From Candidatus Poribacteria bacterium (lineage in GTDB: Bacteria; Poribacteria; WGA-4E; WGA-3G): 64,000 nucleotides of DNA. The notes below the pieces were generated by a model. The model did not search any database, was not told where the DNA came from, and saw only the letters and a program-made list of their open reading frames with translations. Where the stretch lies: the NCBI GenBank assembly GCA_009839745.1, contig VXPE01000036.1, positions 130,763 through 194,762 on the forward strand. Direction: 5' to 3'. The translations under genes were made by a program, and so were the position numbers. Shown one piece after another: positions 1 to 64,000 of the stretch. Position 1 is the stretch's first letter; the number at the start of each line of letters is the position of its first letter.

Positions 1-117
1 TCTCGGACCCGCCCGACAACATCAAGTTCGAGCTCATCGCGTAGTAGCTCCAGCAATAGAAATGATGACGATGACAACCGGAGTCGGACAACGGAACGGA
101 CGAAACGGAGACGTTAA
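1..117 (+). CDS. 3' end of a gene with a Ser/Arg-rich tail (frame uncertain)
   Basis: Frame 1 is open from the window edge to TAA at 115-117. It reads as a low-complexity tail rich in Ser, Arg and Asp, ending in a KRRR run. This could be the disordered C-terminus of an envelope or RNA-binding protein. Frame 3 offers a competing, more ordinary C-terminus (ending NIKFELIA, stop TAG at 42-44). The sequence alone does not decide between them, and no function is proposed. Confidence 0.3.
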   Translation, partial: SRTRPTTSSSSSSRSSSSNRNDDDDNRSRTTERTKRRR

Positions 118-182
118 TACGTTTATTAGAGGTATCACAGGCTTTGCGCGGCTTTTTAGGTGCGTAAAGCCTTCATATTCAG

Positions 183-746
183 ATGCGATTTTTGCTAATT
201 ACATCCCTACTGTTGTTGAGCCTCCACGCCAGTTTCGCACAGGAAGCTGAAAACGGTTCATACACCGAACAACAATCCCCTGAAGTGGTGGAAGAGGAGG
301 AACTCGTTTCACCGATTGGGGCTATGATACGCTCTGCCATACTCCCGGGATGGGGACAATTTTATAGCCGTGGTTACATCCGCGGTAGCCTCACTGTTCT
401 TGGAATAAGCGGTTCTGTTGTCGGTGCCTTGTTGGCGCAGCAATCCTTTATGAATCGTTACAATGCCTACGCCGAGTACGCCAGTTTGTACCCTAATGAC
501 GATCAAGGTGTGTTTGCGAAGTATGAATTTGCGAATCAACGTTACAAACTGCGGACGTTTTTTATGTATACGGGTATCGGTATCTGGGTTTACAGTCTTA
601 TCGATTCTTATGTTGGTGCCAATTTTTACAATGCGACTACATTAATTCAATCTATTGAGCAGGATGCACAGGATATTGAAAAATTGGGGATTGAGGTCGG
701 GGCAACCCCATCACGTCTTTATTTGGGTATTGTTAAAACCTTTTAA
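183..746 (+). CDS. DUF5683-like secreted/membrane protein
   Basis: 187 aa. An N-terminal signal peptide (hydrophobic residues 3-18, ending SFAQ) is followed by an acidic linker. Next comes the motif ILPGWGQFYSRGY (about residues 53-65), typical of the DUF5683 family, then two hydrophobic segments (about 70-87 and 125-142). The family is found in envelope gene neighbourhoods of diderm bacteria and has no firm biochemical role. The ATG has only a weak ribosome-binding site. A lipoprotein gene follows after 21 bases and a Wzz-like gene after that, so the three probably form an envelope operon. The family call rests mainly on the PGWGQ motif. Confidence 0.7.
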   Translation: MRFLLITSLLLLSLHASFAQEAENGSYTEQQSPEVVEEEELVSPIGAMIRSAILPGWGQFYSRGYIRGSLTVLGISGSVVGALLAQQSFMNRYNAYAEYASLYPNDDQGVFAKYEFANQRYKLRTFFMYTGIGIWVYSLIDSYVGANFYNATTLIQSIEQDAQDIEKLGIEVGATPSRLYLGIVKTF

Positions 747-767
747 AATTAAGGAGGGTACTTAACT

Positions 768-1328
768 ATGTTCAGGATTTTTGCCAAAGGGATTGGCGTA
801 CTCATCTTACTCATAGGTTTTATGGGGTGTGGGGACGCTGACAAGGTCGGTCAGGTGCCGCCTGAAGAACTCCTTCAAATCAATAAAATCTTAGATCAAT
901 GGCGGCAAGGTTACGAAACGGAAGATGTCAACTCTTACATTACCACTTTTTGGGAAGAGGGTTTCCTGTATGTCTCTGATATGGGAACAGACGGGGACAA
1001 AACAGATGATTTAGAGTTTGATGACATTCGACAGGAACGGGATGCCGCGACTCGGGTCTTTGAGAAGTTTCAGGATATTGAGATAGAACTCTCTGTTCCA
1101 CCAGAGATTACTATGAATCAGGATGGCAACCAAGCGGAAGTCCGGAATCACTATAGAATCCAACTTTTCATATCCGATGGTCATTCGCTTGAGGGTGGAT
1201 TTAGTGGTGTATATGCTGAAGGTGATAACCTTTTTATCTTTGAAAAGCGAAACAATGAATGGCGTATAGTTGAATGGCATGACGAAGCCTTTAACGAAGA
1301 AGAAATTCGTATTGCCAACAATCTATAG
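768..1328 (+). CDS. Lipoprotein with NTF2/SnoaL-like domain
   Basis: 186 aa. The N-terminus is a lipoprotein signal with a lipobox around GFMGCGD (Cys near residue 22), so the protein is probably anchored in the periplasm. The remainder has the length and pattern of an NTF2-like fold (DUF4440/SnoaL type): a helical start (QINKILDQWRQGYETED), then alternating strands ending in NNEWRIVEWHDEAF, the usual last-strand signature. A strong ribosome-binding site, AAGGAGG, lies 11 bases before the ATG. Enzymatic activity cannot be inferred; many such domains are binding or scaffold modules. Confidence 0.7.
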   Translation: MFRIFAKGIGVLILLIGFMGCGDADKVGQVPPEELLQINKILDQWRQGYETEDVNSYITTFWEEGFLYVSDMGTDGDKTDDLEFDDIRQERDAATRVFEKFQDIEIELSVPPEITMNQDGNQAEVRNHYRIQLFISDGHSLEGGFSGVYAEGDNLFIFEKRNNEWRIVEWHDEAFNEEEIRIANNL

Positions 1329-1387
1329 GTTTGAGAATAGGAGGGGCAATTTCCAGCCCAAACCTTGGGCAGGGATACCGCAGGTTC

Positions 1388-2812
1388 ATGCCGCAGCAGG
1401 AGGAACATCTCCGAGATTATCTTCACCTCATTCGAAAGCATGATTTCACACTTTGTCTGAGCGTCTTGTTGGTATTAGGAACCGCCCTGATTGTTTCACT
1501 CCGTTTGCCTAAAACGTATGCCGCCTCCACTTTAATGTTACTTGTCCAACCCAATACAACGTCCGCCTTGCCTTCAACGAATCTGTTTCAAAGCGTCCTC
1601 TCTGGCGGTGTTGATCGGCGGGAAATGGAGACAATCAGTGCTCGATTTTCCACAGAATCAATGCTAAAAACGGCAATCGAAAACCTGGAAGAGAATGGCG
1701 ATGTTGAAGGGGCTTCTCTCCTTCCGCCGGTAGGTAAACTCAAACGGATGCTGCAGGCGCAGCTGAATCCGGACTCCGACTATATCAATCTTTCGATTGC
1801 TTTGACCGAGGCGGAGGGTGGGGAACGCAATGCTGCGCTCCTTGTTAACCAACTCGTAGAGGACATGAAAACATTGAGGCGTGGAGATGAAGAAACAAAA
1901 CTTAAAAGACGGATGGAATTTCTTGAAAGTAAACGACGAGAAATTCAGATCGAAATCGAGAAAGATTTAGACGTTCTCCTCCGATTTGCTCGCCAGAATG
2001 GAAGCCCAGAAACATGGGTTCCGACGCTTACGAATCTGCTTGAACGACATGCCAGTATCCGGGAAAGACTTCAAACGAACCAGCAGCAGCTGCATGCGAC
2101 GCGTGTTCACATTTCATATCTACAGGAACAACTAAAACTTTTACCCGAGCAGACGCAGCTGTCAGAGACGACCTCCTACGATCCCGTTTGGCTTTTTCAG
2201 CAAGAGAAACTTTTCAACCTTGAATCCCAACGTGTTGGGGATGCAGAAAAGGTAGGTCAGACTGCCTCAGAATTGAAGGGTCTCGATGCTCAAATTGCGG
2301 AAATCCGCAAAAAAAACGCTCAAACCTCCCCCACAGCTACCACCGTTACGTCCGGCACCTCTGTCCATCATACTTATATAAAGAATCAGTTGTTGACCTT
2401 TGTTCCGAGTGTCCCGCGTTATGAACACGCTGCTGAACACCTGAAGCAGGAACTTCAGACATTGGAAACTGAATTGACGCAAATGCTGGAACAGATTCCA
2501 GAAAACCAGATAATTCTCACGCAGATGGGAGCTAAGATTCAGAAAACCAATGAACTCGCTGAAGAGATTGCGAAACGGTCTCTTGAAGTTGAAATATTAT
2601 ATGCTGAATCCAAGTTAAATACGGCTCGCAACCAGTTAGGGGGTATTGAAATCATTGACCGTGCGGTACCGAGAAAAATTCCGGTGAGTCCCCAACTGAG
2701 ATTTATCTTGGTCATCGCGGGAATCGCCGGTTTGTCCTTAGGTGTTACGATTGCCTTGTTTACGGAATATTTCAATAAAAGTCCTGAACATCCAAAAGAC
2801 TCGGTGTCTTAA
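1388..2812 (+). CDS. Wzz/GumC-like polysaccharide chain-length determinant
   Basis: 474 aa from the ATG at 1388. The frame stays open upstream to a TTG at 1331 right behind the previous gene, but MPQQEEHLRDYL is the usual N-terminus for this family. Domains: cytoplasmic start, transmembrane helix 1 (LCLSVLLVLGTALIVSL, about residues 22-38), a long periplasmic region with heptad-rich coiled coil (about 150-400), a second transmembrane helix (about 440-462) preceded by the Pro-rich motif RKIPVSPQLR, and a short tail. No Walker A motif follows, so it is the polymerase-co-regulator type without a fused tyrosine kinase. Such proteins set the length of O-antigen or exopolysaccharide in the inner membrane. 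No glycan genes are adjacent. Confidence 0.8.
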   Translation: MPQQEEHLRDYLHLIRKHDFTLCLSVLLVLGTALIVSLRLPKTYAASTLMLLVQPNTTSALPSTNLFQSVLSGGVDRREMETISARFSTESMLKTAIENLEENGDVEGASLLPPVGKLKRMLQAQLNPDSDYINLSIALTEAEGGERNAALLVNQLVEDMKTLRRGDEETKLKRRMEFLESKRREIQIEIEKDLDVLLRFARQNGSPETWVPTLTNLLERHASIRERLQTNQQQLHATRVHISYLQEQLKLLPEQTQLSETTSYDPVWLFQQEKLFNLESQRVGDAEKVGQTASELKGLDAQIAEIRKKNAQTSPTATTVTSGTSVHHTYIKNQLLTFVPSVPRYEHAAEHLKQELQTLETELTQMLEQIPENQIILTQMGAKIQKTNELAEEIAKRSLEVEILYAESKLNTARNQLGGIEIIDRAVPRKIPVSPQLRFILVIAGIAGLSLGVTIALFTEYFNKSPEHPKDSVS

Positions 2813-3673
2813 GTTCAAAGTTTACAGCCGAATTTTCGGGGTCAGGCACTTGTATTAACATCAGTTTGAAAAAAAAATGTCAATTTTTCTTAAAATGTAG
2901 TATAATTATAATACGCCTAATGTGCAGCGGTGCATGACGTGTTCGCTGCCATTGTGAGGATATTTACAAAATTTATACGAGGACTCACTAATATTTTTTT
3001 CGGGTCCTATGCCAACACAACTTATTACTCATTTGCTATTGTCTTCGGACGTTTTCAGGAGGCGGTAGTTATCAAACCGATCCTCATATTAAGGATGCTC
3101 TATCCAGCGCAGTGTTCTGTGGGATAATTACTTGGGTGTATGCAGGAGTGATGTGTAACCCGCGATCCATCCTTAAAATGGGCGAAAAACCGAAAATAAG
3201 ATGGTGCTGATATAATTAAACTTGAAAAATATGATGTTTGTGGTATGATTATGTGAAATTACCACCCCAATGCATGCGTTTTTTCTGTTAAAAACTTGAC
3301 AGAAATTTGAATCAGTGCTATTTTAAAATGCTAAGAACAGTTTTGTGGGTATTTTATCACCTGTTTATTGAGAATTCCCGCAAAACGAACCCTTAATTCG
3401 TTGGAAGGAGATTTGCTTTTTACATGCTTCGTTCGGTGTTCGCAATTTTTGGATACCCACGTGGCAGTAACGAAAAAGAACAAAGTTGAAGTAATGTTGG
3501 TTTTATTAACGAGATTTTGGGCTTTTCGTTTACATTATAATAAAGCGGTTCTCATCCATTTTTAAGGTTTTTTGTCGGAAACCGAGGTAGGGACAGCGAA
3601 ACGAGAAAACTCACATCGCGGTTCCGTCGCCCAAACATCCGATTCATTATTTCCAAGGAGGAAAAACAAAGTA
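2813..3673. other. Intergenic region, AT-rich, no convincing gene
   Basis: About 860 bases separate the Wzz-like gene from the large outer-membrane-protein gene. Short open frames exist (for example 2930-3127 and 3368-3565) but lack ribosome-binding sites and ordinary composition. The right half holds two candidate sigma-70 promoters reading rightward: TTGAAA 3222-3227 / TATGAT 3244-3249 (spacer 16) and the stronger one at 3296-3324. The last 250 bases would be an untranslated leader. Nothing else was recognised. Confidence 0.6.
3296..3324 (+). promoter_or_regulatory. Sigma-70 promoter for the outer-membrane protein gene
   Basis: TTGACA at 3296-3301 and TATTTT at 3319-3324 with a 17-base spacer, in AT-rich DNA. 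It lies about 350 bases upstream of the ATG at 3674, implying a long leader. Confidence 0.6.
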
Positions 3674-6600
3674 ATGAACAGGCTAAAACAATCATTTGAT
3701 GTTTTACTTGTAGCGACCTGTATCCTGAGTGCTTTTGTGCTTTACGGTTGTGGTGCACAGAGCCTTGGTCCACAAGAGCCCCTATTGCCAACAATTGAGG
3801 GGAGTTCTAAATTTTCAGCACGGTTCCAGCTGGAAGAAGAACCACAGTTCTTCTATGACCTGTTTGGAAAAGAGCTGCTTGAGGGTAACGAGGTCTATAA
3901 CTATATTGAGGAGAAAGAGTTTGACCAAGCTGGTACATTGATTGTTGGTCGGACCGGTCAGTTGGATAGTGAAAGATTCTCAGCGCAGCTGGATAGAACC
4001 GTCTTGACAGAAGACAGTTTCCGTGGTAGATATACCGAGTTCGCTATTGGCGATAGCATGCGTTTTAAGCCCTCTACACTGTTCCCGAACCGCTACATCC
4101 TCTACAAAACAGAGTTTGATGGACTTCGTTGGGATATTTCTTTTGCCCAAGAACGGCACCTTTTCACGCTGATTAACTCACGTATTTCAAACCCAGTTCA
4201 GTTGACAGACGCAGCGGCGAACCTTGCACCGACGCTCGGACGTCGGAACGGTTTAAATGAAGATGCTGGCGTTCGGCATATTGAAAACGCACGCCTCATG
4301 GGTTTCCGAGCCCAAGGGCTTTTGGGCGACATTTTCCGAGTTGGGTTTACTTATGTCAACCTTCATAAAGAGCATCCCGAACGCGTTGAAAACCCGATTA
4401 TGGGTACGGTAGCAAATACACCGCCAGAGACAATCACAGTTGTTTTCCGCGATGATTCGCCTGAAGATAATTATGATGTTGCGGCACTTCAGAGCGACTA
4501 CCCCCAATACCGTGCCTTTGATAAGGACCAACACAGCGATTATATTCAAGGGGGTGTCGGTGCGGCTTTCAAGCAGATGACAGCGACCGTCATCACGCAA
4601 GAGTTGGAAGACTTAACACCCGAAGAAGTTGAAGATGGTGTTGAACCGAAAGCACAACCCGCACAAACGCAAAAGATTGACATCTTCTCGAATGATGTTA
4701 CTCCGATCGACGTCGGCGGACTTCCGTCTGAGATTCGGACATCTGGGGATTGGGCAATTGTGGACGGCTTCCATAAAATGAAGTACGATCTCGTCTTTGC
4801 CGACCATGACATTGATCCACGCACTGTTCAATCAGTCGTTTTTGACATGGTCGTCGCGGGTGATTATAATATCGCCGTTATCGGATTCAGTGATGCGAAC
4901 AAGGCGGCTGAAGGTGCGGATCCGTTCGTTGAAGAATGGATTAAAACCGAGGATGGTCACATTGAAATGCCATACCGCGATGTGATTCAGGCACCCGGTA
5001 ACTATGGACAGGACTCGGATTACACGCAGAACCGGGCTGCTCGTTACGATAACCCAGATAGCTGGACAGGTGACGGCAGACCGCGTAAAATTCGTTATCG
5101 TTACGGCGCGGCACGTGCGGCACTTCTCTACGGACTGGATTTAGAAGGCACTGTCGGCAACGTTTTCGTTCGTGCACACTACTCGATCAACGGTAAATAT
5201 AAGCAGTATCCGACGATCCCTAAAGATCAGACCGGATTTAGTAGACTTACACCCACGATTATAGGCGAGGATGGCGAGGAAGAAACCGGTATCTCCATCT
5301 CCCCGGAAACAGGCTTGCCCTTAGATCGGAACGGTGTGCCGACCTATTCAGAGACACAAGGTGAGCGGTTTGAAGCCAGGTTGGGTGGTGACGGAACCGA
5401 CGAGAGCGGCGACGGAGAAATGGGCAGAGAAACCGCCTGGTTCGTCCAACTCAAATCTCGCTTTGGAAAGTTATACCTTGAAGGTGTCTACTACCACATT
5501 GATCCCGGTTACACCACAACCTATCTCAACTTCGGTGCCAACACCGACAGAGACCAGCCCTACTCGCTGGAACGAACCCCTGAATCTCAGGCTGAAAGAG
5601 ATCCGTGGGATGAAGTTAATTACGCCCTCATTGAAGATGATGATGATGATGACGATTGGCCCGATGATATTGACTTTGACGGAGTCCTGCCACGTGCTGA
5701 TGACAGAGACCAGAACGGTGTTTTGGACTTCCAAGAAGACTTCCTCATCTTTGATGCCGATCCGCCGGTGTTTACCGACCTTGTTGATCTGAACAACAAC
5801 GGCACTATTGATTCTCTTGAGGACGATTTTGAACCGCAATATGAGTACGGGGTAGACAGGCAAGGATTCCACGGCTTCGCTGAATATGACCTCCTTGATA
5901 ACCTTTCTGTCAAAGTTGGGTGGCTCAATGAAAGAGAAGTTTCAAGCCGCCGGAAGAACGATTCCAAATATCTACATGTCACCTATCAACGTGACATCCC
6001 CGATTTCGGAACCGTGCTTTTCCAAAACCGTTTCGTCCGAGTCCAAGACGATATTCCAGATTACACCATTACACTGCGTGTCGGTGAATTGGAACCTGTC
6101 CAAATTTCCGATGAGCTGGATTTCTACAACGCTCGCGTGAATACGACAACGCTACAGTTCCTCTACACCGCGGTTCCGAATCTCACGCTTGAAGCGAAGT
6201 TCCTCGTGGTGCTCCAAAAACAATTCGAGCAGGATGAGGAAGGCGCGATCTTCCGAGATATTGAAGGATCAGGCGATGAAGCCGATCCGCTCAACGCCGA
6301 TCAACGCGCAGACTTCATGGTGCCCCTTGAACAGGTTCGAGCCTCTGGTGACAAACGGGAATTCCCGTTCTATCCAGATCACGGCATTAACGCCCTGAAT
6401 CCTGAGGATCCGGGCTTAATCTATGATCAAGGTAACTGGAAGCCACGTCGTTATCCGGAACGGGATATTCGTAATCAGCAGACGATTCTCAAAGCCAGAT
6501 ACGAGATTCCGCTTGGCGACCTTCCCTTCATCGACAGAATCGGTGAAGATTTGACGCTTACACCGATGGTGAAGTACATTTGGGACCGCGCTTTCGATCG

Positions 6601-7012
6601 CGGTGCCGAGGAAATTGGGGATGCCCTCAATCCCAGGCAATTTGTACCTACTGATACCGAACCTATCGAATACTTGCGTTTCAACCGTAGAAGTCGTGAA
6701 GATGTTCTCGGTGTCCGGCTTGATTATCAGTTCACGCAAAGAATGAACATTCTTGGTGGTTTCCAGTATAGGAAATTCACGAACCGGGATAATAACTTCA
6801 AACAATATTTGACGAACTTCCCGGAAGATGAGGATGTACCCGTCCTTTTCCGACCGGACCTGCGAACTCGGATATTTGAAGTCCAGGCAATCAACCGTGG
6901 TGAATGGCTTGGGTTTAACATTGTTATCCTCGCTGGCTACCGGCGAACCACCATCCTGCTTGACCACACGACGAGTAATACGACGTTTGTGCGAGCAATG
7001 ATGGGTTTCTAA
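3674..7012 (+). CDS. Large outer-membrane-type lipoprotein with two EF-hand loops
   Basis: 1112 aa from the ATG at 3674, preceded by AAGGAGG (the open frame extends back to a TTG at 3572). The N-terminus is a signal with the lipobox-like LYGCG (Cys near residue 26). Most of the protein has alternating short hydrophobic/aromatic strands ending in a strand-like C-terminus (TTFVRAMMGF), as in outer-membrane barrels. An acidic insert near residues 650-720 contains two canonical EF-hand loops: DRDQNGVLDFQE (677-688) and DLNNNGTIDSLE (705-716), each with ligands at positions 1, 3, 5, 9 and 12. Calcium binding is therefore likely. The ExbB/ExbD genes follow, but no TonB box or plug domain was seen, so a TonB-dependent receptor role is not claimed. 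Confidence 0.65.
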   Translation: MNRLKQSFDVLLVATCILSAFVLYGCGAQSLGPQEPLLPTIEGSSKFSARFQLEEEPQFFYDLFGKELLEGNEVYNYIEEKEFDQAGTLIVGRTGQLDSERFSAQLDRTVLTEDSFRGRYTEFAIGDSMRFKPSTLFPNRYILYKTEFDGLRWDISFAQERHLFTLINSRISNPVQLTDAAANLAPTLGRRNGLNEDAGVRHIENARLMGFRAQGLLGDIFRVGFTYVNLHKEHPERVENPIMGTVANTPPETITVVFRDDSPEDNYDVAALQSDYPQYRAFDKDQHSDYIQGGVGAAFKQMTATVITQELEDLTPEEVEDGVEPKAQPAQTQKIDIFSNDVTPIDVGGLPSEIRTSGDWAIVDGFHKMKYDLVFADHDIDPRTVQSVVFDMVVAGDYNIAVIGFSDANKAAEGADPFVEEWIKTEDGHIEMPYRDVIQAPGNYGQDSDYTQNRAARYDNPDSWTGDGRPRKIRYRYGAARAALLYGLDLEGTVGNVFVRAHYSINGKYKQYPTIPKDQTGFSRLTPTIIGEDGEEETGISISPETGLPLDRNGVPTYSETQGERFEARLGGDGTDESGDGEMGRETAWFVQLKSRFGKLYLEGVYYHIDPGYTTTYLNFGANTDRDQPYSLERTPESQAERDPWDEVNYALIEDDDDDDDWPDDIDFDGVLPRADDRDQNGVLDFQEDFLIFDADPPVFTDLVDLNNNGTIDSLEDDFEPQYEYGVDRQGFHGFAEYDLLDNLSVKVGWLNEREVSSRRKNDSKYLHVTYQRDIPDFGTVLFQNRFVRVQDDIPDYTITLRVGELEPVQISDELDFYNARVNTTTLQFLYTAVPNLTLEAKFLVVLQKQFEQDEEGAIFRDIEGSGDEADPLNADQRADFMVPLEQVRASGDKREFPFYPDHGINALNPEDPGLIYDQGNWKPRRYPERDIRNQQTILKARYEIPLGDLPFIDRIGEDLTLTPMVKYIWDRAFDRGAEEIGDALNPRQFVPTDTEPIEYLRFNRRSREDVLGVRLDYQFTQRMNILGGFQYRKFTNRDNNFKQYLTNFPEDEDVPVLFRPDLRTRIFEVQAINRGEWLGFNIVILAGYRRTTILLDHTTSNTTFVRAMMGF

Positions 7013-7023
7013 ATGGTGTTTGG

Positions 7024-7056
7024 ATCGCTGGACACGACGAAATCGTGTCCAGCGAT
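7024..7056 (+). terminator. Perfect stem-loop after the outer-membrane protein gene
   Basis: A perfect 14-bp stem (arms 7024-7037 and 7043-7056, core TCGCTGGACACGA) with a 5-base loop lies 12 bases after the stop codon. The T-run is weak, so it may act as an RNA-end stabiliser as well as a terminator. The remaining sequence to 7333 is AT-rich and contains nothing else I can name. Confidence 0.75.
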
Positions 7057-7333
7057 TTCGCGTCTCGCTATATCACCTGTTTTTCCATTTTCCGTAAGGT
7101 TTGAATATAAGACGTAACTTCTTAAACACTCAGGTGTTATTAACGAGAATGGTGTTTAAACGGTGGGCGTGGTTTTTGATCGCTCTTACCCGACCTAAAA
7201 ACTTCTGTATTTTTTGAATTGCTCACGTGTTAGCAAAATTGAGTTGTTGGGCGAATTCCGACAACATCTTATGAGATGACTTGTAAAACTTGCCAGTGTA
7301 TTTGGTAAGTTATCCTAAGGAGGATCAGAACGA

Positions 7334-8326
7334 ATGACTCGTTTAAGTTTGGTGTTAATGTTGGTCGCTTGTATCGGTATGTCTGCCGGTGTTGCTTTCG
7401 CGCAAGACAGTGGCGGAACCGTCCGGGGCCAAATTGTTGATACAACCACAGCACAGAACCCAATTGACGGCGTTGAAGTCAAGATTGTTGCCCAAAGTGG
7501 CGAGAAATTTGCAGCAACGACGGATGCCAACGGTGATTATGAGCGCTCCGGTGTTCCCGCAGGTCGCTACCTCATCAGTATCTATAGGGAAGGATACGGT
7601 GATCGGCTTGGTAAACCCGTTACAGTTGTTAACGGTGGCGACCACTTTGTCCCACTGAAGATGACCAAAAAAGACAATATCGTTACTTTCTTCCAGAAGT
7701 TTGGATTCGTCTTCTGGCCCCTCGCCCTGTGTTCAATCACGGCGCTGACTTTTATTATTGAAAGACTTTTCACCTTCGTTCGGAGCCGTTCGCGAATTGG
7801 AACCGAACAGTTTATCGCGAGTATCGCTGATTCACTGCGGAAAGAGAACATTATGGAAGCCGTTTCGACGTGTGAAGAAGCCGGTGGACCGCTTGCTAAC
7901 GTTCTTAAAGCAGGATTGCTGCGATACAGCCAAGCCCAAATTGAGGAACGCGATATTACCAAAGAGGAAATTCAGGAAGCTATTGAGGAAGCAAGTCTGC
8001 TTGAAATCCCTGAACTTGAAAGAAATCTACCCGTTCTTGGTACTGTTGCAGTCGTGTCTCCGCTGTTTGGTTTGCTCGGAACAGTTACAGGTATGATTAG
8101 TGCATTTACCACAATCGCACTTGAAGGTACTGGTGACCCGCAGCAGCTCGCGGGTGGTATCTCACAGGCACTTCTCACAACCGCTGCTGGCTTGACAGTT
8201 GCTATCCCTTGCTTGATTTTCTTCCAGCTCTTTGATAGTTGGGTCAACAGACACATGGTCGAGATCTCTCAGGTTTCCACTGAGATTGTGAACCAGTTGA
8301 TCGTTGGTGAAGGCGGAGATGCCTAA
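7334..8326 (+). CDS. ExbB/TolQ/MotA-family proton channel with N-terminal CarboxypepD-reg-like domain
   Basis: 330 aa with ribosome-binding site AAGGAGG. Signal peptide (residues 1-24, ending AFAQ), then an Ig-like carboxypeptidase-regulatory domain (about 28-108; GTVRGQIVD, TDANGDYERSGVPAGRYLISI). After a helix (about 120-145) come the conserved ExbB/TolQ helices, including ELERNLPVLGTVAVVSPLFG and LLGTVTGMISAFTTIA. ExbB forms a pentameric inner-membrane channel that couples proton flow, with ExbD, to energise outer-membrane processes. Two ExbD genes follow directly. The extra periplasmic beta domain is common in ExbB-like proteins of some phyla but absent in E. coli ExbB. Confidence 0.9.
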   Translation: MTRLSLVLMLVACIGMSAGVAFAQDSGGTVRGQIVDTTTAQNPIDGVEVKIVAQSGEKFAATTDANGDYERSGVPAGRYLISIYREGYGDRLGKPVTVVNGGDHFVPLKMTKKDNIVTFFQKFGFVFWPLALCSITALTFIIERLFTFVRSRSRIGTEQFIASIADSLRKENIMEAVSTCEEAGGPLANVLKAGLLRYSQAQIEERDITKEEIQEAIEEASLLEIPELERNLPVLGTVAVVSPLFGLLGTVTGMISAFTTIALEGTGDPQQLAGGISQALLTTAAGLTVAIPCLIFFQLFDSWVNRHMVEISQVSTEIVNQLIVGEGGDA

Positions 8327-8431
8327 TCTTGGAACGTTGGAACGGGCGGGTACTTCACTCGCCCTCTCCTAATAGGCTACCAGGCCCTTACGCCTTAGCC
8401 CTGGTCTCATTACGAGAAAGGAGACTTTGAA

Positions 8432-8884
8432 ATGCAAGCACAAGCTGGTGAAGCCAAATTGAGTCTACTTGCGACCAAGATTCGGGAACGCAAGCCACCA
8501 ACACTCAGTATGGCACCTATGATCGATTGTGTGTTCCTGCTCCTGATTTTCTTCATGGTATCGACAACCTTCTCGCCGATTCCGGGCCTTCGGGTACAGT
8601 TGCCCCCACCGGGGAAACCCTCACCCGATAAACCGAAAGGTTTGACTGTCCGAATCGCAAACCCGGAACCCAGTGAGGACAGAGGCACGATGGTGCTGAA
8701 CGATGAGGTCGTCCAAATTGATGAAATGTTCAATCGATTCATCAATGCCCCTGAAGAAGCGACAAGTATGCTCATTATCCAATCCGAACGAGAAGTGCTA
8801 CATGAGCAGATCGTGCAAGTGATGGATATCGCGAAACAGGCAGGTATAGATAAAATCGGGTTCGCTATTGTCGCGCGAGATTGA
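8432..8884 (+). CDS. ExbD/TolR-family protein (first copy)
   Basis: 150 aa; ribosome-binding site GAAAGGAG. Short cytoplasmic N-terminus, then the conserved segment MAPMIDCVFLLLIFFMVST (about residues 28-46), whose Asp is the proton-coupling residue of ExbD/TolR, then a periplasmic domain. It partners ExbB (ending about 105 bases upstream) in the energising complex of the inner membrane. The second ExbD follows after 53 bases. Two ExbD paralogues per ExbB suggest a mixed dimer, as proposed for other diderms (inference). Confidence 0.92.
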   Translation: MQAQAGEAKLSLLATKIRERKPPTLSMAPMIDCVFLLLIFFMVSTTFSPIPGLRVQLPPPGKPSPDKPKGLTVRIANPEPSEDRGTMVLNDEVVQIDEMFNRFINAPEEATSMLIIQSEREVLHEQIVQVMDIAKQAGIDKIGFAIVARD

Positions 8885-8937
8885 CGTATCTGACGCGACG
8901 ATAATAGCACTCCACTCTCTATAGAAGGAGAATTCAG

Positions 8938-9360
8938 ATGGCTTTGAACATGTCTCGGCGGAAGAAAACAGGCGACGATGATGACATCCCGATGGCACCA
9001 ATGATCGATTGTGTCTTTTTGTTGCTGATTTTCTTCATGGTGTCTGCTGTTATGCGGGTTCCTCCGCCTTTCACTGTCACCTTACCCGATTCCGCAACTA
9101 AACACGAGTTCACACGGAAGAAGTATAATCTCTTCATTAGTGGTGACGGACGGATTTCCATCGATGACCAAGAGATGTTGACCCTGGAAGATATGGAACT
9201 TTTTATTGCAGCGCATGAAAATCAGATCAGCACTCTAATTATCAAGGCAGACAAGCGTGCGAAACACGGTGTCGTCATTGATGTGGTGGAACGAGCGAAA
9301 CAACGCTCCAGTAAAACGGAGGGGCTTGAAATCGCTTTCGCGGTCTCGGAAGAGGACTGA
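8938..9360 (+). CDS. ExbD/TolR-family protein (second copy)
   Basis: 140 aa; ribosome-binding site AGAAGGAG before the ATG. It has the same signature as its neighbour (MAPMIDCVFLLLIFFMVSA, residues 19-37, with the conserved Asp) after a short basic N-terminus, then a periplasmic domain. It is the last gene of the exbB-exbD-exbD unit and is followed by a strong intrinsic terminator. The two ExbD copies are similar at the membrane helix but diverge in the periplasmic half, so they are likely functionally distinct paralogues. Confidence 0.92.
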   Translation: MALNMSRRKKTGDDDDIPMAPMIDCVFLLLIFFMVSAVMRVPPPFTVTLPDSATKHEFTRKKYNLFISGDGRISIDDQEMLTLEDMELFIAAHENQISTLIIKADKRAKHGVVIDVVERAKQRSSKTEGLEIAFAVSEED

Positions 9361-9380
9361 AAACTGCAATGCAGTTAACA

Positions 9381-9408
9381 AAAAAGGCAGCTTCGGCTGC
9401 CTTTTTTT
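9381..9408 (+). terminator. Intrinsic terminator with UUCG tetraloop
   Basis: A5 run, then GGCAGC-TTCG-GCTGCC, then T7. It is placed 20 bases after the exbD stop. The flanking A and T runs make it work on both strands, so it can also serve the converging gltB transcript. Confidence 0.93.
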
Positions 9409-9460
9409 ATTATATAGACTGTCAGGTAGACTTCTGGTGCTTATCCTGCAGTTGCGTTTT

Positions 9461-12400
9461 TTAGCGTTTTCGTGCTCTGCGGCCAGCGGCTCTTCTTTTA
9501 AGTTGGACAGGGGCTGGTGGCGGTGGCGGTGGCGGTGTTACAACCTTCCAAAAGTATGAAAGGAAATCTTCCCAATTGGCAAGGATTTTCTCAGCGTGTT
9601 CACTGCCGGTATAAGCGGCGTGATTTTGTATAAGTGCCATCAGATTCTTAATATCTGTTTCACTGGTTACGCGCTCTAACTTCACCCAATCCGAGTTATA
9701 CTTCCCCTCGAATTGTTGTTTTTCGTCGAGAACATAGGCAGTCCCACCGGTCATTCCGGCTCCAAAGTTTCTACCCGTTTCGCCGAGAATTACGACTGTC
9801 CCAGCGGTCATGTATTCACAACCGTGATCTCCTACACCTTCAATGACAACAGTTGCCCCGCTATTTCGCACACAGAACCGTTCGCCGGCTCTTCCGGCTG
9901 CATAAAGGGTCCCGCCTGTGGCACCGTACAACACAGTATTTCCGATGATTGTATTTTCATAAGTTGGGAACTGTGCATTCGGCGCGGGTTTAATAATAAT
10001 TTCTCCGCCTGCTATGCCTTTACCTACATAGTCATTCGCTTCGCCTGTCAAGACGAATTGGACACCACTGATACAGAAAGCACCGAAACTTTGTCCGGCA
10101 CTCCCCTGAAAGTCGCACTGGATCGTTCTATCAGGTAAGCCAGCGTCTCCATAGCGCGCCGCAATTTCACCGGACAACTTTGCCCCCACCGTTCGGTGCG
10201 TATTCCGGATGGAATAAGAGAGTTGGATAGAGGTTTTCTTCGAGATTGCGTCCTTAGCATCCTCCAGAATCCGGTCGTCAAGAGAAATGTCGTCCCGATC
10301 GTTCCGTTTTTGTAGATGGTAACGCGGCTGCGTTCCAGTTGGATCGGCAGAGGTTAGGATTTCACTTAAATCCAGTGTTTCAGTTTTTGGGTAATCTGCC
10401 AGATCGATCGGTTGCAGCAACTCCGGACGTCCGATAATATCGTTGAGGTTCCGGTGCCCGAGGTTGGCCAGAATAGCTCGGACTTCATTCGCGACACCGA
10501 GCATGAAATTGACTACCATTTCGGGAGTGCCTGGATACTTGGCACGGAGTGCTGGATCTTGGGTCGCTACACCCACCGGACATGTATTTAAGTGGCATTG
10601 ACGTGCCATTACACATCCCGTCGCGACCATCGCTATTGTTCCAAATCCATATTCTTCTGCCCCCAACATTGCCGCAATAACAATGTCGCGTCCGGAACGC
10701 ATCCCACCGTCAGCCCGTAAGACGACACGATCCCGCAATTCATTGGTCACGAGTGCTCGCTGTGTTTCAGCAAGTCCGAGTTCCCAAGGGGTCCCAGCGT
10801 TCTTAATGGAACTGAGCGGGGATGCCCCGGTGCCTCCTTCATGCCCACTTATTTGTATGACATCGGCGTAGCCCTTTGCCACGCCTGATGCAATCGTTCC
10901 AACGAGAAATTCGGATACCAGTTTTACTGCTACCTTTGCCCGCGGGTTCGCTTGTTTTAGATCGTAGATGAGCTGCGCCAAATCCTCAATGGAGTAGATG
11001 TCATGATGTGGGGGTGGTGAGATCAATGGCACTCCAGGCACAGAGTGCCGAAGCGCAGCGATTTCGGCTGTCACTTTATGTCCTGGAATCTGTCCACCTT
11101 CTCCAGGTTTTGAACCTTGCGCCATCTTAATTTCCAGTTCCTTCGCCGATATGAGGTAGGTCGGGGTCACACCGAACCGTCCGGATGCCACCTGTTTAAT
11201 GGCACTGGAAGCAAGGTCTCCATTGGGTTGAGGTTTAAAGCGTGCACTGCTTTCACCGCCTTCCCCACTCCCTGATTTTGCGCCGAGGCGATTCATCGCG
11301 ATTGCCAAGGTTTCGTGTGTCTCGCGACTTAACGCGCCAAAAGACATACTACCGGTTGTGAAACGCCGAACGATATCTTCTACTGGCTCTACCTCTTCAA
11401 TCGGAATAGGGGTGCTGGGTTTGAAAGCAAGGAGGTCTCGTAAGCTAGAAGGTTCCCCACTCTCAATAGCAGCAGCGTATTTTTCATAGTCTTCCGACTT
11501 ACCCCCCTTCACAAACCGGTGAAGTGACTTAAATACTGTTGGATTAAAGGCATGGAATTCGCCGTTTCTACGAAATCGGAAATAGCCTGCTTCCTCTAAG
11601 GACGTGTCGTCTTCACTGCCAGAGAACGCTTTTGTGTGGAAGTGAAGTGTCTCCGCCGCGATTTCAGCAAAACCGATGCCACTGAGGCGTGAGGTGGTTC
11701 CTGTAAAGCATTTATCAATAACTGTTGAATTGATACCAAGTGCTTCAAAAATTTGGGCACCGTGATAACTTGACACCGTCGAAATTCCCATCTTTGCCAT
11801 AATTTTTAAAATACCTTTTTCGACGGTTGCTTTATAGGTTTCAACGGCTTCCGAGGGGGTAAGTTCTGCGAATTCACCGTCCTGAGCAAGTTGAACAATC
11901 GTTGAGAAAGCGAGGTAAGGGTTGATTGCAGTTGCACCGTAACCGAGAAGAACAGCAAAGTGGTGTTCTTCCCTTGCATCTCCAGTTTCAGCGATGAGGC
12001 TTGCCCGCATTCGCTTTCCTTCCCGAATCAAATGGTGGTGGACAGCACCAATAGCAAGTGCCATCGGAATCGGAGCAAGGTCAGGACTCACTTTTTTGTC
12101 ACTTAGTACAAGGAGTGTTATACCGGCATCCATTGCCGCAGAGGCACGTTGACAGAGTGTTTTCAATGCGTCTTCCAAACCTTGTTTACCGGAGGCTACA
12201 GGGAAGCACGCAGGAAGTGTCTCCACCTGAAAATCGGATATATCCAGTTCACGCAATGCTTGCAAATCTGTATTCGTCAGAATTGGAGAATGTAACCGAA
12301 TAAGTCGAGCGTGTGCTGGCGTTTCTGTGAGCAAACTATACTGCTTTCCGAGGTGTGTTGTCAGAGACATCACCAGCCGTTCCCGGAGCGAATCAATAGG

Positions 12401-13954
12401 TGGATTCGTAACCTGCGCGAAACGTTGCTTGAAGTAGCTGTAGAGCAAACGCGGATGCCGAGAAATCACAGAAGGCGGTGTGTCATCCCCCATTGAACCG
12501 ATTGCTTCCTTCGCTTCCGACACCATCGGTTTAATAAAGCGCTCTATGTCTTCAGTCATATAACCGAAAGCTTTCTGATATGTTGACAATTTTTCAGGGA
12601 CAGCATCTGTCGTGCCACACGTCCCATTTTTTTCGGCTGGGAGCGTTACGATACCTTTCTTCACCCACTCAGCATAAGGCTTCTGCCTGGCAACATTGTG
12701 TTTAATGTCGAAATTCTTCAGCAATTTTCCTTGGGCTGTATCGACAGCAATCATTTGCCCAGGTCCCAAACGTCCCTTTTCCACCACACAACTGTCATCA
12801 AGCTCAATAATGCCAACTTCAGACCCCATAACAACTGTGCCGTCTTCGGTGACCTTGTAGCGTGCGGGACGTAGTCCGTTTCTATCCAAACTTGCCCCGA
12901 CAATAACGCCATCCGTAAAGGCGACTGCTGCCGGTCCGTCCCAAGGCTCGCTGACACATGAGAGATACTCGTAACAGGCTTTCAACTTGTCCGGCATATC
13001 GGGAATCTGCTCGTATGCTTCAGGAATCAGGCACATCATAGCATGTAGGATATCACGACCAGAGTGTGTTAATAACTCTAACACGTTATCCAAACTCATG
13101 GAATCGCTTCCATCCGGATTGATAATTGGAATGAGTTTTTGGATGTCCTCGTTCCAGAGGGACGATTGCAAGTCGGCTTCGCGCGCCCGCATCCAGTTCT
13201 GATTGCCCATCAAGGTATTGATTTCACCGTTATGTGCCAGTGTCCGAAAAGGCTGGGCAAGCATCCATGTGGACGAGGTATTTGTGCTGTAGCGTTGATG
13301 GAAAACGGCAAGTGCTGCCTGAAAATCAGGATCTTTTAAATCTGTGTAAAACTGGGTAAGCTGCGGGGCTACGAGCAACCCTTTATAGACAATCGTCCGA
13401 TGTGAAAAAGAGGCGATATGGAATTCATCAAGTGCCGCGGCTGTAACACGATGCTCTAACTCTTTACATATCAGATACAATCGCTGTTCAAAAGCATCAT
13501 CGGTGAGTTGCTCTGGACGTCCCACCAATATCTGCTGGATTTCTGGTAGCGTTTCGAGTGCTTTAGCACCGAGCGCGGAAAAATCCTGAGGAACGGAACG
13601 CCATCCCAAAAAAGGAATACCGTATTGCTGTAATATCTCTTCAACGACTGCGCGCCCCTGTGCCTGTGCATCTCGGTCGTGCCTGGGCAGGAAAATCATC
13701 CCGACCCCCATATCATCCATCGAATCAAGGTGGACACCGAGTTTCTGAAGTTCTTTTTGAAATATTTTCTCCGGAATCTGCGTTAAAATGCCTGCGCCAT
13801 CTCCTGTCTTGGCATCAGCCGCTACTGCGCCTCGATGTGTCAAATTCGTGACCGCTTGTGTCGCCATTTTGATAATATCGTGGCTTCGATTCCCAAAACG
13901 GTTCGCGATAAAACCAACGCCGCAGGCATCTTTTTCTTTTAAATCATTATACAT
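9461..13954 (-). CDS. gltB: Glutamate synthase, large subunit
   Basis: About 1497 aa when started at MYNDLKEKDACGVGF; an upstream frame extension to 14032 looks spurious. The Cys of ACGVGF becomes the N-terminal nucleophile of the glutaminase domain after propeptide removal. Order: GATase type-2 (about 1-420), central domain, FMN-binding synthase domain with the Cys cluster GCVMARQCHLNTCPVG (3Fe-4S), and the GXGXG beta-helix domain near the C-terminus. The enzyme transfers the glutamine amide to 2-oxoglutarate to give two glutamates. No gltD lies adjacent, so the electron donor (ferredoxin or a distant GltD) is open. The C-terminus carries an unusual tail: seven prolines, then a run of Arg/Lys. 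Confidence 0.95.
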   Translation of the reverse strand: MYNDLKEKDACGVGFIANRFGNRSHDIIKMATQAVTNLTHRGAVAADAKTGDGAGILTQIPEKIFQKELQKLGVHLDSMDDMGVGMIFLPRHDRDAQAQGRAVVEEILQQYGIPFLGWRSVPQDFSALGAKALETLPEIQQILVGRPEQLTDDAFEQRLYLICKELEHRVTAAALDEFHIASFSHRTIVYKGLLVAPQLTQFYTDLKDPDFQAALAVFHQRYSTNTSSTWMLAQPFRTLAHNGEINTLMGNQNWMRAREADLQSSLWNEDIQKLIPIINPDGSDSMSLDNVLELLTHSGRDILHAMMCLIPEAYEQIPDMPDKLKACYEYLSCVSEPWDGPAAVAFTDGVIVGASLDRNGLRPARYKVTEDGTVVMGSEVGIIELDDSCVVEKGRLGPGQMIAVDTAQGKLLKNFDIKHNVARQKPYAEWVKKGIVTLPAEKNGTCGTTDAVPEKLSTYQKAFGYMTEDIERFIKPMVSEAKEAIGSMGDDTPPSVISRHPRLLYSYFKQRFAQVTNPPIDSLRERLVMSLTTHLGKQYSLLTETPAHARLIRLHSPILTNTDLQALRELDISDFQVETLPACFPVASGKQGLEDALKTLCQRASAAMDAGITLLVLSDKKVSPDLAPIPMALAIGAVHHHLIREGKRMRASLIAETGDAREEHHFAVLLGYGATAINPYLAFSTIVQLAQDGEFAELTPSEAVETYKATVEKGILKIMAKMGISTVSSYHGAQIFEALGINSTVIDKCFTGTTSRLSGIGFAEIAAETLHFHTKAFSGSEDDTSLEEAGYFRFRRNGEFHAFNPTVFKSLHRFVKGGKSEDYEKYAAAIESGEPSSLRDLLAFKPSTPIPIEEVEPVEDIVRRFTTGSMSFGALSRETHETLAIAMNRLGAKSGSGEGGESSARFKPQPNGDLASSAIKQVASGRFGVTPTYLISAKELEIKMAQGSKPGEGGQIPGHKVTAEIAALRHSVPGVPLISPPPHHDIYSIEDLAQLIYDLKQANPRAKVAVKLVSEFLVGTIASGVAKGYADVIQISGHEGGTGASPLSSIKNAGTPWELGLAETQRALVTNELRDRVVLRADGGMRSGRDIVIAAMLGAEEYGFGTIAMVATGCVMARQCHLNTCPVGVATQDPALRAKYPGTPEMVVNFMLGVANEVRAILANLGHRNLNDIIGRPELLQPIDLADYPKTETLDLSEILTSADPTGTQPRYHLQKRNDRDDISLDDRILEDAKDAISKKTSIQLSYSIRNTHRTVGAKLSGEIAARYGDAGLPDRTIQCDFQGSAGQSFGAFCISGVQFVLTGEANDYVGKGIAGGEIIIKPAPNAQFPTYENTIIGNTVLYGATGGTLYAAGRAGERFCVRNSGATVVIEGVGDHGCEYMTAGTVVILGETGRNFGAGMTGGTAYVLDEKQQFEGKYNSDWVKLERVTSETDIKNLMALIQNHAAYTGSEHAEKILANWEDFLSYFWKVVTPPPPPPPAPVQLKRRAAGRRARKR

Positions 13955-14208
13955 TTCTAAACTGACTCTCCATACATTCTTCTTTATTTTTTTGCATTGG
14001 CATTGTAGAGCGGGCTTTCCATCCCTCGCCATTTTGTATTTAATCTGCGGGGCGAGGTTTGCGCGTCTTAGCCCTGCTCCTTTTTATGAAGGATACAAAC
14101 AATCAGAAAACGGATTTCGTTTTCAGGGGTGGATAGGATGTTTTTAAGGCTTAAATCGGATGCTGACTCCTCATATCCTACCAGAGGTAGCGCGCCCCAA
14201 GGCAAGAG

Positions 14209-14250
14209 CACCTTTGAAATCAGCAGCGATCCGCGATCGCGTCAAAGGTG
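14209..14250 (-). other. Nested hairpin in the gltB leader
   Basis: Arms CACCTTTGA (14209-14217) and TCAAAGGTG (14242-14250) enclose a second perfect stem GCGATC/GATCGC with a 3-base loop. It sits in the roughly 370-base untranslated leader between the promoter at 14329-14357 and the gltB start. A second hairpin, GAAAACG/CGTTTTC, lies near 14107-14125. A regulatory RNA is possible; no known riboswitch class was recognised. Confidence 0.5.
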
Positions 14251-14328
14251 ATTCGCGACTGGCGTGGCGGGTTACATGCTTCGGTTCAGTCCTCAATCTT
14301 TGAGCCGAAACCGTCTGTTCACTTTAAT

Positions 14329-14357
14329 ATTATACCCTAATTTAAGCCAAAAGTCAA
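14329..14357 (-). promoter_or_regulatory. Sigma-70 promoter for gltB
   Basis: On the minus strand TTGACT (14357-14352), 17-base spacer, TATAAT (14334-14329). It lies between the end of ggt and the gltB leader and gives a transcript with a leader of about 370 bases. Confidence 0.75.
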
Positions 14358-14372
14358 AAAAATCCTCTTGCC

Positions 14373-15983
14373 TCAATAGCCGACAGCACACCCATCTCGT
14401 CTTGGATCTGAACCTGCGATCAGCGTGCCGAAGGATGGGTTGATGAAAATTGCTTGTCCTCCCCCAAAAAAAGTGTTTCCGGGTATGATATGATGTCCTT
14501 TTTGTGCCAAAGCCGCTTGTGCATTCATTGGAATGCCTGCCTCCAGCATAATCCGCGAGTCATCCATCACGCGAAACCGAGGTGCGTCTAATGCGTTTTG
14601 CACGTCCATATTGAAATCCACCAGGTTGCATACGAATTGTAAATGTCCTTGTGCTTGCATCTGTCCTCCCATAACACCAAAGGTGACTAAGGGCACTCCG
14701 TTTTGCGCAATCATGCCAGGGATAATCGTATGCAGTGTGCGTTTATGTGGCGCAATACAATTCGCGTGGTCGGGACTCAACGAAAAACCCGCGCCTCGAT
14801 TTTGTAACATAATTCCCGTGTCTCCAGCAACTAACCCTGAACCAAAACCCGCGAAGAGACTGTTGATAAAAGAGACGACATTTCGTTCGCTGTCAACCGC
14901 ACAGAGATACACCGTATCGCTTCCCATTATTGGCATACCTGGGCTTGACTGCTCGTTTGCTCGTTCCGGTGAGATGCGCTCTCGCTGGCTTTCTGTATAA
15001 TCGTTGGACAAGAGTCCGTCTACTGGGACATCCACAAACGTCGGATCCGTCACGTATTCGTAGAGGTCTGCAAATCCTAATTTCATTGCCTCAATTGCAT
15101 GGTGTAAATGTTCAGGACTGTTATGCCCCATCATTTCGAGTTCAAATCCTTCAACGATGTTGAGTGCGAGGAGTGCAGCGATTCCCTGTCCATTTGGGGG
15201 TATTTCATAAACATCGTAGCCTCGATAATTAGTAAAAATCGGTTCTACCCAATCTGACGTGTGTTCAGTAAAGTCGCGTTGCGTAAATAAACCTCCGTTT
15301 TCATCGGAGAATTTCACGATTTTGTCAGCAATTTCCCCTTGATAGAAGGCATCGCGTCCGCCTTCTGCGATCAACCGAAATGTCCGTGCAAGGTTTGGTT
15401 GATAAAAGATTTCCCCGGGTGTCGGTGCCTTTCCATTCTGGAGGTATGTCCGTGCTGTGTCAGGATGCTGCGCCAACATCTGCGCACTTTCTTGCCACGC
15501 CAGACTAATCTGTGGACTGACAGGAAATCCTTTTTCCGCGTAATTGATGGCAGGCTGAAGGACCTCTGATAGCGACATTGTTCCGCATTCGTCGAGGAGT
15601 GTTGCCCATCCGTCAATTGTCCCAGGGACAGTGACGGGATACATACTCCCAAAAGCAGGAATGTTCATCAATCCCTGCTTGGTAAAGACTTCTGGCTCTG
15701 CGGCATAAGGTGCTCTACCGCTCGCATTTAAACCGCGAATTACCCCCTCTTTGGGTTGATAGACGAGCATAAAGGCATCGCCGCCGATGCCGGTTGACAT
15801 TGGCTCAACAACGTTAAGAATTGCGGCAGTCGCAACCGCTGCATCAACGGCGTTTCCACCCTTCTGTAAAATCTGCAACCCACCCTGCGCTGCGAGCGGT
15901 TGACTCGTCGCAACTGCCCCGTGTTGGCAGATGACAGCTGAACGTCCAGGTCCAAATTGGTTTGGGGAGTACCCATCAAACAT
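14373..15983 (-). CDS. ggt: Gamma-glutamyltransferase (GGT family Ntn hydrolase)
   Basis: 536 aa; ribosome-binding site AGGAGAAG before the ATG. It has the N-terminal signature GGNAVDAAVATAAILNVVEP and MSTGIGGDAF. The autoprocessing site and Thr nucleophile are expected at SDTVYLCAVD (about residue 355), followed by NSLFAGFGSGLV and the substrate-binding region. The family cleaves gamma-glutamyl bonds (glutathione and analogues) and self-cleaves into two subunits. No clear signal peptide is present, so a cytoplasmic location is possible. The neighbour gltB produces glutamate; a functional link is only suggestive. Confidence 0.9.
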   Translation of the reverse strand: MFDGYSPNQFGPGRSAVICQHGAVATSQPLAAQGGLQILQKGGNAVDAAVATAAILNVVEPMSTGIGGDAFMLVYQPKEGVIRGLNASGRAPYAAEPEVFTKQGLMNIPAFGSMYPVTVPGTIDGWATLLDECGTMSLSEVLQPAINYAEKGFPVSPQISLAWQESAQMLAQHPDTARTYLQNGKAPTPGEIFYQPNLARTFRLIAEGGRDAFYQGEIADKIVKFSDENGGLFTQRDFTEHTSDWVEPIFTNYRGYDVYEIPPNGQGIAALLALNIVEGFELEMMGHNSPEHLHHAIEAMKLGFADLYEYVTDPTFVDVPVDGLLSNDYTESQRERISPERANEQSSPGMPIMGSDTVYLCAVDSERNVVSFINSLFAGFGSGLVAGDTGIMLQNRGAGFSLSPDHANCIAPHKRTLHTIIPGMIAQNGVPLVTFGVMGGQMQAQGHLQFVCNLVDFNMDVQNALDAPRFRVMDDSRIMLEAGIPMNAQAALAQKGHHIIPGNTFFGGGQAIFINPSFGTLIAGSDPRRDGCAVGY

Positions 15984-16055
15984 CTATCTTCTCCTACTTT
16001 CAGACTGATATCACTGTAGCACACCCCATGTTTTTTGTCAAATGTGGAGAATTCC

Positions 16056-16192
16056 GTCCATATTTCACAGATTTTTAGGAATTCTCAGGAAAAAATTGAA
16101 AAAAATTACGAAAATTTCTAAAAATTCTGTCAAAAATGCAAATTAGGACTTAACTTTTGCAGTTTCATGTCTATATTAATAGATAAGGGAAG
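16056..16192 (+). repeat. Promoter block, copy A (direct repeat of 20452-20585)
   Basis: This 137-base AT-rich block recurs at 20452-20585. Identical stretches include AAATTTCTAAAAATTCTG and a 28-base segment around the -10 element ending AGATAAGGGAAG. It contains TTAACT (16150-16155), a 16-base spacer and TATATT (16172-16177), so it is probably the promoter and regulatory region of the secreted-protein operon starting at 16317. Upstream of it, 15984-16055 holds nothing recognisable. Confidence 0.8.
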
Positions 16193-16316
16193 GCAAAACC
16201 TTCTCCAAACGAAATGTAGATAGGAACGAGTTGGCTTCGACTCTACATAAGTAATAATTGCTAACCCGCTTTGTGGACTACACGCAAGCACCACAAGTGA
16301 AAAAAGGAGAACGAAA

Positions 16317-16871
16317 ATGCGAAAAATCAAATCCAAAACCCGACTCGCGATAGCACTGCTGATTGGTGGATTCGTTCTTGCGAGTATGATGCTTTCAAAA
16401 GCCATCGGAGCACCCCGGGTAGACCCTTCAGCAAGTGACAATCTTAAAGAGAAATATGAGAATGTGTTTGTAGATGTGGAAAATAGAACAGCAGCCGTTT
16501 GGCTGAATGGATATATGCACGATGATAATGGAAATCGGATTGGTTACGTTGGTATCTATACAGGTCTGTCTGTTTACACAGACGCGAATCAGCAACTGGT
16601 AGCCTATTATTATGCAGACGCTACAAGCCAAATTGTGGACACAAATCTCAATGGAAGAGCCAATGCCTGGGTTAAGGTTCCCAATAAAGCTAGAGTCGGA
16701 CAAGGGCATGACATTATGGTGGGGCGGAATCACCCTGTAAACTCCGTGACCGTATCGGATAGCAATACCATCCCTGCAAATCTAGCTGGTGGTAAGGCTA
16801 TGAGGGCCTCTGCAGCATTTGGGCACGACGGGACTCGGGTGAGTGTTAGGTGTGATGTAACAGGTATTTAA
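16317..16871 (+). CDS. Secreted protein of unknown function
   Basis: 184 aa; ribosome-binding site AAAGGAG. A basic n-region (MRKIKSKTR) and a hydrophobic segment (about residues 10-30, ending SKAIGAP) form a signal peptide or anchor. The remainder is a small, probably beta-rich domain (TAAVWLNGYMHDDNGNRIG, YYYADATSQIVDTNLNGRANAW) without a family I recognise. It is the first gene behind the repeated promoter block and probably shares a transcript with the lipoprotein and two PD40 genes downstream. Role unknown; an extracytoplasmic location is likely. Confidence 0.7.
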   Translation: MRKIKSKTRLAIALLIGGFVLASMMLSKAIGAPRVDPSASDNLKEKYENVFVDVENRTAAVWLNGYMHDDNGNRIGYVGIYTGLSVYTDANQQLVAYYYADATSQIVDTNLNGRANAWVKVPNKARVGQGHDIMVGRNHPVNSVTVSDSNTIPANLAGGKAMRASAAFGHDGTRVSVRCDVTGI

Positions 16872-16937
16872 TGGATTATATCCATATCACAGGAACGAGA
16901 TAAAAGTTCACACAACGTACAAGGAGATGCTAATCTA

Positions 16938-17432
16938 ATGTATTACATCCGTATCGTAGCAACTCTTTTCATTATCACCTTGAGTCTCTTCTGGCAGCCA
17001 GGGTGTAAACAGGATGAGGGCACTTCGCTCTCATCCACATCTCATTCGTTTTTTCTTGAAAAACATAATAAGAAGGCGGCTGTAAAGGTGACAATAGGCG
17101 GAAAAGTGTGGAAAATCGATCCAAATATTTCCTATCAAGCAACAGGGGTGTGGACGAATCCAAATCCACGTTCGCTAACAGAGTCAGAAACGGAAAGGAT
17201 CCAGAAAATTCCAGCACTGATCCAAACATTAGAAACGCAACTTGATGAACTCGACAAGGAGTTGAGATACCTCAAGCGACTCGACCAGCCCCATATAAAA
17301 ATCCATTATAATTTTGGCAAACCACCCCACTTTTCACGGCAAGGCAAGATAAAAATGATTGACTTAGGTGAATTCCCTATGGAAATGGACCTCCCCGCTA
17401 AAATCCCATCAGGACAAGAGGAGAAACCATGA
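16938..17432 (+). CDS. Small lipoprotein with coiled coil
   Basis: 164 aa; ribosome-binding site AAGGAG. The signal peptide ends in a lipobox-like FWQPGCKQ (Cys near residue 23). A helical stretch, IPALIQTLETQLDELDKELR (about residues 94-113), reads as a short coiled coil; no known domain is seen. The stop overlaps the start of the next gene (ATGA at 17429-17432), showing translational coupling with the PD40 protein. A periplasmic partner of that propeller is a reasonable but untested idea. Confidence 0.7.
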   Translation: MYYIRIVATLFIITLSLFWQPGCKQDEGTSLSSTSHSFFLEKHNKKAAVKVTIGGKVWKIDPNISYQATGVWTNPNPRSLTESETERIQKIPALIQTLETQLDELDKELRYLKRLDQPHIKIHYNFGKPPHFSRQGKIKMIDLGEFPMEMDLPAKIPSGQEEKP

Positions 17433-18412
17433 AATACGTTTTCATCAGTTTCTATCTTTGTTTCACGGTGCTGCTTCCATTTGCAACAACACAAGCGGAA
17501 CTTACTGGGGAAGTTATCTTTGGACATCCTGAGCATTTCGACGAACTCTGGATGACACACGTAGAGGATCCCCGCGCCGCCCACAAGATTTTTTCAGACC
17601 CCGTAGAAGCAATTGGGAAATTTTCCGTGCAAAAAGGAGGGTCCCTCCTCGTCTTCATTTCTTTCAGAGGGATAGTCGCGGACATCCACCTTTTTGATAG
17701 AACGCAGCCTCGTCGAAAAACACGTAACCTCACAAAAGGCTTGTTTGATGGGATTTCCGATGTCGCTATCTCAAAAAACGGAGATGTCGCCTTTACCACG
17801 GCACTCTTAGATCCACCGGAGGCTCGGGGCATTTATCTCATTCCACATCGTGAACTCCAACGCAACCTTCCCGCAGCAACCCTGTTAAAACACGTGTCTG
17901 CCTCTAACGTCGAGTGGTCACCAAATGGCAGGGAAATTGCCTATGCCACCGTCTCCGAGGTTTTTCTGTTGAATCCGTTCACCGGCAAGAGTTTACGGGT
18001 CTCAAGGACGGGGACGGTTCCCGCGCTCTCACCTAATGGTCAAAAAATCGCGGTCGCTCACGCTTTTTGGCCCGCCCCTCGCGAAAACCATCTGAGCATT
18101 CTCTCCCTGGCAAGCCTGCAACCGGTGGCACACATAAAAGTGAAAGACATTCCAGAGGACGCGGTTGGCTGGTGGGGCTTGTCCTGGTCCCCGGATGGAC
18201 AGTATCTCATTTACACGATTTTCACTAAGAATTTCCAATCATTTCAGAATACCGCCGTGCCTATTTCCGGGGCCCCCCAAGAACGGGTTTTTGAGAAACT
18301 ACCTGGGGGCGGCGTGCCAGAGTTCGATTGGACAAACACGGCATACGCCGTTGAACCGACCGACCGAATTACAACACTCTGGGGCGCGTTGAAAACAGAC
18401 GATTTAAAATGA
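17429..18412 (+). CDS. Secreted PD40/TolB-like propeller protein
   Basis: 327 aa; the start overlaps the previous stop, with GAGGAG upstream. Signal peptide residues 1-23 (ending TTQA). Degenerate PD40 repeats follow: VEWSPNGREIAYAT, PALSPNGQKIAVAH and LSWSPDGQYLIYT. These Ser-Pro-Asp-Gly blades build a beta-propeller that usually binds proteins or peptides. The C-terminus ends ITTLWGALKTDDLK, matching the tails of the PD40 proteins at 18442 and 57751. The repeats are fewer and weaker than in the next gene. Likely periplasmic; substrate unknown. Confidence 0.75.
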   Translation: MKYVFISFYLCFTVLLPFATTQAELTGEVIFGHPEHFDELWMTHVEDPRAAHKIFSDPVEAIGKFSVQKGGSLLVFISFRGIVADIHLFDRTQPRRKTRNLTKGLFDGISDVAISKNGDVAFTTALLDPPEARGIYLIPHRELQRNLPAATLLKHVSASNVEWSPNGREIAYATVSEVFLLNPFTGKSLRVSRTGTVPALSPNGQKIAVAHAFWPAPRENHLSILSLASLQPVAHIKVKDIPEDAVGWWGLSWSPDGQYLIYTIFTKNFQSFQNTAVPISGAPQERVFEKLPGGGVPEFDWTNTAYAVEPTDRITTLWGALKTDDLK

Positions 18413-18441
18413 AACTTTCACCGGACAGAAGGAGGAACATA

Positions 18442-19479
18442 ATGAACTGTCTAAAAACCTCTGTTCTTTCACGAATAATAAGGTTTTTCTTTACGTGCTG
18501 TCTGTTCTATCTCGCCGGGGATCTAACTTCAATAGAGGCGAAGATCGTGTTTTGTGTCGATGATGATATTTACGTTATGAACGATGGCGGCTCCCGCAGA
18601 CGCAGGCTCACGCACAGCACGCAGGCGACACACCGGTATCCCCGCTGGTCACCCGATGGGAAGCGGATCGCTTTTACCAAATACTTGGACAAAACGAAGA
18701 GCCAAACCACGGCGGAAGTGTTCGTCATGAACGCAGATGGAACAGACCCGCAACGCCTCACCCATAACAATGTCCTCGATACAGATCCGTCCTGGTCACC
18801 AGATGGCCAACACATCGCCTTTTCAAGTACGCGTAGCGAAAGTTGGGAGATCTTCGTCATAGAAGTAGCGACGCGCACTGTCAGGCAAATAACAGGTATT
18901 GAAGGTGAGACAGATTCGGCAGCACCCGACTGGTCCCCAGATGGCACACAGATCGTTTTTGAGCGGTTCATTGACATTGAAAACGGGATCGTCCCGAAAA
19001 CCATCTACGTGATGTCCGCGGACGGACAGAACCAACGCCCTGTTCTCCGAGATCCACCACGCAATGGACCCCTCACGTTGCGGTACTTCCCTCGCTGGTC
19101 GGCAGATGGACAACGTATCCTCTTTTCTGAATCCAAATGGTTTGAGAAGGGGGATGTCGAGAAACTCATTATTCAACGGATCGGCGGCGGGAAACAGGAA
19201 ATAACGGATATTAATGACAGACTTGGAAACAATTGGATGAGTACAAGTACGTGTTGGATGGAGAATGATCGTGCGCTTCTCATCTCACTGATGTTAAAGG
19301 ATAAACCGAACCCAAATTATAACCTCTATCGTTATGGGCTCGAGACACGGAGTCTGAAACGTTTGACACGTGAGCCGAGCGATGAGACGTGGCCCGATTG
19401 GACTGAAGGCTCTTTATCCGTTTCACCACACGGAAAGTTGAGTACGCTCTGGGGCGAACTCAAGAAGACTGACTACTAA
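18442..19479 (+). CDS. Secreted PD40/TolB-like propeller protein
   Basis: 345 aa from the ATG at 18442 behind AAGGAGG (the frame is open from 18409). Signal peptide about residues 1-33, ending SIEA; then KIVFCVDDDIYVMNDGGSRR and successive PD40 blades with the SPDG core (WSPDGKRIAFTKY, WSPDGQHIAFSST, WSPDGTQIVFERF, WSADGQRILFSES). The C-terminus LSTLWGELKKTDY carries the LWGxLK tail shared with two other propellers here. A truncated, frameshifted copy of this gene lies at 21802-22004. Family proteins bind peptides or partner proteins in the periplasm; the specific role is unknown. Confidence 0.8.
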   Translation: MNCLKTSVLSRIIRFFFTCCLFYLAGDLTSIEAKIVFCVDDDIYVMNDGGSRRRRLTHSTQATHRYPRWSPDGKRIAFTKYLDKTKSQTTAEVFVMNADGTDPQRLTHNNVLDTDPSWSPDGQHIAFSSTRSESWEIFVIEVATRTVRQITGIEGETDSAAPDWSPDGTQIVFERFIDIENGIVPKTIYVMSADGQNQRPVLRDPPRNGPLTLRYFPRWSADGQRILFSESKWFEKGDVEKLIIQRIGGGKQEITDINDRLGNNWMSTSTCWMENDRALLISLMLKDKPNPNYNLYRYGLETRSLKRLTREPSDETWPDWTEGSLSVSPHGKLSTLWGELKKTDY

Positions 19480-19543
19480 AGTGAAAAGTCTGAAAACTCA
19501 AGAGAGTTCTCTTATTGAAACGTGAAAGTTTCTGATTTTAGTT

Positions 19544-19613
19544 TTGGCTTTTTTTCGTTAAATAAAGTATAATAGATTCATCATAGCGAATATTTGGTGT
19601 CTCACCAATATTC
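19544..19613 (+). promoter_or_regulatory. Promoter and inverted repeat upstream of the sigma-like gene
   Basis: TTGGCT (19544-19549), 18-base spacer, TATAAT (19568-19573). Just downstream, GAATATTTGGTG (19588-19599) and CACCAATATTC (19603-19613) form an inverted repeat with one bulged base. It lies at about +10 to +35, where a repressor operator or 5' hairpin would fit. Confidence 0.55.
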
Positions 19614-19657
19614 AATGGATGCAGAACTCGTATTTTTCTCAAAGAGGAGGGTAATTC

Positions 19658-20311
19658 ATGACATTGAGATGTCATCAATCCAAAGGCACAAAATGCCCGC
19701 GTTACATACATCAAGGATTTTTTCGTCCTACTGATGAAATGGTAAAACCGCTCTTACCAGATTTGCGCCGATGTGCGGCGTGCATAGCGTCCGCTGCCCC
19801 GCAACGTTTCGACCTCCGAGACGACTTATTCCAAGTCGCTTCCCTAACCCTCATCGAAAAGGGACCTGCGTTCAATCCAATACATCAGAGTGGCGCGAGT
19901 TTCGGGACCTTTATTCGCCCGCGTATCTGTGGAGCCTTGACGGATGGGAAAAAACGGGAACTCACCCATAGCCATCGCGAACATCCTATTTTTGAAGGCA
20001 CATGGGATTCATCCGAAGATACTGAAACTGAAGGCAATCAGGACATCGGATGGTTGTGGGAGGTGCCAGACGCTCACGCTGAATTTGAGACGGCACTCGT
20101 TCGGGACATCAGTTTTGCGACTGCGTTGCCGAAACTCCTAAAAATACTAACACCCCGCGAACGAGAAATCTTCGCTTGCCTTCGTGAGAATCAACAGAAT
20201 TGCGAGATTGCTGAGGCGTTGACGATCTCTGAAGCGCGTGTCAGCCAACTGGTGAAACAGGTAACCCTGAAACTGACAAACGCAGGCCGACACCTGGGTT
20301 TGGCGGAATAA
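19658..20311 (+). CDS. Divergent sigma-70-family factor
   Basis: 217 aa; ribosome-binding site GAGGAGG. The N-terminus holds Cys pairs (CHQSKGTKC, RRCAAC) that could bind a metal. Residues about 50-105 resemble sigma region 2 (DLRDDLFQVASLTLIEKG, SFGTFIRPRICGALTDGKKR). Residues about 160-212 are a clear region 4 helix-turn-helix (LTPREREIFACLRENQQN, ISEARVSQLVKQVTLKL). It lies between two promoter blocks of near-identical sequence, so it may direct transcription from them (inference). No adjacent anti-sigma gene was seen. Confidence 0.75.
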   Translation: MTLRCHQSKGTKCPRYIHQGFFRPTDEMVKPLLPDLRRCAACIASAAPQRFDLRDDLFQVASLTLIEKGPAFNPIHQSGASFGTFIRPRICGALTDGKKRELTHSHREHPIFEGTWDSSEDTETEGNQDIGWLWEVPDAHAEFETALVRDISFATALPKLLKILTPREREIFACLRENQQNCEIAEALTISEARVSQLVKQVTLKLTNAGRHLGLAE

Positions 20312-20363
20312 CAATTTTCGGAGGTTCACACTATCGTGGAAATCATCACACTACACATATAGG

Positions 20364-20415
20364 GGCGATTGTGGATACCAGGGAGACTGGAACACAATCG
20401 CCTTTTTTCTTTTTT
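20364..20415 (+). terminator. Intrinsic terminator after the sigma-like gene
   Basis: Perfect 10-bp stem GGCGATTGTG (20364-20373) / CACAATCGCC (20393-20402), followed directly by T6-C-T6. Confidence 0.92.
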
Positions 20416-20451
20416 GGGTCGTTCCAAAACTAAACATTGAGTTAGAATCAC

Positions 20452-20585
20452 GTCCATATTCCACAAATTTTCAGACGTTATGAAAAAAACAAGAAAATTG
20501 CATAAATTTCTAAAAATTCTGCGAAAAAACGTAAATTGGGCCTTAACTTTTTCAAGTTCATGTCTATATTAATAGATAAGGGAAG
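20452..20585 (+). repeat. Promoter block, copy B (direct repeat of 16056-16192)
   Basis: Second copy of the block described at 16056-16192. It contains TTAACT (20543-20548), a 16-base spacer and TATATT (20565-20570). It precedes the membrane-anchored protein gene at 20662 at about the same distance as copy A precedes the gene at 16317, which supports a shared promoter/operator. Confidence 0.8.
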
Positions 20586-20661
20586 ATGAAAGTTTTTCAA
20601 ATTGGTGCCAACTAACATTGAACGCTCATTTTCAGATGAACAATAATCCGGAGGTCAGATC

Positions 20662-21438
20662 ATGTTGCAGCATATACTCTCAAGCCGAGTGGTTCTCGCC
20701 TCACTCATTTTCTGCGTGCTAATTGTTGGCAGCAGCTTGTTCTATCATTGGCATATCCGACGCACTACGGATGCTGAACTGGCACAATCAGAGGCGTTGT
20801 TACAGCAACGCGAGAATCAGAATGAGACGTACACGACACAAGACACCGTAGATACAGGCGCGATAGACTTTGAACACGCGGCAACACTCATGGAAACCGA
20901 CGAAACGGATGGATCATCGAGTGACGATGCAGCACCTATTGATCTGTCAGATGCATTCCTACCCGACGATTTTCTATCCGAGGAAGAACAGGTCTTCAAA
21001 GATACGCCTGCCTCTCCCTTTGGTTATGGACCTTACCCAGAAGTGCCCTTCGATTATTTCGGTGAACCCATTTGGGTCCGGGAGCCCTACATCCTCTCGG
21101 ATTTCCCAGATGAAGCTCGAAGAAATATTGAACTCATAGATAGAGTTCTGGTCAAATTGTGGCAGCAGGGAGACCGCGGCATCGTTGGCGGGAGCACTTA
21201 CGATGGGAAAGTCTATCCGCACTACGACGATGTCGTCTATGTCCGGTGGAAAGAAACTGAACTCCCAGATGGAAGTGTCCTTTCTTCTTTCTCACAAATC
21301 GGAGGCTACAAGGGTCCAGAATTAACCTCTGAAGCCTTCAGAACTGGAAATATCCCAACAAACTTAGAAGTCATTGACATTGATGATGCGGGTTTTGACC
21401 CGTATCAATTTCTGAATCTCCGAGATAACGGATATTAG
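20662..21438 (+). CDS. Membrane-anchored protein of unknown function
   Basis: 258 aa; ribosome-binding site CCGGAGG. One N-terminal transmembrane segment (about residues 8-27, VVLASLIFCVLIVGSSLFYH), then an acidic, low-complexity linker (40-110, many Asp, Glu, Ser and Thr). A compact C-terminal region follows (about 120-258, with PFDYFGEPIWVREPYIL and YPHYDDVVYVRWKETEL). No known family recognised. It sits behind copy B of the repeated promoter block and may be co-transcribed with the short gene at 21481. A single-pass, outward-facing envelope protein is the simplest reading. Confidence 0.65.
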   Translation: MLQHILSSRVVLASLIFCVLIVGSSLFYHWHIRRTTDAELAQSEALLQQRENQNETYTTQDTVDTGAIDFEHAATLMETDETDGSSSDDAAPIDLSDAFLPDDFLSEEEQVFKDTPASPFGYGPYPEVPFDYFGEPIWVREPYILSDFPDEARRNIELIDRVLVKLWQQGDRGIVGGSTYDGKVYPHYDDVVYVRWKETELPDGSVLSSFSQIGGYKGPELTSEAFRTGNIPTNLEVIDIDDAGFDPYQFLNLRDNGY

Positions 21439-21480
21439 AAAAGCACAGTCCTGAAAATAGCAACGTTACAGGAGGAAAAA

Positions 21481-21894
21481 ATGTTTATTAGATTTTCCCG
21501 TGTTTTCACCATTGTCTGTGTATTAACCATGTCTATCACAATTTTACCCCCAAGTTCCGGTGACCACAACAACAGTGGCGGTTACCAGAGCGTTTTCGCC
21601 TCTGCATCATGTTCTGAATTTGAGCGTATACAAGGTTATCATTGGTATACAGTGCATCAGGCAGTTGCCCGGGCACGCGCGAACATACACAACGATCTGG
21701 GCGACTATAATGGAGGGTGGTATGGAATCGGTGCAACAGTTAATGGAACAAGCGATGCCGCGGGTTTCCCACAGCATTCCCTGTGCAGAAGGAGGCACAC
21801 AATGAACTCTCTAAAACAACCGTGCTTTCACGAACAATCCGTTTTTGCTTGGCGAGTTTCCTGCTCTTGTTCGCCGGTGCGACGACTTCCATAG
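21481..21894 (+). CDS. Small secreted protein whose C-terminus runs into a PD40 pseudogene
   Basis: 137 aa; ribosome-binding site CAGGAGG. Signal peptide about residues 1-28 (VFTIVCVLTMSITILPPSSG). Residues 35-100 show no known family (GYHWYTVHQAVARARANIHN). From about 21785 the DNA matches the ribosome-binding site and 5' end of the PD40 gene at 18442, read here in a shifted frame, so the last 35 or so residues are probably not native. The gene therefore looks truncated by the rearrangement that brought in the pseudogene. Function unknown. Confidence 0.5.
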   Translation: MFIRFSRVFTIVCVLTMSITILPPSSGDHNNSGGYQSVFASASCSEFERIQGYHWYTVHQAVARARANIHNDLGDYNGGWYGIGATVNGTSDAAGFPQHSLCRRRHTMNSLKQPCFHEQSVFAWRVSCSCSPVRRLP

Positions 21895-22004
21895 AGGCGA
21901 AGATTGTGTTTTGTGTGGGATGGTGAGATAGGGTCAGCTGCCCCGACTGGTCGCCCAATGGCACACAGATCGTCTTTGAGCGGTTCATTCAGGTCGGAAT
22001 TTGA
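21802..22004 (+). pseudogene. Deleted, frameshifted copy of the PD40 gene at 18442
   Basis: The ribosome-binding site and start (AGAAGGAGGCACACAATGAA) mirror those at 18428-18447. One base is missing about 15 bases into the gene. Beyond that, the other frame encodes a matching signal peptide end (FLLLFAGATTSIEAKIVFCV). After a large internal deletion the sequence resumes at DWSPNGTQIVFERFI, equivalent to DWSPDGTQIVFERFI of the intact gene, and ends at TGA 22002-22004. It is a remnant of a duplicated propeller gene and is not expected to make a functional protein. Confidence 0.88.
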
Positions 22005-22030
22005 CAACCCTCCACCTTTCGTGTTATAGT
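22001..22030 (+). promoter_or_regulatory. Sigma-70 promoter for lpdA
   Basis: TTGACA (22001-22006), 18-base spacer, TATAGT (22025-22030), about 230 bases upstream of the lpdA ATG. It starts inside the last codons of the PD40 pseudogene. Confidence 0.65.
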
Positions 22031-22258
22031 AGATTTCGGAATTACTTATACATTTCGCATCGGCGATGTTAGAAAATCTCGCCTACCAGAGGGTGGAGGT
22101 GTGCATTTATTTTCGGACTTCATTATAAAATCAAATACATCTCGTCATTTTTGCGAAAAACTTGGTGTATTCCGTGCCGTTTTCGGCAGGAAGATGCACA
22201 GAAGACTAACGGTTTCCTACGCTACAAACTGGTAAGTTGGGTTAAAATAGGAGCGGTT

Positions 22259-23647
22259 ATGGCTACATACAACGTCGGAATTATCGGTGGCGGACCAGGG
22301 GGTTACGTCGCAGCTATTAAAGCGGCGCAACGTGGCGGCAGCGTCTGCCTGATAGAAAAGGGAGAGTGGGGTGGGACTTGCCTGAATCGCGGGTGTATCC
22401 CAACGAAAACGCTTTTTGCGGTTGCTAACTTAGCAACACAGGTCCAAGAAGCATCCTTTTTCGGTGTGAATATCAATGGCGACGCAACAATTGACTATCC
22501 TCAAGTATTGTCCCATAAAACCTCGGTGGTCCAGCAACTTACAGGAGGCATTGCGCAACTGCTGAAGGCAAATGGGGTTGATACCTTCAACGGAACAGCG
22601 ACACTTATTGACAGAAATACGATTGTCGTCAGCAAACCTGACGGAACAACCGAACAATTAGACGCAAAAAATATTATTATTGCGACAGGTTCTGAACCTG
22701 CAGAACCACCTGTCTTTGAAATTGACGAAAACCAAGTCTTGACGACAACAGGTATCCTCAATCTCACAGAACTCCCCGAAAGCCTACTGATCGTTGGTGG
22801 CGGCGTTTCAGGCTGTGAATTCGCTTCCATCTTTAATGCCCTCGGTTGCCACGTGACTGTGTTGGAACTCCTCCCTACAATTTTGGCAACTGAAGATGTT
22901 CAAGTTATCCGACATATCCAACTTTTCATGAAACGGAAAGGTATCACCATCCACACAGGTGCGAAACTGACTCATGTCAAAAAATCGGATGCGGGTGTCA
23001 CAGCAGTGCTTGAATCCGGCGAAGAATTGATCGCACAAAAGATGCTCGTCTCGATTGGGAGGCGTTACAACACAGACAGGATAGGTTTAGAAAAGGTTGG
23101 CGTTCGGACAGAGGGCGGGAAAATTGTCGTAGACGCTCGAATGCAGACGAACGTTGCGGGTATCTACGCCGTTGGAGACGTGGCGAGCCGGTATCTGTTG
23201 GCACACGTTGCATCGGCAGAGGGAAAGATAGCAGCACAAAACTGTCTCGGTGACACTGTCGAGATGGATTATCAGGTCATCCCGTGGTGTGTTTTTACGC
23301 TACCTGAGATTGGGCACGTCGGTATGACAGAAAAAGAGGCGACGGATGAGGGTTACGAAGTAAAGATAGGACGGTTTCCATACGCTGCGAATGGGAAGGC
23401 ATTAGGACTCCGCGAGACAGACGGGTTTGTTAAGACGGTTTCTGATGCCGATAGCGGGGACATCCTTGGCGTCCATATCGTTGGTGCCCATGCTTCAACC
23501 CTTATTCATGAAGCTGCTGTCGCGATTCGCACGGGCGCGACTGCGATGGACATAGCAGGGACGGTGCATGCCCATCCAACCCTCGCAGAAATGGTGATGG
23601 AATCCGCTGAAGCAGCGTATGACAGAGCGATTCACAGTCTACACTAA
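22259..23647 (+). CDS. lpdA: Dihydrolipoyl dehydrogenase (E3)
   Basis: 462 aa from the ATG at 22259 behind AGGAG (the open frame begins further upstream at 22151 but lacks a credible start). FAD motif IIGGGPGGYVAAIKAAQ, redox-active disulfide GGTCLNRGCIPTK, NAD-binding IVGGGVSGCEFASIF, second FAD motif GIYAVGDVA, and the C-terminal His-Glu active-site region AHPTLAEMVMES. It reoxidises dihydrolipoamide of 2-oxoacid dehydrogenase or glycine-cleavage complexes, reducing NAD. No E1/E2 or gcv genes are in the window. Its stop overlaps by 4 bases the converging kinase gene. Confidence 0.95.
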   Translation: MATYNVGIIGGGPGGYVAAIKAAQRGGSVCLIEKGEWGGTCLNRGCIPTKTLFAVANLATQVQEASFFGVNINGDATIDYPQVLSHKTSVVQQLTGGIAQLLKANGVDTFNGTATLIDRNTIVVSKPDGTTEQLDAKNIIIATGSEPAEPPVFEIDENQVLTTTGILNLTELPESLLIVGGGVSGCEFASIFNALGCHVTVLELLPTILATEDVQVIRHIQLFMKRKGITIHTGAKLTHVKKSDAGVTAVLESGEELIAQKMLVSIGRRYNTDRIGLEKVGVRTEGGKIVVDARMQTNVAGIYAVGDVASRYLLAHVASAEGKIAAQNCLGDTVEMDYQVIPWCVFTLPEIGHVGMTEKEATDEGYEVKIGRFPYAANGKALGLRETDGFVKTVSDADSGDILGVHIVGAHASTLIHEAAVAIRTGATAMDIAGTVHAHPTLAEMVMESAEAAYDRAIHSLH

Positions 23648-24549
23648 AAACGGACGGCTTCTTGAAGTTCACAGTATCGCGATGAAATCTCTGAAAACTG
23701 GACATCTTTTTGTCGGCTGATGCTGAAACCTTCAATATTAAAAGAGGCAACAACGGTTCCATATACCATTGCGCTGCGTATCGCTTTTTCGGACGTGTCT
23801 TCAATAGAGGCGAGATACCCCATCATACCCCCAGCAAAACTATCACCAGCACCCGTCGGATCAACCACCTGTGTGAGGGGATACGCTGGCACACTGAAAA
23901 AAGATGATTCCGTCACACTGATTGCCCCGTGCTCCCCTTTCTTAATGATAACTCGCTTTGGACCCCGGCGTAGGATTATCTGTGCGGCTCGCATCAAATT
24001 AGACTCACCTGTTAATAAAAGTGCCTCACTGTCGTTCAGGATAAGAATATCCACCCGCGCTAAGAGTGCTTCCAAAGCCTCCCGCTCTTCATTAATCCAG
24101 AAGTCCATCGTGTCACAGACAATCAGTTTCGGTTGGGTTGCCTGCTCAATAATGCTCAATTGTAAACCGGGCGGGTTATTTGCCAAAAAGAGGTAGGAGG
24201 TTTCTTTGTAGGTTTCAGGCAAAACGGGCTGAAAATCACCGACAACATTCAATTCCGTAAACAGCGTATCGCGCACGTTAAAGTCGTCGGTGTAACGCCC
24301 ACCCCATCGGAAGGATTTGCCGCCGTTTACCCGTTTTAATCCTTGAAGGTCAATGCCTCGGGTGTCGAGAAAATCTGTGTAAGCGTGTGGAAAATCAGTC
24401 CCGACGACTCCAATAAGCCGAACAGGGTTGCCAAAAAAACTGGCGGCGACGGCAGCGTAGACCCCGGAACCGCCCAAGACATCCTCCACGCGTTTACTGG
24501 GTGTTTCTACGGTATCTAAGGTGACCGTGCCAACGACTAAGACTCCCAT
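23644..24549 (-). CDS. PfkB-family sugar/nucleoside kinase
   Basis: 301 aa. N-terminal GTVTLDTVETP and GGSGVYAAVAASFFG, and the C-terminal signature VVDPTGAGDSFAGGMMGYLA, whose Asp is the catalytic base and whose Gly residues form the anion hole. ATP-dependent kinases of this family phosphorylate ribose, adenosine, fructose-6-phosphate and others; the substrate cannot be read off. Its position two genes downstream of ahcY makes adenosine a possible substrate (inference only). It converges on and overlaps lpdA by 4 bases. Confidence 0.85.
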   Translation of the reverse strand: MGVLVVGTVTLDTVETPSKRVEDVLGGSGVYAAVAASFFGNPVRLIGVVGTDFPHAYTDFLDTRGIDLQGLKRVNGGKSFRWGGRYTDDFNVRDTLFTELNVVGDFQPVLPETYKETSYLFLANNPPGLQLSIIEQATQPKLIVCDTMDFWINEEREALEALLARVDILILNDSEALLLTGESNLMRAAQIILRRGPKRVIIKKGEHGAISVTESSFFSVPAYPLTQVVDPTGAGDSFAGGMMGYLASIEDTSEKAIRSAMVYGTVVASFNIEGFSISRQKDVQFSEISSRYCELQEAVRF

Positions 24550-24637
24550 TCTAAATTCTCATCTCCTTCTGCGTAAAGGCGCGTTTTGCAGGCACGCCGG
24601 TCTCTAAATCGCGCCCATCGCTGCACGTTCGCTTTTC

Positions 24638-24868
24638 TTAAAAAGGTCCCGGTCTATTTTTGTTTTCGCGTAGTGCGCGGATAACCCGTCGCAGTCGACG
24701 AATAAAAATAACACTCAGCACAATAATGACTGGATACTGCAAGAAACTCAACACTTTTAGCAAGGTCGGTGGAAGTTGCATCTGTTGGGAGGATGCCATC
24801 CAGATCGGTAACAATAGCACCGCCGATAGGAGTAATATCACTCCCTCCAAAATCTCTGATTTCTTCAT
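24638..24868 (-). CDS. Small two-helix membrane protein
   Basis: 76 aa from the ATG at 24868, chosen because AAGGAAG lies 6 bases upstream (the frame could start 15 bases earlier). Two transmembrane segments: about residues 7-26 (EGVILLLSAVLLLPIWMASS) and 38-56 (VLSFLQYPVIIVLSVIFIR), then a basic tail. No family recognised. It lies between ahcY and the PfkB kinase on the same strand. Confidence 0.6.
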   Translation of the reverse strand: MKKSEILEGVILLLSAVLLLPIWMASSQQMQLPPTLLKVLSFLQYPVIIVLSVIFIRRLRRVIRALRENKNRPGPF

Positions 24869-24965
24869 AGGGACTTCCTTCAAAGTGTGCTAAAGTTTTA
24901 GAAGAAGTTGATGCCACAATCAAGTTTAGTTCACTTCCCAACTTTAGATACACTTTACAACTTTT

Positions 24966-26228
24966 TTACGTTCCCATTTCCCACGAGTTGAGGTATTTTT
25001 CCTGTTCTGCCGTGAGTGTATCAATTTCAACACCGAAGGCTTCCAACTTGAGTTGTGCTACGGTTTCATCTATAGATTCAGGGACATCATATACACGATT
25101 CTCAAAATTATCCTGATTTTGGGCGATGTACTCAAGACATAATGCTTGGTTCGCGAAACTCATGTCCATGACACTTGCCGGATGCCCTTCAGCAGCAGCG
25201 AGATTTACCAATCTGCCTTCACCAACAAGATAGAGTTTCCTGCCATCTTCGAAGGTGTAGACATCTACATAGGGACGCGCGCTTCCTTTATCAACGCTCA
25301 ATTTCTCTAACGCCGGTATGTCAATCTCAACATCAAAATGACCGGAATTCGCGATAATCGCGCCATCTTTCATCACTTCAAAATGTTCCTTGCGTAAGAC
25401 GTGAATATCCCCTGTAAGCGTTATGACCAAATTCGCTTCCTGGACTGCCTCCTGCATCGGCATGACCCGGAATCCGTCCATCACGGCTTCTAATGCTCTT
25501 AATGGATCGACTTCGGTTACAATGACGTTCGCGCCTAAACCGCGCGCCCGGTTCGCAACGCCTCTACCACACCACCCATAGCCTGCAACGACAACCGTCG
25601 TTCCAGCAATGAGCAGATTCGTCGCTCTGATAATACCATCTAATGTGCTTTGTCCGGTGCCGTATCGGTTATCAAAAAAATGCTTTGTTCGTGCGTCGTT
25701 GACAGCAATGATCGGATATCTCAACACGCCCTCGGTTGCCATACTTTTGAGTCGGATAACGCCGGTTGTTGTTTCTTCTGTTCCTGCAACGACTTGCTCT
25801 ACTAAAGCTGGATTCGTTTCTTCAGAATGAAGTCTTGAAACGAGATCAGCCCCATCGTCCATGGTGACTGCTGGTCGCGTCTCAAGAGTGGCATCAATGT
25901 GTTTGTAAAAGGTTTCTATATCCTCTCCGTCAATAGCAAAAACGCCAATTCCCTCATCAACAACGAGAGATGCGGCAACGTCGTCCTGCGTACTGAGTGG
26001 ATTTGATGCACAAACAACCGCCTCGGCTCCGCCCGCCTTCAGGGTTTTCATTAAGTTGGCTGTTTCAGTTGTAACGTGTAAACACGCTGCTACTCTCAAT
26101 CCTTCTAAGGGTCGTTCATTTTGAAACCGATCCCGGATGGAATCCAAAACGGGCATGAACCGGTTTGCCCAGGCGATGCGTTGTTTACCGGCTGGTGCAA
26201 GCTCGGTTGTTTTTATATCGTAGTTCAT
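24966..26228 (-). CDS. ahcY: Adenosylhomocysteinase
   Basis: 420 aa, the shorter bacterial/archaeal form. It has the substrate-site sequence [15 protein letters not shown], the NAD-binding loop [14 protein letters not shown], the downstream region [13 protein letters not shown] and the C-terminus ending [12 protein letters not shown]. It reversibly hydrolyses S-adenosylhomocysteine to homocysteine and adenosine with tightly bound NAD. It is the second gene of a metK-ahcY pair 41 bases apart, so SAM synthesis and SAH removal are co-expressed. Confidence 0.95.
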
Positions 26229-26269
26229 TAGTATCCTTTTTGTTTATGGGTATTTTCAATTTTTCCAAT

Positions 26270-27394
26270 TTACCGAAGTTTTTCAACGGAGTCGGTTTCT
26301 TCCCAAGTAAAACCGGGTTCTTCACGTCCGAAATGTCCATAGGCGGCAGTATTTTGATAAATAGGCTGGCGTAATTTCAGCCGTTCTATGATGCCCGCGG
26401 GTGTTAAATCAAAGTGTGCATTGACAAGTTTAGTGAGCGTCTCTGCATCGCCAGTACCAAACGTATCCACCATGACAGAGATAGGGTCTTTTCTACCGAT
26501 TGCGTAGGAAATTTGAATTTCGCAGCGTTCTGCGAGCCCTGCGGCAACGAGGTTCTTAGCAACGTGTCGTGCTGCATAAGCCGCGCTCCGATCTACTTTG
26601 GTAGGATCTTTCCCAGAAAGCGCGCCTCCACCATGCCGTCCCATCCCGCCATATGTATCAACGATAATTTTTCGTCCGGTTAATCCGGCATCACCTTGGG
26701 GTCCTCCGGTCACAAAACGTCCGGTTGGATTGATATGATATTTAATATCTGGACTTTGGAGATTTTCAGGGATAATTTCTTTGATAACCTCTTCAATAAT
26801 CGCTTCACGCAGCTCGCTATCCGCCACGTCAGGATCGTGTTGTGAAGAAATGACAACTGTAGTGACAGCCTTAGGTTTACTGTCAACATATTCTACTGTT
26901 ACTTGAGATTTCCCGTCGGGACGGATAAAGGGGAGGGTACGATCTTTGCGAACTTTAGCCAAACGCTGTGTTAATTGATGTGCAAGGGTAATCGGCAGTG
27001 GCATCAATTCTGGTGTTTCGGTACATGCGTATCCAAACATTAATCCTTGATCGCCTGCACCGCCAGGGTTCACACCCATTGCTATATCAGGTGATTGCTT
27101 ATCAATGATGCTCAATACGGCACTTCGTTCGGCATCAAAGCCATATTCAATATCAGTATAACCAATATCAGTTAGTACTTTCCGTGCGATTTGTTGGGCA
27201 TCGTAGTTTGCTGTAGTTGTGATTTCACCAGTAATGATGGCAAGTCCTGTTGTAACCAAGGTTTCACAAGCGACTCTCGCCATTGGATCGGTTGTGAATA
27301 TGGTATCAAGTACGGCATCAGAAATCTGGTCCGCGATTTTGTCCGGGTGTCCTTCAGTGACGGATTCGGACGTAAAAAGAAAATTCTTGCTCAA
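26270..27394 (-). CDS. metK: S-adenosylmethionine synthase
   Basis: 374 aa using the TTG at 27394, which has AGGAG 8 bases upstream; the frame also offers a GTG two codons earlier and runs on to 27505. Signatures: [20 protein letters not shown], the hexapeptide-like [11 protein letters not shown], and [20 protein letters not shown]. It makes SAM from methionine and ATP. It is followed by ahcY. The 260-base leader contains several hairpins, one of which abuts the ribosome-binding site. Confidence 0.95.
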
Positions 27395-27402
27395 TTCCAC
27401 GT

Positions 27403-27453
27403 CTCCTAAGCCTACGTATTTACTCTCGCTCCACCGTGTGGAGCAAGGGCTTT
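27403..27453 (-). promoter_or_regulatory. Structured metK leader abutting the ribosome-binding site
   Basis: Reading toward metK: AAGCCC (27453-27447), then a perfect 7-bp hairpin GCTCCAC/GTGGAGC (27444-27428, 3-base loop), then GGCTT (27412-27408), able to pair with the first segment, directly followed by AGGAG (27407-27403). This geometry could gate translation and would suit a SAM sensor, but I did not recognise a named SAM riboswitch class. Confidence 0.4.
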
Positions 27454-27486
27454 GTGCCTCATCCAACCTTTCGTGCAAGAGAGGAC

Positions 27487-27568
27487 GGGTGGGCAATATG
27501 CCCACCCAGGCAGGTGAAATAACGAAAATGAACGCGCAAAAACCCGCCCCTACATTTTAAAAATGTAG
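27487..27568. repeat. Two perfect hairpins between rpsA and metK
   Basis: GGGTGGGCA/TGCCCACCC (27487-27507, 3-base loop) and CTACATTTT/AAAATGTAG (27550-27568, 1-base loop), the latter flanked by GGGGCGGGTTTTTG on the minus strand. They may act as the rpsA terminator or as a REP-like intergenic repeat. Confidence 0.55.
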
Positions 27569-27656
27569 ACACACGCCGTAGCGAGATTTTTTCGCCTTAT
27601 ATTTTCGCCTCTGCTCCAAAAGCTTGGATTTAATTGGGATGAAGATACGAAAAACA

Positions 27657-29957
27657 TTAATTCTCAGAGTTCTTCGTGTTCTCAACGTCCTCAGAACCCT
27701 CCACACTCTCAACGTTTTCAGTGTTCTCAACGTCCTCAGAACTTTCCACACTCTCAACGTTTTCAGTGTTTTCAGGATTCTCCGCGTTCGACTTACCCAT
27801 TTCCTCTTTGAGCAATGCCCCTAATGTGGTGACAGTCTCTTCGCGTGCTGGCATTTGCCGTCTCGGTTCCCGTTCGCGTCGTGATCGAGGGGGTCGCTCG
27901 GATCTCGTTCTTGCTGGCTGTTCTTCTTCAGATGTCACAGCGCGTTCTTGTTCAGCAAGGAGTGCTTTCAAACTCAATCCGATCCGTCGGTCTTTTGAAG
28001 ACAGATTAATCACTTTCAAATCTAACTCGTCGCCTACAGAAACCACTTCTTCTGGTTTTTCAATCCGTCGGTCGGCGAGTTCAGAAATGTGAATTAAGCC
28101 TTCAATACCTTCCTCAAGCTTGGTGAACGCTCCGAAACTCGTAAGATTGACAATTTTACCTCGGACAACAGAACCGACCTTGTATTTTTCGGGTACTTCT
28201 GCCCATGGATCGGGCTGTGTCTGCTTGAGTCCCAATGAAACTCTACGTTCAGCGGCGTCAATCTGTAATACGACTACCTCAATCTCACTGCCTTCCTTTA
28301 ATTCATCATTGGCTGCAACGCCCCGTTTCGTCCATGAGAGATCTGAGGTATGGATTAAACCGTCAATTCCCGGTTCGATTTCAACAAACGCCCCAAAACT
28401 CGTTAAGTTTCGGATACGCCCGGTGATCTTACTGCCAACAGGGGATCTCTCTTCCAAAAGTTCCCAAGGATTCTGTTGCAGCTGCTTCAACCCAAGTGAA
28501 ATACGTTTGTCGTCCCTTGAGATTTCCAGGACAACGGCTTCAATTTCATCACCCTTATTGACGATCCTGGATGGGGCAACGTTACGGCGGGTCCATGCCA
28601 TCTCAGAGACATGAATTAAGCCTTCAACGCCCTCTTCGAGTTGTAGAAACGCCCCATAATTGACGATATTAACAACAACACCCCGGACCGTGGCGCCAAC
28701 CGGATATTTTGCCTCAATGTCTGTCCATGGATCGGGAGTTTTCTGCTTCAAGCCCAAGGAAATTTTCTCATTTTCTTGGTTGATACCGATGACCTGGACT
28801 TCGATTTCTTCTCCAACAGAGACGACATCAGATGGATGATGTATCCGTTTCCACGCCATATCTGTCTTGTGAAGTAACCCATCAACGCCCCCCAAGTCAA
28901 CAAAAGCCCCAAAAGCAGTGATGTTCTTTACCACGCCTTTCACCTGTTGACCAACCCCAAGTGTGTTGAGCACTTCTGAGCGTTTCTGGACGAGTTCGGC
29001 TTCCAACCAAGCACGCCGCGACAGAACAATGTTATGCCGCCGTTTACTCAGGCTGATAACCTTCATTTCAAGCGTTTGTCCTACATACTGTTCAAGGTTC
29101 TGGATAGGGCGCAATTCAACTTGCGAAGCCGGTAAGAAACCTCGGAGGGATCCAACGTTGACTCGCAGCCCTCCCTTAATCCGTTCGCTGATACGTCCCA
29201 TAACGGGTGTACCTGCTTCGTACGCGGTCGCAATTTCATCCCAAATGAGTGTTTGATCGGCGATCTTTTTCGAAAGAACTATTTGTCCTTCAGAGTCTTC
29301 ACGCCGCACAATATAGACATCAATCTCATCGCCCACCTGAACAGTAGGCAAATCGTTTTGTCCAGCATCGAATTCAGATGCCGGAATATAACCTTCGGAC
29401 TTAAAGCCGATGTCAATCATGACTTCATCGCGATTGACATCTACGACGACGCCTTTAACAATTTCGCCATCTGTAAACGCTTTGATCGAATTATCATACG
29501 CTTCTTCAAGAGATTCCGGACTCATTGATTCCGCGGGTTCTTCCGGTGCTGCCTCCATCGCTACCTCTTCCGAGGGGGTTTCTTCAGTGGGTGCTACTGT
29601 TTCTTCAGCATCCGCAGCGACTACTTCTCTGCCCTCTTCAGGTAGGGTTTCATCAGCGGCTGCTTCTGCTTCTTCAGCCTCGCTATCAGCCACTGCTGCC
29701 TCTTCGGGGGCACTTTCATCAGTAAGCGTTGTTGCCTCTTCAACATCAGCGTCGCCAGCAGTCGCTTCCACTTCAGTGTCCGTGACTTCTTCATGCTCCT
29801 CAGCGTCTACGTTGGTTGCAGAAGCGGCTTCTGCAACTTCTGAAGTTTCTGTCTCGCTGGCTACTTCCTGATTCACTTCAACTGAACCCTCAGTTGAATG
29901 TTTTTCCTCTTCCACATCAACAGTGGACGCATTTGTATTTGCCTGTTCGTTGTTCAT
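27657..29957 (-). CDS. rpsA: Ribosomal protein S1 with long acidic N-terminal extension
   Basis: 766 aa. Residues 1 to about 155 are an acidic, Ala/Thr/Glu-rich low-complexity extension. Six S1 RNA-binding domains follow (from about residue 160), including GVVKNITAFGAFVDLGGVDG, GVVVNIVNYGAFLQLEEGVE, GRIRNLTSFGAFVEIEPGID and GKIVNLTSFGAFTKLEEGIE. The basic C-terminal region (SERPPRSRREREPRRQ) ends in two 15-residue repeats. S1 recruits mRNA to the 30S subunit. Both terminal extensions are unusual; E. coli S1 is 557 aa. A 5-codon open frame (MDQVS) ends one base before the ATG, and the strong AAGGAGG lies about 50 bases upstream, so translation start may be regulated. Confidence 0.92.
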   Translation of the reverse strand: MNNEQANTNASTVDVEEEKHSTEGSVEVNQEVASETETSEVAEAASATNVDAEEHEEVTDTEVEATAGDADVEEATTLTDESAPEEAAVADSEAEEAEAAADETLPEEGREVVAADAEETVAPTEETPSEEVAMEAAPEEPAESMSPESLEEAYDNSIKAFTDGEIVKGVVVDVNRDEVMIDIGFKSEGYIPASEFDAGQNDLPTVQVGDEIDVYIVRREDSEGQIVLSKKIADQTLIWDEIATAYEAGTPVMGRISERIKGGLRVNVGSLRGFLPASQVELRPIQNLEQYVGQTLEMKVISLSKRRHNIVLSRRAWLEAELVQKRSEVLNTLGVGQQVKGVVKNITAFGAFVDLGGVDGLLHKTDMAWKRIHHPSDVVSVGEEIEVQVIGINQENEKISLGLKQKTPDPWTDIEAKYPVGATVRGVVVNIVNYGAFLQLEEGVEGLIHVSEMAWTRRNVAPSRIVNKGDEIEAVVLEISRDDKRISLGLKQLQQNPWELLEERSPVGSKITGRIRNLTSFGAFVEIEPGIDGLIHTSDLSWTKRGVAANDELKEGSEIEVVVLQIDAAERRVSLGLKQTQPDPWAEVPEKYKVGSVVRGKIVNLTSFGAFTKLEEGIEGLIHISELADRRIEKPEEVVSVGDELDLKVINLSSKDRRIGLSLKALLAEQERAVTSEEEQPARTRSERPPRSRREREPRRQMPAREETVTTLGALLKEEMGKSNAENPENTENVESVESSEDVENTENVESVEGSEDVENTKNSEN
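27676..27765 (-). repeat. 45-bp tandem repeat in rpsA 3' end
   Basis: Two adjacent 45-base units (27676-27720 and 27721-27765), differing at a few positions, encode two copies of a 15-residue acidic repeat (ENVESVE-S/G-SEDVENT). Partial units flank them. Confidence 0.9.
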
Positions 29958-30020
29958 TAAGATACCTGGTCCATTTAAAAACGCACAACCGCGTTAATCC
30001 GCCAGTTCCTCCTTATATTC

Positions 30021-30086
30021 AAAGTGCTTTTGGCACTTTCAAATCGGTTGCATAATAGTATATCATAAATGCAGAAAGAAAATCAA
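30021..30086 (-). promoter_or_regulatory. rpsA promoter and leader hairpin
   Basis: TTGATT (30086-30081), 18-base spacer, TATACT (30062-30057). The leader then forms the hairpin AAAGTGC/GCACTTT (30021-30039) just before an AAGGAGG. The divergent stretch to 30261 (about 170 bases) holds nothing else recognisable. Confidence 0.6.
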
Positions 30087-30261
30087 CAATATTTTTTTTA
30101 TTGATATGATTTAACTCTCAGAAAGACCTGCGATTGGAAAATATCTCTGCGATTTGGGGTTCAAACACAGAATTTTGCTTGCTTTTTTTCTGGATTTAAG
30201 ATAGAATTTAAGAACGGTTCCTTGAGTTAGGACTGGCTTTAATCTATGGGAGGTGATTTCT

Positions 30262-30606
30262 ATGGATTCGACAAAATTAATGAAACTCCGAGAGGAATCC
30301 GGTATCAAAATAATTGAAATAAAAACAGACTTGAGTAGTTACGCAGCATCCGATTTACGGAAGATGCTTGAAGGACTCTTAGCGGAGAAAGTCGAGAAGG
30401 TTGTTGTGAATCTGAGTCAAGTGAGTCATATAAACAGCACAGCTGTAGGTGCTTTGGTAGGTGTTGCAAAACGACTTCGCCAAAGTGGTGGCGACCTTAA
30501 AATTTGTGCACTCGCGGACAACTTAACACGGACCTTTAATCTCATCGGGGCATCCAGTGTCGTCGAAATCTACGAATCAGAAAACAGTGCACTCGCCGCG
30601 TTTTAA
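30262..30606 (+). CDS. STAS-domain anti-sigma factor antagonist
   Basis: 114 aa from the ATG at 30262, with GGGAGG 8 bases upstream. The whole protein is one STAS fold. It has the phosphorylation-loop pattern VNLSQVSHINSTAVGALVGV, where a Ser or Thr is the target of RsbW-type kinases, and ends with the helix FNLIGASSVVEIYESEN. It precedes an RsbW-like ATPase gene by 18 bases. Together they would form a partner-switching pair in which the dephosphorylated antagonist sequesters the kinase and frees its sigma factor or other target. Confidence 0.85.
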   Translation: MDSTKLMKLREESGIKIIEIKTDLSSYAASDLRKMLEGLLAEKVEKVVVNLSQVSHINSTAVGALVGVAKRLRQSGGDLKICALADNLTRTFNLIGASSVVEIYESENSALAAF

Positions 30607-30624
30607 GCAAAGTAAATTTAGTAC

Positions 30625-31056
30625 ATGGCGCAAGCAGATATTCAACTTCAAATTCCGAGTGCTGCCTTTTATATAGAGCCTGTTCGGGGATTTGTTGGCA
30701 ACCTCGCAAAAAGCCTCGGATTCTCCAGAAAACGCGTAGCAGACATTCAACTTGTGCTTGACGAAGTCTGTAGCAATGCAGTACATCATGGCTCGGTTAA
30801 TGCTACAGTTGGCGTTAAATTGTGTATCAGTATTGATACAGATGCCCTTGAAATTTTAGTAAGGGATACGGGTACGCGGGCTGCGGGGAAAAAGAGTTGG
30901 CTAACACATGAAAGACTGTCGGAGATTGAGATGAACCGTTCCCCAAACAATGAGAGCGGACACGGTATTTTCATCGCTAAATCTCTCTCGGATATGCACG
31001 AAATGCAAACGAATGCGTCAGGTGGAACCGATGTTCGCGTGGTTTTTCGTTTTTAA
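30625..31056 (+). CDS. RsbW/SpoIIAB-like ATPase (anti-sigma kinase)
   Basis: 143 aa GHKL-type ATPase. N-box LVLDEVCSNAVHHG, G1 box VRDTGTR, G2 box ESGHGIFIAKSLSD. It phosphorylates STAS antagonists and binds an alternative sigma factor or other target. The stop of the STAS gene is 18 bases upstream and the PP2C phosphatase gene converges from the other strand, completing the switch. No sigma factor lies next to it, so the target is unknown. Confidence 0.85.
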   Translation: MAQADIQLQIPSAAFYIEPVRGFVGNLAKSLGFSRKRVADIQLVLDEVCSNAVHHGSVNATVGVKLCISIDTDALEILVRDTGTRAAGKKSWLTHERLSEIEMNRSPNNESGHGIFIAKSLSDMHEMQTNASGGTDVRVVFRF

Positions 31057-31075
31057 AACCGAGAGATATCGAAAT

Positions 31076-32266
31076 TTAATCTCCCCCTGAAACTTCAATC
31101 GCGATCAGTGTTAGATCGTCGTCTTTCGGGCAGTTGTCGGTGAAGGCATCAATCGCTTCCGAGACGGTGGTGATGAGTCCTGCTGCGGATTCTTTTTCGT
31201 ATGTACACACCAATTTTTGGAGGCGATCTACTGTAAATTCCTCGCCTTGTGGGTTTTTAGCTTCGTAAACACCATCGGTATAAAGGAACATTCTACTAGC
31301 CCCATCAAATGGATAATGTATCGTTTCATAAACTGAATCTCGCCAAATGCCTAACCCATTTCCTGTGTGTTGATCGCCAACGGCTTGGTATGTCTGTTGA
31401 TGGGTGTTGTACAAAAATGGGAATGAATGCCCGGCGTTTGCACAGATGAGTGCGCCCTTATCCAAGTCAATGATCCCGCAAAAGGCTGTTGCAAACATGA
31501 ACAGTCGTGAACTAATCAAATCATTAAAACGGGTGTTTAGTATTTCAAGCAGATACCCTGGATTATCTTCGACTTGTTGCTGGAATTCCGCCAAAATTGT
31601 TTTAATGAAGACTGTTACAAAAGCCGCTGAAACCCCATGTCCCATAACATCAGAAATAAAAACCCCGAGTCGATTGGGTGCGATTTCCCAGATGTCGAAA
31701 AAATCTCCACCGACTGCCATTTCAGGACGGCAGTGTGAAGCAATTCGGAACCCCGACAATTCCTGCACACCATTCTGAGGAATAAGGATTTCTTGAATAC
31801 TTCGTGCCATTTGGAGTTCTTCTTGCAAACGGGTGTTATACGCTGCGAGTGTATCCTGGTAGTGTTTAATTCGCAAGAGGGAACGCACCCGGGCGAGGAC
31901 TTCTAAACTATCAAAAGGCTTCTCAATAAAATCATCGGCACCTGCTTCAATGGACTTAATTCGATTTTCGCGGGTGTCCCGTAGAGCGGTTATCATCACA
32001 ATTGGAATGAATTCGGTAGCCTCATTCGCTCGGATCCGTTTGACGACTTCAAACCCATCCATTCTCGGCATGTTGATGTCCAACAAGATGAGATCTGGCA
32101 TATCTTTTTCGACGGTATCAAGTGCCTCAAGCCCATCTGCAGCTGTGTAGACTGTATAGCCTCGTGCGTTGAGTTGAATTTGGAGAATTTTGACATTCTT
32201 GGGTTCATCATCAACAACAAGGATTTTCGCCCCTTCTTGCTGCTCAGATATTACTTCCTCATTCAT
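31076..32266 (-). CDS. Response regulator with PP2C/SpoIIE phosphatase output (RsbU-like)
   Basis: 396 aa. Receiver domain at about residues 12-130 (acceptor Asp in DLILLDINMPRMDG; KPF Lys conserved), a helical linker, then a PP2C-type Ser phosphatase at about 180-396 with metal motifs AVGGDFFD, SDVMGHGVSAA and KDDDLTLIAIE. Phosphorylation of the receiver would activate dephosphorylation of STAS antagonists. Its start overlaps the stop of the lone receiver gene by 4 bases (32263-32266), so the two are translationally coupled. Confidence 0.92.
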   Translation of the reverse strand: MNEEVISEQQEGAKILVVDDEPKNVKILQIQLNARGYTVYTAADGLEALDTVEKDMPDLILLDINMPRMDGFEVVKRIRANEATEFIPIVMITALRDTRENRIKSIEAGADDFIEKPFDSLEVLARVRSLLRIKHYQDTLAAYNTRLQEELQMARSIQEILIPQNGVQELSGFRIASHCRPEMAVGGDFFDIWEIAPNRLGVFISDVMGHGVSAAFVTVFIKTILAEFQQQVEDNPGYLLEILNTRFNDLISSRLFMFATAFCGIIDLDKGALICANAGHSFPFLYNTHQQTYQAVGDQHTGNGLGIWRDSVYETIHYPFDGASRMFLYTDGVYEAKNPQGEEFTVDRLQKLVCTYEKESAAGLITTVSEAIDAFTDNCPKDDDLTLIAIEVSGGD

Positions 32267-32682
32267 TTGTTTGTCCCCTTGATGTGAGTCTCTACACGCT
32301 CCATCAAAACTTTGATGTCAATAGGTTTACTGAGATAATCATCGCACCCAGCTTTAAGAATGCGCTCCCTGTCCCCAGACATGGCTGCGGCTGTGAGTGC
32401 AATAATTGGTATATCTACCCATGCAAGATTCGCCTTAATGCGTCTTGTTAAATCTTCGCCGCTTTGTCCGGGTAAGGCAATATCCATGAGGATAAGTTGT
32501 GGTATTGCGTCTTCCAAACTTGCGAGTGCTTCCGTAGCATCAGTCGCTTCCACGACTGTATACCCCTTTGATTGCAGGACAATCCGCACAACTTTGCGGT
32601 TCAACTCTTGGTCTTCAATCACCAAGATCCGCTTTTGCGTTTCTGCCTGTTCTTCGGCTGGGGGTGGTTTTTCAGTTTTCAC
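32263..32682 (-). CDS. Stand-alone response-regulator receiver
   Basis: 139 aa, starting at a GTG with AAAGG upstream. One receiver domain: acidic pocket VIEDQE, acceptor Asp in LILMDIALPGQSGEDL, Thr in IIALTAAAMSGD, Lys in YLSKPID. There is no output domain (DivK/CheY-like). It lies between the hybrid-type kinase and the phosphatase and may carry phosphate between them or act as a sink. Confidence 0.9.
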   Translation of the reverse strand: MKTEKPPPAEEQAETQKRILVIEDQELNRKVVRIVLQSKGYTVVEATDATEALASLEDAIPQLILMDIALPGQSGEDLTRRIKANLAWVDIPIIALTAAAMSGDRERILKAGCDDYLSKPIDIKVLMERVETHIKGTNK

Positions 32683-32734
32683 AGGTTGCCTTTTATTTAA
32701 GCCAGCAGTTATGCAATGAACCGAAGTTTTAAAT

Positions 32735-34234
32735 TTACACTTTAATTGTTGCAGGGCGTTGAAGGGGGACGCTCAGCGCGAAATTACTCCCTTCTCCTTC
32801 TCGGCTTGTCACACTAATCTCGCCACCGTGTAACATGATAAGCCTATGCGTCAAGGCTAACCCGAGGCCTGTTCCACCGTACCGCCGAGATTTTGACGTA
32901 TCAATTTGTGTAAACGGGGCAAAGAGTTTCGCCTGATCGGCTTCGGAGATACCTATACCTGTATCAATAACTTCAGCTCGCAGTTCCGTGGTTCCAACTT
33001 CCAGTTGCGTTGCTACTTTACCGCCTTCTGGGGTAAATTTCACTGCATTGGAGAGTAGGTTATAGAAAATCTGCTTGAATTTAACTCGGTCGGCTTCAAT
33101 CATACCATTCTGGTTATAGCTCAAGGTAAGGTCGAGATCCTTCTTTACAGCGAGTGCAGTGATAATAGCGTTGACTTCCTCGACGGCTTCAACAATAGAG
33201 AACGTCTCTAATTGAAGTGCCATTTTTCCGGCTTCGATCTTTGAAAGGTCAAGGATGTCATTGATCATTTCCAGCAAATGTTCGCCGCTAATGTGAATAT
33301 CATTAATGCATTCTTTTTGCTCGGCGTTAATGCTGCCGACGAGTTCATCTCGTAGAATTTCAGCGAATCCAATGATTGCATTCAAAGGCGTGCGTAGTTC
33401 GTGGCTCATGTTTGCGAGGAAATCACTTTTGGCACGGCTTGCGTACTCAACGGCTTGTTGGGCACGATAGTACTCAGTTATGTCGCGTGAAATACCACAT
33501 GTTCCTACGATACGGCCCTCTCTATCCCGAATCGGGACTTTAGTCGTTGATACCCATGTATCCTGTCCATTGGGCCAGGTCTCCCTTTCCTGTTTCGCCT
33601 CAATGGGTTTCCCAGACTCAATGACATCCTGCTCATCCTGATATGCCTGTTGGGCGTGTTCACGGGTAAAGAAGTCAAAGTCGGTTTTCTGGACTGCCTC
33701 TACGGGATTTCTTAAACCGAACCGATCTGCTAAAGAACGATTGATTCGTATAAATCTACTCTCTGTATCTTTGAAATAGATGTGGTCAGGGGTATTTTCC
33801 ATCAGAGTATGCAACAACTCAGCTTCTTGGACATGTTTCGCCGCCAATTGCTGGAATCGGGTTTCACTCTCTTTCAATCTTGCTTCTAACTGCTTTCGGG
33901 GTGTTATATCTGTTGCGACGACGTAATAGCATTGTTTTTCACCATCCGATGTTATGTGCCATCTTAGCCATCTGTAAGACGCGTCTTTATGCTGAAATCG
34001 ATTTTCAAAGATAACAGCATCGCGTTCTCCTGTTTTCACCTTTTCGATCTCGGTAAGCATTTCCTCCCGATCCTCCGGATGTATGAATGCGGACCATTGG
34101 GAGTTTTGAAGTTCTAATCGTGTGAATCCGAGGATTTCTTCCCAGACGGAGTAGTTGAGAGCAGCGAATCCGCCGCCCCAATTGATAAGCCCGAACATAT
34201 CCGTGGAAATCCGTAAAAAATGCCAAGGTTCCAT
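32735..34234 (-). CDS. PAS-domain sensor histidine kinase
   Basis: 499 aa when started at MEPWHFLRIST; longer starts would overlap the Usp gene upstream. PAS domain 1 at about residues 8-130 with PAC motif FENRFQHKDASYRWLRW, PAS 2 at about 150-260 (YFKDTESRFIRINRSLADRF; PIRDREGRIVGTCGISRD), then HisKA with phospho-acceptor MSHELRTPLNAIIGFAEIL (about 278-296) and HATPase (N box NLLSNAVKFTPEGG, G1 DTGIGISE, G2 GGTGLGLAL). No transmembrane helix, so a cytoplasmic sensor. Likely donor for the adjacent receivers. Confidence 0.92.
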   Translation of the reverse strand: MEPWHFLRISTDMFGLINWGGGFAALNYSVWEEILGFTRLELQNSQWSAFIHPEDREEMLTEIEKVKTGERDAVIFENRFQHKDASYRWLRWHITSDGEKQCYYVVATDITPRKQLEARLKESETRFQQLAAKHVQEAELLHTLMENTPDHIYFKDTESRFIRINRSLADRFGLRNPVEAVQKTDFDFFTREHAQQAYQDEQDVIESGKPIEAKQERETWPNGQDTWVSTTKVPIRDREGRIVGTCGISRDITEYYRAQQAVEYASRAKSDFLANMSHELRTPLNAIIGFAEILRDELVGSINAEQKECINDIHISGEHLLEMINDILDLSKIEAGKMALQLETFSIVEAVEEVNAIITALAVKKDLDLTLSYNQNGMIEADRVKFKQIFYNLLSNAVKFTPEGGKVATQLEVGTTELRAEVIDTGIGISEADQAKLFAPFTQIDTSKSRRYGGTGLGLALTHRLIMLHGGEISVTSREGEGSNFALSVPLQRPATIKV

Positions 34235-34332
34235 GATTTCACCCATTAATATGTGCGTGCGAGTAGTGTCTTTACGCTTCTTGTTTACTTCGACAAAATG
34301 AAAGGTAAGAGCATCTCGTGCGTCCCGTAAAT

Positions 34333-35094
34333 CTATGTTGTTACGAGAACTGCCCGGTTTGCAACTTTTACAACACTTTGGGTAGTGCTTTGGAAAACAA
34401 GCTCGTACAATCTTCCATGATGACTCGCGCTCAATGCAATAAGATCGCAATCATTTTCTTCTGCGTTTTCCAAGATGTTTGTTACCGTAAAGCCACGAGC
34501 AGCGAGGAAGTCGGCTTGAACATCATAATATTCCAAATATGCTTCCATCTGCTGCTTAATCTGGGTTGCTTCCTGCTGTGTGCTTGAAAGAGCGAGTCCC
34601 AATATCCCGGCTTTTGTTAACTCCCCGATTTCGGCGACAAGTCCTAAGGCATGATCAGAATAGGTGTCTCCATGATGGACAGCGAGTATTTTCCGCAAGA
34701 GTGTGCATTGTTCGTGCACCACAATAATAGGTCTCGTGATGTGGAGCAGCACGTCGTCGATCTGGCTCTGGATAAGTTTGAGGCGACGCTTTCTTATATC
34801 TTCAGGAAGCCCAACAACCACCAAGTCGGCAGAATGTGCTTTTTCGCAGATCATCTGCCGTGGATTGCCAGCGACAGATTCAACGTGGTAATCTAAGAAA
34901 TCGTAGAGCGAGCATTCCGTCTCGGTTCGACGGATGACAGTCTCTGCGACATCAGCGTTTCCACCGTGCTGGCTGTCCTGAAAGAAAACACACGATAAAT
35001 GTGTTCCTAAAAGGACTGCGAGTTGTCCAGCGTACTCAAAGGCATTTTTCTCGTAATCCGTATCGCCGATGGCAACGAGGATATTTTTTATCAT
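34333..35094 (-). CDS. Tandem universal stress protein (UspA family)
   Basis: 253 aa with two Usp half-domains: residues about 1-140 (start NILVAIGDTDYEKNAFEYAG) and about 145-253 (KILAVHHGDTYSDHALGLV, ending DLIALSASHHGRLYELVFQS). Each half has the alpha/beta nucleotide-binding pattern, although the classic Gly-rich ATP loop is imperfect. Usp proteins bind ATP or act as stress regulators. Location among partner-switch and kinase genes suggests a stress-response locus. A 3' overlap with the extended kinase frame supports the shorter kinase start. Confidence 0.85.
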   Translation of the reverse strand: MIKNILVAIGDTDYEKNAFEYAGQLAVLLGTHLSCVFFQDSQHGGNADVAETVIRRTETECSLYDFLDYHVESVAGNPRQMICEKAHSADLVVVGLPEDIRKRRLKLIQSQIDDVLLHITRPIIVVHEQCTLLRKILAVHHGDTYSDHALGLVAEIGELTKAGILGLALSSTQQEATQIKQQMEAYLEYYDVQADFLAARGFTVTNILENAEENDCDLIALSASHHGRLYELVFQSTTQSVVKVANRAVLVTT

Positions 35095-35195
35095 GAGACA
35101 TTCCCTTATAGATGCGAGGCAGTAGGACTTTACTGAGAGGTTTTCGACGTTAGCAAAGCACCTCCGCTACAATAAAACTAAGATTAGTCTGAATC

Positions 35196-35549
35196 TCACT
35201 CGGCGTGCTGCAGCAAGGCAGCAACAGCATCTTCTTCGCTCTCAAAGTTTTTAAAGACGGTGATTAAGCGCGCCATGACGATGAGGTTCTTGACATGTTT
35301 GTTGACATTAATCACTGCTATTTTCCCCCCGCGCGGATGGATGTCGGAATAGACTTTCATAAGGACACCAAGCCCAGAACTGTCCATTCCCGTTACTTCT
35401 TTGAAGTCAAACACGACTCTCGGGGGTGAGGAGCGCACTGCAAGTGCCTCCTCTACGGTCTCCGAAACCTCTTTGACCCCTGGGGTGATAATTCTGCCAC
35501 TCAGTCTGAAAATAACGACCCCTTCTTTCTCAGACACGGTGATTGCCAT
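35196..35549 (-). CDS. STAS-domain anti-sigma factor antagonist
   Basis: 117 aa from the ATG at 35549 (AGGAG 10 bases upstream). STAS fold with FDFKEVTGMDSSGLGVLMKV, where the Ser pair is the phosphorylation site of SpoIIAA/RsbV relatives. It is followed by the Usp-kinase-receiver-phosphatase genes and preceded by a paralogous STAS gene 63 bases upstream. Probably a substrate of the RsbW-like kinase at 30625. Confidence 0.9.
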   Translation of the reverse strand: MAITVSEKEGVVIFRLSGRIITPGVKEVSETVEEALAVRSSPPRVVFDFKEVTGMDSSGLGVLMKVYSDIHPRGGKIAVINVNKHVKNLIVMARLITVFKNFESEEDAVAALLQHAE

Positions 35550-35612
35550 AGTGTACATACTCCTAATGCTACTGCGCGTTTAAGTCACGGATGGGTGTTC
35601 CAATCATGACCT

Positions 35613-35960
35613 TTAACTCTCGCTTGACAGCGCCGAAACTGCAGCGTCCTCGGTATCAAAATGCTCAAAGATACTGACAAGCCGACTGCGGACAATCAGA
35701 TTTTTAATGTTTGTTCCGACGTTGATGACACCGATACGCCCTTTCTTTCGCGTTGCGGCTACATGTGCCCCCATCAGCGTGCCGAGACCCGAACTATCCA
35801 TCATGTTGACTCGATCGAAATTAATGAGAATGCGTGGCTCATCGGAGGCATCGATCTGTGAGGTAATTGCCTCTCGTAATTCCGATACTGAGGCTCCCAT
35901 TATTTTTCCACTCGGTTCTAAGATTGCAACACCATCTTTCTGGCGAATCGTGGTTGCCAT
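35613..35960 (-). CDS. STAS-domain anti-sigma factor antagonist
   Basis: 115 aa from the ATG at 35960, with AAGGAG upstream. STAS fold with INFDRVNMMDSSGLGTLMGA carrying the conserved Ser pair. It is clearly paralogous to the gene at 35196; the C-terminal helices match closely (NLIVRSRLVSIFEHFDTEDA against NLIVMARLITVFKNFESEED). First gene of the minus-strand stress module and sits behind a strong promoter. Confidence 0.9.
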   Translation of the reverse strand: MATTIRQKDGVAILEPSGKIMGASVSELREAITSQIDASDEPRILINFDRVNMMDSSGLGTLMGAHVAATRKKGRIGVINVGTNIKNLIVRSRLVSIFEHFDTEDAAVSALSSES

Positions 35961-36014
35961 GGTTGTCTCCTTTTGTTGTTTGCTGGAAAATTGAAATTTC
36001 AATTCACACTTCCA

Positions 36015-36043
36015 ATTTTAAACTATTTAAAAATATTTGTCAA
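36015..36043 (-). promoter_or_regulatory. Sigma-70 promoter for the STAS/stress operon
   Basis: TTGACA (36043-36038), exact 17-base spacer, TAAAAT (36020-36015) on the minus strand, 55 bases before the first STAS start. The rest of the 35961-36329 gap is AT-rich and contains only this and the radC promoter. Confidence 0.75.
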
Positions 36044-36267
36044 CCTGCAAATTGGATACCCGTTTGATTTTGTGAAATGTTGCCAAAAAGAGTGGCTCTT
36101 TCCAATTTTAAAACTTTTTTCAACTTTAAACTTCAATTTTGAAATTTTCTTCAACTTTAAGGACAGCAGTTCACCTACGCGGAAAACGACTCACTATTGA
36201 CCCATGTTCCTTATATTTTTCGCGGAAAATGGGGACGCAATTCCCGTGAAATGCAATCGGATTTTGT

Positions 36268-36296
36268 TTGTTTTTAATGCTGAAATAGAGTATAAT
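36268..36296 (+). promoter_or_regulatory. Sigma-70 promoter for radC
   Basis: TTGTTT (36268-36273), 17-base spacer, TATAAT (36291-36296), 33 bases before the radC ATG. Confidence 0.6.
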
Positions 36297-36329
36297 GTTG
36301 ACGAATTTCTATTAATAGAAAGGAAAGCA

Positions 36330-37079
36330 ATGTACGACCCAGACCGTATACGAATTAAGGACCTTCCCGAAGATGAACGTCCCCGTGAAAGACTTCGGAA
36401 ACATGGGCCGGAGGCATTGAGGGACTCTGACCTCTTGGCTATCATTCTTAAAAGTGGTTTCCAAGGAACGACCGCTATCCAACTCGGTGAACAGATTCTC
36501 ATGGCATTTGAAGGTGATTTGAAGCGGATGGCGGATCACAGGTCCAAACAATTTGAGAAAATTAAAGGTGTTGGTGAAGCGAAAGCTGCACAGATTGTCG
36601 CGGCACTTGAACTCGGCAAACGATTAGCACGTTTCCACGCCGAGCGCGATAAAATTACATCTCCAGCGGATGTCGCAGATCTGATGATGTCCAGAATGCG
36701 GTACCTACAGAAAGAAATTGTTTGCGTCCTTTGCCTTGACACCAAGGGTGGTGTGACAACCAAAGGCATCACGGGTGATCTGAGTGAGGATTTGGATTGG
36801 GGCAAAAGATTATTGTCAGAAGGAACCGTCTTTGAAGGCACGCTCAACGCCAGTGTTTTTCACCCACGCGAAATTTTTCGGTTCGCTATCGAGGAGTCAG
36901 CGAATTCAATTATCCTTGTTCACAATCATCCATCTGGAGATCCTCAGCCGAGCCAAGAGGACATTCGGGCAACAAAACAGTTGATTGAGGCTGGAAATCA
37001 GATTGGAATAAAAGTGTTGGATCACATTATTATCGGCGACGGGATTTTTGTTAGTCTGAAGGAAGAAAACTTCATTTGA
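36330..37079 (+). CDS. radC: RadC-family JAB/MPN protein
   Basis: 249 aa from the ATG at 36330 (AAAGGAA upstream; the frame is open from 36204). N-terminal UPF0758 region IKDLPEDERPRERLRKHGPE, a helix-hairpin-helix (KIKGVGEAKAAQIVAALELG, about residues 74-93), and the JAB/MPN metal site HNHPSGDPQPSQED near residue 198. The family is widespread; a DNA-repair role is historical and disputed. Complete and normal in length. Confidence 0.93.
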   Translation: MYDPDRIRIKDLPEDERPRERLRKHGPEALRDSDLLAIILKSGFQGTTAIQLGEQILMAFEGDLKRMADHRSKQFEKIKGVGEAKAAQIVAALELGKRLARFHAERDKITSPADVADLMMSRMRYLQKEIVCVLCLDTKGGVTTKGITGDLSEDLDWGKRLLSEGTVFEGTLNASVFHPREIFRFAIEESANSIILVHNHPSGDPQPSQEDIRATKQLIEAGNQIGIKVLDHIIIGDGIFVSLKEENFI

Positions 37080-37090
37080 AGCGCGCTGAT

Positions 37091-38743
37091 TCATTTCACA
37101 TCGCGTTGCCGAATTACTTCATATAACAGCACACCTGCTGCAACTGAAACGTTCAGCGAATCAATTTTGCCTAACATTGGCAGGTGAACCAGATAATCAC
37201 ATTTCTGTTTGACAAGTCGTCGGAGTCCCTTACCTTCACTTCCGAAGACGAGACACAATGGCACTTTAAAGTCAGTATCCGTATATAGACAAGATGCATT
37301 CTCGGCGGCACCGGCGACCCATATTCCCTCGCTTTTAAGGGTGTCTATGGTATGCGCTATGTTTGTCACTTTGACGATGGGCATATACGTAGACGCCCCC
37401 GCTGATGCTTTGTGCACAGCTGCTGTGATGCCGACAGCACGATTTTTGGGAATGATAACGGCATCGGCATTCACAGCCTCAGCAGTGCGGAGAATCGCTC
37501 CAAGGTTTCTTGGGTCTTGAATGTTATCTAATATAATTAACAGCGCGTTGTGTTCACTGCGTTCTATTTTCGCGAGTATTGATGACAGATCGTCGTAACG
37601 CGCCGGACTCACCAAGGCGATAACGCCTTGGTGTGGCACAGATGGCTCAAGCCTATCCAGTTCGCGGCGTGGGCAGTGTTTTATAGGGACCCCCGCTTCT
37701 TCTGCCATTGTAACGATATGTTGGATGCGCGAGTGGGTATTCCCCTTGGCAATCCAGATCTTTTCCACGGCTTGCGTCCCACGCTTTAGATGTTCTATAA
37801 CTGGATTTCTACCAACAATGTATTCGGACATATTGTTGTGTGAGCAAAGTAAGATTCTTAACCTATCCTCGGCAATTTGGCAATATTCAGACGAAATGTC
37901 TATCCCCAAGTACGGACGTTGGAGTTTAAGTGCTGAGAGGCAAGTTGTTCCAACTCCCGCAAAAGGGTCAAGAACAACATCCCCTTTGAAACTGAAGAGT
38001 TGCAGCACTCGATTCGCTAATTCTTCTGGAAACATCGCAGGATGTTTGAATTTGTGCATGTTCCGTTCTGGCGCGATTGTCCATTTTGCCGAAACCCATT
38101 CTTTGAATGAATCAGCATCAATATCAGCATTTTTTGGATCGCCTGACTTTTTCAAAGACCCTTTGCAAAAGACTTCTAAAAATTCCCACGTATATTTGAG
38201 ATAAGGACTTGATGGACTTTTCCAACTTCCCCAAGCGGTATACTTACAGTTATAGTGGTTTTTTTCCCATAAAATCTCACCTTTCCAGATGAGTTTTTTT
38301 CGCATAAAGTACTGAGAAATGAGGTGATGCGTTGGAATATAATCTGAAAATAGGGGTTGGACATTAACGATCATACGTCCACCATATTTCAGAATTCTGA
38401 TGCACTCATCAAAGATACTAAACAAAGCCTTGAAATAAGAGTCCCACGCAAAAGCATCTTCGGTATCCTCATAATCCAAACCAAAGTTGTAGGGAGGTGA
38501 AGTAAAAATGAGGTCAATGCAATTGTCTGGTAGTTGCTTAAGAACGACTTGCGAATCGCCACAGATAATTTTATCGGTAAATTCGGCTGGCAATGGGTTA
38601 ATTTTCTTATTAAAATTATGAGAGTTAGCATAATAATGCTTCCCGCGTGCTACCTCTTTTTCTTTTCGATTTTTAACCTTCCGTTCTTTGGTGTTATCTA
38701 TTCTTCCTAAGTTGTTCTTTTTTTCAAACATAAGTCCCTCCAA
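37091..38743 (-). CDS. Fusion of a beta-class DNA methyltransferase to RlmB-like rRNA 2'-O-methyltransferase
   Basis: 550 aa in one frame. Residues about 50-305 are an N6-adenine/N4-cytosine DNA methyltransferase: motif IV TSPPYNFG comes before motif I DPFAGVGTT, the beta-class order. From Met near residue 308 (SEYIVGRNPVIEHLKRG) a complete SpoU/TrmH-family RlmB follows: substrate-binding N-domain, then SPOUT motifs LIILDNIQDPRNLGAILRTA, LVFGSEGKGL and IDSLNVSVAAGVLLYEV. RlmB normally methylates G2251 of 23S rRNA. No ribosome-binding site precedes the internal Met, so separate initiation looks poor. The N-terminus is Lys-rich. No restriction endonuclease is adjacent. A fusion of unrelated methyltransferases is rare. 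Confidence 0.85.
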   Translation of the reverse strand: MEGLMFEKKNNLGRIDNTKERKVKNRKEKEVARGKHYYANSHNFNKKINPLPAEFTDKIICGDSQVVLKQLPDNCIDLIFTSPPYNFGLDYEDTEDAFAWDSYFKALFSIFDECIRILKYGGRMIVNVQPLFSDYIPTHHLISQYFMRKKLIWKGEILWEKNHYNCKYTAWGSWKSPSSPYLKYTWEFLEVFCKGSLKKSGDPKNADIDADSFKEWVSAKWTIAPERNMHKFKHPAMFPEELANRVLQLFSFKGDVVLDPFAGVGTTCLSALKLQRPYLGIDISSEYCQIAEDRLRILLCSHNNMSEYIVGRNPVIEHLKRGTQAVEKIWIAKGNTHSRIQHIVTMAEEAGVPIKHCPRRELDRLEPSVPHQGVIALVSPARYDDLSSILAKIERSEHNALLIILDNIQDPRNLGAILRTAEAVNADAVIIPKNRAVGITAAVHKASAGASTYMPIVKVTNIAHTIDTLKSEGIWVAGAAENASCLYTDTDFKVPLCLVFGSEGKGLRRLVKQKCDYLVHLPMLGKIDSLNVSVAAGVLLYEVIRQRDVK

Positions 38744-38916
38744 CTGGCAGCTTAAGTAATACCATTTCTGAAAATAAATATCACAGAGACGATTTTTCTG
38801 AACGGATACACGGTAGCACAGCCTAACAGGCTATGCTACAGAAAACCTAAGGTAGGGAGGTGACAAACATACCAAGTGGTCGACTTCGCAGTGCCTCCTC
38901 CCGAACCGGCTGTCAG

Positions 38917-39156
38917 TTAGTTCCCGCGAACGAATTTAACATCTGGTCCGCGCGGTTCAATATTAATATCTGGATCTGCAGTTTGGCATTTAACGCAGAT
39001 AATATCACCGACGTTTGCGTTTCCCATGCGCGGCGCGAGTGCTCCCAACTTAAACACAAATCCCAAAATGTCATTCGCTGGGATTTTCTCATCACATAAA
39101 TCGCAAGGAATAGCGTATCCCGATTTGGCTTTTGCTAACAGTTCTGATGCTTTCAT
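38917..39156 (-). CDS. Small zinc-ribbon-like protein
   Basis: 79 aa; ribosome-binding site AGGGGAAG. Two Cys pairs (CDLC near residue 18 and CVKC near 54) are spaced as in a rubredoxin or zinc-ribbon fold. N-terminal helix MKASELLAKAKSG. No named family recognised. It is upstream of iolD on the opposite side from the methyltransferase fusion and runs in the same direction as both. The gap 38744-38916 contains nothing recognisable. Confidence 0.65.
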   Translation of the reverse strand: MKASELLAKAKSGYAIPCDLCDEKIPANDILGFVFKLGALAPRMGNANVGDIICVKCQTADPDINIEPRGPDVKFVRGN

Positions 39157-39187
39157 GGCTTCCCCTTTGTTCGCATCGATTCAAAGA

Positions 39188-41053
39188 CTAAAGGAAGTAG
39201 CGTTCCTTTCGCTTATCCAATTCGTATTCTTCATACGCCTCTTGCGCCGTGTCGACTTCGGAGACTTGTGCGATCGGAACATCCCACCAAGATTCGTAGC
39301 GCGGAACCCCTTGGTAGTAATCCACATCAATTTTCACAACGGTTGTGTGCTCAGCTTCTCGTGCCTCATGTAGGGCGGCTTTTAGGCTTTGCAAGGTTGT
39401 TGCTTCAATGACCTTGGCACCAAGACTGGCGGCATTCGCGGCGAGATCCACCGGTAAAAAGTCGCCTTCAAGTTCACCCGTTTTTTCGTCCCGGTAGCGG
39501 AAACGGGTGGCGAAACCTTGCGCGCCGGTTGCCCGAGACAATCCCCCGATACTGCTATGTCCCTCGTTGTTCACAAGCACAATAATGAGTTTAAAACCTT
39601 CCTGAATTGATGTAATGATCTCTTGTGCCAGCATTAAGTATGAACCATCACCGACCATAACATAGACATCGCGATTTGGGTCCGCCATTTTGATGCCTAA
39701 CCCACCAGCGATTTCATAGCCCATACACGAGTATCCGTATTCTAAGTGGTACTGTTTCGGATTACGGGTTCGCCATAACTTGTGTAAATCTCCCGGAAGG
39801 CTCCCCGCCGCGCACACCATTACATCTTCAGGACGTGAAAATTCGTTAACTACACCGATGACCTCGCTTTGACTCGGTAAAGGACCGTGACCAAGGTGGT
39901 AAAGCCGATCCACTTCCTCCTCCCATTCGTCGCGATAGTTCTTGATTTGTGTGGCATAGGCGGCATTAACGTGATAATTCCCGACAGCGGTAGCAAGTTC
40001 TTTGAGTGTGACGCGTGCGTCTGCGACGAGCGGTAAGGCGGCATGTTTAAAGGCATCGAATTCCGCAACATTAATGTTGATGAAACGGACGTTGGGGTTT
40101 TGGAAAGCAGTCTTGGAAGCAGTCGTGAAATCACTCAAGCGCGTGCCGATTGCAATCACCAAATCTGCTTCTCGGGCAGTGATATTCGCCCCTGGCGTCC
40201 CCGTCGCGCCGATCGCTCCAAGATTCTGCGGATGATTGTAGGGCAGTGAACCCTTTCCAGCGAAGGTTTCACCGACAGGAATACCCGTTTGTTCTGCGAA
40301 TTGTGCGAGGTGTGCTGTGGCTTCACTGTAGATAACACCACCACCGGCGATAATCAACGGAGATTTACTCTCACGAATCCACGCCGTCGCGCGATTCAGT
40401 AGGCTGACATCAGCACGCGGGCGAGATATGGTATAAACGCGTTTTTCAAAAAGTTGTGCTGGATAATCATACGCCTCAGCTTGAACGTCTTGCGGAAGTG
40501 CTAAGGTTACTGTCCCGGTATCAGCCTGCGATGTTAGGACTCGCATCGCCTCTGGCAAGGCAGTAATTATCTGTTCTGGACGATTAATCCGATCCCAATA
40601 CCGTGAAATCGGCTTGAAACAATCGTTCACTGAATAATCCTGTGAACTGGAAGACTCCAGCTGCTGTAAAACTGGGGCGACTAAGCGTGTGGAAAAAATG
40701 TCTCCCGGTAGTAAGAGCACCGGCAGTCGGTTAATTGTTGCACCCGCAGCCCCTGTGATCATATTTGTTGCCCCCGGTCCGATGGATGTCGTGCAGGCAA
40801 AGGTTCGCAGGCGATTGTTCATTTTGGTAAACGCAGCGGCGGTGTGTACCATTGATTGTTCGTTACGAGTCTGGTAGAAACGGAAGGCATCGGAATACTG
40901 ATGCAACGCTTGACCGATACCAGCAACGTTTCCATGCCCGAAGATTCCGAACATACCGGCAAAAAATTGGGTTTCGTTTCCATCCCGTTCGACATATTGT
41001 TGTCGGAGAAATTGAACGATGGCTTGTCCCATCGTGAGTTTTTGTGTTTTCAT
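39188..41053 (-). CDS. iolD: 3D-(3,5/4)-trihydroxycyclohexane-1,2-dione acylhydrolase
   Basis: 621 aa from the ATG at 41053 (AAAGGAG upstream; the frame runs back to 41125). Thiamine-diphosphate enzyme: N-terminal Pyr domain with GIFGHGNVAGIGQALHQY and the catalytic Glu in RNEQSMVHTAAAF, central domain, and PP domain motif VMVGDGSYLMLAQEIITS with VNNEGHSSIGGL. IolD opens the inositol-derived ring dione to 5-deoxy-glucuronate. The upstream neighbour iolC acts later in the same pathway. iolB, iolE and iolG are not in the window. Confidence 0.93.
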   Translation of the reverse strand: MKTQKLTMGQAIVQFLRQQYVERDGNETQFFAGMFGIFGHGNVAGIGQALHQYSDAFRFYQTRNEQSMVHTAAAFTKMNNRLRTFACTTSIGPGATNMITGAAGATINRLPVLLLPGDIFSTRLVAPVLQQLESSSSQDYSVNDCFKPISRYWDRINRPEQIITALPEAMRVLTSQADTGTVTLALPQDVQAEAYDYPAQLFEKRVYTISRPRADVSLLNRATAWIRESKSPLIIAGGGVIYSEATAHLAQFAEQTGIPVGETFAGKGSLPYNHPQNLGAIGATGTPGANITAREADLVIAIGTRLSDFTTASKTAFQNPNVRFININVAEFDAFKHAALPLVADARVTLKELATAVGNYHVNAAYATQIKNYRDEWEEEVDRLYHLGHGPLPSQSEVIGVVNEFSRPEDVMVCAAGSLPGDLHKLWRTRNPKQYHLEYGYSCMGYEIAGGLGIKMADPNRDVYVMVGDGSYLMLAQEIITSIQEGFKLIIVLVNNEGHSSIGGLSRATGAQGFATRFRYRDEKTGELEGDFLPVDLAANAASLGAKVIEATTLQSLKAALHEAREAEHTTVVKIDVDYYQGVPRYESWWDVPIAQVSEVDTAQEAYEEYELDKRKERYFL

Positions 41054-41118
41054 GAAAGTTGCTGCTCCTTTGGTAAAGTAGTGTGTGGCTGCGGTATGGA
41101 ACCCAAACCAAATTGTAT

Positions 41119-42126
41119 TTACCATCCGCCGCGTTCTGCGACAAATTCATCAACTTCGGGCATTGTCGGCATAAAGTTCGCACAGCCGTGCCGTGTTACG
41201 ACAATCGCACCCGTGGCGTTGCCGAGCCGGGCAGATTTCCGCCAACCCCAACCACTGAGATGACCATAAATAAAACCGCTCGCAAAAGCATCACCAGCAC
41301 CCAGCGTATTGTAAACTTCGACAGGAAAGGGTTCAGCGTGAACGATTTCTCCGGTCGCCAAATGAACATCCGCCCCTTCAATCCCACGTTTTACTATCAG
41401 CGCATCTGGACCCGCACTTAAAAGCGTCTCAATAGCAAATGCCATATCCCCTTCAATCGTAGGATTTGAGATTTGAGAGTGTTCAATTGTGAGTTGTGAA
41501 AGACTCGTAAGCGTTGCCGCTTTGATCTCTTCTTCCGTTCCGATGGCAATATCAATATAACGTAACGCTGATCGCATGACAACGCCAAATGCCCTTGGAT
41601 CGTGCCACTGATCCGCCCGAAAATCAAGATCCAAAAAGACGTGTTTGCCGAGTGCTTGTGCGTGTTCAGCGGCGTAGAGTGTTGCGCTGCGACTCGGTTC
41701 CTTACTCAAACCGGTCCCAGATATTAGGACTGCTCGACTTTCAGCGATCGGCGCGGCGAGAACATCGTCAATAGTGAGTTCAATATCTGCACAGTTATCG
41801 CGGTAATAGATGAGCGGGAACCGATCTGGCGGTTCAATACCGAGGACGACAGCACTTGTTCGGTGCCCCGGTTTGTGCGGAATAAACTGGATTTCAACGC
41901 CTTCATCTTTCAAAAATTTGAGTAGGAACTCTCCAACGGGATCCTCACCGATGGCAGTAAGGAGTGCAGCTTGAAGCCCAAGTCGCTGGACACCAACGCT
42001 GATATTCGTAGGACATCCGCCAACAAAGGCACCAAAACTTTTAATATCTGGAAACGCGGCACCGATATCGTTCGCGTAGAGGTCTAAAGAACTTCGTCCG
42101 ATTGTGAGAATATCGTAAGTTTCCAT
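41119..42126 (-). CDS. iolC: 5-dehydro-2-deoxygluconokinase
   Basis: 335 aa PfkB-family kinase. N-terminal signature TIGRSSLDLYANDIGAAFPD is characteristic of IolC. FVGGCPTNISVGVQRLGL and the catalytic VYNTLGAGDAFASGFIYGHL (about residues 275-294) follow. It phosphorylates 2-deoxy-5-keto-gluconate in myo-inositol breakdown. iolD follows 65 bases downstream in the same direction. The product would be cleaved by an aldolase; the HpaI-type aldolase just upstream could serve, though IolJ is normally a class II aldolase of another family. Confidence 0.92.
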   Translation of the reverse strand: METYDILTIGRSSLDLYANDIGAAFPDIKSFGAFVGGCPTNISVGVQRLGLQAALLTAIGEDPVGEFLLKFLKDEGVEIQFIPHKPGHRTSAVVLGIEPPDRFPLIYYRDNCADIELTIDDVLAAPIAESRAVLISGTGLSKEPSRSATLYAAEHAQALGKHVFLDLDFRADQWHDPRAFGVVMRSALRYIDIAIGTEEEIKAATLTSLSQLTIEHSQISNPTIEGDMAFAIETLLSAGPDALIVKRGIEGADVHLATGEIVHAEPFPVEVYNTLGAGDAFASGFIYGHLSGWGWRKSARLGNATGAIVVTRHGCANFMPTMPEVDEFVAERGGW

Positions 42127-42162
42127 TCTTTAATTTATGGCTCCTGGGCTGCTGCGTCCCTT

Positions 42163-42216
42163 TTAACCATCCACTCGTGCTTTGCTGTCTTGTATCGGAG
42201 TCAAGTGGATGGTTAA
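42163..42216. repeat. Perfect 13-bp inverted repeat with 28-base spacer
   Basis: TTAACCATCCACT (42163-42175) and AGTGGATGGTTAA (42204-42216) flank a 28-base loop between the aldolase and iolC genes. It could be a transcription-end hairpin or a small mobile palindromic element. No T-run follows. Confidence 0.75.
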
Positions 42217-42242
42217 CTTGCAGGTTTTCGGTGTATTCGCGG

Positions 42243-43052
42243 CTATATTTGCGGATCCGTTATTCGTTTTGAACGATCTGAATCCGACACCGCATTTTTG
42301 AATTTTTGATGTTCCTCAGCAAATTTACGAGTTATGAGAAAAGCATCATTTCCACAAGCGATCAGCTGAACACCAAGATTTAACCACTGTTCACCGCCCT
42401 CAAAGTCGTTGACATAACACCCTAAAGGGATATTATGTGTCTGTGTGAGGTTAATAATATTTTTTATGGCTTCTAAAAGCAGTGGATGGTTGAGTTCGCC
42501 AGAGATACCCATAGACGTGGATAGGTCGTAGGGACCAATAAATACAACATCTAACTCGCCTGCCTCAAGGATTTCATTTAGGTTTTCAACGGCTTGGAGG
42601 GTTTCAATCTGCCCGATGGTGAGAATTTCCTGATTTGCGTTACGGACATACTCTCTGGTATCAAGTTTTGTGAAGTCCCCATAATCAGTATGTCCAATGC
42701 CGAAAGCGACACCTCGGTCGCCTTCGGGGGCATATTTTGTCCATTTTTTAATTTTTTCAATGTCTTCACAGGATTCGACCCGAGGAATCATGACCCCGGT
42801 TGCCCCTGCATCAAGTACCCGAGAGACAAAATGACGTTCAAGTGCGGGGACCCGGACAATACAAGAAAGGTTTGAACCTCGTGCGTTCCGAATTGTCCGT
42901 CCAATAGTTTCTATGGAGAAGGAACTGTGTTCCAAATCTGCGATAATAAAGTCTGCTCCGGCACTTGCGAGAAGTGTTGCAATTGCAGAGCCAGCGAATT
43001 CAAGTACAAATGTTCCAATAAGCACTTCTCCGCGCTTTAAAGCTGCTTTCAC
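42243..43052 (-). CDS. HpcH/HpaI-family class II aldolase
   Basis: 269 aa. TIM-barrel family with metal- and substrate-site patterns FIIADLEHSSFSIETI, ATGVMIPRVESCEDI, GQIETLQAVENLNEIL (metal Glu) and VVFIGPYDLSTSMGI (metal Asp). These enzymes cleave 2-keto-3-deoxy acids to pyruvate plus an aldehyde, with a divalent metal. It lies just upstream of iolC-iolD on the same strand. The exact substrate (rhamnonate-, heptenedioate- or glucarate-type) cannot be assigned. Confidence 0.88.
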   Translation of the reverse strand: MKAALKRGEVLIGTFVLEFAGSAIATLLASAGADFIIADLEHSSFSIETIGRTIRNARGSNLSCIVRVPALERHFVSRVLDAGATGVMIPRVESCEDIEKIKKWTKYAPEGDRGVAFGIGHTDYGDFTKLDTREYVRNANQEILTIGQIETLQAVENLNEILEAGELDVVFIGPYDLSTSMGISGELNHPLLLEAIKNIINLTQTHNIPLGCYVNDFEGGEQWLNLGVQLIACGNDAFLITRKFAEEHQKFKNAVSDSDRSKRITDPQI

Positions 43053-43063
43053 GTGTAGTTCCT

Positions 43064-44998
43064 TTAACTTTCGACTGGGATTTCCGACATTAATTTTTGT
43101 GCTTCGCTTACCATTTTTGTCGGTGTAGACATCTTTTCACCGACTGCCAAGATTAACGCGTAAAAGTCATAAGCCGTTTGTAAATCATTATTGAGATGTG
43201 CGCTTTCAGCAGCGTTAAAATAACAGACGATTGCCATTCGATGGCATTCCTCTACGAGTAATAACAAGTTCGCGTAGCTATGATTGTAAGCGGCGAGGAT
43301 GTAAGATTTTCCTGCTTCTTCCCATGAACGCTGTAGTTCAAATTGGCGTGCCAAGCGCGTGTAATAAATCCCACCCTTTTTGGCGTTCTTTCTGGCGAGA
43401 CGCTGTTTCTCTGCGACCGTGTAAGCGAAGCGGGCGCGCGTATAACAGTTAGCGACGAGTTCTAAATCGTCTTTCTTGACAAAGTTGTTAGCCTGTCTTT
43501 GATAGAATCTACCGAGCTTCCTATAAAGCACGTGGCATTGTCGGGTCCGCCCCTGTTGTTCATAGATTTGAATCTGCCGAAAGATACGAAACGCTTCTAT
43601 CTCATGTGGATACTGGATGTCACTGTGAACCTGATCGAGTAGGAATTTCGGTGAAGCTTCCTCCATCACAAGTCGATAACTGCCGGTTGCCCTAACGCGG
43701 GGGCGTATGGGTGTTATATCTGCTGTTTCTTCCGGTACCGATATTTGATGCTCCAGCCATGTCCGAAGAACATCACTTTCATTCTCTGGTAATTTCTGAA
43801 TGAGGGCAACAATTTCCTCAGCAGTCGGGCGTGATGGGAAGACCATGTTTGCGGCACTGAGTTCGTCAAACAAATTATCTATAGTATTGGTTAAGTCCTG
43901 ATCGTCGATATAGAGATGGCTTGCTTTATGGAGTTCCGATAGTACGCCTCGAAAGTCTTGGTTTTCGATGTAACGTGTGGCGAGCGTATAGTGTCTTTGA
44001 ACCTGAGTTACGATCTTCTCGCGTTTACTATTTTCCTCTCGCTGCCGTCGTTGAAAAAAGAGGTTTTGATTCATCCGTTCGGCATCTGCCAGCGAGAGAC
44101 GAAAAGTTTTCCGGTATCCTTCCAGTGCTTCTGCTATTCTTGGATTATTGGAGTTAACGCTCGCATCAATCAGTTGAGAAACCTGTTTAACATACTCATC
44201 TTGGCGAATTCGATCCAGTTCTTCATACATTTCATCGGCACTCTGATGGCGTTCTAAGAGTTGTCGGTGAAGTGCTTTTTGTAGGAAATTGCGGAGCACC
44301 TCGGGACATCTATGGACTTCTTCTATTTCTCCGGCTGCTTTCTTTTTATCAATCTCCTTATTTTCACCTGAAAATGGGAATCGTCCGGTTATCGCTTGAT
44401 ACAAGATGAGTGCTGTGGAATAAAGATCTGCCCGATAATCATAAGCACCGTAGTGCTGTTCGGGTGCCATATAGCGCCGGGTGCCCGCCATGGTTTCAGC
44501 GAATTCAGTCGTTTCGCCAAATATACGAGCGATACTAAAGTCGGCGACTTTTGCTTCTTTTTTGATTGTGAGTAAAATATTCTGAGGTTTGATATCGCGA
44601 TGCATAATTTTATGTACATGCGCCGCTTTCAGCCCGCGACAAATGTCTAAGCCGATATTGAGGGTATCTGTTAGATTAAGTGCACCCTCCTGCATGAGAT
44701 CGTGAAGACTTTTACCCTCGACATATTCCATCACTATCCACGCAACATAGTCATCTTCGCCGGGTTCGACGGTATGAATAGAGACGATATTTGGATGTCC
44801 CCAAATTTTCGACATTGCTTGGAACTCGGTCAACAAGAACTTCATTCTACTGGCGGGATAGGCAGTTTTTGCCAAGGCTTTAATCGCAACAATCCGATTT
44901 GTCATTTCTTCGCGAGCGCGAAAAACCGAAGAGAATCCCCCTGAATTGAGAAACTCAAGCAATCTATATTTACCTAAGATGAGTTGATCAATCTGCAT
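43064..44998 (-). CDS. Ser/Thr protein kinase with C-terminal helical-repeat region
   Basis: 644 aa from the ATG at 44998 (a GTG 9 bases earlier is an alternative). Kinase domain at about residues 5-270: GGFSSVFRAREE (P-loop), VAIKAL (Lys), HRDIKPQNILL (catalytic loop), then DFSIARIFG where the usual DFG is DFS. GTRRYMAPEQ is present. No transmembrane segment. Residues about 300-640 are helical and TPR-like (for example SWEEAGKSYILAAYNHSYAN), suggesting protein docking. Hanks-type kinase of the PknB group. The neighbours are metabolic, so the target is unknown. Confidence 0.87.
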   Translation of the reverse strand: MQIDQLILGKYRLLEFLNSGGFSSVFRAREEMTNRIVAIKALAKTAYPASRMKFLLTEFQAMSKIWGHPNIVSIHTVEPGEDDYVAWIVMEYVEGKSLHDLMQEGALNLTDTLNIGLDICRGLKAAHVHKIMHRDIKPQNILLTIKKEAKVADFSIARIFGETTEFAETMAGTRRYMAPEQHYGAYDYRADLYSTALILYQAITGRFPFSGENKEIDKKKAAGEIEEVHRCPEVLRNFLQKALHRQLLERHQSADEMYEELDRIRQDEYVKQVSQLIDASVNSNNPRIAEALEGYRKTFRLSLADAERMNQNLFFQRRQREENSKREKIVTQVQRHYTLATRYIENQDFRGVLSELHKASHLYIDDQDLTNTIDNLFDELSAANMVFPSRPTAEEIVALIQKLPENESDVLRTWLEHQISVPEETADITPIRPRVRATGSYRLVMEEASPKFLLDQVHSDIQYPHEIEAFRIFRQIQIYEQQGRTRQCHVLYRKLGRFYQRQANNFVKKDDLELVANCYTRARFAYTVAEKQRLARKNAKKGGIYYTRLARQFELQRSWEEAGKSYILAAYNHSYANLLLLVEECHRMAIVCYFNAAESAHLNNDLQTAYDFYALILAVGEKMSTPTKMVSEAQKLMSEIPVES

Positions 44999-45093
44999 AA
45001 CTGGCACTCAAAGGGGACAGGGTATATATCTTACGTATTAAAATTAACAGAATTAAGATTAATTGTCAACATAAAAATACATTTTGAACAAAT

Positions 45094-45753
45094 CTAAACT
45101 GAATTAGAACTTGAACGGGCGCGTTGGACCTCCTTAACCAGGTTCTCAGCTCTCTCCGTGAGGGTTGCGAATTCACCAGCGGCAATGAGCTGGTTGTTAA
45201 CGAGCGCACTTCCGACTCCCAAAGCAGTTGCCCCGGCACTGATAAAATCAGCCGCGTTTTCCGCATTGATGCCCCCTGTTGGAACCAGCGGGATTTGTGG
45301 CAGCGGCGCCTTCACATCTTTTATATAGTCGGCACCAACACCGCTTGATGGGAACACCTTTACATAGTCTGCCCCTGTTTCCCATGCCATCAAGATTTCG
45401 GTTGGGGTAAATGCCCCGGGAATAACAACTTTACCGTAGCGGTTACAAATCTCGATTACATCTGGTTTCGTAACTGGACTGACAACAAAGTCAGCGCCTG
45501 CTAACATCACAGCGCGTGCTGTTTCTGCGTCTAATACCGATCCGGCACCAACGAGGACGGTATCCCCATACGTGGTTGAAACGTCGTTAATTACCTGTAA
45601 CGCGTTCGGCGTTGTCATCGTCACTTCAATTACGTCAACACCCCCTGCATGAATCGCAGCCGCTGCTTCAATCAATTCATCTGCGCTATTGGCACGAATA
45701 ATAGCGACAATACCACACGCTTCGATCTGTTGCATCTGTTCTAATTTTGTCAT
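45094..45753 (-). CDS. eda: KDPG/KHG aldolase (Eda family)
   Basis: 219 aa from the ATG at 45753 (GAGG 6 bases upstream; two other in-frame starts exist). Class I aldolase: EACGIVAIIRA, catalytic Glu region VIEVTMTTPNAL, Schiff-base Lys in YVKVFPSS, phosphate site VPTGGINAEN. It cleaves 2-keto-3-deoxy-6-phosphogluconate (or 4-hydroxy-2-oxoglutarate) to pyruvate and glyceraldehyde-3-phosphate (or glyoxylate). The adjacent inositol and HpaI aldolase genes suggest a sugar-acid degradation cluster. The divergent gap to 45969 is AT-rich. Confidence 0.88.
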   Translation of the reverse strand: MTKLEQMQQIEACGIVAIIRANSADELIEAAAAIHAGGVDVIEVTMTTPNALQVINDVSTTYGDTVLVGAGSVLDAETARAVMLAGADFVVSPVTKPDVIEICNRYGKVVIPGAFTPTEILMAWETGADYVKVFPSSGVGADYIKDVKAPLPQIPLVPTGGINAENAADFISAGATALGVGSALVNNQLIAAGEFATLTERAENLVKEVQRARSSSNSV

Positions 45754-45968
45754 AGACATCCTCAAAATTAGTCCTATTCGTTTGAGATTAAAGGTATTTT
45801 TTAATATTACCTCGCCAATACTGTAATAGGGTGATATTTTTGTTGCGTTTTTTTTCTTAATGTGTTATCATTAAACAAATGTTCAGATTACAAATTACCG
45901 CTGATTCAGTGCACTTAATAGCAATTTTCGACATTCAATTTCGTCGAAACATTGTTTTTTAAAAAAGA

Positions 45969-47315
45969 ATGGAAGCTGTTCCACTACTCCCCTATCTGAT
46001 CGGTTTAGCAGGGTTACTCGTCCTCTCAGGCTTTTTCTCTGGCTCTGAGACGGCTTTATGCGCACTTACGCGTGTCCAAATTGAAAGGCTCCGTCTTGAA
46101 AAGGGCAGCGCGTCTGCAATTGTCAACTTTGTTGATAACCCACGCAGACTGTTTATCACCGTTCTCCTTGGTAACAATCTTGTCAATGTTTCCTTTGCAA
46201 TTCTGATGCTATGGCTCGTTAAACGCGTGCTTCCGCAATACACAGAAGTGATTCAGTTTGCCACAGCCACAGCCGCCAGTGTCATCCTCATGCTCATTTT
46301 TGGTGAGATGACTCCGAAAACTTTCGCCATTAAGCATGCGGAATTTTTTGCGAAAATCGCGGCGCCCCCGCTATGGATATTTTCCATTATCATCTCGCCG
46401 TTACGTGGCTTGCTACGCAAAATTATTGACTTCCTCGTTCCAGTATTTGGCGGGCACCCTTCACCTACAGAACACCTCACGGCGAGAGACTTTCGGAATA
46501 TTGTTGATACCTACCACGAAGAAGCACTCCCCCCCGATGAACGGAAAATTGTGAGCAATATTCTCCAATTACGTGACATTGAAGCAAAAGAGATTATGGT
46601 GCCACGAACCGAAGTCGTTGCAGTCCCAACATCAAACACTATTCAAGAAACATTAAAACAAGCAAAGGAATATGGATTTTCACGCATTCCGGTCTACCAA
46701 GAGCAAATTGATAATATCTGTGGCATCTTCTATGTCAAAGATTTAGCACTCTGGCGACACGCCGATGTGCATTCACTTACAATTGATGCTTTCCTCGAAA
46801 AACGGGACCAGATGTCAGAAGCCCCGGTTAACGCTTCCCTTATTCGTGAACCCTTCTTCGTCCTTCAGACTCGTAAGATCGGGGCATTGCTACTGCAACT
46901 CACCCGTGAAAAAACCAAAACGGCGATCCTTCAAGATGAGTACGGTGGCGTTTCAGGCATTGTCACTATCGAAGATGTCTTTGAGCAGGTCGTCGGAGAC
47001 ATTGTCGATGAACATGATAAAGACGATTCTCCACCTGATCTTGTTAGACACTCTGAAACCCCGTTGTTACTTGAAACTTCTGGGCGTATGAGTATTCGTG
47101 AGCTCAATCAGCAATTTGAACTAAAACTCAGCGAAAATGACGTAGACACTATTGGTGGTTATGTCCTTGGACTCTCTGGTCGCATTCCGTCTGTCGGCGA
47201 ATCTTACACTGATGAGAACGGTATCGAATTTGAAATTACCGCTACAGAAGGCAATGCGATTACAGGTTTATCTATCAAAATGCCGGGGACCGATGGAAAC
47301 CAAACTGACGTGTAA
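45969..47315 (+). CDS. CNNM/CorC-HlyC family transport protein
   Basis: 448 aa. N-terminal DUF21 (CNNM) membrane domain with FFSGSETALCALTRVQIERL and further transmembrane segments to about residue 160. A CBS pair follows (EIMVPRTEVVAVP at about 211; KTAILQDEYGGVSGIVTIED at about 316), then a CorC_HlyC domain (DTIGGYVLGLSGRIP). The family is linked to magnesium or cobalt efflux; hemolysin is a historical name. No ribosome-binding site is evident before the ATG. A paralogue follows after 27 bases. Confidence 0.88.
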   Translation: MEAVPLLPYLIGLAGLLVLSGFFSGSETALCALTRVQIERLRLEKGSASAIVNFVDNPRRLFITVLLGNNLVNVSFAILMLWLVKRVLPQYTEVIQFATATAASVILMLIFGEMTPKTFAIKHAEFFAKIAAPPLWIFSIIISPLRGLLRKIIDFLVPVFGGHPSPTEHLTARDFRNIVDTYHEEALPPDERKIVSNILQLRDIEAKEIMVPRTEVVAVPTSNTIQETLKQAKEYGFSRIPVYQEQIDNICGIFYVKDLALWRHADVHSLTIDAFLEKRDQMSEAPVNASLIREPFFVLQTRKIGALLLQLTREKTKTAILQDEYGGVSGIVTIEDVFEQVVGDIVDEHDKDDSPPDLVRHSETPLLLETSGRMSIRELNQQFELKLSENDVDTIGGYVLGLSGRIPSVGESYTDENGIEFEITATEGNAITGLSIKMPGTDGNQTDV

Positions 47316-47342
47316 AAACAAGGAATACCAGACACAAAGCAA

Positions 47343-48707
47343 TTGAAAGTTCTTCTATTATCAATCTTTTTAATAGGTGCAAGTAGCACAGAACAGATAA
47401 CTGTGTTAGGTTCGCTTGCCCTGGCAGTTCTCATTTGCCTTGTCCTGTCAGCTTTTTACTCAGGTTCGGAAACAGCACTGGTCTCCGTGAACAAATTCCG
47501 AATTAACCAACTTGTTGAATCGGAGAATACCAGAGCGAGCATCGTTCATCGTTTGATAGAATCGCCCCAGAGAATGCTCGCACTTACACTAGTCGGGACG
47601 AATCTTGCAAATGTGCTTATTGCCCAACTCGGTGAAGGACTCGTTGCCCGAGGACTCCCCAACCTTGCAGTAAGTTTGCAGGGACTCATTGCAACAGCTG
47701 GTATAACGACTCTACTCCTTATCTTTGGAGAAATCTTACCGAAAACTATCTTTCGTGTCAAGGCAGATGTCTTGACACTCCGCTATGCCTATCTCCTACG
47801 CCTTTCTGAAATAGTTTTAGCTCCCCTTATCTATTTTGTGAAAACTTTGACACAGTTTATCGTCAAACTCACAGATAGAGGAGCAAGTACACCGAGCCCT
47901 GATGCACAGCGTGAAGAACTACGAATTCTCGCAACAATGGGAGAACGTTCCGGCAACCTGCACACCGACCAGCGGCGTATGATTCATAGTCTGCTCAACC
48001 TACAAAATCGGACGGTCGCACAGGTCATGGTGCCACTTGTCGATATCGTTGCGATTGAGAAGAATACAAAATGCGAAGATTTTTTGCAAGTCGCGGCTGA
48101 CTCCGGGTTCTCAAGAATTCCGGTCTACGAAGAACACATCTATAATAGCGTTGGGATTGTTAATCTCCTGGATGTTATTTATAATAACGTTGAACCAGGG
48201 ACGAATTCAAACCACAACGAAGAACCAGATACCTTGCCTAATACGATTGAACCTTTCATCCGAACAGTGCTGCATGTCCCTGAATCTAAAAACATTAATG
48301 CGCTCCTCAAAGAGATCCAGCATACTCGGCATACAATGGTATTTGCTGTTGATGAATATGGCGGCACTGTTGGTCTTGTCACCATCGAAGACCTTGTTGA
48401 AGAAATTGTCGGCGAATTCGCTGATGAACGTGACACTCCCGAATTTATCCGCTTGATTACACCTCAGATCCTTGAATGTGATGCAAGAACTGAAGTAGAT
48501 CTGCTCAAAGAACACTACGGACTCGCAATCCCCGAAGGTGATTATGAGACGGTTGCTGGCTATATTCTGGACCGGACTGGCACCATCCCAGAAATTGGTG
48601 CTGAACTTGACTTGGACGATTCTATCATCACAGTTATAGATGCTGACACACGTGCTATTCGCAAGATTCGCATTCGGCGACGCCTCGGGCGCTTTTTAAA
48701 CTATTGA
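47343..48707 (+). CDS. CNNM/CorC-HlyC family transport protein (paralogue)
   Basis: 454 aa with a TTG start; the nearest purine-rich site, AAGGA, is 18 bases away, so the start is uncertain. Same architecture as its neighbour: FYSGSETALVSVNKFRINQL in the membrane domain, VAQVMVPLVDIVAIEK and MVFAVDEYGGTVGLVTIEDL in the CBS pair, and a C-terminal domain with VAGYILDRTGTIPEIGAELD. A tandem pair of this kind often forms an obligate or regulatory heterodimer (inference). Confidence 0.87.
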   Translation: MKVLLLSIFLIGASSTEQITVLGSLALAVLICLVLSAFYSGSETALVSVNKFRINQLVESENTRASIVHRLIESPQRMLALTLVGTNLANVLIAQLGEGLVARGLPNLAVSLQGLIATAGITTLLLIFGEILPKTIFRVKADVLTLRYAYLLRLSEIVLAPLIYFVKTLTQFIVKLTDRGASTPSPDAQREELRILATMGERSGNLHTDQRRMIHSLLNLQNRTVAQVMVPLVDIVAIEKNTKCEDFLQVAADSGFSRIPVYEEHIYNSVGIVNLLDVIYNNVEPGTNSNHNEEPDTLPNTIEPFIRTVLHVPESKNINALLKEIQHTRHTMVFAVDEYGGTVGLVTIEDLVEEIVGEFADERDTPEFIRLITPQILECDARTEVDLLKEHYGLAIPEGDYETVAGYILDRTGTIPEIGAELDLDDSIITVIDADTRAIRKIRIRRRLGRFLNY

Positions 48708-48846
48708 ATATGGGCGTTGTTCCACTTCGTTCCACAACGGTCTCCGTCTAAGTCAAGAAATCTCTTTAGGATATGAGAAGTTGTTAACTTCACCAAAAAC
48801 CCCAGCGGAATATAATGGGCAGTGTTAAGATTCCCATCATTAGAAA

Positions 48847-49542
48847 TTAGAGAATCCCGAGCGGCGGCATTACAGCAATTTCCTCAGTCACCATACCCGG
48901 GGGTTGCTGACAAATGGAGACGATCGTATCAGCAACATGTTCCGGTGTTAACATCTGTTCAAAGTCTGGGTGTTCTGGAACGTCGTCCCAAAATGGCGTA
49001 TGCACTGATCCCGGTAAAACAGCGGTAACTCGAATATTCTGCTGACGGACTTCACTCGCTAAAACCTTTGTCAGTGCTAACGCACCTGCCTTCGCGGCAC
49101 AATACGCACTTGAAGCTTGAAAAGCAACCTTCGCTGCGACTGAAAGCACATTAATAATCTGTCCACTGCCTCGTTCCAACATGGAGGGAAGCGCATACTT
49201 TGCACAGAGATAAACAGCCTTTAAGTTGGAATTAAGTACCGCGTCCCAATCGTCAGGCTCGAAATCGACAATGGGTCCGAAATGGCCGATCCCTGCATTG
49301 TTAATTAGAATATCCACGTGTTGGTAGACCTCTAATGTCCGTTGGATGAGTTGCTGCACAGCATCAACGTTGGTAACGTCTGTTGGAACAGCGAGTGCTT
49401 CGGCACCCCCTTCTTTTAACTTCACTGCGACCTGTTCAAGTGTCTCAGGTGTTCGCGCGGCGAGCACAACTTTCGCGCCTGCTGCTGCGAAAGCGAAAGC
49501 GGTTGCCTTACCAATCCCTTTTGACGCTCCAGTAATCACCAC
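48847..49542 (-). CDS. Short-chain dehydrogenase/reductase
   Basis: 231 aa from the GTG at 49542. Cofactor site TGASKGIGKATAFAFAAAG, NNAG motif LINNAGIGHFG, catalytic Ser-Tyr-Lys (SVAAKVAFQASSAYCAAKAG). It lacks the usual first residues before VVITGAS. An ATT codon at 49557 with AAGGA just upstream would give the canonical KNKVVVITGAS start, so initiation from ATT is possible. It lies next to folE and a PTPS gene; sepiapterin reductases are SDRs, hence a pterin reductase is one option. FabG-like roles remain open. Confidence 0.85.
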   Translation of the reverse strand: MVITGASKGIGKATAFAFAAAGAKVVLAARTPETLEQVAVKLKEGGAEALAVPTDVTNVDAVQQLIQRTLEVYQHVDILINNAGIGHFGPIVDFEPDDWDAVLNSNLKAVYLCAKYALPSMLERGSGQIINVLSVAAKVAFQASSAYCAAKAGALALTKVLASEVRQQNIRVTAVLPGSVHTPFWDDVPEHPDFEQMLTPEHVADTIVSICQQPPGMVTEEIAVMPPLGIL

Positions 49543-49641
49543 AACCTTATTTTTAATTTTTCCTTGCGGTTCGGTGAGGTAGGTTGGAGACCTTCAAGCA
49601 CCTCTCCGTATATCCGCCCTCCATTTCATTACGGGCTTCGT

Positions 49642-50220
49642 TTAGGATACTTGGATGCACCGTAGAAACTCTGCACGCGTTGAACTATCTTCACGGAATG
49701 TCCCGCGCATGACATTGGTTGTCATTACCGGTGCTTGCTTTTGGACACCACGTGCCATCATGCACAAGTGCCGTCCCTCTATCACGACAGCGACCCCCCG
49801 CGGGTCAAGGGCATTTTCGAGCGATTCGGCAATCTCACGCGTGAGACGTTCCTGAACCTGCAACCGACGAGAAAACATATCTACAATGCGTGGGATTTTA
49901 CTTAAACCCACAATTCGCTTCCGCGGGAGATACCCAACGTGACATTTACCCCAAAAGGGGAGGATATGATGTTCACAAAGACTGTAAAATTCAATCTCTT
50001 TCACAATCACCATTTCATCATAATCCTCATCAAAGATGGCTCTATTCAGAATCTCATCAACACTTTGATGATAGCCACTCGTCAAGAATTCCATCGCTTT
50101 CGCGGCACGGTGTGGTGTCTTCACCAAGCCTTGACGACTCGGATCTTCACCTAAGTTTTCAATGATTTTTGTGTAAAGTCCTTCCAACTCAAGGGTAGCA
50201 TTAGTTTGTTTAAACTCCAT
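49642..50220 (-). CDS. folE: GTP cyclohydrolase I
   Basis: 192 aa from the ATG at 50220 (the frame extends to a TTG at 50241). Zinc ligands in SLCEHHILPF and GRHLCMMARGV, substrate-site motifs VGLSKIPRIVDMFSRRLQVQ, LDPRGVAVVIEGRH and TSGYHQSVDEI. It converts GTP to 7,8-dihydroneopterin triphosphate, the entry to folate, tetrahydrobiopterin and 7-deazaguanine pathways. A PTPS-like gene lies upstream and an SDR downstream on the same strand, as in biopterin synthesis. Confidence 0.95.
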   Translation of the reverse strand: MEFKQTNATLELEGLYTKIIENLGEDPSRQGLVKTPHRAAKAMEFLTSGYHQSVDEILNRAIFDEDYDEMVIVKEIEFYSLCEHHILPFWGKCHVGYLPRKRIVGLSKIPRIVDMFSRRLQVQERLTREIAESLENALDPRGVAVVIEGRHLCMMARGVQKQAPVMTTNVMRGTFREDSSTRAEFLRCIQVS

Positions 50221-50279
50221 TATGTTAAAATGTGCCTCCAATGGCTGTATTTTTATATACTAAGTGGTAAAAAGATGAA

Positions 50280-51107
50280 TTACTCACCGTAGTAGTCAAA
50301 ATGGTTTTTGGGGGTCTCCCGTAAGCGAAGACGGTGTAGAACCACCGGGCGCAAATTCGGTGCTAACACCTCCCAAAGCACTTTGACGAAGTTCTCCGAA
50401 GTCGGGTTGAGCGTCTCAAACTCGGGCGTGTCGAGATTCAGATGTTTGTAGTCAAAACGCGCATACACCTGTTTTTGAACGACTTCGTCAAGCAAATTCA
50501 AACCCGCAACCAACCCGGTTCTTGCATCTATGTCTCCCTTTACGGTAACCTCGAGTACATAGTTATGTCCATGTCCAGCCGGATTATTGCACTTTCCGAA
50601 AATATCCTGGTTCTCTTCATCACTGAGTGCATGGCTGTGCAAACGGTGGGCTGCGCTAAATTCGTAGACTTTTGTAAGATAAACCATAGATCCTTCCCCA
50701 TAATAGTCTGCAAAATTTGCTGCGCTTTCGTAGAGGCGTATCCTGTGCAACATTCCGTTCGGTAAGGAAGGGACAAGCCGTTGCCAAATCTCTATAACGA
50801 TGTTCTCACACGTCGGTTGGAGATGCGGGTTCTTTGCGAAAACAGGATGTTGATGGTTTAGATGTTTGTGATCGTAATTGGCGAGCACGTTGTTCTTCAA
50901 CAACGCGTCCAAGGTCACCAAATTGATTACCATCCCGTCATCTACATCCACATTGCCTTTCACCATGACTTCAAGCACATAGTTATGCCCGTGGCTATTT
51001 GGGTTTGCAGCAGCACCAAACACCTCCAAGTTCTCCGTATCGCTCAATTCAGGGATACGATTATAATGTGATGCTTCAAATGCCGTTTGCCGGGTTAAGT
51101 AGTACAT
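50280..51107 (-). CDS. Tandem 6-pyruvoyl-tetrahydropterin synthase/QueD-like protein
   Basis: 275 aa made of two homologous PTPS domains: residues 1 to about 137 and about 140-275. Domain 2 keeps the zinc His residues (AAHRLHSH, GHGHNYVLEV) and the catalytic Cys (GKCNNPAGHGH). Domain 1 keeps the His residues (EASHYN, SHGHNYVLEV) but has Ala where the Cys should be (GAAANPNSHGH). One functional active site per polypeptide is therefore expected, with domain 1 structural. The substrate would be dihydroneopterin triphosphate from FolE; PTPS (biopterin) and QueD (deazaguanine) functions cannot be separated by motif, but no queC/queE lies nearby. Confidence 0.9.
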   Translation of the reverse strand: MYYLTRQTAFEASHYNRIPELSDTENLEVFGAAANPNSHGHNYVLEVMVKGNVDVDDGMVINLVTLDALLKNNVLANYDHKHLNHQHPVFAKNPHLQPTCENIVIEIWQRLVPSLPNGMLHRIRLYESAANFADYYGEGSMVYLTKVYEFSAAHRLHSHALSDEENQDIFGKCNNPAGHGHNYVLEVTVKGDIDARTGLVAGLNLLDEVVQKQVYARFDYKHLNLDTPEFETLNPTSENFVKVLWEVLAPNLRPVVLHRLRLRETPKNHFDYYGE

Positions 51108-51140
51108 CGATTTCGTGGTGTTACGTCGTCTACCAAGGAC

Positions 51141-51566
51141 CTAAGTATCGTACCGCGGAGGGACGACGAGTTCGTCGTCGATTGATTCATACTGGACGGT
51201 CATGAGCCATTCGCCTGTTCCGCGTATTTGGACATTGCACTTTTTCAACCATTCGATTAAGGTGACACTGTCGCGTGCTTCCCATTCGCAGACCATCCGC
51301 CCTGACAACGTATCGCACAAGACTCGGATATTGATTACATCAGCGTTTTCCTCTTCTCTGAAACGCTTTAGCAATCGTGAAACGTCTTGGCGTGTCATAC
51401 AAGCAATAGCATGAGCAGAAACAAATTTAGCCACTTTTAACTTCCCTTGCGGTTCGATAAAATGGGTCGTGTTAAAACGCACCTTGGCATATATCCGTCC
51501 CGGCGCGTTGCTTGGAACTACGATTTCTGCTTTAGACGCAGCGCAGGCATCCTCCCCAGCGAACAC
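51141..51566 (-). CDS. Small protein of unknown function in the pterin cluster
   Basis: 141 aa from a GTG with no clear ribosome-binding site. Contains a ferredoxin-like pattern: strand VAKFVSAHAIACM, helix TRQDVSRLLKRFREEE, strands NIRVLCDTLSGRMVCEWEA, helix DSVTLIEWLKKCNV. This resembles DUF4242-type small dimeric proteins, but weakly. It sits between the tandem PTPS and the rhodanese genes, all on the minus strand. Role unknown. Confidence 0.5.
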   Translation of the reverse strand: MFAGEDACAASKAEIVVPSNAPGRIYAKVRFNTTHFIEPQGKLKVAKFVSAHAIACMTRQDVSRLLKRFREEENADVINIRVLCDTLSGRMVCEWEARDSVTLIEWLKKCNVQIRGTGEWLMTVQYESIDDELVVPPRYDT

Positions 51567-51589
51567 GTCGATAACTGGCAGCTATTTCC

Positions 51590-52438
51590 TTAGTCGCGTG
51601 CAATAGGTGCTCCGACCAGATTGCCCCACTCTGTCCAACTCCCATCGTAATTGCGGACCTTTTCATAACCGAGTAGATACTTCAGCACAAACCAGGTATG
51701 CGATGAGCGTTCACCGATACGGCAATAAGCAATTGTTTCCTGACCCTCATCAACACCTGCGCCGCCGTAGATGGCTTGGAGTTCATCGTGAGACTTAAAG
51801 GTGCCGTCTTCAGCCACTGCTGTCGCCCATGGGATATTCGCTGCGCCGGGGATGTGTCCACCGCGTTGCGCTGTCTCGCTCATACCGGGAGGCGCGATAA
51901 CTTCGCCCGTAAATTCAGCAGGTGAACGGACATCAACAAGGTTAACAACACCCTGTCCGAGTGTGTCGCGAACCGTCCCCGCTGTAGCACGGACATTGTC
52001 GTCGGGGAATTTCGCCTGATATCCTGTGCTGGAATGATCTGGTACATCAGTGACAAGCTCTCTGCCTTCATCAATCCATTTTTGACGACCACCGTTCATC
52101 ACTTTCAACAGACTTTCGTCGTGTCCGTAATAGCGGAATTGCCACAAGGCATAGGTTGCGAACCAGTTATTGTTATCTCCATAAAAAATAACAGTCGTAT
52201 CGTTGGCGATGCCGCTGTCATTGCAGAGTGTCTCGAACTGTTCTTTCGTGAGGATATCACGTCGAACTTGATCGCACAATTGTGTTTCCCAATTGAGTCC
52301 TACTGCCCCAGCGATATGTCCCTCAGCATAAGCTGAAGTATCAACATCAACCTCAAGGAGTCGGATGCCAGCATCACCACCGTGTGCAGCAACCCATTCT
52401 GTCGTTACTAAAACATCAGGATTTGCGTAATCAGCCAT
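51590..52438 (-). CDS. Two-domain sulfurtransferase (rhodanese family)
   Basis: 282 aa from the ATG at 52438. N-terminal rhodanese-like domain without Cys at the loop (FYGDNNNWFATYALW), C-terminal domain with active loop AYCRIGERSSHTWFVL (Cys about residue 238). Domain boundaries about 1-140 and 150-282. It transfers sulfane sulfur from thiosulfate or mercaptopyruvate to an acceptor; the CRIGERSSH loop fits thiosulfate sulfurtransferases. No signal peptide. It has its own strong promoter at 52522-52550. Confidence 0.9.
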   Translation of the reverse strand: MADYANPDVLVTTEWVAAHGGDAGIRLLEVDVDTSAYAEGHIAGAVGLNWETQLCDQVRRDILTKEQFETLCNDSGIANDTTVIFYGDNNNWFATYALWQFRYYGHDESLLKVMNGGRQKWIDEGRELVTDVPDHSSTGYQAKFPDDNVRATAGTVRDTLGQGVVNLVDVRSPAEFTGEVIAPPGMSETAQRGGHIPGAANIPWATAVAEDGTFKSHDELQAIYGGAGVDEGQETIAYCRIGERSSHTWFVLKYLLGYEKVRNYDGSWTEWGNLVGAPIARD

Positions 52439-52521
52439 TTTTGTATAAAGTCTCCTCATTGTATCCTGTTAAGATTCTTCGCATGATAAACTGTGCCATA
52501 AAAAGGACGATTCTTGTTTAT

Positions 52522-52550
52522 ATTATACATACCTAACCCCGATTTGTCAA
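52522..52550 (-). promoter_or_regulatory. Consensus sigma-70 promoter for the rhodanese gene
   Basis: TTGACA (52550-52545), exact 17-base spacer, TATAAT (52527-52522). Perfect consensus in both boxes, 84 bases before the start codon. Confidence 0.9.
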
Positions 52551-52616
52551 ATAGAAATGCGATTTTGCTATCATCTCGCCTATCTTCGCGGGATTTGCCA
52601 AGTTTTTTCTCGGAGT

Positions 52617-52955
52617 ATGGGTTATAGGAAACGAGATAAAAAAACGGATAGTATAGTGGAGACAGAAGCCACTTATGCCATCCAGGCACCGGCACATCAA
52701 CAACCCGATAATCAAACCATCGCCAAAGAACACTTCGAAATCGTCCGCGGTATGGTAGAACGCCTTCCGAAATCAGAGAAAGAAGTGTTTCTATTGAAAT
52801 TTACAGCTCCCGACATGTCCCTCAAAGAGATCGCCGAAACGTTACGCATCTCAGAGAATGCTGTTAAGGTTCGGTGGCATCGAGCAAAGAACACGTTGAA
52901 AACCTGGCTCGAAACTGAATATCCGGAGGAATTTACCGATTGGTTCAGCAGGTAA
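52617..52955 (+). CDS. Sigma-70 region-4-only protein
   Basis: 112 aa from the ATG at 52617; the frame opens at 52557 (132 aa). It contains a complete sigma region 4 helix-turn-helix (LPKSEKEVFLLKFTAPDMS, LKEIAETLRISENAVKVRWH; about residues 45-85), typical of ECF sigma factors, but no region 2. It may be a truncated sigma factor, or a stand-alone regulator. It is 76 bases upstream of the RRE-glycosyltransferase gene and on the same strand, so it may regulate that cluster (inference). Confidence 0.6.
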   Translation: MGYRKRDKKTDSIVETEATYAIQAPAHQQPDNQTIAKEHFEIVRGMVERLPKSEKEVFLLKFTAPDMSLKEIAETLRISENAVKVRWHRAKNTLKTWLETEYPEEFTDWFSR

Positions 52956-53030
52956 ATACAGAAAGGATGGCCACAAAAGGCAAAAGACCTTCTTTTTTGC
53001 CTTCCCCAGCGAACCCAAAAGGGCAGCATT

Positions 53031-54668
53031 GTGCAAAAAATGCGACATCGATATACACTTATAGAATTCCAAGAAAACGCGTATTTAGCAGATTTAGAGT
53101 ACCATCGCCTTTTACCTGTTGATGAATTGGTGCAAGACGTATTTGAGCGACTTGAATCGGATACCGAAGAGATCGTTTCTGACTTAGCCGACACGTATAC
53201 TGAGGCTGAGATTCGTAATTGTCTCCAGTACCTTCATTGGCCCCAGGAGCAACGTTTCTCAAAAACGCTGGAGGCACCGTCTTTTAAAATCTTCGCGCCG
53301 AGATTACATTCAACGCATGAACAATTGAGATGGAACACGTTAGGTGCCTCTGTTGCCCACATTGAATTGCTGAAGGCGTTATCGAAATACGCCACAATTC
53401 ATGTAACTCAGGAATTTGAGGACATGGAGAATATGGTTCTGATGCCTTTCAATATTCATGAGAAACCGTCTGCTTATCGGATGATCAAAGAGAATTATGA
53501 TGGTGTTTTGTTGTGGTATCTTGACGAAGTTGAGATGATGTCCGCGCTCAATTATCTCCACGTGCCGGTTGTCTTGCCTATCTACGCCGCACGTCGCGAT
53601 AATGGACGAATTATCAATCGGATGATGCACTGGTATGCTTCGATGCGGCATTTCGATGCCTTCATGACACTCACCCAACCGACGATTGACTTGTATTCGA
53701 CATTCATTGAGGACACCTCATTGTTTCATATTGTGCCTTGTGGTGTGGATACCGATTTTTTCCAACCCGCAGATAAAATACAGGCAAAACAGAAAGTTGC
53801 GGAATTATTAGGGAGACCTGAAATTACCGAGAAGCCCGTTGTTGGATACATCTCAAGATTTGAGGTTGAAAAAGGCGCGGGAGTTTTTATGGATGTCGCT
53901 CGTTTGATGCCGGAAGTTTTCTTTGTGGCCGCAGGTCGGATAGAAGACACCCATCGCTACGATTTTCCAGAAAATCTCGTTCACAGTGGGAGACGTCCGC
54001 GCGAAGAGTTACCTGTTCTCTATAACGCCTTTGACGTGTTCTGTTTCCCAAGTCTTGCGTGTTCTGAGGAGTTCGGGTTGGTGGTTCTTGAAGCGATGGC
54101 GTGTGGAACTGTGCCAGTGGTATCCAGTTACGATGGTCCGAAATACGTGGTAAAAGACGCAGGAGTCGTTGTGCCTGCAATGCTGTATGGTCGTGATATG
54201 ACGGGGCTCGGTGGCGGGATTTTGGCTGAGGACTTTGCCGAAGCGATTATGGAACTTTTACAAGACGATGCCCAAAGACACAAACTTGCTGAAAAAGGAA
54301 GACAGCGGGCACTTGAGCTCACATGGGACAACAGTGCCAAATGCCTCCTACGGGTTTTTCAAGAACTGAATGCGAAAAAACATCTCGTTAGGCAGAGATC
54401 TCACATGCCGATAGGTTTTGGTCTCAACGAAAATGTAGATGGGACTGTTAATCCGAAGGCAACGATTATCAATGCCAGACGCGAAGGCAATACGCCCCTA
54501 ACGGGGACTCTCTACGATACATCCGTAGAAGAAGGAATCGCCCTATCGCTTTTACAAAATCATAGTATGCCTGAGATTGAGGTGATCCTTTCCGCCTTGT
54601 TGGCAGATGACGATGCGGTAGCAGAACATCTCGATCGCTTGAAGGGATTCATGAGGGCATTGTTCTAA
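53031..54668 (+). CDS. GT-B (GT4-like) glycosyltransferase with N-terminal RRE/PqqD-like domain
   Basis: 545 aa from the GTG at 53031 (AGGG upstream; ATG at 53040 is an alternative). Residues about 6-70 have the winged-helix pattern of PqqD-like RiPP recognition elements (NAYLADLEYHRLLPVDELVQ, TYTEAEIRNCLQYL). Residues about 85-470 form a GT-B fold with GYISRFEVEKGAGVF, SGRRPREELPVLY and the EX7E motif in EEFGLVVLEAMACGTVPVVS (Glu 346 and 354). A short helical domain closes the protein (about 500-545). GT4 enzymes are retaining and use nucleotide sugars. An RRE fused to a glycosyltransferase implies a peptide acceptor, perhaps the Cys-rich protein at 59292. The RRE call is by pattern only. 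Confidence 0.75.
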   Translation: MQKMRHRYTLIEFQENAYLADLEYHRLLPVDELVQDVFERLESDTEEIVSDLADTYTEAEIRNCLQYLHWPQEQRFSKTLEAPSFKIFAPRLHSTHEQLRWNTLGASVAHIELLKALSKYATIHVTQEFEDMENMVLMPFNIHEKPSAYRMIKENYDGVLLWYLDEVEMMSALNYLHVPVVLPIYAARRDNGRIINRMMHWYASMRHFDAFMTLTQPTIDLYSTFIEDTSLFHIVPCGVDTDFFQPADKIQAKQKVAELLGRPEITEKPVVGYISRFEVEKGAGVFMDVARLMPEVFFVAAGRIEDTHRYDFPENLVHSGRRPREELPVLYNAFDVFCFPSLACSEEFGLVVLEAMACGTVPVVSSYDGPKYVVKDAGVVVPAMLYGRDMTGLGGGILAEDFAEAIMELLQDDAQRHKLAEKGRQRALELTWDNSAKCLLRVFQELNAKKHLVRQRSHMPIGFGLNENVDGTVNPKATIINARREGNTPLTGTLYDTSVEEGIALSLLQNHSMPEIEVILSALLADDDAVAEHLDRLKGFMRALF

Positions 54669-54689
54669 TAAAGGTTATAAGAAAAACGT

Positions 54690-56321
54690 ATGATACAGTT
54701 TCCCATTCATTTAAAAGCACACAAAAGGTTCAATGATGCCGGACATACCTTTGTTGCGGACATAGAAGCGGCGTGTATCTTTGAAGTCAATGAGCTAGTA
54801 TCCGAGGTCCTTGATATCTGTGAAGGCTCCACGACAGCACAAGTAAAGGCGGCATTGCGCTCGAAATATCAAGAATCTGAGATTAACCAAGTTTTCGCTT
54901 ACCTCTTTCAGCTGCAAATGGCAGGGATATTGTTTCATCAGACATCGGTGATAGATAAGGAACGTATAGAATTCTCGGGAAAGATTGTTGTTTCACCGAG
55001 TTTTCTGTATCGGCTGGATCAAAAGTCGTTTCTCACACGCGTCGCCTACCATCAGTTGTTCCGGGCACTTTCCAAAAGGTTAGAAGTCTTTATACCTACT
55101 ATCAATACAGAAGGTCTCCCGACAAATTTCGACTGGGAAAGAGTCACCCCCTTAGAGATACCCACCGAGGTGGGACAGAATGTGATCGGATACTATCCAG
55201 AGGACTGTCATGGGGTATTAAGTTTACCACATTCCATGGATCATGATGTTTCATTAGCATACTCGTCTCGGATCCCAACGATATTTTATGTATCGAGTGC
55301 CGAACCCGATAGACAGTTGATTTTGGATAAGTTCTTTCTCCTTCGCGATTGCGATGTGTTATGTGTCGATTCGTGGTGGTTGAAAGAGTATCTGGCACAA
55401 TTTGTGTCTGATACAGAGAGAATTGTCGTGTTGCCTGTAGGTGTTGATGGGGACGTTTATACACTGAAAGATGCGAATGAATCTAAGTTAATGCTCGCCG
55501 GAGCGTTTGAGAATGCGCGTATGAAATCGGATCCGCTGATACTCCTGTTTTTGCCGAATGCAAGTTATGAAAATCGGAATTTGGTTCATCTGCTTGCTCG
55601 GACGCATCCCGAGTGCCTCTTTATCGTTGTAGGCGGTATGGATTGTTCGCAACTCGGTCATGATTGTGAAAATATTGAATACTTTCAGATTGAGGACATC
55701 ACGGATTATCAAGCTTTACCGGTTATTTATAATGCTGCCGACTTAGGGTATTACGCCGCCGTCCCGGGTGCCAATGGTTTTTATCTCTCGAGTGCCTTAT
55801 ATTGCGGGACTTCGATGATCCTTTCCGGGGCACATAACAACAGCACGATGCAAACGTTAGGTGCGTATCTCCACATCCCCGCCAATACACCACCTGTTGA
55901 AACGGCTGACATCGTTTCAAAATCTCTCACCGCCTTGCTGGCGGATCCATCTGTGCTGGCACACTACAGGGATGTCGCCATTCGTAAGGGGAGAAGTTTC
56001 ACGTGGGAGGCTGTCGCGAAAGCACTCAAAAACCAGTTTATCTCGCTTCAGGAGAGAGTGCCTGAAGCGGCAACCACCGGGACGCATCCCCTCTCTTTCT
56101 TTCAGTATCACTATGACACGATACAGGGAAAAACGACCCCTGCTGCGTATGAAAGACCTGCTTTTCTCCGCGAGGATGTGAAAAGTGCCATTGCGAAAGA
56201 ACTGATGCAGGCACATTCCATCAATCAGGTTTCCGTTGTTCTTGAACATATCTGTAAAGATGCAAGCACTGCAGAAGAGATACGCAAATATCTCTCTATA
56301 GGAAGGATGCCGCATGAGTAA
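54690..56321 (+). CDS. GT-B-like protein with N-terminal RRE/PqqD-like domain and degenerate active site
   Basis: 543 aa. Residues about 8-85 fit the RRE pattern seen in radical-SAM peptide maturases (HKRFNDAGHTFVADIEA, FEVNELVSEVLDICEG, KYQESEINQVFAYLFQL, GILFH). The rest aligns in layout with the preceding gene. However, the EX7E region has become GANGFYLSSALYCGTSMILS (about residues 360-379), lacking both Glu. It is therefore probably a non-catalytic partner. The C-terminal helical module (VKSAIAKELMQAHSINQVSV, about 496-540) parallels that of its neighbour. A 21-base gap separates the two genes and the next gene overlaps by 8 bases. Confidence 0.72.
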   Translation: MIQFPIHLKAHKRFNDAGHTFVADIEAACIFEVNELVSEVLDICEGSTTAQVKAALRSKYQESEINQVFAYLFQLQMAGILFHQTSVIDKERIEFSGKIVVSPSFLYRLDQKSFLTRVAYHQLFRALSKRLEVFIPTINTEGLPTNFDWERVTPLEIPTEVGQNVIGYYPEDCHGVLSLPHSMDHDVSLAYSSRIPTIFYVSSAEPDRQLILDKFFLLRDCDVLCVDSWWLKEYLAQFVSDTERIVVLPVGVDGDVYTLKDANESKLMLAGAFENARMKSDPLILLFLPNASYENRNLVHLLARTHPECLFIVVGGMDCSQLGHDCENIEYFQIEDITDYQALPVIYNAADLGYYAAVPGANGFYLSSALYCGTSMILSGAHNNSTMQTLGAYLHIPANTPPVETADIVSKSLTALLADPSVLAHYRDVAIRKGRSFTWEAVAKALKNQFISLQERVPEAATTGTHPLSFFQYHYDTIQGKTTPAAYERPAFLREDVKSAIAKELMQAHSINQVSVVLEHICKDASTAEEIRKYLSIGRMPHE

Positions 56322-57435
56322 ATACGATATTCTGTTAGCAACGATTGCTGTGGGTTTTTGTCTCTGGGCGACATATACCGATATGAGAACCGGGAAAATA
56401 AAAAATGCCTGTTCTATTGGGTTGTTATACGCGGGTGTGATTTCACAAGTGATGTTCCTGCTGCTCGAGAAAACAATCATTAGCGCAAGCCTCTCTGTTT
56501 TTATCATCGGTGGGATCATCGCCTTCGGAAGTTACTGGCTGGGGATCCTTGCCCCCGGAGATGCGAAACTCTATTGGGGAATTGTCATGATATTGCCCCC
56601 TTCTGTCTGGGGTAGAAACCTTTCTGCGTTTCCGAACCCCGCATTGATTATCTTAGTGAATATGTTCAGTGTCTATTTGGTGTATAGTCTCATCCATACA
56701 GGGATCAAGTATTTCACGTTACACAAGACGTTCGCACTTCCGAGAGCGCTTCCTGTTAAGGAATTCATACAACAACTCCCGGAAAATCTCTTGTCCTTGC
56801 TCCGTTTTTTGGCGATCCTGCTCTGTGTAGAATTCTTCGCGTATCAATCGCGAAGTCAATTCACTTTTTTTCATCTCATGCTGGCAATTCTTTTATCCTA
56901 CGGACTTGACCGTGGCACGAAAAAGTTCCAGATCAAAGCCTATATTTCTTATCCCGTGTATTTCATCCCTGCGGTTGCCATTTTTATATTCTATCCTATT
57001 CTTCTATTGGCATATTGGAAAAAGTTTCTGTTGTTTGCAGTCGTCTATCGTTTGGTTCTCCCCCTCATTAGCACGTACATGCTGCAATTGGATATGTCGT
57101 GTCTGAGCACATTTGTGCCGATTGAGCAGCTTCACCCCGGTATGATTCCGGCAGAGAAGATCATCAGAACGGATACAAATGACGGAACTTTGTATAGGAA
57201 AGAGCCAGCGTTCGTTTCAGAGTCCTTTGATAAAAATGTGCTTATTTCACCTACCCCGGAAGGGTTGTCTGATGAAAGTGTTCAGGCCCTCAAGGCGTTG
57301 GGGAAGTCGGGGTGTTTTGACGATTTCGGGGGCACCTTGGCGATCCAACATTCGGTACATTTCGCACCCATCATTCTAACAGGAACGCTTCTGACGATTG
57401 TGTGTGGAGGGGTCTTTTATGCCCCAATAATTTAA
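56314..57435 (+). CDS. A24-type (prepilin peptidase-like) membrane aspartyl protease
   Basis: 373 aa; overlaps the previous gene by 8 bases with AAGGA upstream. Membrane protein with about eight to ten helices. Two Asp motifs match the A24 family: YTDMRTGKIKN (Asp 23) and LAPGDAKLYWG (Asp 83). The cytoplasmic methylation/zinc domain of PilD is absent, as in shorter A24 enzymes. A soluble C-terminal region follows (about 260-345). No pilin or type II secretion genes are near, so cleavage of a cluster-specific precursor leader is a plausible role. Tight coupling to the two RRE proteins supports a shared pathway. Confidence 0.75.
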   Translation: MSKYDILLATIAVGFCLWATYTDMRTGKIKNACSIGLLYAGVISQVMFLLLEKTIISASLSVFIIGGIIAFGSYWLGILAPGDAKLYWGIVMILPPSVWGRNLSAFPNPALIILVNMFSVYLVYSLIHTGIKYFTLHKTFALPRALPVKEFIQQLPENLLSLLRFLAILLCVEFFAYQSRSQFTFFHLMLAILLSYGLDRGTKKFQIKAYISYPVYFIPAVAIFIFYPILLLAYWKKFLLFAVVYRLVLPLISTYMLQLDMSCLSTFVPIEQLHPGMIPAEKIIRTDTNDGTLYRKEPAFVSESFDKNVLISPTPEGLSDESVQALKALGKSGCFDDFGGTLAIQHSVHFAPIILTGTLLTIVCGGVFYAPII

Positions 57436-57586
57436 GAGCGTTGCCTTTTGGACAGGGCACCTTATTGTTCCAAGCGTAAGTAGACTCAGAAGGTGAGTTT
57501 TCGACTCGCATAGTGTTTGCTAGCTATAGGTTGACATGTCCAGTTTTATGAGGTTTTTAGGACACCTCGTTAATTCTGCCCTATTT

Positions 57587-57602
57587 TGTGCAATCTGGCA
57601 CA
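57587..57602 (+). promoter_or_regulatory. Dyad/enhancer-like site (TGT-N10-ACA)
   Basis: TTGTGC-AATCTG-GCACAA (57586-57603) is a perfect dyad and contains TGT-N10-ACA, the spacing of NifA-type upstream activating sites. It lies about 90 bases upstream of the sigma-54 -24 box, a suitable position for an enhancer-binding activator. Confidence 0.5.
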
Positions 57603-57676
57603 ATGGTCTGTCCGAATTGGATCCGGAAGTTATGTTCTTTCTGTAGAGTTCCCCGTACGCAGGGTATTCGCGAAAT

Positions 57677-57693
57677 TGGCACGAAACTTGCTA
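57677..57693 (+). promoter_or_regulatory. Sigma-54 promoter
   Basis: TGGCACG-AAAC-TTGCTA (57677-57693) matches the -24/-12 sigma-54 consensus with correct spacing between GG and GC. It lies about 57 bases upstream of the PD40 gene start. The region 57436-57676 otherwise holds the dyad and no gene. Confidence 0.82.
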
Positions 57694-57750
57694 TAGTCGG
57701 ACACAAATGAATCTGGAAGAATCTCAATGACATAAATAGAGGGTATAAAA

Positions 57751-58728
57751 ATGAAAAGAATACTTGCCTATATTGTAGTGTCGGGAACGGCACTACTCTT
57801 CGGGCATTTCTGGATCCCGTTGAACCTGTCTGTCTATGCAGTCGATGTTCGGTATATTGCTTTTAGTTCCAATCGGAGTGGAAATTATGACATCTACATG
57901 ATCGATATAAATGGTGAAAATCTCCAGAATATAACAAACCACCCAGCGAATGATTCTGCACCCACATTTTCGCCGGACGGACAGCGGATGGCTTATGTTT
58001 CCTCTCGGGGCGGCGATTGGGACATTTATGTGATGAATCTCAGGACAAAGGTATCCGAGCAGTTGACGGATCATCCCGGACAGGACGAGGGGCCCGCATG
58101 GTCTCCAGATGGACGATGGATTGCATTTAATTCTGATAGAGCCGGGATAGATAATATTTACAAAATCGCGCCCAGTGGTGCAAATCTCCAACAGTTGACG
58201 CACGGGGATCAGAAGAACATAACCCCGTCTTGGTCCCCTGATAGCCAATTCATCGCACTTCGTTCTTCCGGAGTCCGTCTTGGATCTCCCTCGAGCATCT
58301 CTATAATAGATGCGGATGGAGGTAATCTCAGCAGGCTCAAAAACCAACCCAGCGAGCACGTATATATGCCCGCATGGTCTCCGGATGGCAAACGAATCGC
58401 CTTTAGTGCGAATTTAGGAGGAAACGTGGATATCTACACCGTAAACGTTGACGGGAGTGATCTCAGACGGATCACTCGCCATACGGCACTGGATTCGTCG
58501 CCCGCTTGGCACCCGGATGGACACGCTTTTATTTTTTCTTCCATGTGGGACCAAAAGTTTGCCATCTATCGCATAGATGTGGCGGGCACCAATCGCCGGC
58601 GATTGACACCCCATCGGACACAAGATTTGCATCCAACGTGGGTGCCCACAGGCTTTTTTTCAGTCTTTCCTCTGATCAACTCACAATCAGTCTTGTGGGG
58701 TAGACTCAAGCAGTCTGTCAGTGACTAA
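57751..58728 (+). CDS. Secreted PD40/TolB-like propeller protein behind the sigma-54 promoter
   Basis: 325 aa; GAGGG 7 bases before the ATG. Signal peptide about residues 1-30 (ending SVYAVD). Six regular PD40 blades with the SPDG core: FSPDGQRMAYVS, WSPDGRWIAFNS, WSPDSQFIALRS, WSPDGKRIAFSA, WHPDGHAFIFSS and a terminal half-blade. The C-terminus SQSVLWGRLKQ shares the LWGxLK tail with the two propellers at 17429 and 18442. Likely periplasmic, probably a binding partner for a peptide or enzyme of the cluster. The propeller is complete and more regular than the other two. Confidence 0.85.
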   Translation: MKRILAYIVVSGTALLFGHFWIPLNLSVYAVDVRYIAFSSNRSGNYDIYMIDINGENLQNITNHPANDSAPTFSPDGQRMAYVSSRGGDWDIYVMNLRTKVSEQLTDHPGQDEGPAWSPDGRWIAFNSDRAGIDNIYKIAPSGANLQQLTHGDQKNITPSWSPDSQFIALRSSGVRLGSPSSISIIDADGGNLSRLKNQPSEHVYMPAWSPDGKRIAFSANLGGNVDIYTVNVDGSDLRRITRHTALDSSPAWHPDGHAFIFSSMWDQKFAIYRIDVAGTNRRRLTPHRTQDLHPTWVPTGFFSVFPLINSQSVLWGRLKQSVSD

Positions 58729-59291
58729 TGGAAGTGCCTCGGAGAGCGGGAGCGTGACTCTATAGAACATTAGGGAATTACGAGTTTCCAACACCACAAA
58801 AGTTGGAAACCAAGGATGCCTGCTTATCTATTCAGGATAGGCGAAAAATAGAACAATAAAGGAGTTGTTCATAGATAGTTCTTTTTCTCTTTTTTCTATG
58901 CTTTTCTTTGTGACGGTAAACGTAGGCGTTTTGAGGAGTTCGATTCCCCTCTACCGCATTCGGTAGCGTGTGTTAAAACCAAGCACCCTGATAACAACAA
59001 AATCAGTGCTATCGAAAGGGTTCATACGCGAGTGAGACGAGCCCTGACACTATAAGGACACTCGGAAGAAGAAAAGTGGTAGCATTTCGGTGCTATGCTT
59101 TGTAGATTCCACCATACCACTCGCTCTTTTGTGGTATGCACGCCGTCCATAGTTTCTGCTTACGTGGGCAGATTATGTCGGCTATAGACAAGCTTAGGAC
59201 ACTACGGTGTCCGTAACAGGGTCTTCTAAGCCCTACAAAAATCCGTGTTTTTCTACAAAAACATTGGTTTTTATGAATAGGAGATATTTTG
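58729..59291. other. Structured intergenic region upstream of the Cys-rich peptide gene
   Basis: A 560-base stretch without a credible gene but rich in pairing: hairpin CTACCG/CGGTAG (58951-58966); a pairing of GTGGTA (near 59075) with TACCAC (near 59115); nested stems GCTTA/TAAGC around GGACAC/GTGTCC (59192-59231, loop TACG); and TGTTTTT/AAAAACA (near 59247-59266). A long, structured leader or a small RNA is possible. No consensus promoter stood out. Confidence 0.5.
58914..58958 (+). other. tRNA 3'-end-like sequence (T-arm and acceptor remnant)
   Basis: AGGAG-TTCGATT-CCCCT (58934-58950) has the shape of a tRNA T-arm with the invariant TTCGA, apart from one A-C mismatch, followed by CTACCGCA. 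A partner CGGTA lies only 34 bases upstream, so no complete tRNA is present. It may be a tRNA fragment left by integration or excision, or chance. Confidence 0.3.
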
Positions 59292-59612
59292 ATGCGAAGT
59301 CATTTACATCAACGAGTCAACCGTAAAGTCTCTCACTTTATCCTGGGTGAAGAAGGTAAAGTGGGGAGCCGGAGTGCGTTTACTGCCGCAGCCGTCATCG
59401 GTGCGACATCGTTAGCCGGAATGTTCCTCAGTCCACCTAAGGCATCTGCAGATTGGTGGTGTAGTGATATTCAATGTCATGACGACGACCAATGTTGTGG
59501 ATGTTGGGATGAGCACCTCAATGATCCCTGGGAAAACTGTACCCAAGGGGATTACGACTGCAGGAGTGCAGACTATGTTCCGACTCCAGGTATCTCTTGC
59601 TGGACAAAGTAA
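59292..59612 (+). CDS. Cys-rich precursor-like secreted protein (candidate RiPP precursor)
   Basis: 106 aa from the ATG at 59292 (AGGAG 8 bases upstream). Residues 1-53 form a long basic leader (HFILGEEGKVGSRSAF) and a hydrophobic segment (32-46) ending at an AxA site (KASA/D). The 53-residue remainder has eight Cys (57, 62, 68, 69, 71, 83, 90, 103), twelve acidic residues, few basic ones and several Trp (DWWCSDIQC, CCGCWDEHL, NDPWENC). Disulfide, thioether or glycan modification is possible; Ser and Thr are few (Ser 58, 92, 102; Thr 84, 98, 105). No family recognised. Context: two RRE-type proteins, an A24 protease and a propeller upstream. Confidence 0.75.
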   Translation: MRSHLHQRVNRKVSHFILGEEGKVGSRSAFTAAAVIGATSLAGMFLSPPKASADWWCSDIQCHDDDQCCGCWDEHLNDPWENCTQGDYDCRSADYVPTPGISCWTK

Positions 59613-59662
59613 AAGTTCAGGGTGTTGATCACCCGTTTGAAACCTCCTGAACGTTTACTTTG
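59605..59662 (+). terminator. Long hairpin overlapping the peptide-gene stop codon
   Basis: Arms 59605-59621 and 59646-59662 pair at 16 of 17 positions (outer CAAAGTAAA/TTTACTTTG, inner GTTCAGG/CCTGAAC). The TAA stop is inside the 5' arm. Likely a transcript stabiliser or attenuator that raises the precursor mRNA over the distal genes, as in many bacteriocin operons. No T-run. Confidence 0.8.
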
Positions 59663-59746
59663 CTTATGTAAGTTGGGAGATGTGCGAATGATGGAGGTTT
59701 CCATCTCTGTCAACGTCTCATCTCCCTTTTCAATGAGGAGCATCTT

Positions 59747-60031
59747 ATGTCAAAATATGGCACTTTCTATGTCGTAACAGTAAATCCGGGAGTTAGACCA
59801 GGCCGTTTAAAGAAGTTTCTGTTAACAGAATGGTTTATCGCCCTTCAGTCCACTTCAGGGTGTCTTGATGTAGAACTTTGGGAAAGCCAACGTAGTCGCG
59901 GTCGTTATTTGGTGTGTGAACTCTGGGAGAATAAAGACATCAGTCTTCAGAACTCCGAGAAACTCTGGAATGAGGAGAAGAAGGATGTCTTTGAAACACT
60001 AAACTTATACGGAACAATAAAATCCGATTAA
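59747..60031 (+). CDS. ABM-fold (antibiotic biosynthesis monooxygenase-like) small protein
   Basis: 94 aa; ribosome-binding site GAGGAG. One dimeric alpha-beta-barrel domain: strand FYVVTVNPG, helix RLKKFLLTEWFIAL, strand GCLDVELWES, strand RYLVCELWENK, helix NSEKLWNEE. Enzymes of this fold act on quinones, haem or polyketides without a metal or cofactor. Here it could modify the peptide or a redox partner, but no catalytic residues are diagnostic. It lies between the peptide gene and the cytochrome-like gene. Confidence 0.75.
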   Translation: MSKYGTFYVVTVNPGVRPGRLKKFLLTEWFIALQSTSGCLDVELWESQRSRGRYLVCELWENKDISLQNSEKLWNEEKKDVFETLNLYGTIKSD

Positions 60032-60088
60032 GACGGCACCACTCCAAAAGCCTTGCACCAAAGTTTCAGAATGTATAAAAGGAACATA

Positions 60089-61363
60089 ATGAAGAAAAAA
60101 CATCTCCTATGGATATTGCTGCTAACCGCGCTCGTGGCGACACCGCCGATCTATCACCGGTTGAGCGAGGCGCGTCGCTTAAAACAGATTAAGACAGTAA
60201 AACACGAGGCATCTCAAATCAACGCTGTTCCGTTGAACGAGTTCATGGCAAGGTTGAAGGGTGCCTCACCGGAAGAGACGTTACTCGTGCTGTATACGGG
60301 CAGCACACACGGACATCTTGAGCCGTGTGGCTGCTTCATCGGTCAATCGGGTGGGCTGCCGCGGCGTGCGACTGCACTCGCGTCTATTCGATCTCAGGGA
60401 TTTTCTCCGTTGTTGGTAGATCTGGGTGGTGTTCTCCCGACTCAAGACTCCAAGATGCAGGAGGATCTTCTGACATCTCCCAATGATGCCGTAGCCGAAA
60501 CACTTGCGCCTCCTGCGGTGCTCCCATTGGACTATCTGAGGACACAGAAGATGCTGGAATCAATGCGATTGTTGAAATATGAGGCACTCGTCCCCGATAA
60601 AGCGGATATGATTTGGGGTGAGGACGTTCTGACAGGGACACTCGCTCACCAAGCGTTTCCGATCCTTACCACCAATATTGAGGGATTCGGCGGCAATGTT
60701 CAATCTCTTCTGACCAAAAACGTGGGGAATAAAAAAGTGGCAGTGTTAGGGCTTTCATCGCTGGGACTTGAAGACACAACTCTCACGGAACTCGCCCCTC
60801 TTTTTTCTGAAATACAGAAGCAAGTCGACGTTATCGTTATCCTGAGCAATCTGTCCCCGGAAGTGAACCGGACGATAGCTGAAAAGTATCAGAGCGTTTC
60901 AGCGATTTTGAGTCCTGGAACCGGAGAAACAGAAAACGTGGGAAATGTGCTTCTCGCTTATAGTGGTGTCAACGGGGAAACCTTGGGGGCACTGCTGCTG
61001 AATGTGGGGGACACTTTAGGTGCCTCGGCACAACAAATTGCACTGACCGAGGATGTGGAAGACGACACACAAATCAGGGAACTTTTGCTGGACTTCCATA
61101 CGCAAGTCGCCACTGACCCACAATTGCAAGCGGGCGGTGAACGTCTGTTTTCTGATGAAGCACTCGAGCAGGATCCCCGAAGTGGTTACGTCGGTTCTCA
61201 GGCGTGTGCGACCTGTCACCGAAAGGAGTTTGATCAGTGGGCACACACGTCCCATGCGACCGCCTTTAATACACTCTTGACAGTAGGGAAACAGTTTTAT
61301 CCCGAATGTGTCTCCTGTCATGTCAATAGAGACGGGTTCCTTTGTAGCTACTTTTGCGTTTAG
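60089..61363 (+). CDS. UshA-like protein with C-terminal c-type haem motifs, truncated
   Basis: 424 aa from the ATG at 60089 (AAAAGGA upstream). N-terminal signal anchor (LLWILLLTALVATPPIYH). Residues about 65-330 match a 5'-nucleotidase/metallophosphatase-like layout (LLVLYTGSTHGHLEPCGC, GQSGGLPRRA). Near the C-terminus two haem-c sites appear (CATCHRKE near 379, CVSCHVNRD near 410). The protein ends 9 residues after the second site (FLCSYFCV), whereas related multihaem cytochromes continue with more CxxCH motifs, so the end looks truncated. Probably a periplasmic electron-transfer or haem-dependent enzyme. No CxxCH was seen downstream in other frames. Confidence 0.7.
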   Translation: MKKKHLLWILLLTALVATPPIYHRLSEARRLKQIKTVKHEASQINAVPLNEFMARLKGASPEETLLVLYTGSTHGHLEPCGCFIGQSGGLPRRATALASIRSQGFSPLLVDLGGVLPTQDSKMQEDLLTSPNDAVAETLAPPAVLPLDYLRTQKMLESMRLLKYEALVPDKADMIWGEDVLTGTLAHQAFPILTTNIEGFGGNVQSLLTKNVGNKKVAVLGLSSLGLEDTTLTELAPLFSEIQKQVDVIVILSNLSPEVNRTIAEKYQSVSAILSPGTGETENVGNVLLAYSGVNGETLGALLLNVGDTLGASAQQIALTEDVEDDTQIRELLLDFHTQVATDPQLQAGGERLFSDEALEQDPRSGYVGSQACATCHRKEFDQWAHTSHATAFNTLLTVGKQFYPECVSCHVNRDGFLCSYFCV

Positions 61364-61427
61364 CGTGAAGGGATAAACAGGAACACACAGATATTCGCAA
61401 AGACAAAATCAGACCGTGGATGAAATG

Positions 61428-61455
61428 AACTGCCAGCGTGAAAACACTGGCAGTT
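61428..61455. terminator. Perfect hairpin at the end of the cluster
   Basis: AACTGCCAG (61428-61436) and CTGGCAGTT (61447-61455) with a 10-base loop. It lies 65 bases after the cytochrome-like gene and before the converging DUF4159 gene; likely a transcription end for one or both strands. T-runs are weak. Confidence 0.65.
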
Positions 61456-61532
61456 GTCATACTGTATTGAGGATCATTGGTGATTACACAAGCCTTAACC
61501 GCTGTGACGAAGCATTAATGTTTGACGCTCTG

Positions 61533-63110
61533 CTACAACCGACTTGCGGCATTGGGTAACCTTTTAGGGGCACTCTCGATCTCGCCATCAACGAGGGCAC
61601 TCGCAGGAATATAGTTGCTGTAATCCGAGATGTTTCCGTGTGTCACTGCATAGATGATAACGTTAATAAGTTGTCGTGCAGCGGCTGGCGCGAATTCATC
61701 CAAGATTCTATTCCGATCCTGATAGTGACCGAAGAAAGGTTTCTGGACAGCACCATCCATCACGTGCATCATTGCTTCTGTATCGACAAGAATAGCCAAC
61801 CGATCATCAACGAAAACACCTTGTAACTGACGATACGGACCGTGATGGAGAATGGTAGACCCAATTTTCCGGACGGGAAAACGGAGGGGTCCGCTCAACT
61901 CATAGAAACTGTTGTAAATCTCGTGATCTTGCGGGATAGTCGTGAGGTGGTATTCAGGCAGAATCTGGCGTAAGACCCGCATTGCGGGCTGCATTGCCGC
62001 TTCCGTGTTTCCATGTGTCGGCATATAGATGAACCCACCGCGATTGATGACATATTCTCGGAGTCGCTGCGCCTCCCGGTCGGTATAACCGAAGGAAGGG
62101 CGATCCCCTTTCGCATTCCAGAGATTACCACCCCCTAACAATCCATTATGGAGTTGCACTGAGGATTTGGGAACCGGTTCCATAAAGATAATGGGGGACT
62201 CAAAAAACGCTGCATCCGTAATTTGAACGGCATCCACCATTTGGGTTTGAATACCTGTTTCTGCATTCAGCGACTGGACTAAATAGGGCAGACCTGCCCC
62301 GAATCGGAGATGTCCGATGCCGCTGCCTCATATATCGAGGTTCGGATGCAATGGATCATCGAGACGGACGAGATTGAGACTTCCAATAATCTCTGTCCCC
62401 CGACCTTGAATGATGGCACCTGGGCTTCCCTTCGGAAGTTGTGGGACACCATTACCGAGAACCATATTCTTTTCGACATTCGACAGGGATGCGTTGATAT
62501 TTGCAGCACCTGCCCCGTCTACGAGCGAGTTCAGACCGCCGCGGCTTTGTGTCCGTCCTTGTCCGAAACCGGATCCTGAACCGAAAGTTCCACGCCCGGT
62601 CCCGCTACCCAAACCGTCACCAATACCTACGCCTATGCCATCCGTAACTGGCCCGCCGCTGGGCAAGCCTGCGGTAGGTAATCCATCTGATGCCGTCGGC
62701 AGTTGTGCAGCCGTTGAGAGCGGTTGTGTCGTATGCTGGATCACGGGAGACGCACTCGGAACTTTGACCTGCTGTCCTCTTGGGGCAGCGGGTGCGCTTG
62801 CCATAAGCGATGCTGCAGGTGCCGCAGTTGAGGACGATCTCGTCGCGCGGTCGACTGTTGTCCGACGCTGCGTCGTTTCCGTTTGTGGAACGACTCTCAA
62901 ATCTGGAACAGGGGTTGTTACAACGGTTGGCTTCTGAATAACATCCCTTTTCGCTGCTTGGGGTGGCGTAACGATGAAGAAACTCAGATCAATCGTATCT
63001 TGTGCTTTCTGTGCTTGAGATGAGATGGCGATGTACCCTATAACGACTGCAAGGCAGGCGTGTATGCCGAGCGATACCATCCATACGAGAGGCATTCGGC
63101 GCGATTTCAT
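61533..63110 (-). pseudogene. TonB-like/DUF4159 gene interrupted by one in-frame TGA
   Basis: From the ATG at 63110 (AGGAGG 8 bases upstream) the first part encodes a TonB-like protein: membrane anchor (WMVSLGIHACLAVVIGYIAI), Pro/Gln/Ser linker, Gly-rich stretch and the segment LNLVRLDDPLHPNLDI, then TGA at 62330-62328. The same frame continues at once with GSGIGHLRFGAGLPYLVQSL and a complete DUF4159 domain (MVDAVQITDAAFFESPIIFM; REYVINRGGFIYMPTHGNTE), ending at 61533. A TGG-to-TGA change at a Trp would explain it. If real, the gene is disrupted, or the stop is read through; the downstream part could also restart at the Met near 62240. Confidence 0.85.
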
Positions 63111-63354
63111 GGGACGCACCTCCTATGTGGTTAAGTGTTCGCGCTTTAACGTGTTGTTACATCCGATTTTTCTCTCATTTATGTTATCAATGTGAATCCG
63201 ACGTAAAAGAGAAATTAGAAAAAGAACCCTTTGATTATTAAAGACACAATTTTACGGTGGAAAAGGTGCATAATCTCACAAAGGTGAAAGAAATTTGATA
63301 AAAATAACGCTTTTCCAGAGAGAATTCTCTGAATGTTTATGCCAAACTCACATT

Positions 63355-63383
63355 ATATTAACAATTCTTACACTCTCTGTCAA
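63355..63383 (-). promoter_or_regulatory. Sigma-70 promoter for the TonB-like/DUF4159 gene
   Basis: TTGACA (63383-63378), 17-base spacer, TAATAT (63360-63355). It lies about 245 bases upstream of the ATG. The rest of 63111-63413 is AT-rich without a gene. Confidence 0.65.
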
Positions 63384-63413
63384 GTTTTATTTTTTCTGCG
63401 CGCATGAAAAGGA

Positions 63414-64000
63414 TTAAATTCCAAACCAATATCGGCATTTAATCAGGAAGATATCCTTCCCAGGATCCGTGAAACTGCTTCTCAAGCGATGGACGGGACG
63501 AAACTCAAGGTCGGCTGCGCCCACATCCTCTAACTCTATTGCACGCGATTGAGACCACACCAAGAACAGCGTACTCCCCGGACGAAATTCCCAACGAAGC
63601 ACGGTATTCCCTCGCAACGAGCGCATGTGGAAATTAGGATTCCGCTTCAGCGGATACGGTTTGAACTGATAGGACCTCGGCTCGACCAACTCTTTGAAGT
63701 TGGTATAGTCTCCGACGGTAATGAACGGCTGCACATAGAATTGAAGACTCAATGTTGGGGTAAAACTGATATTCGCGCGCGTTGTAAAGTCAAGTGTTTG
63801 ACTCGTCAATTCTCCATAGACGTAGTGTTTATGGATATAACCATTGACATCTTCTTCAACTAACCCGACCCACTGAGCATCATAAATTCGGTAACGATAC
63901 ATCGGTCCGATGCTAAGTTCAATGTTCGACGCAGGACGAATGTTCAGACGGAGACTAACTTCCTTTTCAGAATTTTTATTATTATCGTCCCATGCAAAAA
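63414..64000 (-). CDS. 3' part of a DUF5916-type outer-membrane protein
   Basis: The frame is open to the window edge (about 194 residues visible). Beta-barrel-like strands with the DUF5916 signatures FTPTLSLQFYVQPFITVGDY, SLRGNTVLRWEFRPGSTLFL and VWSQSRA, ending in CRYWFGI. The family consists of large secreted or outer-membrane proteins with an N-terminal CBM9-like domain, which would be outside the window. It lies upstream of the TonB-like/DUF4159 gene on the same strand, with a separate promoter between them. Confidence 0.8.
   Translation of the reverse strand, partial: FAWDDNNKNSEKEVSLRLNIRPASNIELSIGPMYRYRIYDAQWVGLVEEDVNGYIHKHYVYGELTSQTLDFTTRANISFTPTLSLQFYVQPFITVGDYTNFKELVEPRSYQFKPYPLKRNPNFHMRSLRGNTVLRWEFRPGSTLFLVWSQSRAIELEDVGAADLEFRPVHRLRSSFTDPGKDIFLIKCRYWFGI

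Follow-up and report, generated by a model that had tools for sequence, protein, structure and literature searches.

Poribacteria gene clusters that pair RRE-fused glycosyltransferases with hypervariable leader/core peptides: a candidate peptide-glycosylation system

A gene cluster of sponge-associated Candidatus Poribacteria that appears to be previously undescribed would, if read correctly, represent a new way to make modified peptides. At its heart lie two adjacent glycosyltransferases, GT-A and GT-B, each with an N-terminal RRE domain, in the neighborhood of a short Cys-rich peptide, an A24 peptidase, a secreted β-propeller and a haem protein. One such cluster occupies positions 52617–61363 of the window, the 64,000-nucleotide stretch of DNA analysed here, with all of its genes on the + strand. 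Re-inspection bore out every gene position given in a preceding sequence-only reading of this DNA, and the recurrence of the architecture argues against a chance arrangement.

Judged by profile comparison, the N-termini of GT-A (53031–54668, +) and GT-B (54690–56321, +) are genuine RRE domains, as had been proposed. In family profile searches the GT-B N-terminus matches the RRE of CteB (PDB: 5WGG), residues 6–84, with E = 1.3e-14, and that of GT-A matches it, residues 4–103, with E = 1.6e-11; the comparison against RRE profiles is thus significant for both proteins. With Pfam alone, the RRE stayed sub-threshold and PqqD was matched (E = 0.03) in GT-B only. The RRE of GT-B (residues 1–87; 54690–54950, +) was modeled by AlphaFold as an RRE fold of three strands followed by three helices (pLDDT 89), for which the best Foldseek matches are 5WGG and 5WHY, followed by the RREs of TbiB1 and lasso B1. 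An RRE is by definition a domain that binds a leader peptide, and some of the RREs on RiPP enzymes may be vestigial (PMC7470986); here they are retained in both GT-A and GT-B across the phylum. Co-evolution of leader and RRE was considered and set aside as not specific: the distances co-vary with a Spearman coefficient of about 0.6, which drops to a partial value of 0.10–0.17 once shared descent is controlled for with the A24 peptidase.

Beyond the RRE, GT-A carries a GT4-type (GT-B fold) domain (Glycos_transf_1, 1.4e-23), and its AF2 model (pLDDT 82) finds MshA (PDB: 3C4Q) as the top Foldseek match (E = 2e-17); the GT4 domain of GT-B is degenerate. The catalytic E-x7-E motif is intact in 46/46 GT-A sequences, whereas its first Glu is absent in 53/53 GT-B sequences, and a tree separates the two into clean clades (support 1.0) that coincide with the intact and the lost Glu. 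Because of this division, the pair looks like an enzyme and a substrate-holding pseudo-enzyme: GT-A is the predicted catalytic subunit, and GT-B its predicted non-catalytic partner for substrate binding or holding. GT-A lies directly upstream of GT-B in all 60 of the adjacent pairs. The sequence-only reading had overlooked the pseudo-enzyme nature of the second glycosyltransferase.

The pair is found in about ten diverged copies in the window's own genome, and its architecture recurs in 33/85 Poribacteria genomes; since it is repeated so often, it is not a product of chance. The scan of public genomes was run with GT-A. The peptide family is present in 40/85 genomes: 33 hold both the pair and the peptide, 7 the peptide only, none the pair only and 45 neither (Fisher p = 5e-17), and the peptide lies near the pair in 36 of the 37 pairs that have enough flanking sequence. 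The proposal that such pairs would accompany Cys-rich ORFs in other genomes therefore holds, with peptides in 33/33 genomes that encode the pair. The usual neighbors of the peptides are the A24 peptidase, a secreted propeller, an UshA-like/cytochrome c/DsbA-like fusion and sugar-activating genes. Four genomes have the peptide, propeller, A24 peptidase and thiol protein but lack the GT pair; the peptide can therefore do without glycosylation.

The precursor in the window (59292–59612, +; 106 aa from an ATG start) consists of a leader, VSHFILGEEG + KVGSRSAF...SPPKASA, and an 8-Cys core, DWWCSDIQCHDDDQCCGC...ISCWTK, with the AxA site immediately before the core. It belongs to a multi-copy family, overlooked in the sequence-only reading, that comprises 98 unique members with a conserved leader and a hypervariable core and is matched 20 times in the genome that the window comes from. 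Peptides whose leaders share 70–80% identity have cores that agree at about 30% of the positions other than Cys, versus 28% for shuffled cores. Weak, scattered matches of the cores to defensin-like, lustrin, Dickkopf and granulin domains (Pfam and PDB profiles) were not taken as homology, and a leader match to an unrelated reductase was set aside. Cys counts are even in 80/92 cores, as expected if every Cys sits in disulfides. A second subtype (type II) places the same GT pairs beside Cys-less cores; its clusters also hold transglutaminase-like and permease genes, labels that come from reading the sequence. The suggestion that the glycosyltransferases modify the Cys residues is not borne out by these cores and counts. 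Since GT pairs accompany Cys-less cores, and GT-free clusters keep the peptide, peptidase and thiol protein, Cys is probably not the target of the glycosyltransferases, and a separate step probably accounts for the thiol chemistry. Ser or Thr precedes the last Cys in 41/92 cores, compared with about 10% Ser plus Thr overall; two cores are entirely free of Ser/Thr despite a GT pair in their cluster, and a Ser/Thr acceptor is therefore not universal.

The A24 aspartic peptidase of prepilin/preflagellin type (56314–57435, +; Peptidase_A24 2.7e-5, Arc_PepC 2.5e-7 in Pfam), whose gene overlaps that of GT-B by 8 bases, is the predicted leader peptidase. It is found in 33/37 clusters, and its catalytic Asp residues (TDxxxxxIxN and GD) are kept in every sequence that spans them (49/49 and 50/50, respectively). 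Signal peptidase alone could also process the leader. An enzyme of this type, together with an invariant Gly before the hydrophobic segment, would equally suit pilin-like or membrane-anchored subunits, which A24 would cut after EEG, the hydrophobic segment then anchoring or assembling, with the Cys domain displayed and the glycosyltransferases serving as pilin-type glycosylases. We consider this unlikely: the leaders lack the Flp signature GXXXXEY (PMC5430801), Flp_Fap is matched neither in the genome nor in any of 22 peptides, and no gene for a pilus ATPase or platform protein could be recognised in the conserved cluster set, for which part of the flanking ORFs was searched. The hypervariable C-terminus also differs from that of type IV/Flp pilins, and Flp-pilin identity was rejected.

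The secreted PD40 β-propeller (57751–58728, +; PD40 1.9e-55 in Pfam), which ends in the tag VLWGRLK, is a putative partner of the peptide. A propeller gene lies directly downstream of 77/118 peptides and directly upstream of 37/118, and this adjacency, along with the two cores devoid of Ser/Thr, would fit a scheme in which the RRE–GT pair glycosylates the propeller, its WGxLK tail or another partner, the leader acting as a mere scaffold and the peptide staying unglycosylated. However, genomes that have neither GT pair nor peptides commonly carry the WGxLK tag as well (14/309 ORFs in G021 and G028), for which reason it was rejected as a GT target; none of the scored propeller families occurs in type II clusters, which do have the pair and peptides; and leader binding, the defining property of RREs, points to the peptide. 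The scheme is, in our view, improbable.

The last gene in the cluster, an UshA-like/cytochrome c554 gene (60053–61363, +; NF041198 1.6e-47, PF13435 cytochrome c554 8.8e-5), is present as a haem-c gene as previously described; the window copy is truncated, however, and the thiol-disulfide fusion that characterises its family had been overlooked. Homology ends past the second CxxCH, and the remainder is absent from the next 2.6 kb, while full-length relatives (616–672 aa) carry further haem motifs and a C-terminal DsbA/GILT-like thiol domain. The thiol protein occurs in 25/37 Cys-type clusters versus 0/7 Cys-less ones (p = 0.001). The ORF at 52617–52955 (+), read earlier as a sigma factor, is indeed present and was corrected with Pfam to sigma-70 region 4 only (Sigma70_r4_2, 6.4e-11), a possible regulator; a similar ORF lies upstream of the GT pair in the relative L034. 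An ABM-fold (antibiotic biosynthesis monooxygenase-like) protein (59747–60031, +; PF03992 3.6e-5) appears accessory and is found in 10/37 clusters. Phosphomannomutase or GHMP sugar kinase genes occur in 23/37 clusters versus 0/20 control regions; the kinase is closest to HddA (1.5e-44) and the type II nucleotidyltransferase to mannose-1-P guanylyltransferase/HddC (about 1e-40), both below the curated cut-off.

The truncated haem gene, together with the possible precedent for vestigial RREs cited above, might suggest that the clusters are decaying or that the RREs are relics on ordinary polysaccharide glycosyltransferases. This we hold to be quite improbable, as both members of the pair keep their RREs phylum-wide, the pair never occurs in a peptide-free genome, and the catalytic motifs of GT-A and A24 are invariant. 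Least convincing of all is a redox subunit akin to the γ chain of quinohaemoprotein amine dehydrogenase, bearing an amino-acid-derived cofactor and working with the propeller and haem protein: the small Cys-rich chain, propeller, c-type haems and ABM-type protein do resemble the QHNDH/MADH layout, but the cores are hypervariable apart from Cys, 14/92 have no Trp, no radical SAM gene lies in a cluster, and the haem protein was not recognised in the Cys-less subtype.

We favor, with moderate confidence in the model as a whole, a five-step system of RRE-guided peptide glycosylation and export. GT-A and GT-B, whose domains and conservation are observed, would assemble into a heteromer and use their RREs to bind the leader at its conserved N-terminal part. 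The sugar transferred by GT-A would probably come from a donor of the GDP-mannose or GDP-heptose type, while the pseudo-enzyme GT-B holds the substrate; the acceptor is probably a core Ser/Thr rather than Cys, with [G/S]-[S/T]-C at the last Cys as the best guess. The precursor may then be exported via Sec by means of its hydrophobic leader half, and the leader cut by A24 following the conserved Gly in [S/G]EEG, by signal peptidase at AxA, or by both. In the Cys-type clusters, with which it is associated, the exported UshA-like/cytochrome c554/DsbA-like fusion would oxidise core thiols to disulfides and pass electrons to its haems. We envision that the mature disulfide-rich (glyco)peptide finally pairs with the secreted β-propeller that accompanies it. 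Because the cores are hypervariable and the copy number is high, the products may constitute a repertoire of secreted binding or bioactive molecules.

RREs serve to find new RiPP classes, and the literature searched offers no worked-out example of a glycosyltransferase system guided by an RRE. A defined precursor family, enzyme/pseudo-enzyme pairs, GT-free natural knock-outs and a subtype with Cys-less cores as control make the steps separately testable. Marine sponges harbor the uncultured Poribacteria in abundance (PMC3909097), and hypervariable secreted mini-proteins in that setting may be bioactive or serve in interactions with the host. A further potential use of the leader/RRE/GT module is as a tool for programmable peptide glycosylation.

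As in RiPP systems, short precursors with a conserved leader and variable core are encoded beside enzymes, and the putative modifying enzyme carries an RRE. YcaO-dependent RiPPs (LAPs, thioamides) do not fit, as PF02624 has no match in the genome, and none of the genome's 16 radical SAM genes lies inside a cluster; the earlier view that the locus holds neither enzyme stands. Ranthipeptide/SCIFF clusters, in contrast, include a radical SAM maturase. It is to the RRE of such an enzyme, CteB, that both GT N-termini are closest in sequence, and that of GT-B in fold; in CteB the fusion partner of the RRE is a radical SAM thioether synthase rather than a glycosyltransferase pair, and the CteB substrate is a Cys-rich leader/core peptide as well. 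Glycocins (sublancin, glycocin F type) are disulfide-rich ribosomal peptides with dedicated glycosyltransferases, of which the Poribacteria products are a predicted counterpart. They depend on a single GT2-type (SunS-like) enzyme, which is not known to carry an RRE, and on an ABC transporter/peptidase for export, whereas the Poribacteria clusters combine a GT4-type pair, RREs, a Sec-like leader and A24, a distinction drawn by description. GtfA/GtfB of the accessory Sec system, a complex of a catalytic and a chaperone-like glycosyltransferase, acts on serine-rich repeat adhesins before secretion (PMC6973325). The adjacent catalytic and degenerate GT-B-fold subunits described here are alike, their complex being predicted, but carry an RRE where GtfA/GtfB contacts its acceptor through DUF1975, a domain with no Pfam match in the window pair or in 12 GT-B members. 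No accessory Sec gene (SecA2/Y2 context) is among the recognised cluster genes, and the leader/core peptide, A24 peptidase and thiol-haem protein have no place in the GtfA/GtfB system. Fusions of RREs to glycosyltransferases have been flagged bioinformatically by RRE-Finder (PMC7470986), as have fusions with PF00535 (PMC12710340); the main texts of both papers do not describe a cluster of the present type, which differs in its GT4 rather than PF00535 domain, its active/inactive paired subunits and its defined precursor family. We judge evenly poised the case for a new RiPP class, in which two RRE-fused GT4 proteins, one active and one inactive, would carry out leader-guided peptide glycosylation as a heteromer, a prepilin-type A24 peptidase and a haem-wired DsbA-like oxidase would complete maturation, and the same pair would be reused on unrelated core types within one phylum.

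The N-termini of both glycosyltransferases, GT-A (53031-54668) and GT-B (54690-56321), are genuine RREs. Since the Pfam PqqD match was weak for GT-B and absent for GT-A, the PqqD-like identity proposed by the sequence-only reading required a stronger test, and it was borne out. In profile searches, both families hit the radical SAM RiPP maturase CteB (5WGG): its residues 6-84 aligned with the GT-B N-terminal profile (n=46) at E=1.3e-14 (runner-up, E=0.02), and its residues 4-103 with the GT-A profile at E=1.6e-11. When residues 1-96 of GT-B were modelled with AlphaFold2 (mean pLDDT 89; order strand-strand-strand-helix-helix-helix), Foldseek ranked 5WGG and 5WHY first, ahead of TbiB1 and lasso B1, both leader-binding proteins. 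A whole-genome PF05402 scan gave eight matches, seven inside the N-termini of RRE-fused glycosyltransferases. We infer that the RREs bind the leader; leader and RRE distances correlate at ~0.6, a correlation that is non-specific once shared descent is controlled.

All genes of that reading lie at its positions with its junctions, including the 8-base overlap of GT-B and the A24 peptidase (56314-57435), and the assignments to GT4, A24 (carrying a C-terminal domain of archaeal type), PD40 (57751-58728), ABM (59747-60031) and cytochrome c554 are backed by domain searches. The UshA-like/cytochrome (thiol-haem) gene (60053-61363) is broken past its second haem motif; longer relatives lie elsewhere in the same genome (L021:11024-13033 and L027:11833-13683). 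That genome holds 20 matches to the 106-aa Cys-rich peptide (59292-59612) and 23 to GT-B, GT-A members and fragments included. All named relatives are from Candidatus Poribacteria, bar a single weak and incomplete hit, probably to an ordinary glycosyltransferase.

Peptides and GT pair co-occur: among 85 Poribacteria genomes, 40 encode peptides and 33 the GT pair, all 33 with peptides (Fisher p=5e-17). At least one of the seven peptide-only genomes is a contig-end artefact, namely G074, whose GT fragment scored under the cut-off of the search. Around the 37 pairs with enough flank, a peptide accompanies 36, A24 33 and the thiol-haem protein 25, while 20 control regions (400 kb; two GT-free Poribacteria genomes) contained no A24, thiol-haem, methyltransferase, phosphomannomutase, sugar kinase or peptide gene. 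GT-A precedes GT-B in 60/60 adjacent pairs. The order is strikingly regular, although single members vary in presence: GT-A, GT-B, repeated peptide plus propeller, methyltransferase, A24, UshA-like/cytochrome c554/DsbA-like fusion, peptide, phosphomannomutase and sigma-propeller regulator. The last, an ECF-type sigma factor fused to a large beta-propeller (~970-1000 aa; L021:14442-17345, L025:2911-5883, L029:2090-5104), lies near 20/37 clusters and looks like a one-protein sensor-regulator. In genome G017, a single contig holds two copies of a stretch of several peptide genes (C2 8536-20336 and 243884-258682), whose scores are identical, through either recent duplication or an assembly repeat.

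The peptides form a leader/core family. Leaders carry an invariant F...E.G block, then a hydrophobic stretch and an AxA abutting the core, a putative cleavage point; the peptidase active site is conserved. Cores span 28-44 aa (middle half) with 14% Cys, mostly 4, 6 or 8 residues, and at 70-80% leader identity their identity outside Cys is 30% versus a shuffled baseline of 28%. It had been proposed that the glycosyltransferases modify the Cys-rich core, but Cys is probably not the acceptor. Cys counts are even in 80/92 cores, which argues for full disulfide pairing and, together with the Ser/Thr preceding the last Cys in 41/92, favours O-linkage rather than attachment to Cys; Ser/Thr is missing altogether from two cores, so an O-linked acceptor remains a guess.

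Moreover, GT pairs also serve second-type (type II) clusters in seven genomes, whose leaders are related and whose cores, mostly ending AI/AT, are almost wholly Cys-less (one keeps a single Cys). The thiol-haem protein is associated with Cys: it occurs in none of these clusters versus 25/37 of the Cys type (p=0.001, with related genomes not fully independent). Four further genomes have peptide-propeller-A24-thiol protein clusters without the GT pair. Taken together, these two cluster types make a Cys requirement of the glycosyltransferases unlikely and indicate that glycosylation can be separated from thiol oxidation, the two modules having leader and peptidase in common. Besides a sugar nucleotidyltransferase, the type II loci (L144, L176-L182) encode a protein that reads as transglutaminase-like and a putative ABC-2-type permease; the GT-free loci (L139-L142) are compact, comprising peptide, propeller, A24 and UshA/cytochrome/DsbA-like protein, and a sigma-propeller gene lies close by.

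Many secreted Poribacterial PD40, Kelch, BNR and LamG-like proteins end in a short TTTWGxLK-like tag (window 17429-18412, 18409-19479 and 57751-58728; L021, L022, L030, L156-L175 and others). This candidate C-terminal sorting signal marks 49/212 ORFs of at least 200 aa in cluster loci versus 1 in ~1980 equivalent stretches elsewhere, and 14/309 ORFs in GT-free genomes. The propeller's role and the biological function of the system are points on which we infer rather than observe.

GT-A and GT-B separate cleanly into two clades (support 1.0) and are catalytically asymmetric, E-x7-E being intact in 46/46 GT-A and its first Glu lost in 53/53 GT-B. Among known structures, the GT-A model is nearest to MshA and further GT4 enzymes that use nucleotide sugars; sugar transfer by the pair is predicted. 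Linked sugar-supply genes comprise a phosphomannomutase, a kinase whose nearest match is HddA and, in type II clusters, a nucleotidyltransferase most similar to mannose-1-P guanylyltransferase/HddC; since all these matches fall under the curated cut-off, donor identity is a guess.

The literature searched held no paper on a Poribacteria system of this kind. The RRE-Finder paper (PMC7470986) mentions RRE-glycosyltransferase fusions without detail, and the present system may overlap one of its clusters; PF00535 fusions are mentioned in a 2025 paper (PMC12710340). The system has the precursor and RRE of a RiPP, with core modification predicted, and, as tested, lacks features that define glycocins, Flp pilins, ranthipeptides and YcaO RiPPs. 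It shares the enzyme and pseudo-enzyme logic of GtfA/GtfB (PMC6973325), but differs from that pair in that its RREs would serve substrate capture.

Follow-up and report, generated by a model that had tools for sequence, protein, structure and literature searches.

Activation of genes under sigma-54 is conditional and ATP-dependent, a consequence of the known behaviour of this sigma factor. Poribacteria are known mainly as symbionts of sponges; to our knowledge no member has been cultured, and a role in contact with the host has been proposed for their repeat proteins. The closest described regulatory elements are the NtrC enhancers of enteric bacteria, TGCACC(A/T)4TGGTGCA (PMC4987338). A general proposal that sigma-54 governs functions of the envelope and the bacterial exterior already exists, in a paper that leaves Poribacteria unmentioned (Francke et al. 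2011, PMC3162934). WD40, TPR and LDL-receptor repeats and phyH-like proteins have been highlighted in Poribacteria in a study that mentions neither promoters nor sigma factors (Kamke et al. 2014, PMC3909097). For Desulfovibrio, sigma-54 regulons were reconstructed comparatively from a conserved activator motif and a conserved -24/-12 site, as set out in the main text of PMC4641369, in which no TGCAC-type site was found; the logic described there is the one used here, in different organisms. Our literature search on sigma-54 in Poribacteria returned nothing relevant, apart from one unrelated paper. The mechanism considered below is known, and the motif and regulon are apparently undescribed.

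The window analysed here is the whole 64-kb stretch of DNA. The initial annotation had proposed a -24/-12 site, TGGCACG-N4-TTGCTA, ahead of a PD40 gene, together with an upstream dyad. We put the probability at about 0.85 that this element is the sigma-54 promoter of the PD40 gene and belongs to a family-wide poribacterial sigma-54 regulon working by the mechanism proposed below, a reading made from sequence comparison. The features concerned are as follows.

57577-57592, + strand: UAS1, TGCCCTATTTTGTGCA, an intact TGCMC-N6-GTGCA; best match in the window, conserved in orthologs and family-wide
57586-57603, no strand: dyad TTGTGC-N6-GCACAA, TTGTGCAATCTGGCACAA, which includes TGT-N10-ACA and overlaps the right half of UAS1
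57609-57624, + strand: UAS2 slot, TGTCCGAATTGGATCC, a degenerate second copy at the expected period and gap
57677-57692, + strand: sigma-54 -24/-12 promoter TGGCACG-N4-TTGCT, TGGCACGAAACTTGCT, from the pattern scan and conserved in orthologs
57703, + strand: predicted transcription start, about 12 bp past the GC of the -12 element (C at 57691), the standard sigma-54 spacing
57751-58728, + strand: open reading frame of the target gene, a 325-aa PD40 (TolB-like) beta-propeller (Pfam PD40, 1.9e-55)

In the pattern scan TGGCACGAAACTTGCT matched TGGCACGN4TTGCW with 0 mismatches, the sole perfect hit of the 64 kb, and comparison of orthologous promoters showed that several species keep the site in front of PD40 homologs; the proposed -24/-12 site therefore stands. 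By the sigma-54 spacing rule, a start near 57703 is expected to give a leader of about 48 nt, and a GAGGG lies 7 bases before the ATG. The predicted product appears to be exported. It is a PD40 propeller only, scoring 243.9 bits against a TolB equivalog cut-off of 343.15. No second combination of UAS and sigma-54 site scored anywhere in the window. An Rfam scan of 57400-60100 gave nothing above cut-off; a sub-threshold match to the gltS RNA at 58765-58867 (26.5 bits, cut-off 47.5) is probably due to chance. Further downstream, 59289-61363 holds a small ORF that is Cys-rich over part of its length and matches no family, followed by a UshA-like protein whose end resembles cytochrome c554.

Upstream of the -24/-12 site, UAS1 scores 27.9 bits, the highest value of the whole window, where the runner-up reaches 15.7. 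In the relatives, the orthologous PD40 promoters (L074/L087, L082 and L084) carry TGCCC-N6-GTGCA twice, one copy in L084 starting with CGCCC, and the second UAS is intact in all four loci. In the window the UAS2 slot has retained its left half and lost its right half, and it scores -9.4 bits as compared with 25.8-26.6 in the orthologs. The geometry is nevertheless that of the orthologs: a period of 32 bp and a gap of 52 bp to the -24 element, against a period of 31-32 and a gap of 52. In our reading the window promoter belongs to the regulon, but one of its two enhancer-like sites has decayed, and this probably makes it weaker or differently tuned. The collapse of the UAS2 score would also fit a former regulon promoter that is now a relic, left inactive, weak or otherwise driven; we consider this unlikely, given that UAS1 and the -24/-12 site are both perfect and that promoters with a single UAS and a good sigma-54 site exist elsewhere, for example at L124 and L129.

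Two further explanations concern the letters within and around these elements. A sigma-70 promoter with an extended -10 (TGCTATAGT; TGC-TATAGT at 57689-57697) overlaps the sigma-54 site and might be supposed to drive the PD40 gene. This is very improbable, as a simple scan finds no sigma-70-like promoter here on the + strand and the orthologs read TTGCTACC, TTGCTATCC or TTGCTACAC, so that TATAGT is not conserved and the sigma-54 letters are. Slighter still are the prospects of the dyad TTGTGC-N6-GCACAA, or of the NifA-like TGT-N10-ACA inside it, as the activator site. The strings are present as first described, but they occur at chance level: the window contains 36 exact dyads with 6-bp arms and a gap of 6, and about 0.55 dyads with 6-bp arms at gaps of 0-12 are expected per 110 bp. 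The second arm is not conserved either; GGCACAA is replaced by GGAACT or TGCGTCT in relatives, L074/L087, L082 and L084 lack the right arm in their orthologous PD40 promoters, and the ACA of the NifA-type site is gone from every orthologous promoter compared. The left arm is the right half of TGCMC-N6-GTGCA, and it is this element, offset by 9 bp from the dyad, together with its decayed copy, that takes the dyad's place as the conserved candidate activator site.

In the genome that contains the window, TGCMC-N6-GTGCA occurs in pairs 30-32 bp apart, mostly preceding sigma-54 sites. More generally the tandem period is normally 30-33 bp, and the end of the pair mostly lies 48-53 bp before the sigma-54 site. 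The strict paired pattern was found in 36 of 36 genomes of the genus, with 0 matches in the reversed control. Of 45 loci selected on the paired element alone, 40 carried a sigma-54 site (TGGCAYR-N4-TTGC, at most 1 mismatch) within 120 bp downstream, as compared with 1.9% of random positions; since near-palindromic pairs were scored in whichever direction was better, a fair control would lie at up to about 4%. The combination of UAS and promoter was present in all 58 genomes of the poribacterial family (reversed control, 0), in none of 14 genomes from three other families of the same order, and in both searched genomes of a further family of the same class (f6); outside these two families, one more genome of the phylum had a single match. 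UAS-like matches at L131, L133 and L135 lack a good sigma-54 site downstream and look like chance. A mobile repeat is disfavoured as the origin of the paired element because the pairs are followed by different genes, the stretches between the motifs have diverged and the geometry is fixed. Most other PD40 arrays that were fetched have no detectable UAS and sigma-54 promoter, so control appears to be tied to certain genes and not to all PD40 genes.

The element resembles the NtrC enhancer in having paired TGC..GCA half-sites upstream of a sigma-54 promoter, and the candidate poribacterial activators likewise carry an AAA+ domain and a Fis-type HTH. However, its inner spacing is N6 (16 bp) and not that of the symmetric 17-mer TGCAC-N7-GTGCA, its left half is usually TGCCC, and it is repeated at a strict tandem period of 30-33 bp. 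Because the spacing is one base shorter and the element usually asymmetric, we have not filed it as an NtrC site. The targets appear to differ as well: those read downstream of the motif are predicted exported proteins, and no nitrogen-assimilation gene is among them.

Pattern searches across the genome, a 5.04-Mb draft from a poribacterium, located 14 perfect -24/-12 sites, five of them the identical 16-mer TGGCACGAAACTTGCT, and 97 sites at no more than 1 mismatch against 52 in the reversed control. Although at least one of the perfect sites (L017) lies within a coding frame, a chance match in the window has a negligible probability, since orthologous promoters conserve the site and its placement relative to a conserved UAS is fixed, both in orthologs and family-wide. 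Of the perfect sites, one without a UAS precedes a groES-like gene (L015; G000:C36:50561, - strand) and two without a UAS precede an Hsp20-like gene (L026/L027; G000:C117:59473 and 59538, + strand), and chaperones may possibly be under sigma-54 control at these loci. Two further perfect sites (L014 and L019) stand before small, related, secreted-looking proteins that share a CYxxxGxWxxFC stretch, L014 being divergent from a gene for a PspF-like activator (L002).

Sigma-54 control would fall if rpoN were absent, as the initial annotation had pointed out. The genome encodes one complete RpoN of 601 aa, with all three Pfam parts (AID, CBD and DBD) and the RpoN box, and 12 matches to the sigma-54 activator domain, corresponding to about 9 intact genes. 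With this machinery present, and with site and spacing conserved in orthologs and regulon, the comparisons give good support for placing the PD40 gene under sigma-54.

Six activators have close orthologs in both genus genomes compared, and apparent orthologs of five of the six also turn up in one or more families without the motif. L005 consists of an AAA+ domain and a Fis HTH with about 160 aa between them and has no receiver. Its full-length orthologs number 51 in the 58 family genomes, with none outside, and in 12 of 13 loci checked it follows secD-secF, as it does here:

L139 (G000:C42), 2433-7161: secD, secF and L005 in a row, an arrangement found in 12 of 13 family loci

The SecF proteins of several relatives align as two pieces, as if carrying an insertion. 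Against L005 as the regulon activator, family f6 has the motif and no L005. L008 is a two-component activator with an apparent ortholog in f6, and its TonB-receptor neighbour is kept in relatives and resembles, by eye, an f6 target; against it, its orthologs also occur in genomes without the motif. Based on these distributions we regard L005 and L008 as candidate activators of the regulon.

In the mechanism we propose, RNA polymerase carrying RpoN would wait as a closed complex on the -24/-12 site. The TGCMC-N6-GTGCA sites would be recognised by an AAA+ activator through its Fis-type DNA-binding domain; there are normally two of them, separated by about three helical turns, with centres near -118 and -86. 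By way of a DNA loop, the activator would use ATP to open the complex. The exported surface proteins would thereby be switched on together. We also entertain, with considerable doubt, the idea of a dedicated surface or host-interface switch, in which the receiver-less activator beside secDF would sense the state of export or of the envelope and jointly induce secreted eukaryote-like proteins of the propeller, LamG and TPR kinds.

Among the targets in the same genome and four relatives are propellers of the WD40, YCF48, LDL-receptor-repeat and PD40 types, LamG proteins, a TPR protein, PhyH, and a VWA protein and DUF4159 proteins that each have a start judged by eye to be TonB-like. In f6 the elements precede, again by eye, an apparent DUF4159/TonB-like homolog and LamG-like, WD40-like and TonB-receptor-like proteins. 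Most targets are predicted to be exported: 32 of 34 have a hydrophobic N-terminus, as compared with 36 of 94 neighbouring ORFs, in a count that uses a crude proxy for a signal-peptide predictor and includes orthologs that are not independent, which inflates its p-value. Several are of the kinds described by Kamke et al., to which a shared control is added here. The likeness to the exterior regulons of Francke et al. lies in sigma-54 control of envelope or exterior functions, and the difference in the targets, here apparently exported proteins of the propeller, LamG and TPR kinds that share a defined enhancer. If one sigma-54 circuit with such an enhancer spans the family, co-regulated surface proteins would become predictable from sequence alone, genes of no known role could be assigned to a regulon, and the trigger of surface-protein genes could be addressed in a heterologous system.

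A TTWGxIK-like C-terminal tail (KLATTWGRIKQQ, FTTTWGEIKTE, LSTTWGEIKR) recurs in several targets and in one neighbour gene:

58660-58728 of the window: C-terminal tail of the PD40 protein, SVLWGRLKQSVSD
L275, L280, L299, L304, L308, L309, L310, L329 and L235: other tail-bearing loci

The tail is possibly a C-terminal sorting tag.

Follow-up and report, generated by a model that had tools for sequence, protein, structure and literature searches.

Glycocins, e.g. sublancin and glycocin F, are disulfide-bonded, glycosylated ribosomal peptides, and their machinery comprises a GT2-type glycosyltransferase (GT) that is not known to carry an RRE (RiPP recognition element), a double-glycine leader and a C39 ABC exporter. 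GtfA/GtfB is a protein O-glycosyltransferase in which an active and an inactive GT4-type protein act as a pair on a secreted protein. In the bufferin (DUF2063-DUF2282) systems, Cys-rich RiPPs have a Sec signal peptide as their leader, and the RRE resides in a partner protein (PMC12452194, PMC12710340). In 2020, RRE-Finder (PMC7470986) listed fusions of an RRE with a glycosyltransferase as candidates for new RiPP clusters, and fusions of PF00535 with an RRE were reported in 2025 (PMC12710340); in the passages where these two texts bring them up, the fusions are given without a function, precursor, pair or mechanism.

We analyzed a stretch of 64,000 nucleotides (the window) from a Candidatus Poribacteria genome, in which a small Cys-rich peptide is encoded at positions 59292-59612; this gene and the others of its cluster in the window lie on the + strand. 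As in the listed fusions, an RRE, as modeled, is joined to a glycosyltransferase; compared with what the cited passages present, the window system has an active/inactive GT4 (PF00534) pair, a precursor family, an A24 peptidase and propeller partners. The predicted end product, a disulfide-bonded glycosylated ribosomal peptide, would be like that of the glycocins, but the GT is a GT4 with an RRE and the leader is of the Sec type. A glycocin proper was rejected as a candidate, since the GT belongs to PF00534/GT4, the leader ends in AxA and no ABC exporter occurs among the annotated genes of the cluster. With bufferins the system shares a Cys-rich peptide, a Sec-type leader and an RRE in a partner protein, while the MNIO iron enzyme of the bufferin systems is absent from the window cluster. 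The active/inactive GT4-type pair is reminiscent of GtfA/GtfB, which, however, is not known to carry an RRE and has a large Ser-rich adhesin as its substrate. The closest known structure to the window RRE is CteB (PDB 5wgg, 5why), a SCIFF/ranthipeptide maturase that also has a Cys-rich peptide substrate; CteB is a radical-SAM, thioether-forming enzyme, whereas the window RRE is fused to a glycosyltransferase. No description of this system was found in the searched literature on Poribacteria with RiPPs, RRE-GTs or sorting signals.

The peptide family and its cores

The peptide is a member of an undescribed Candidatus Poribacteria family. Its ORF of 106 aa, predicted to be secreted, starts with an ATG that has an AGGAG-type ribosome site just 5' of it. 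A single-sequence search recovered homologs in the same genome at E-values of 1e-7 and weaker, whereas by profile search this genome has about 21 copies and the family is carried by 40 of 84 Poribacteria genomes, several of which are incomplete. In the closest loci of other Candidatus Poribacteria, the peptide is 57-67% identical over its full length. Given these own-genome homologs and the orthologs in other Poribacteria, the ORF is not a chance one.

Alignments, a structure model and AxA enrichment delimit a leader (residues 1-53, 59292-59450), while the core (residues 54-106, 59451-59609), delimited by alignments, contains eight Cys in the order C-C-CC-C-C-C-C, twelve Asp/Glu and five Trp. 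According to alignments and model, the leader, which in the window peptide has GEEGKVGSR as its charged stretch, runs from a charged helix through the motif F-x3-E-x-G (F16, E20, G22) and a hydrophobic helix (26-46) to an AxA-type boundary. An earlier note, made from the sequence alone, had described a small secreted Cys-rich subunit with a long leader, consisting of a charged segment, a hydrophobic part and an AxA site, ahead of a core with eight Cys, twelve acidic residues and several Trp; this description holds, and all of the listed leader parts and the core composition were recovered.

F-x3-E-x-G is present in 79 of the 88 non-redundant peptides of the family, and A-x-A ahead of the first core Cys in 75 (shuffled mean 37). 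The number of Cys is even in 75 of the 88 cores, and mean column identity is 0.54 for the leader versus 0.40 for the core. Cores are as a rule short and acidic, and three of them lack both Ser and Thr, a point against the glycosylation proposed below. The Cys of the window subfamily are ordered C-C-CC-C-C, to which the window peptide adds two; most other cores contain four or six Cys with a C-x5-DC-P-x-G-x2-C-like spacing.

When Cys and Trp positions were aligned among homologs, as the earlier note had proposed, five of six close orthologs and paralogs matched the peptide at every one of the eight Cys, the sixth (L110b) being without two of them, and non-Cys core positions diverged among close orthologs keeping all eight. 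In the close orthologs and paralogs, leader dN was about 0.11-0.13 against a dS of 0.48-0.97, and core dN was 0.42-0.64, with core dS partly saturated; where dS is measurable, both leader and core are under purifying selection. Trp positions, on the other hand, vary across the family, and 20 of the 88 cores contain no Trp. Close orthologs keep only two, those of CxCW and of the final CW (retained by six of the seven closest peptides), and Trp richness is consequently not a characteristic trait.

This bears on the alternative to a natural product put forward in the earlier note, by which the peptide would be a redox-cofactor subunit (TTQ/CTQ type) paired with a propeller and a haem protein. The likeness to MauA consists of a small secreted Cys-rich subunit encoded beside a propeller gene and a c-type haem neighbor, the CxCW and CW pair of the closest peptides, and a nearby thioredoxin-like domain that recalls the helper MauD. 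Both of the flanking genes pointed out in the note are indeed conserved neighbors in other loci. The c-type haem protein is an UshA-like/c554/DsbA-like fusion instead of MauG, and the propeller is a generic one (PD40, kelch, BNR or LamG, depending on the locus), not a dehydrogenase heavy chain. The family differs from MauA by its lack of homology, of a family-wide Trp pair for TTQ and of MauG. Neither PF02975 (methylamine dehydrogenase light chain), nor any other cofactor-subunit family, nor any Pfam family at all was matched in the 44 peptides searched, and a genome-wide search with PF02975 was equally silent, but adds little as its controls were silent too. A radical-SAM maturase, the criterion for a QHNDH gamma subunit, was found by Pfam and NCBIfam in none of the window's cluster genes, TIGR03906 being matched weakly and by its RRE part alone. 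A MauA/QHNDH subunit was rejected on the missing family match and the unconserved Trp, and with so many cores free of Trp, a tryptophylquinone subunit is very unlikely. More informative are two neighbors that were left unweighed in the note, namely the pair of RRE-bearing glycosyltransferases and the A24 peptidase.

In a comparison with the knotted disulfide topology of inhibitor cystine knot mini-proteins, the subfamily showed the C-C-CC-C-C order, and the structure model of the peptide, of middling confidence (pLDDT 75, pTM 0.41), a three-strand core. Foldseek gave no significant match for this model (best E 6), and no credible sequence relatives were found in the PDB. For the search beyond the phylum, a narrower alignment (A6) was employed, as a broader one (A3) was too diverse for a genome scan; the results hence cover the window's own leader type only. 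The sole non-poribacterial match was on a contig (L113, QMTN01000045.1) filed under a 'Thermoplasmata' genome. As a poribacterial contig (L112) has the very same set of genes, an archaeal occurrence was rejected as a probable binning error.

The glycosyltransferase pair

Two adjacent GT4 genes are located upstream of the peptide. The first (53031-54668) was identified by Pfam GT4 (PF00534), RRE alignment and catalytic residues, and the second (54690-56321), whose residues 1-85 are modeled as an RRE, by a PqqD match, AlphaFold and Foldseek/VIA. In an alignment of 19 adjacent pairs, the active-site residues R, K and E-x7-E were kept in all first GTs, including that of the window, while R, K and the first Glu were lost in all second GTs, none of which has the GT4 active-site set. 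This suggests that a transferase is paired with a pseudo-enzyme and that both carry a putative RRE of their own.

The Pfam PqqD scores of the GT N-termini are below the curated cut-off, as is to be expected of divergent RREs (PMC7470986), and the RRE assignment therefore rests on structure. Built with 28 homologs, the AlphaFold model of residues 1-85 of the second GT is a three-strand/three-helix domain with a pLDDT of 93.8. Foldseek returned three significant matches, all of them CteB chains (5why, 5wgg); lasso-peptide RREs in complex with a leader ranked next. The match list of a second aligner consisted largely of RiPP recognition domains, with Z-scores of 11.3 for CteB, 8-8.7 for FusB1/TbiB1 and 7.3 for PqqD, and MccB and TruD were matched as well. 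Judging by this model and the RRE alignment, both GTs bear an N-terminal RRE domain.

In locus L024 (9886-10740, G000:C42), a single ORF joins the RRE part of a first-type GT to the C-terminal part of a second-type one, which looks like recombination of the pair or an assembly collapse.

Conserved neighbors of the peptide

A set of genes recurs in this and other genomes, i.e. a sigma factor, two adjacent GT4s, an A24 peptidase, an UshA-like/c554/DsbA-like protein and sometimes a methyltransferase. Peptide genes alternate in these clusters with secreted PD40, kelch, BNR or LamG proteins, and a PD40 or kelch propeller gene lies immediately upstream or downstream of 35 out of 42 peptides. The sigma gene of the window is a short sigma-70 region-4-like ORF (52557-52955), assigned by family grouping and by Pfam on intact relatives; other clusters have ECF sigma factors, often in the form of a fusion of about 990 aa with a BNR/sortilin-type propeller. 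Seven cluster proteins matched no anti-phage defense model in PADLOC, and a known defense system was thus discarded as a candidate.

The A24 (prepilin-peptidase type) aspartyl peptidase at 56314-57435, identified by Pfam and alignment, has both catalytic Asp motifs (D...K-x2-N and GD-x-KL), with D23 and G82-D83 invariant in nine homologs; its PF01478 score is just under the cut-off and that of Arc_PepC above it. Such an intact peptidase as a regular neighbor, together with the hydrophobic helix that follows the F-x3-E-x-G of most peptides and the retention of this leader in genomes without RRE-GTs, could indicate a pilin-like or membrane-anchored surface subunit. A24 would then cut after G22 (59355-59357) as in prepilins, the hydrophobic helix would stay in the membrane or form a filament with the Cys-rich part displayed, and the GTs would glycosylate a structural protein instead of making a RiPP. 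However, Lys/Arg and not Glu occupies position +5 after the Gly, an AxA boundary is enriched ahead of the core, and the annotated neighbors include no pilus genes. PF04964 (Flp/type IVb pilin) matched none of the peptides and nothing above cut-off in the phylum, with Caulobacter as positive control, which rules out an Flp pilin at the family level. We consider a pilin-like subunit fairly unlikely, and G22, the invariant Gly of the alignment, is in our preferred interpretation the proposed A24 cleavage point of a leader peptide.

Immediately upstream of the peptide is a secreted PD40/TolB-type beta-propeller (57751-58728), recognized by Pfam and by its C-terminal tail, a degenerate WGxLK (SVLWGRLKQ). 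Propellers of more than one fold (PD40, kelch) end in the tail K-L-x-T-x-W-G-x-[LIVMF]-K, of which there are 59 occurrences genome-wide, against none for a reversed-pattern control. WG-tail propellers in the window are found at 17429-18412, 18409-19479 and 57751-58728. From its sequence, this tail looks like an undescribed poribacterial sorting or anchoring signal.

Downstream, a small ABM-fold (antibiotic biosynthesis monooxygenase-like) protein is encoded at 59747-60031, as indicated by Pfam and synteny. It is kept in the syntenic locus L108, where its counterpart, also situated beside a peptide, is 79% identical. The UshA-like (PCGC)/c554 protein that follows (60092-61363) is truncated in comparison with its homologs, which reach 616-677 aa with more CxxCH motifs and, in intact copies, end in a DsbA-like domain. 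Compared with L108, the window gene ends at about residue 420 of 677 and continues directly into what is left of the methyltransferase gene, its final 15 codons (61326-61370, identified by tblastn), with about 1.6 kb missing at the junction. This is either a real deletion, by which the window cluster would be partly decayed, or an assembly error; intact relatives of the UshA-c554 protein are present elsewhere in the same genome.

Distribution and a proposed leader-guided pathway

Over the 84 genomes, 33 contain both peptide and RRE-GT, seven the peptide only, three the RRE only and 41 neither, the corresponding numbers for peptide and A24 being 35, five, three and 41; these counts ignore kinship. 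Genes for a phosphosugar mutase and/or a sugar nucleotidyltransferase were found in 11 examined loci, all with RRE-GT genes or RRE remnants, and were absent from the few GT-free loci examined, the unlabeled ORFs of the comparison loci being only partly annotated. In four genomes (G033, G042, G044 and G045), peptide, A24 and UshA-c554 are present and the RRE-GT is absent, so the GTs are dispensable in some genomes; the GT-free loci of G042 and G044 also show a propeller and a sigma gene. As the F-x3-E-x-G part of the leader is retained in RRE-GT-free genomes, another reader besides the RRE is needed, for which the A24 peptidase is, on sequence grounds, the obvious candidate.

Genomes with a peptide and no RRE-GT would also fit a secreted disulfide-rich mini-protein (antimicrobial, adhesion or signaling) that is not a RiPP, the RRE-GTs acting on e.g. 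the propeller or a glycolipid. The GT part is similar to MshA/BshA-type small-molecule GT4 enzymes, and the cores have weak, chance-level matches to small disulfide domains. Nevertheless, RRE domains are known as leader binders, the peptide and the RRE-GT pair are strongly co-occurring and adjacent, and the leader, conserved where cores vary, far exceeds the length of a plain signal peptide. Such a non-RiPP mini-protein thus appears unlikely.

Directly supported are the family, its spread and gene neighborhood, the RRE fold (from the model and its structural matches), the pairing of an active with an inactive GT, an A24 active site that is intact, and purifying selection. We propose, with a probability of about one half, that these genes produce RiPP-like mini-proteins that are recognized by their leader, glycosylated by the GT pair, exported by Sec and disulfide-bonded outside the cell; the RRE-guided glycosylation itself we hold to be about an even chance. 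In the cytoplasm, the RRE domains of both GTs would bind the conserved leader, and the first, active GT would attach a sugar to the core, with the second, having a GT4 fold without catalytic residues, possibly serving it as a scaffold or partner. Sec export would likely be directed by the leader's hydrophobic part. The A24 peptidase may cut the leader, the most probable site being directly behind the invariant Gly of the F-x3-E-x-G motif, and a signal peptidase cut at AxA would leave a core of some 20-55 residues. Outside the cell, the even-numbered Cys likely pair as disulfides, presumably aided by the membrane-anchored UshA/cytochrome/thioredoxin protein, and from gene adjacency the mini-protein could act together with the propeller or lectin encoded next to it, probably at the cell surface.

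Features by which RiPPs are recognized are found here, namely a short precursor whose leader is conserved and whose core varies, and an RRE domain, as modeled, in a co-encoded modifying enzyme. We class the system as a variant within the RiPP kind, and it would become a class of its own if the sugar were demonstrated. We tentatively suggest, as possible though short of probable, that a deep-branching uncultured phylum has a RiPP class of its own, i.e. Sec-exported disulfide-rich glycopeptides with an RRE-guided GT4/pseudo-GT4 pair, an A24 leader peptidase and a propeller or lectin partner at the surface. If true, this would provide a substrate and gene context for the RRE-glycosyltransferase fusions that were flagged and left unexplained, extend RiPP chemistry to GT4 glycosylation that is leader-guided and involves a pseudo-enzyme partner, and point to a role for A24 peptidases outside pili. 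Many members of this uncultured phylum are sponge symbionts. The richest genomes have about 20 peptides each, making this a strongly amplified multi-copy system in some Poribacteria, and it may therefore matter for the cell surface and for contact with host or neighbors.

A sister system in two genomes (G072 and G077; loci L114 and L116) shares leader, RRE-GT pair and A24 with the system described above, but has Cys-free cores of about 13-15 residues. An UshA-c554-thioredoxin gene was found neither in the sister-system locus nor anywhere in the genomes G072 and G083, which agrees with a disulfide role for the UshA-c554 protein. The sister-system loci (L114 3683-16898, L116 8466-19001) also encode a methyltransferase, a transglutaminase-like protein and an ABC-2 permease, and their cores end in an (I/V)xxI(I/V)A(I/T)-like sequence.

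Two regions of the contig G080:C2 (about 5000-20300 and 240300-258700) have identical match scores about 235 kb apart, which suggests a recent duplication of the whole cluster. Lastly, in L117 (4965-9656, G000:C63), a 963-aa UshA-c554 variant is accompanied by a PD40 protein and the C-terminal domain of an A24, and no peptide was found there; this arrangement is possibly an older form of the module.
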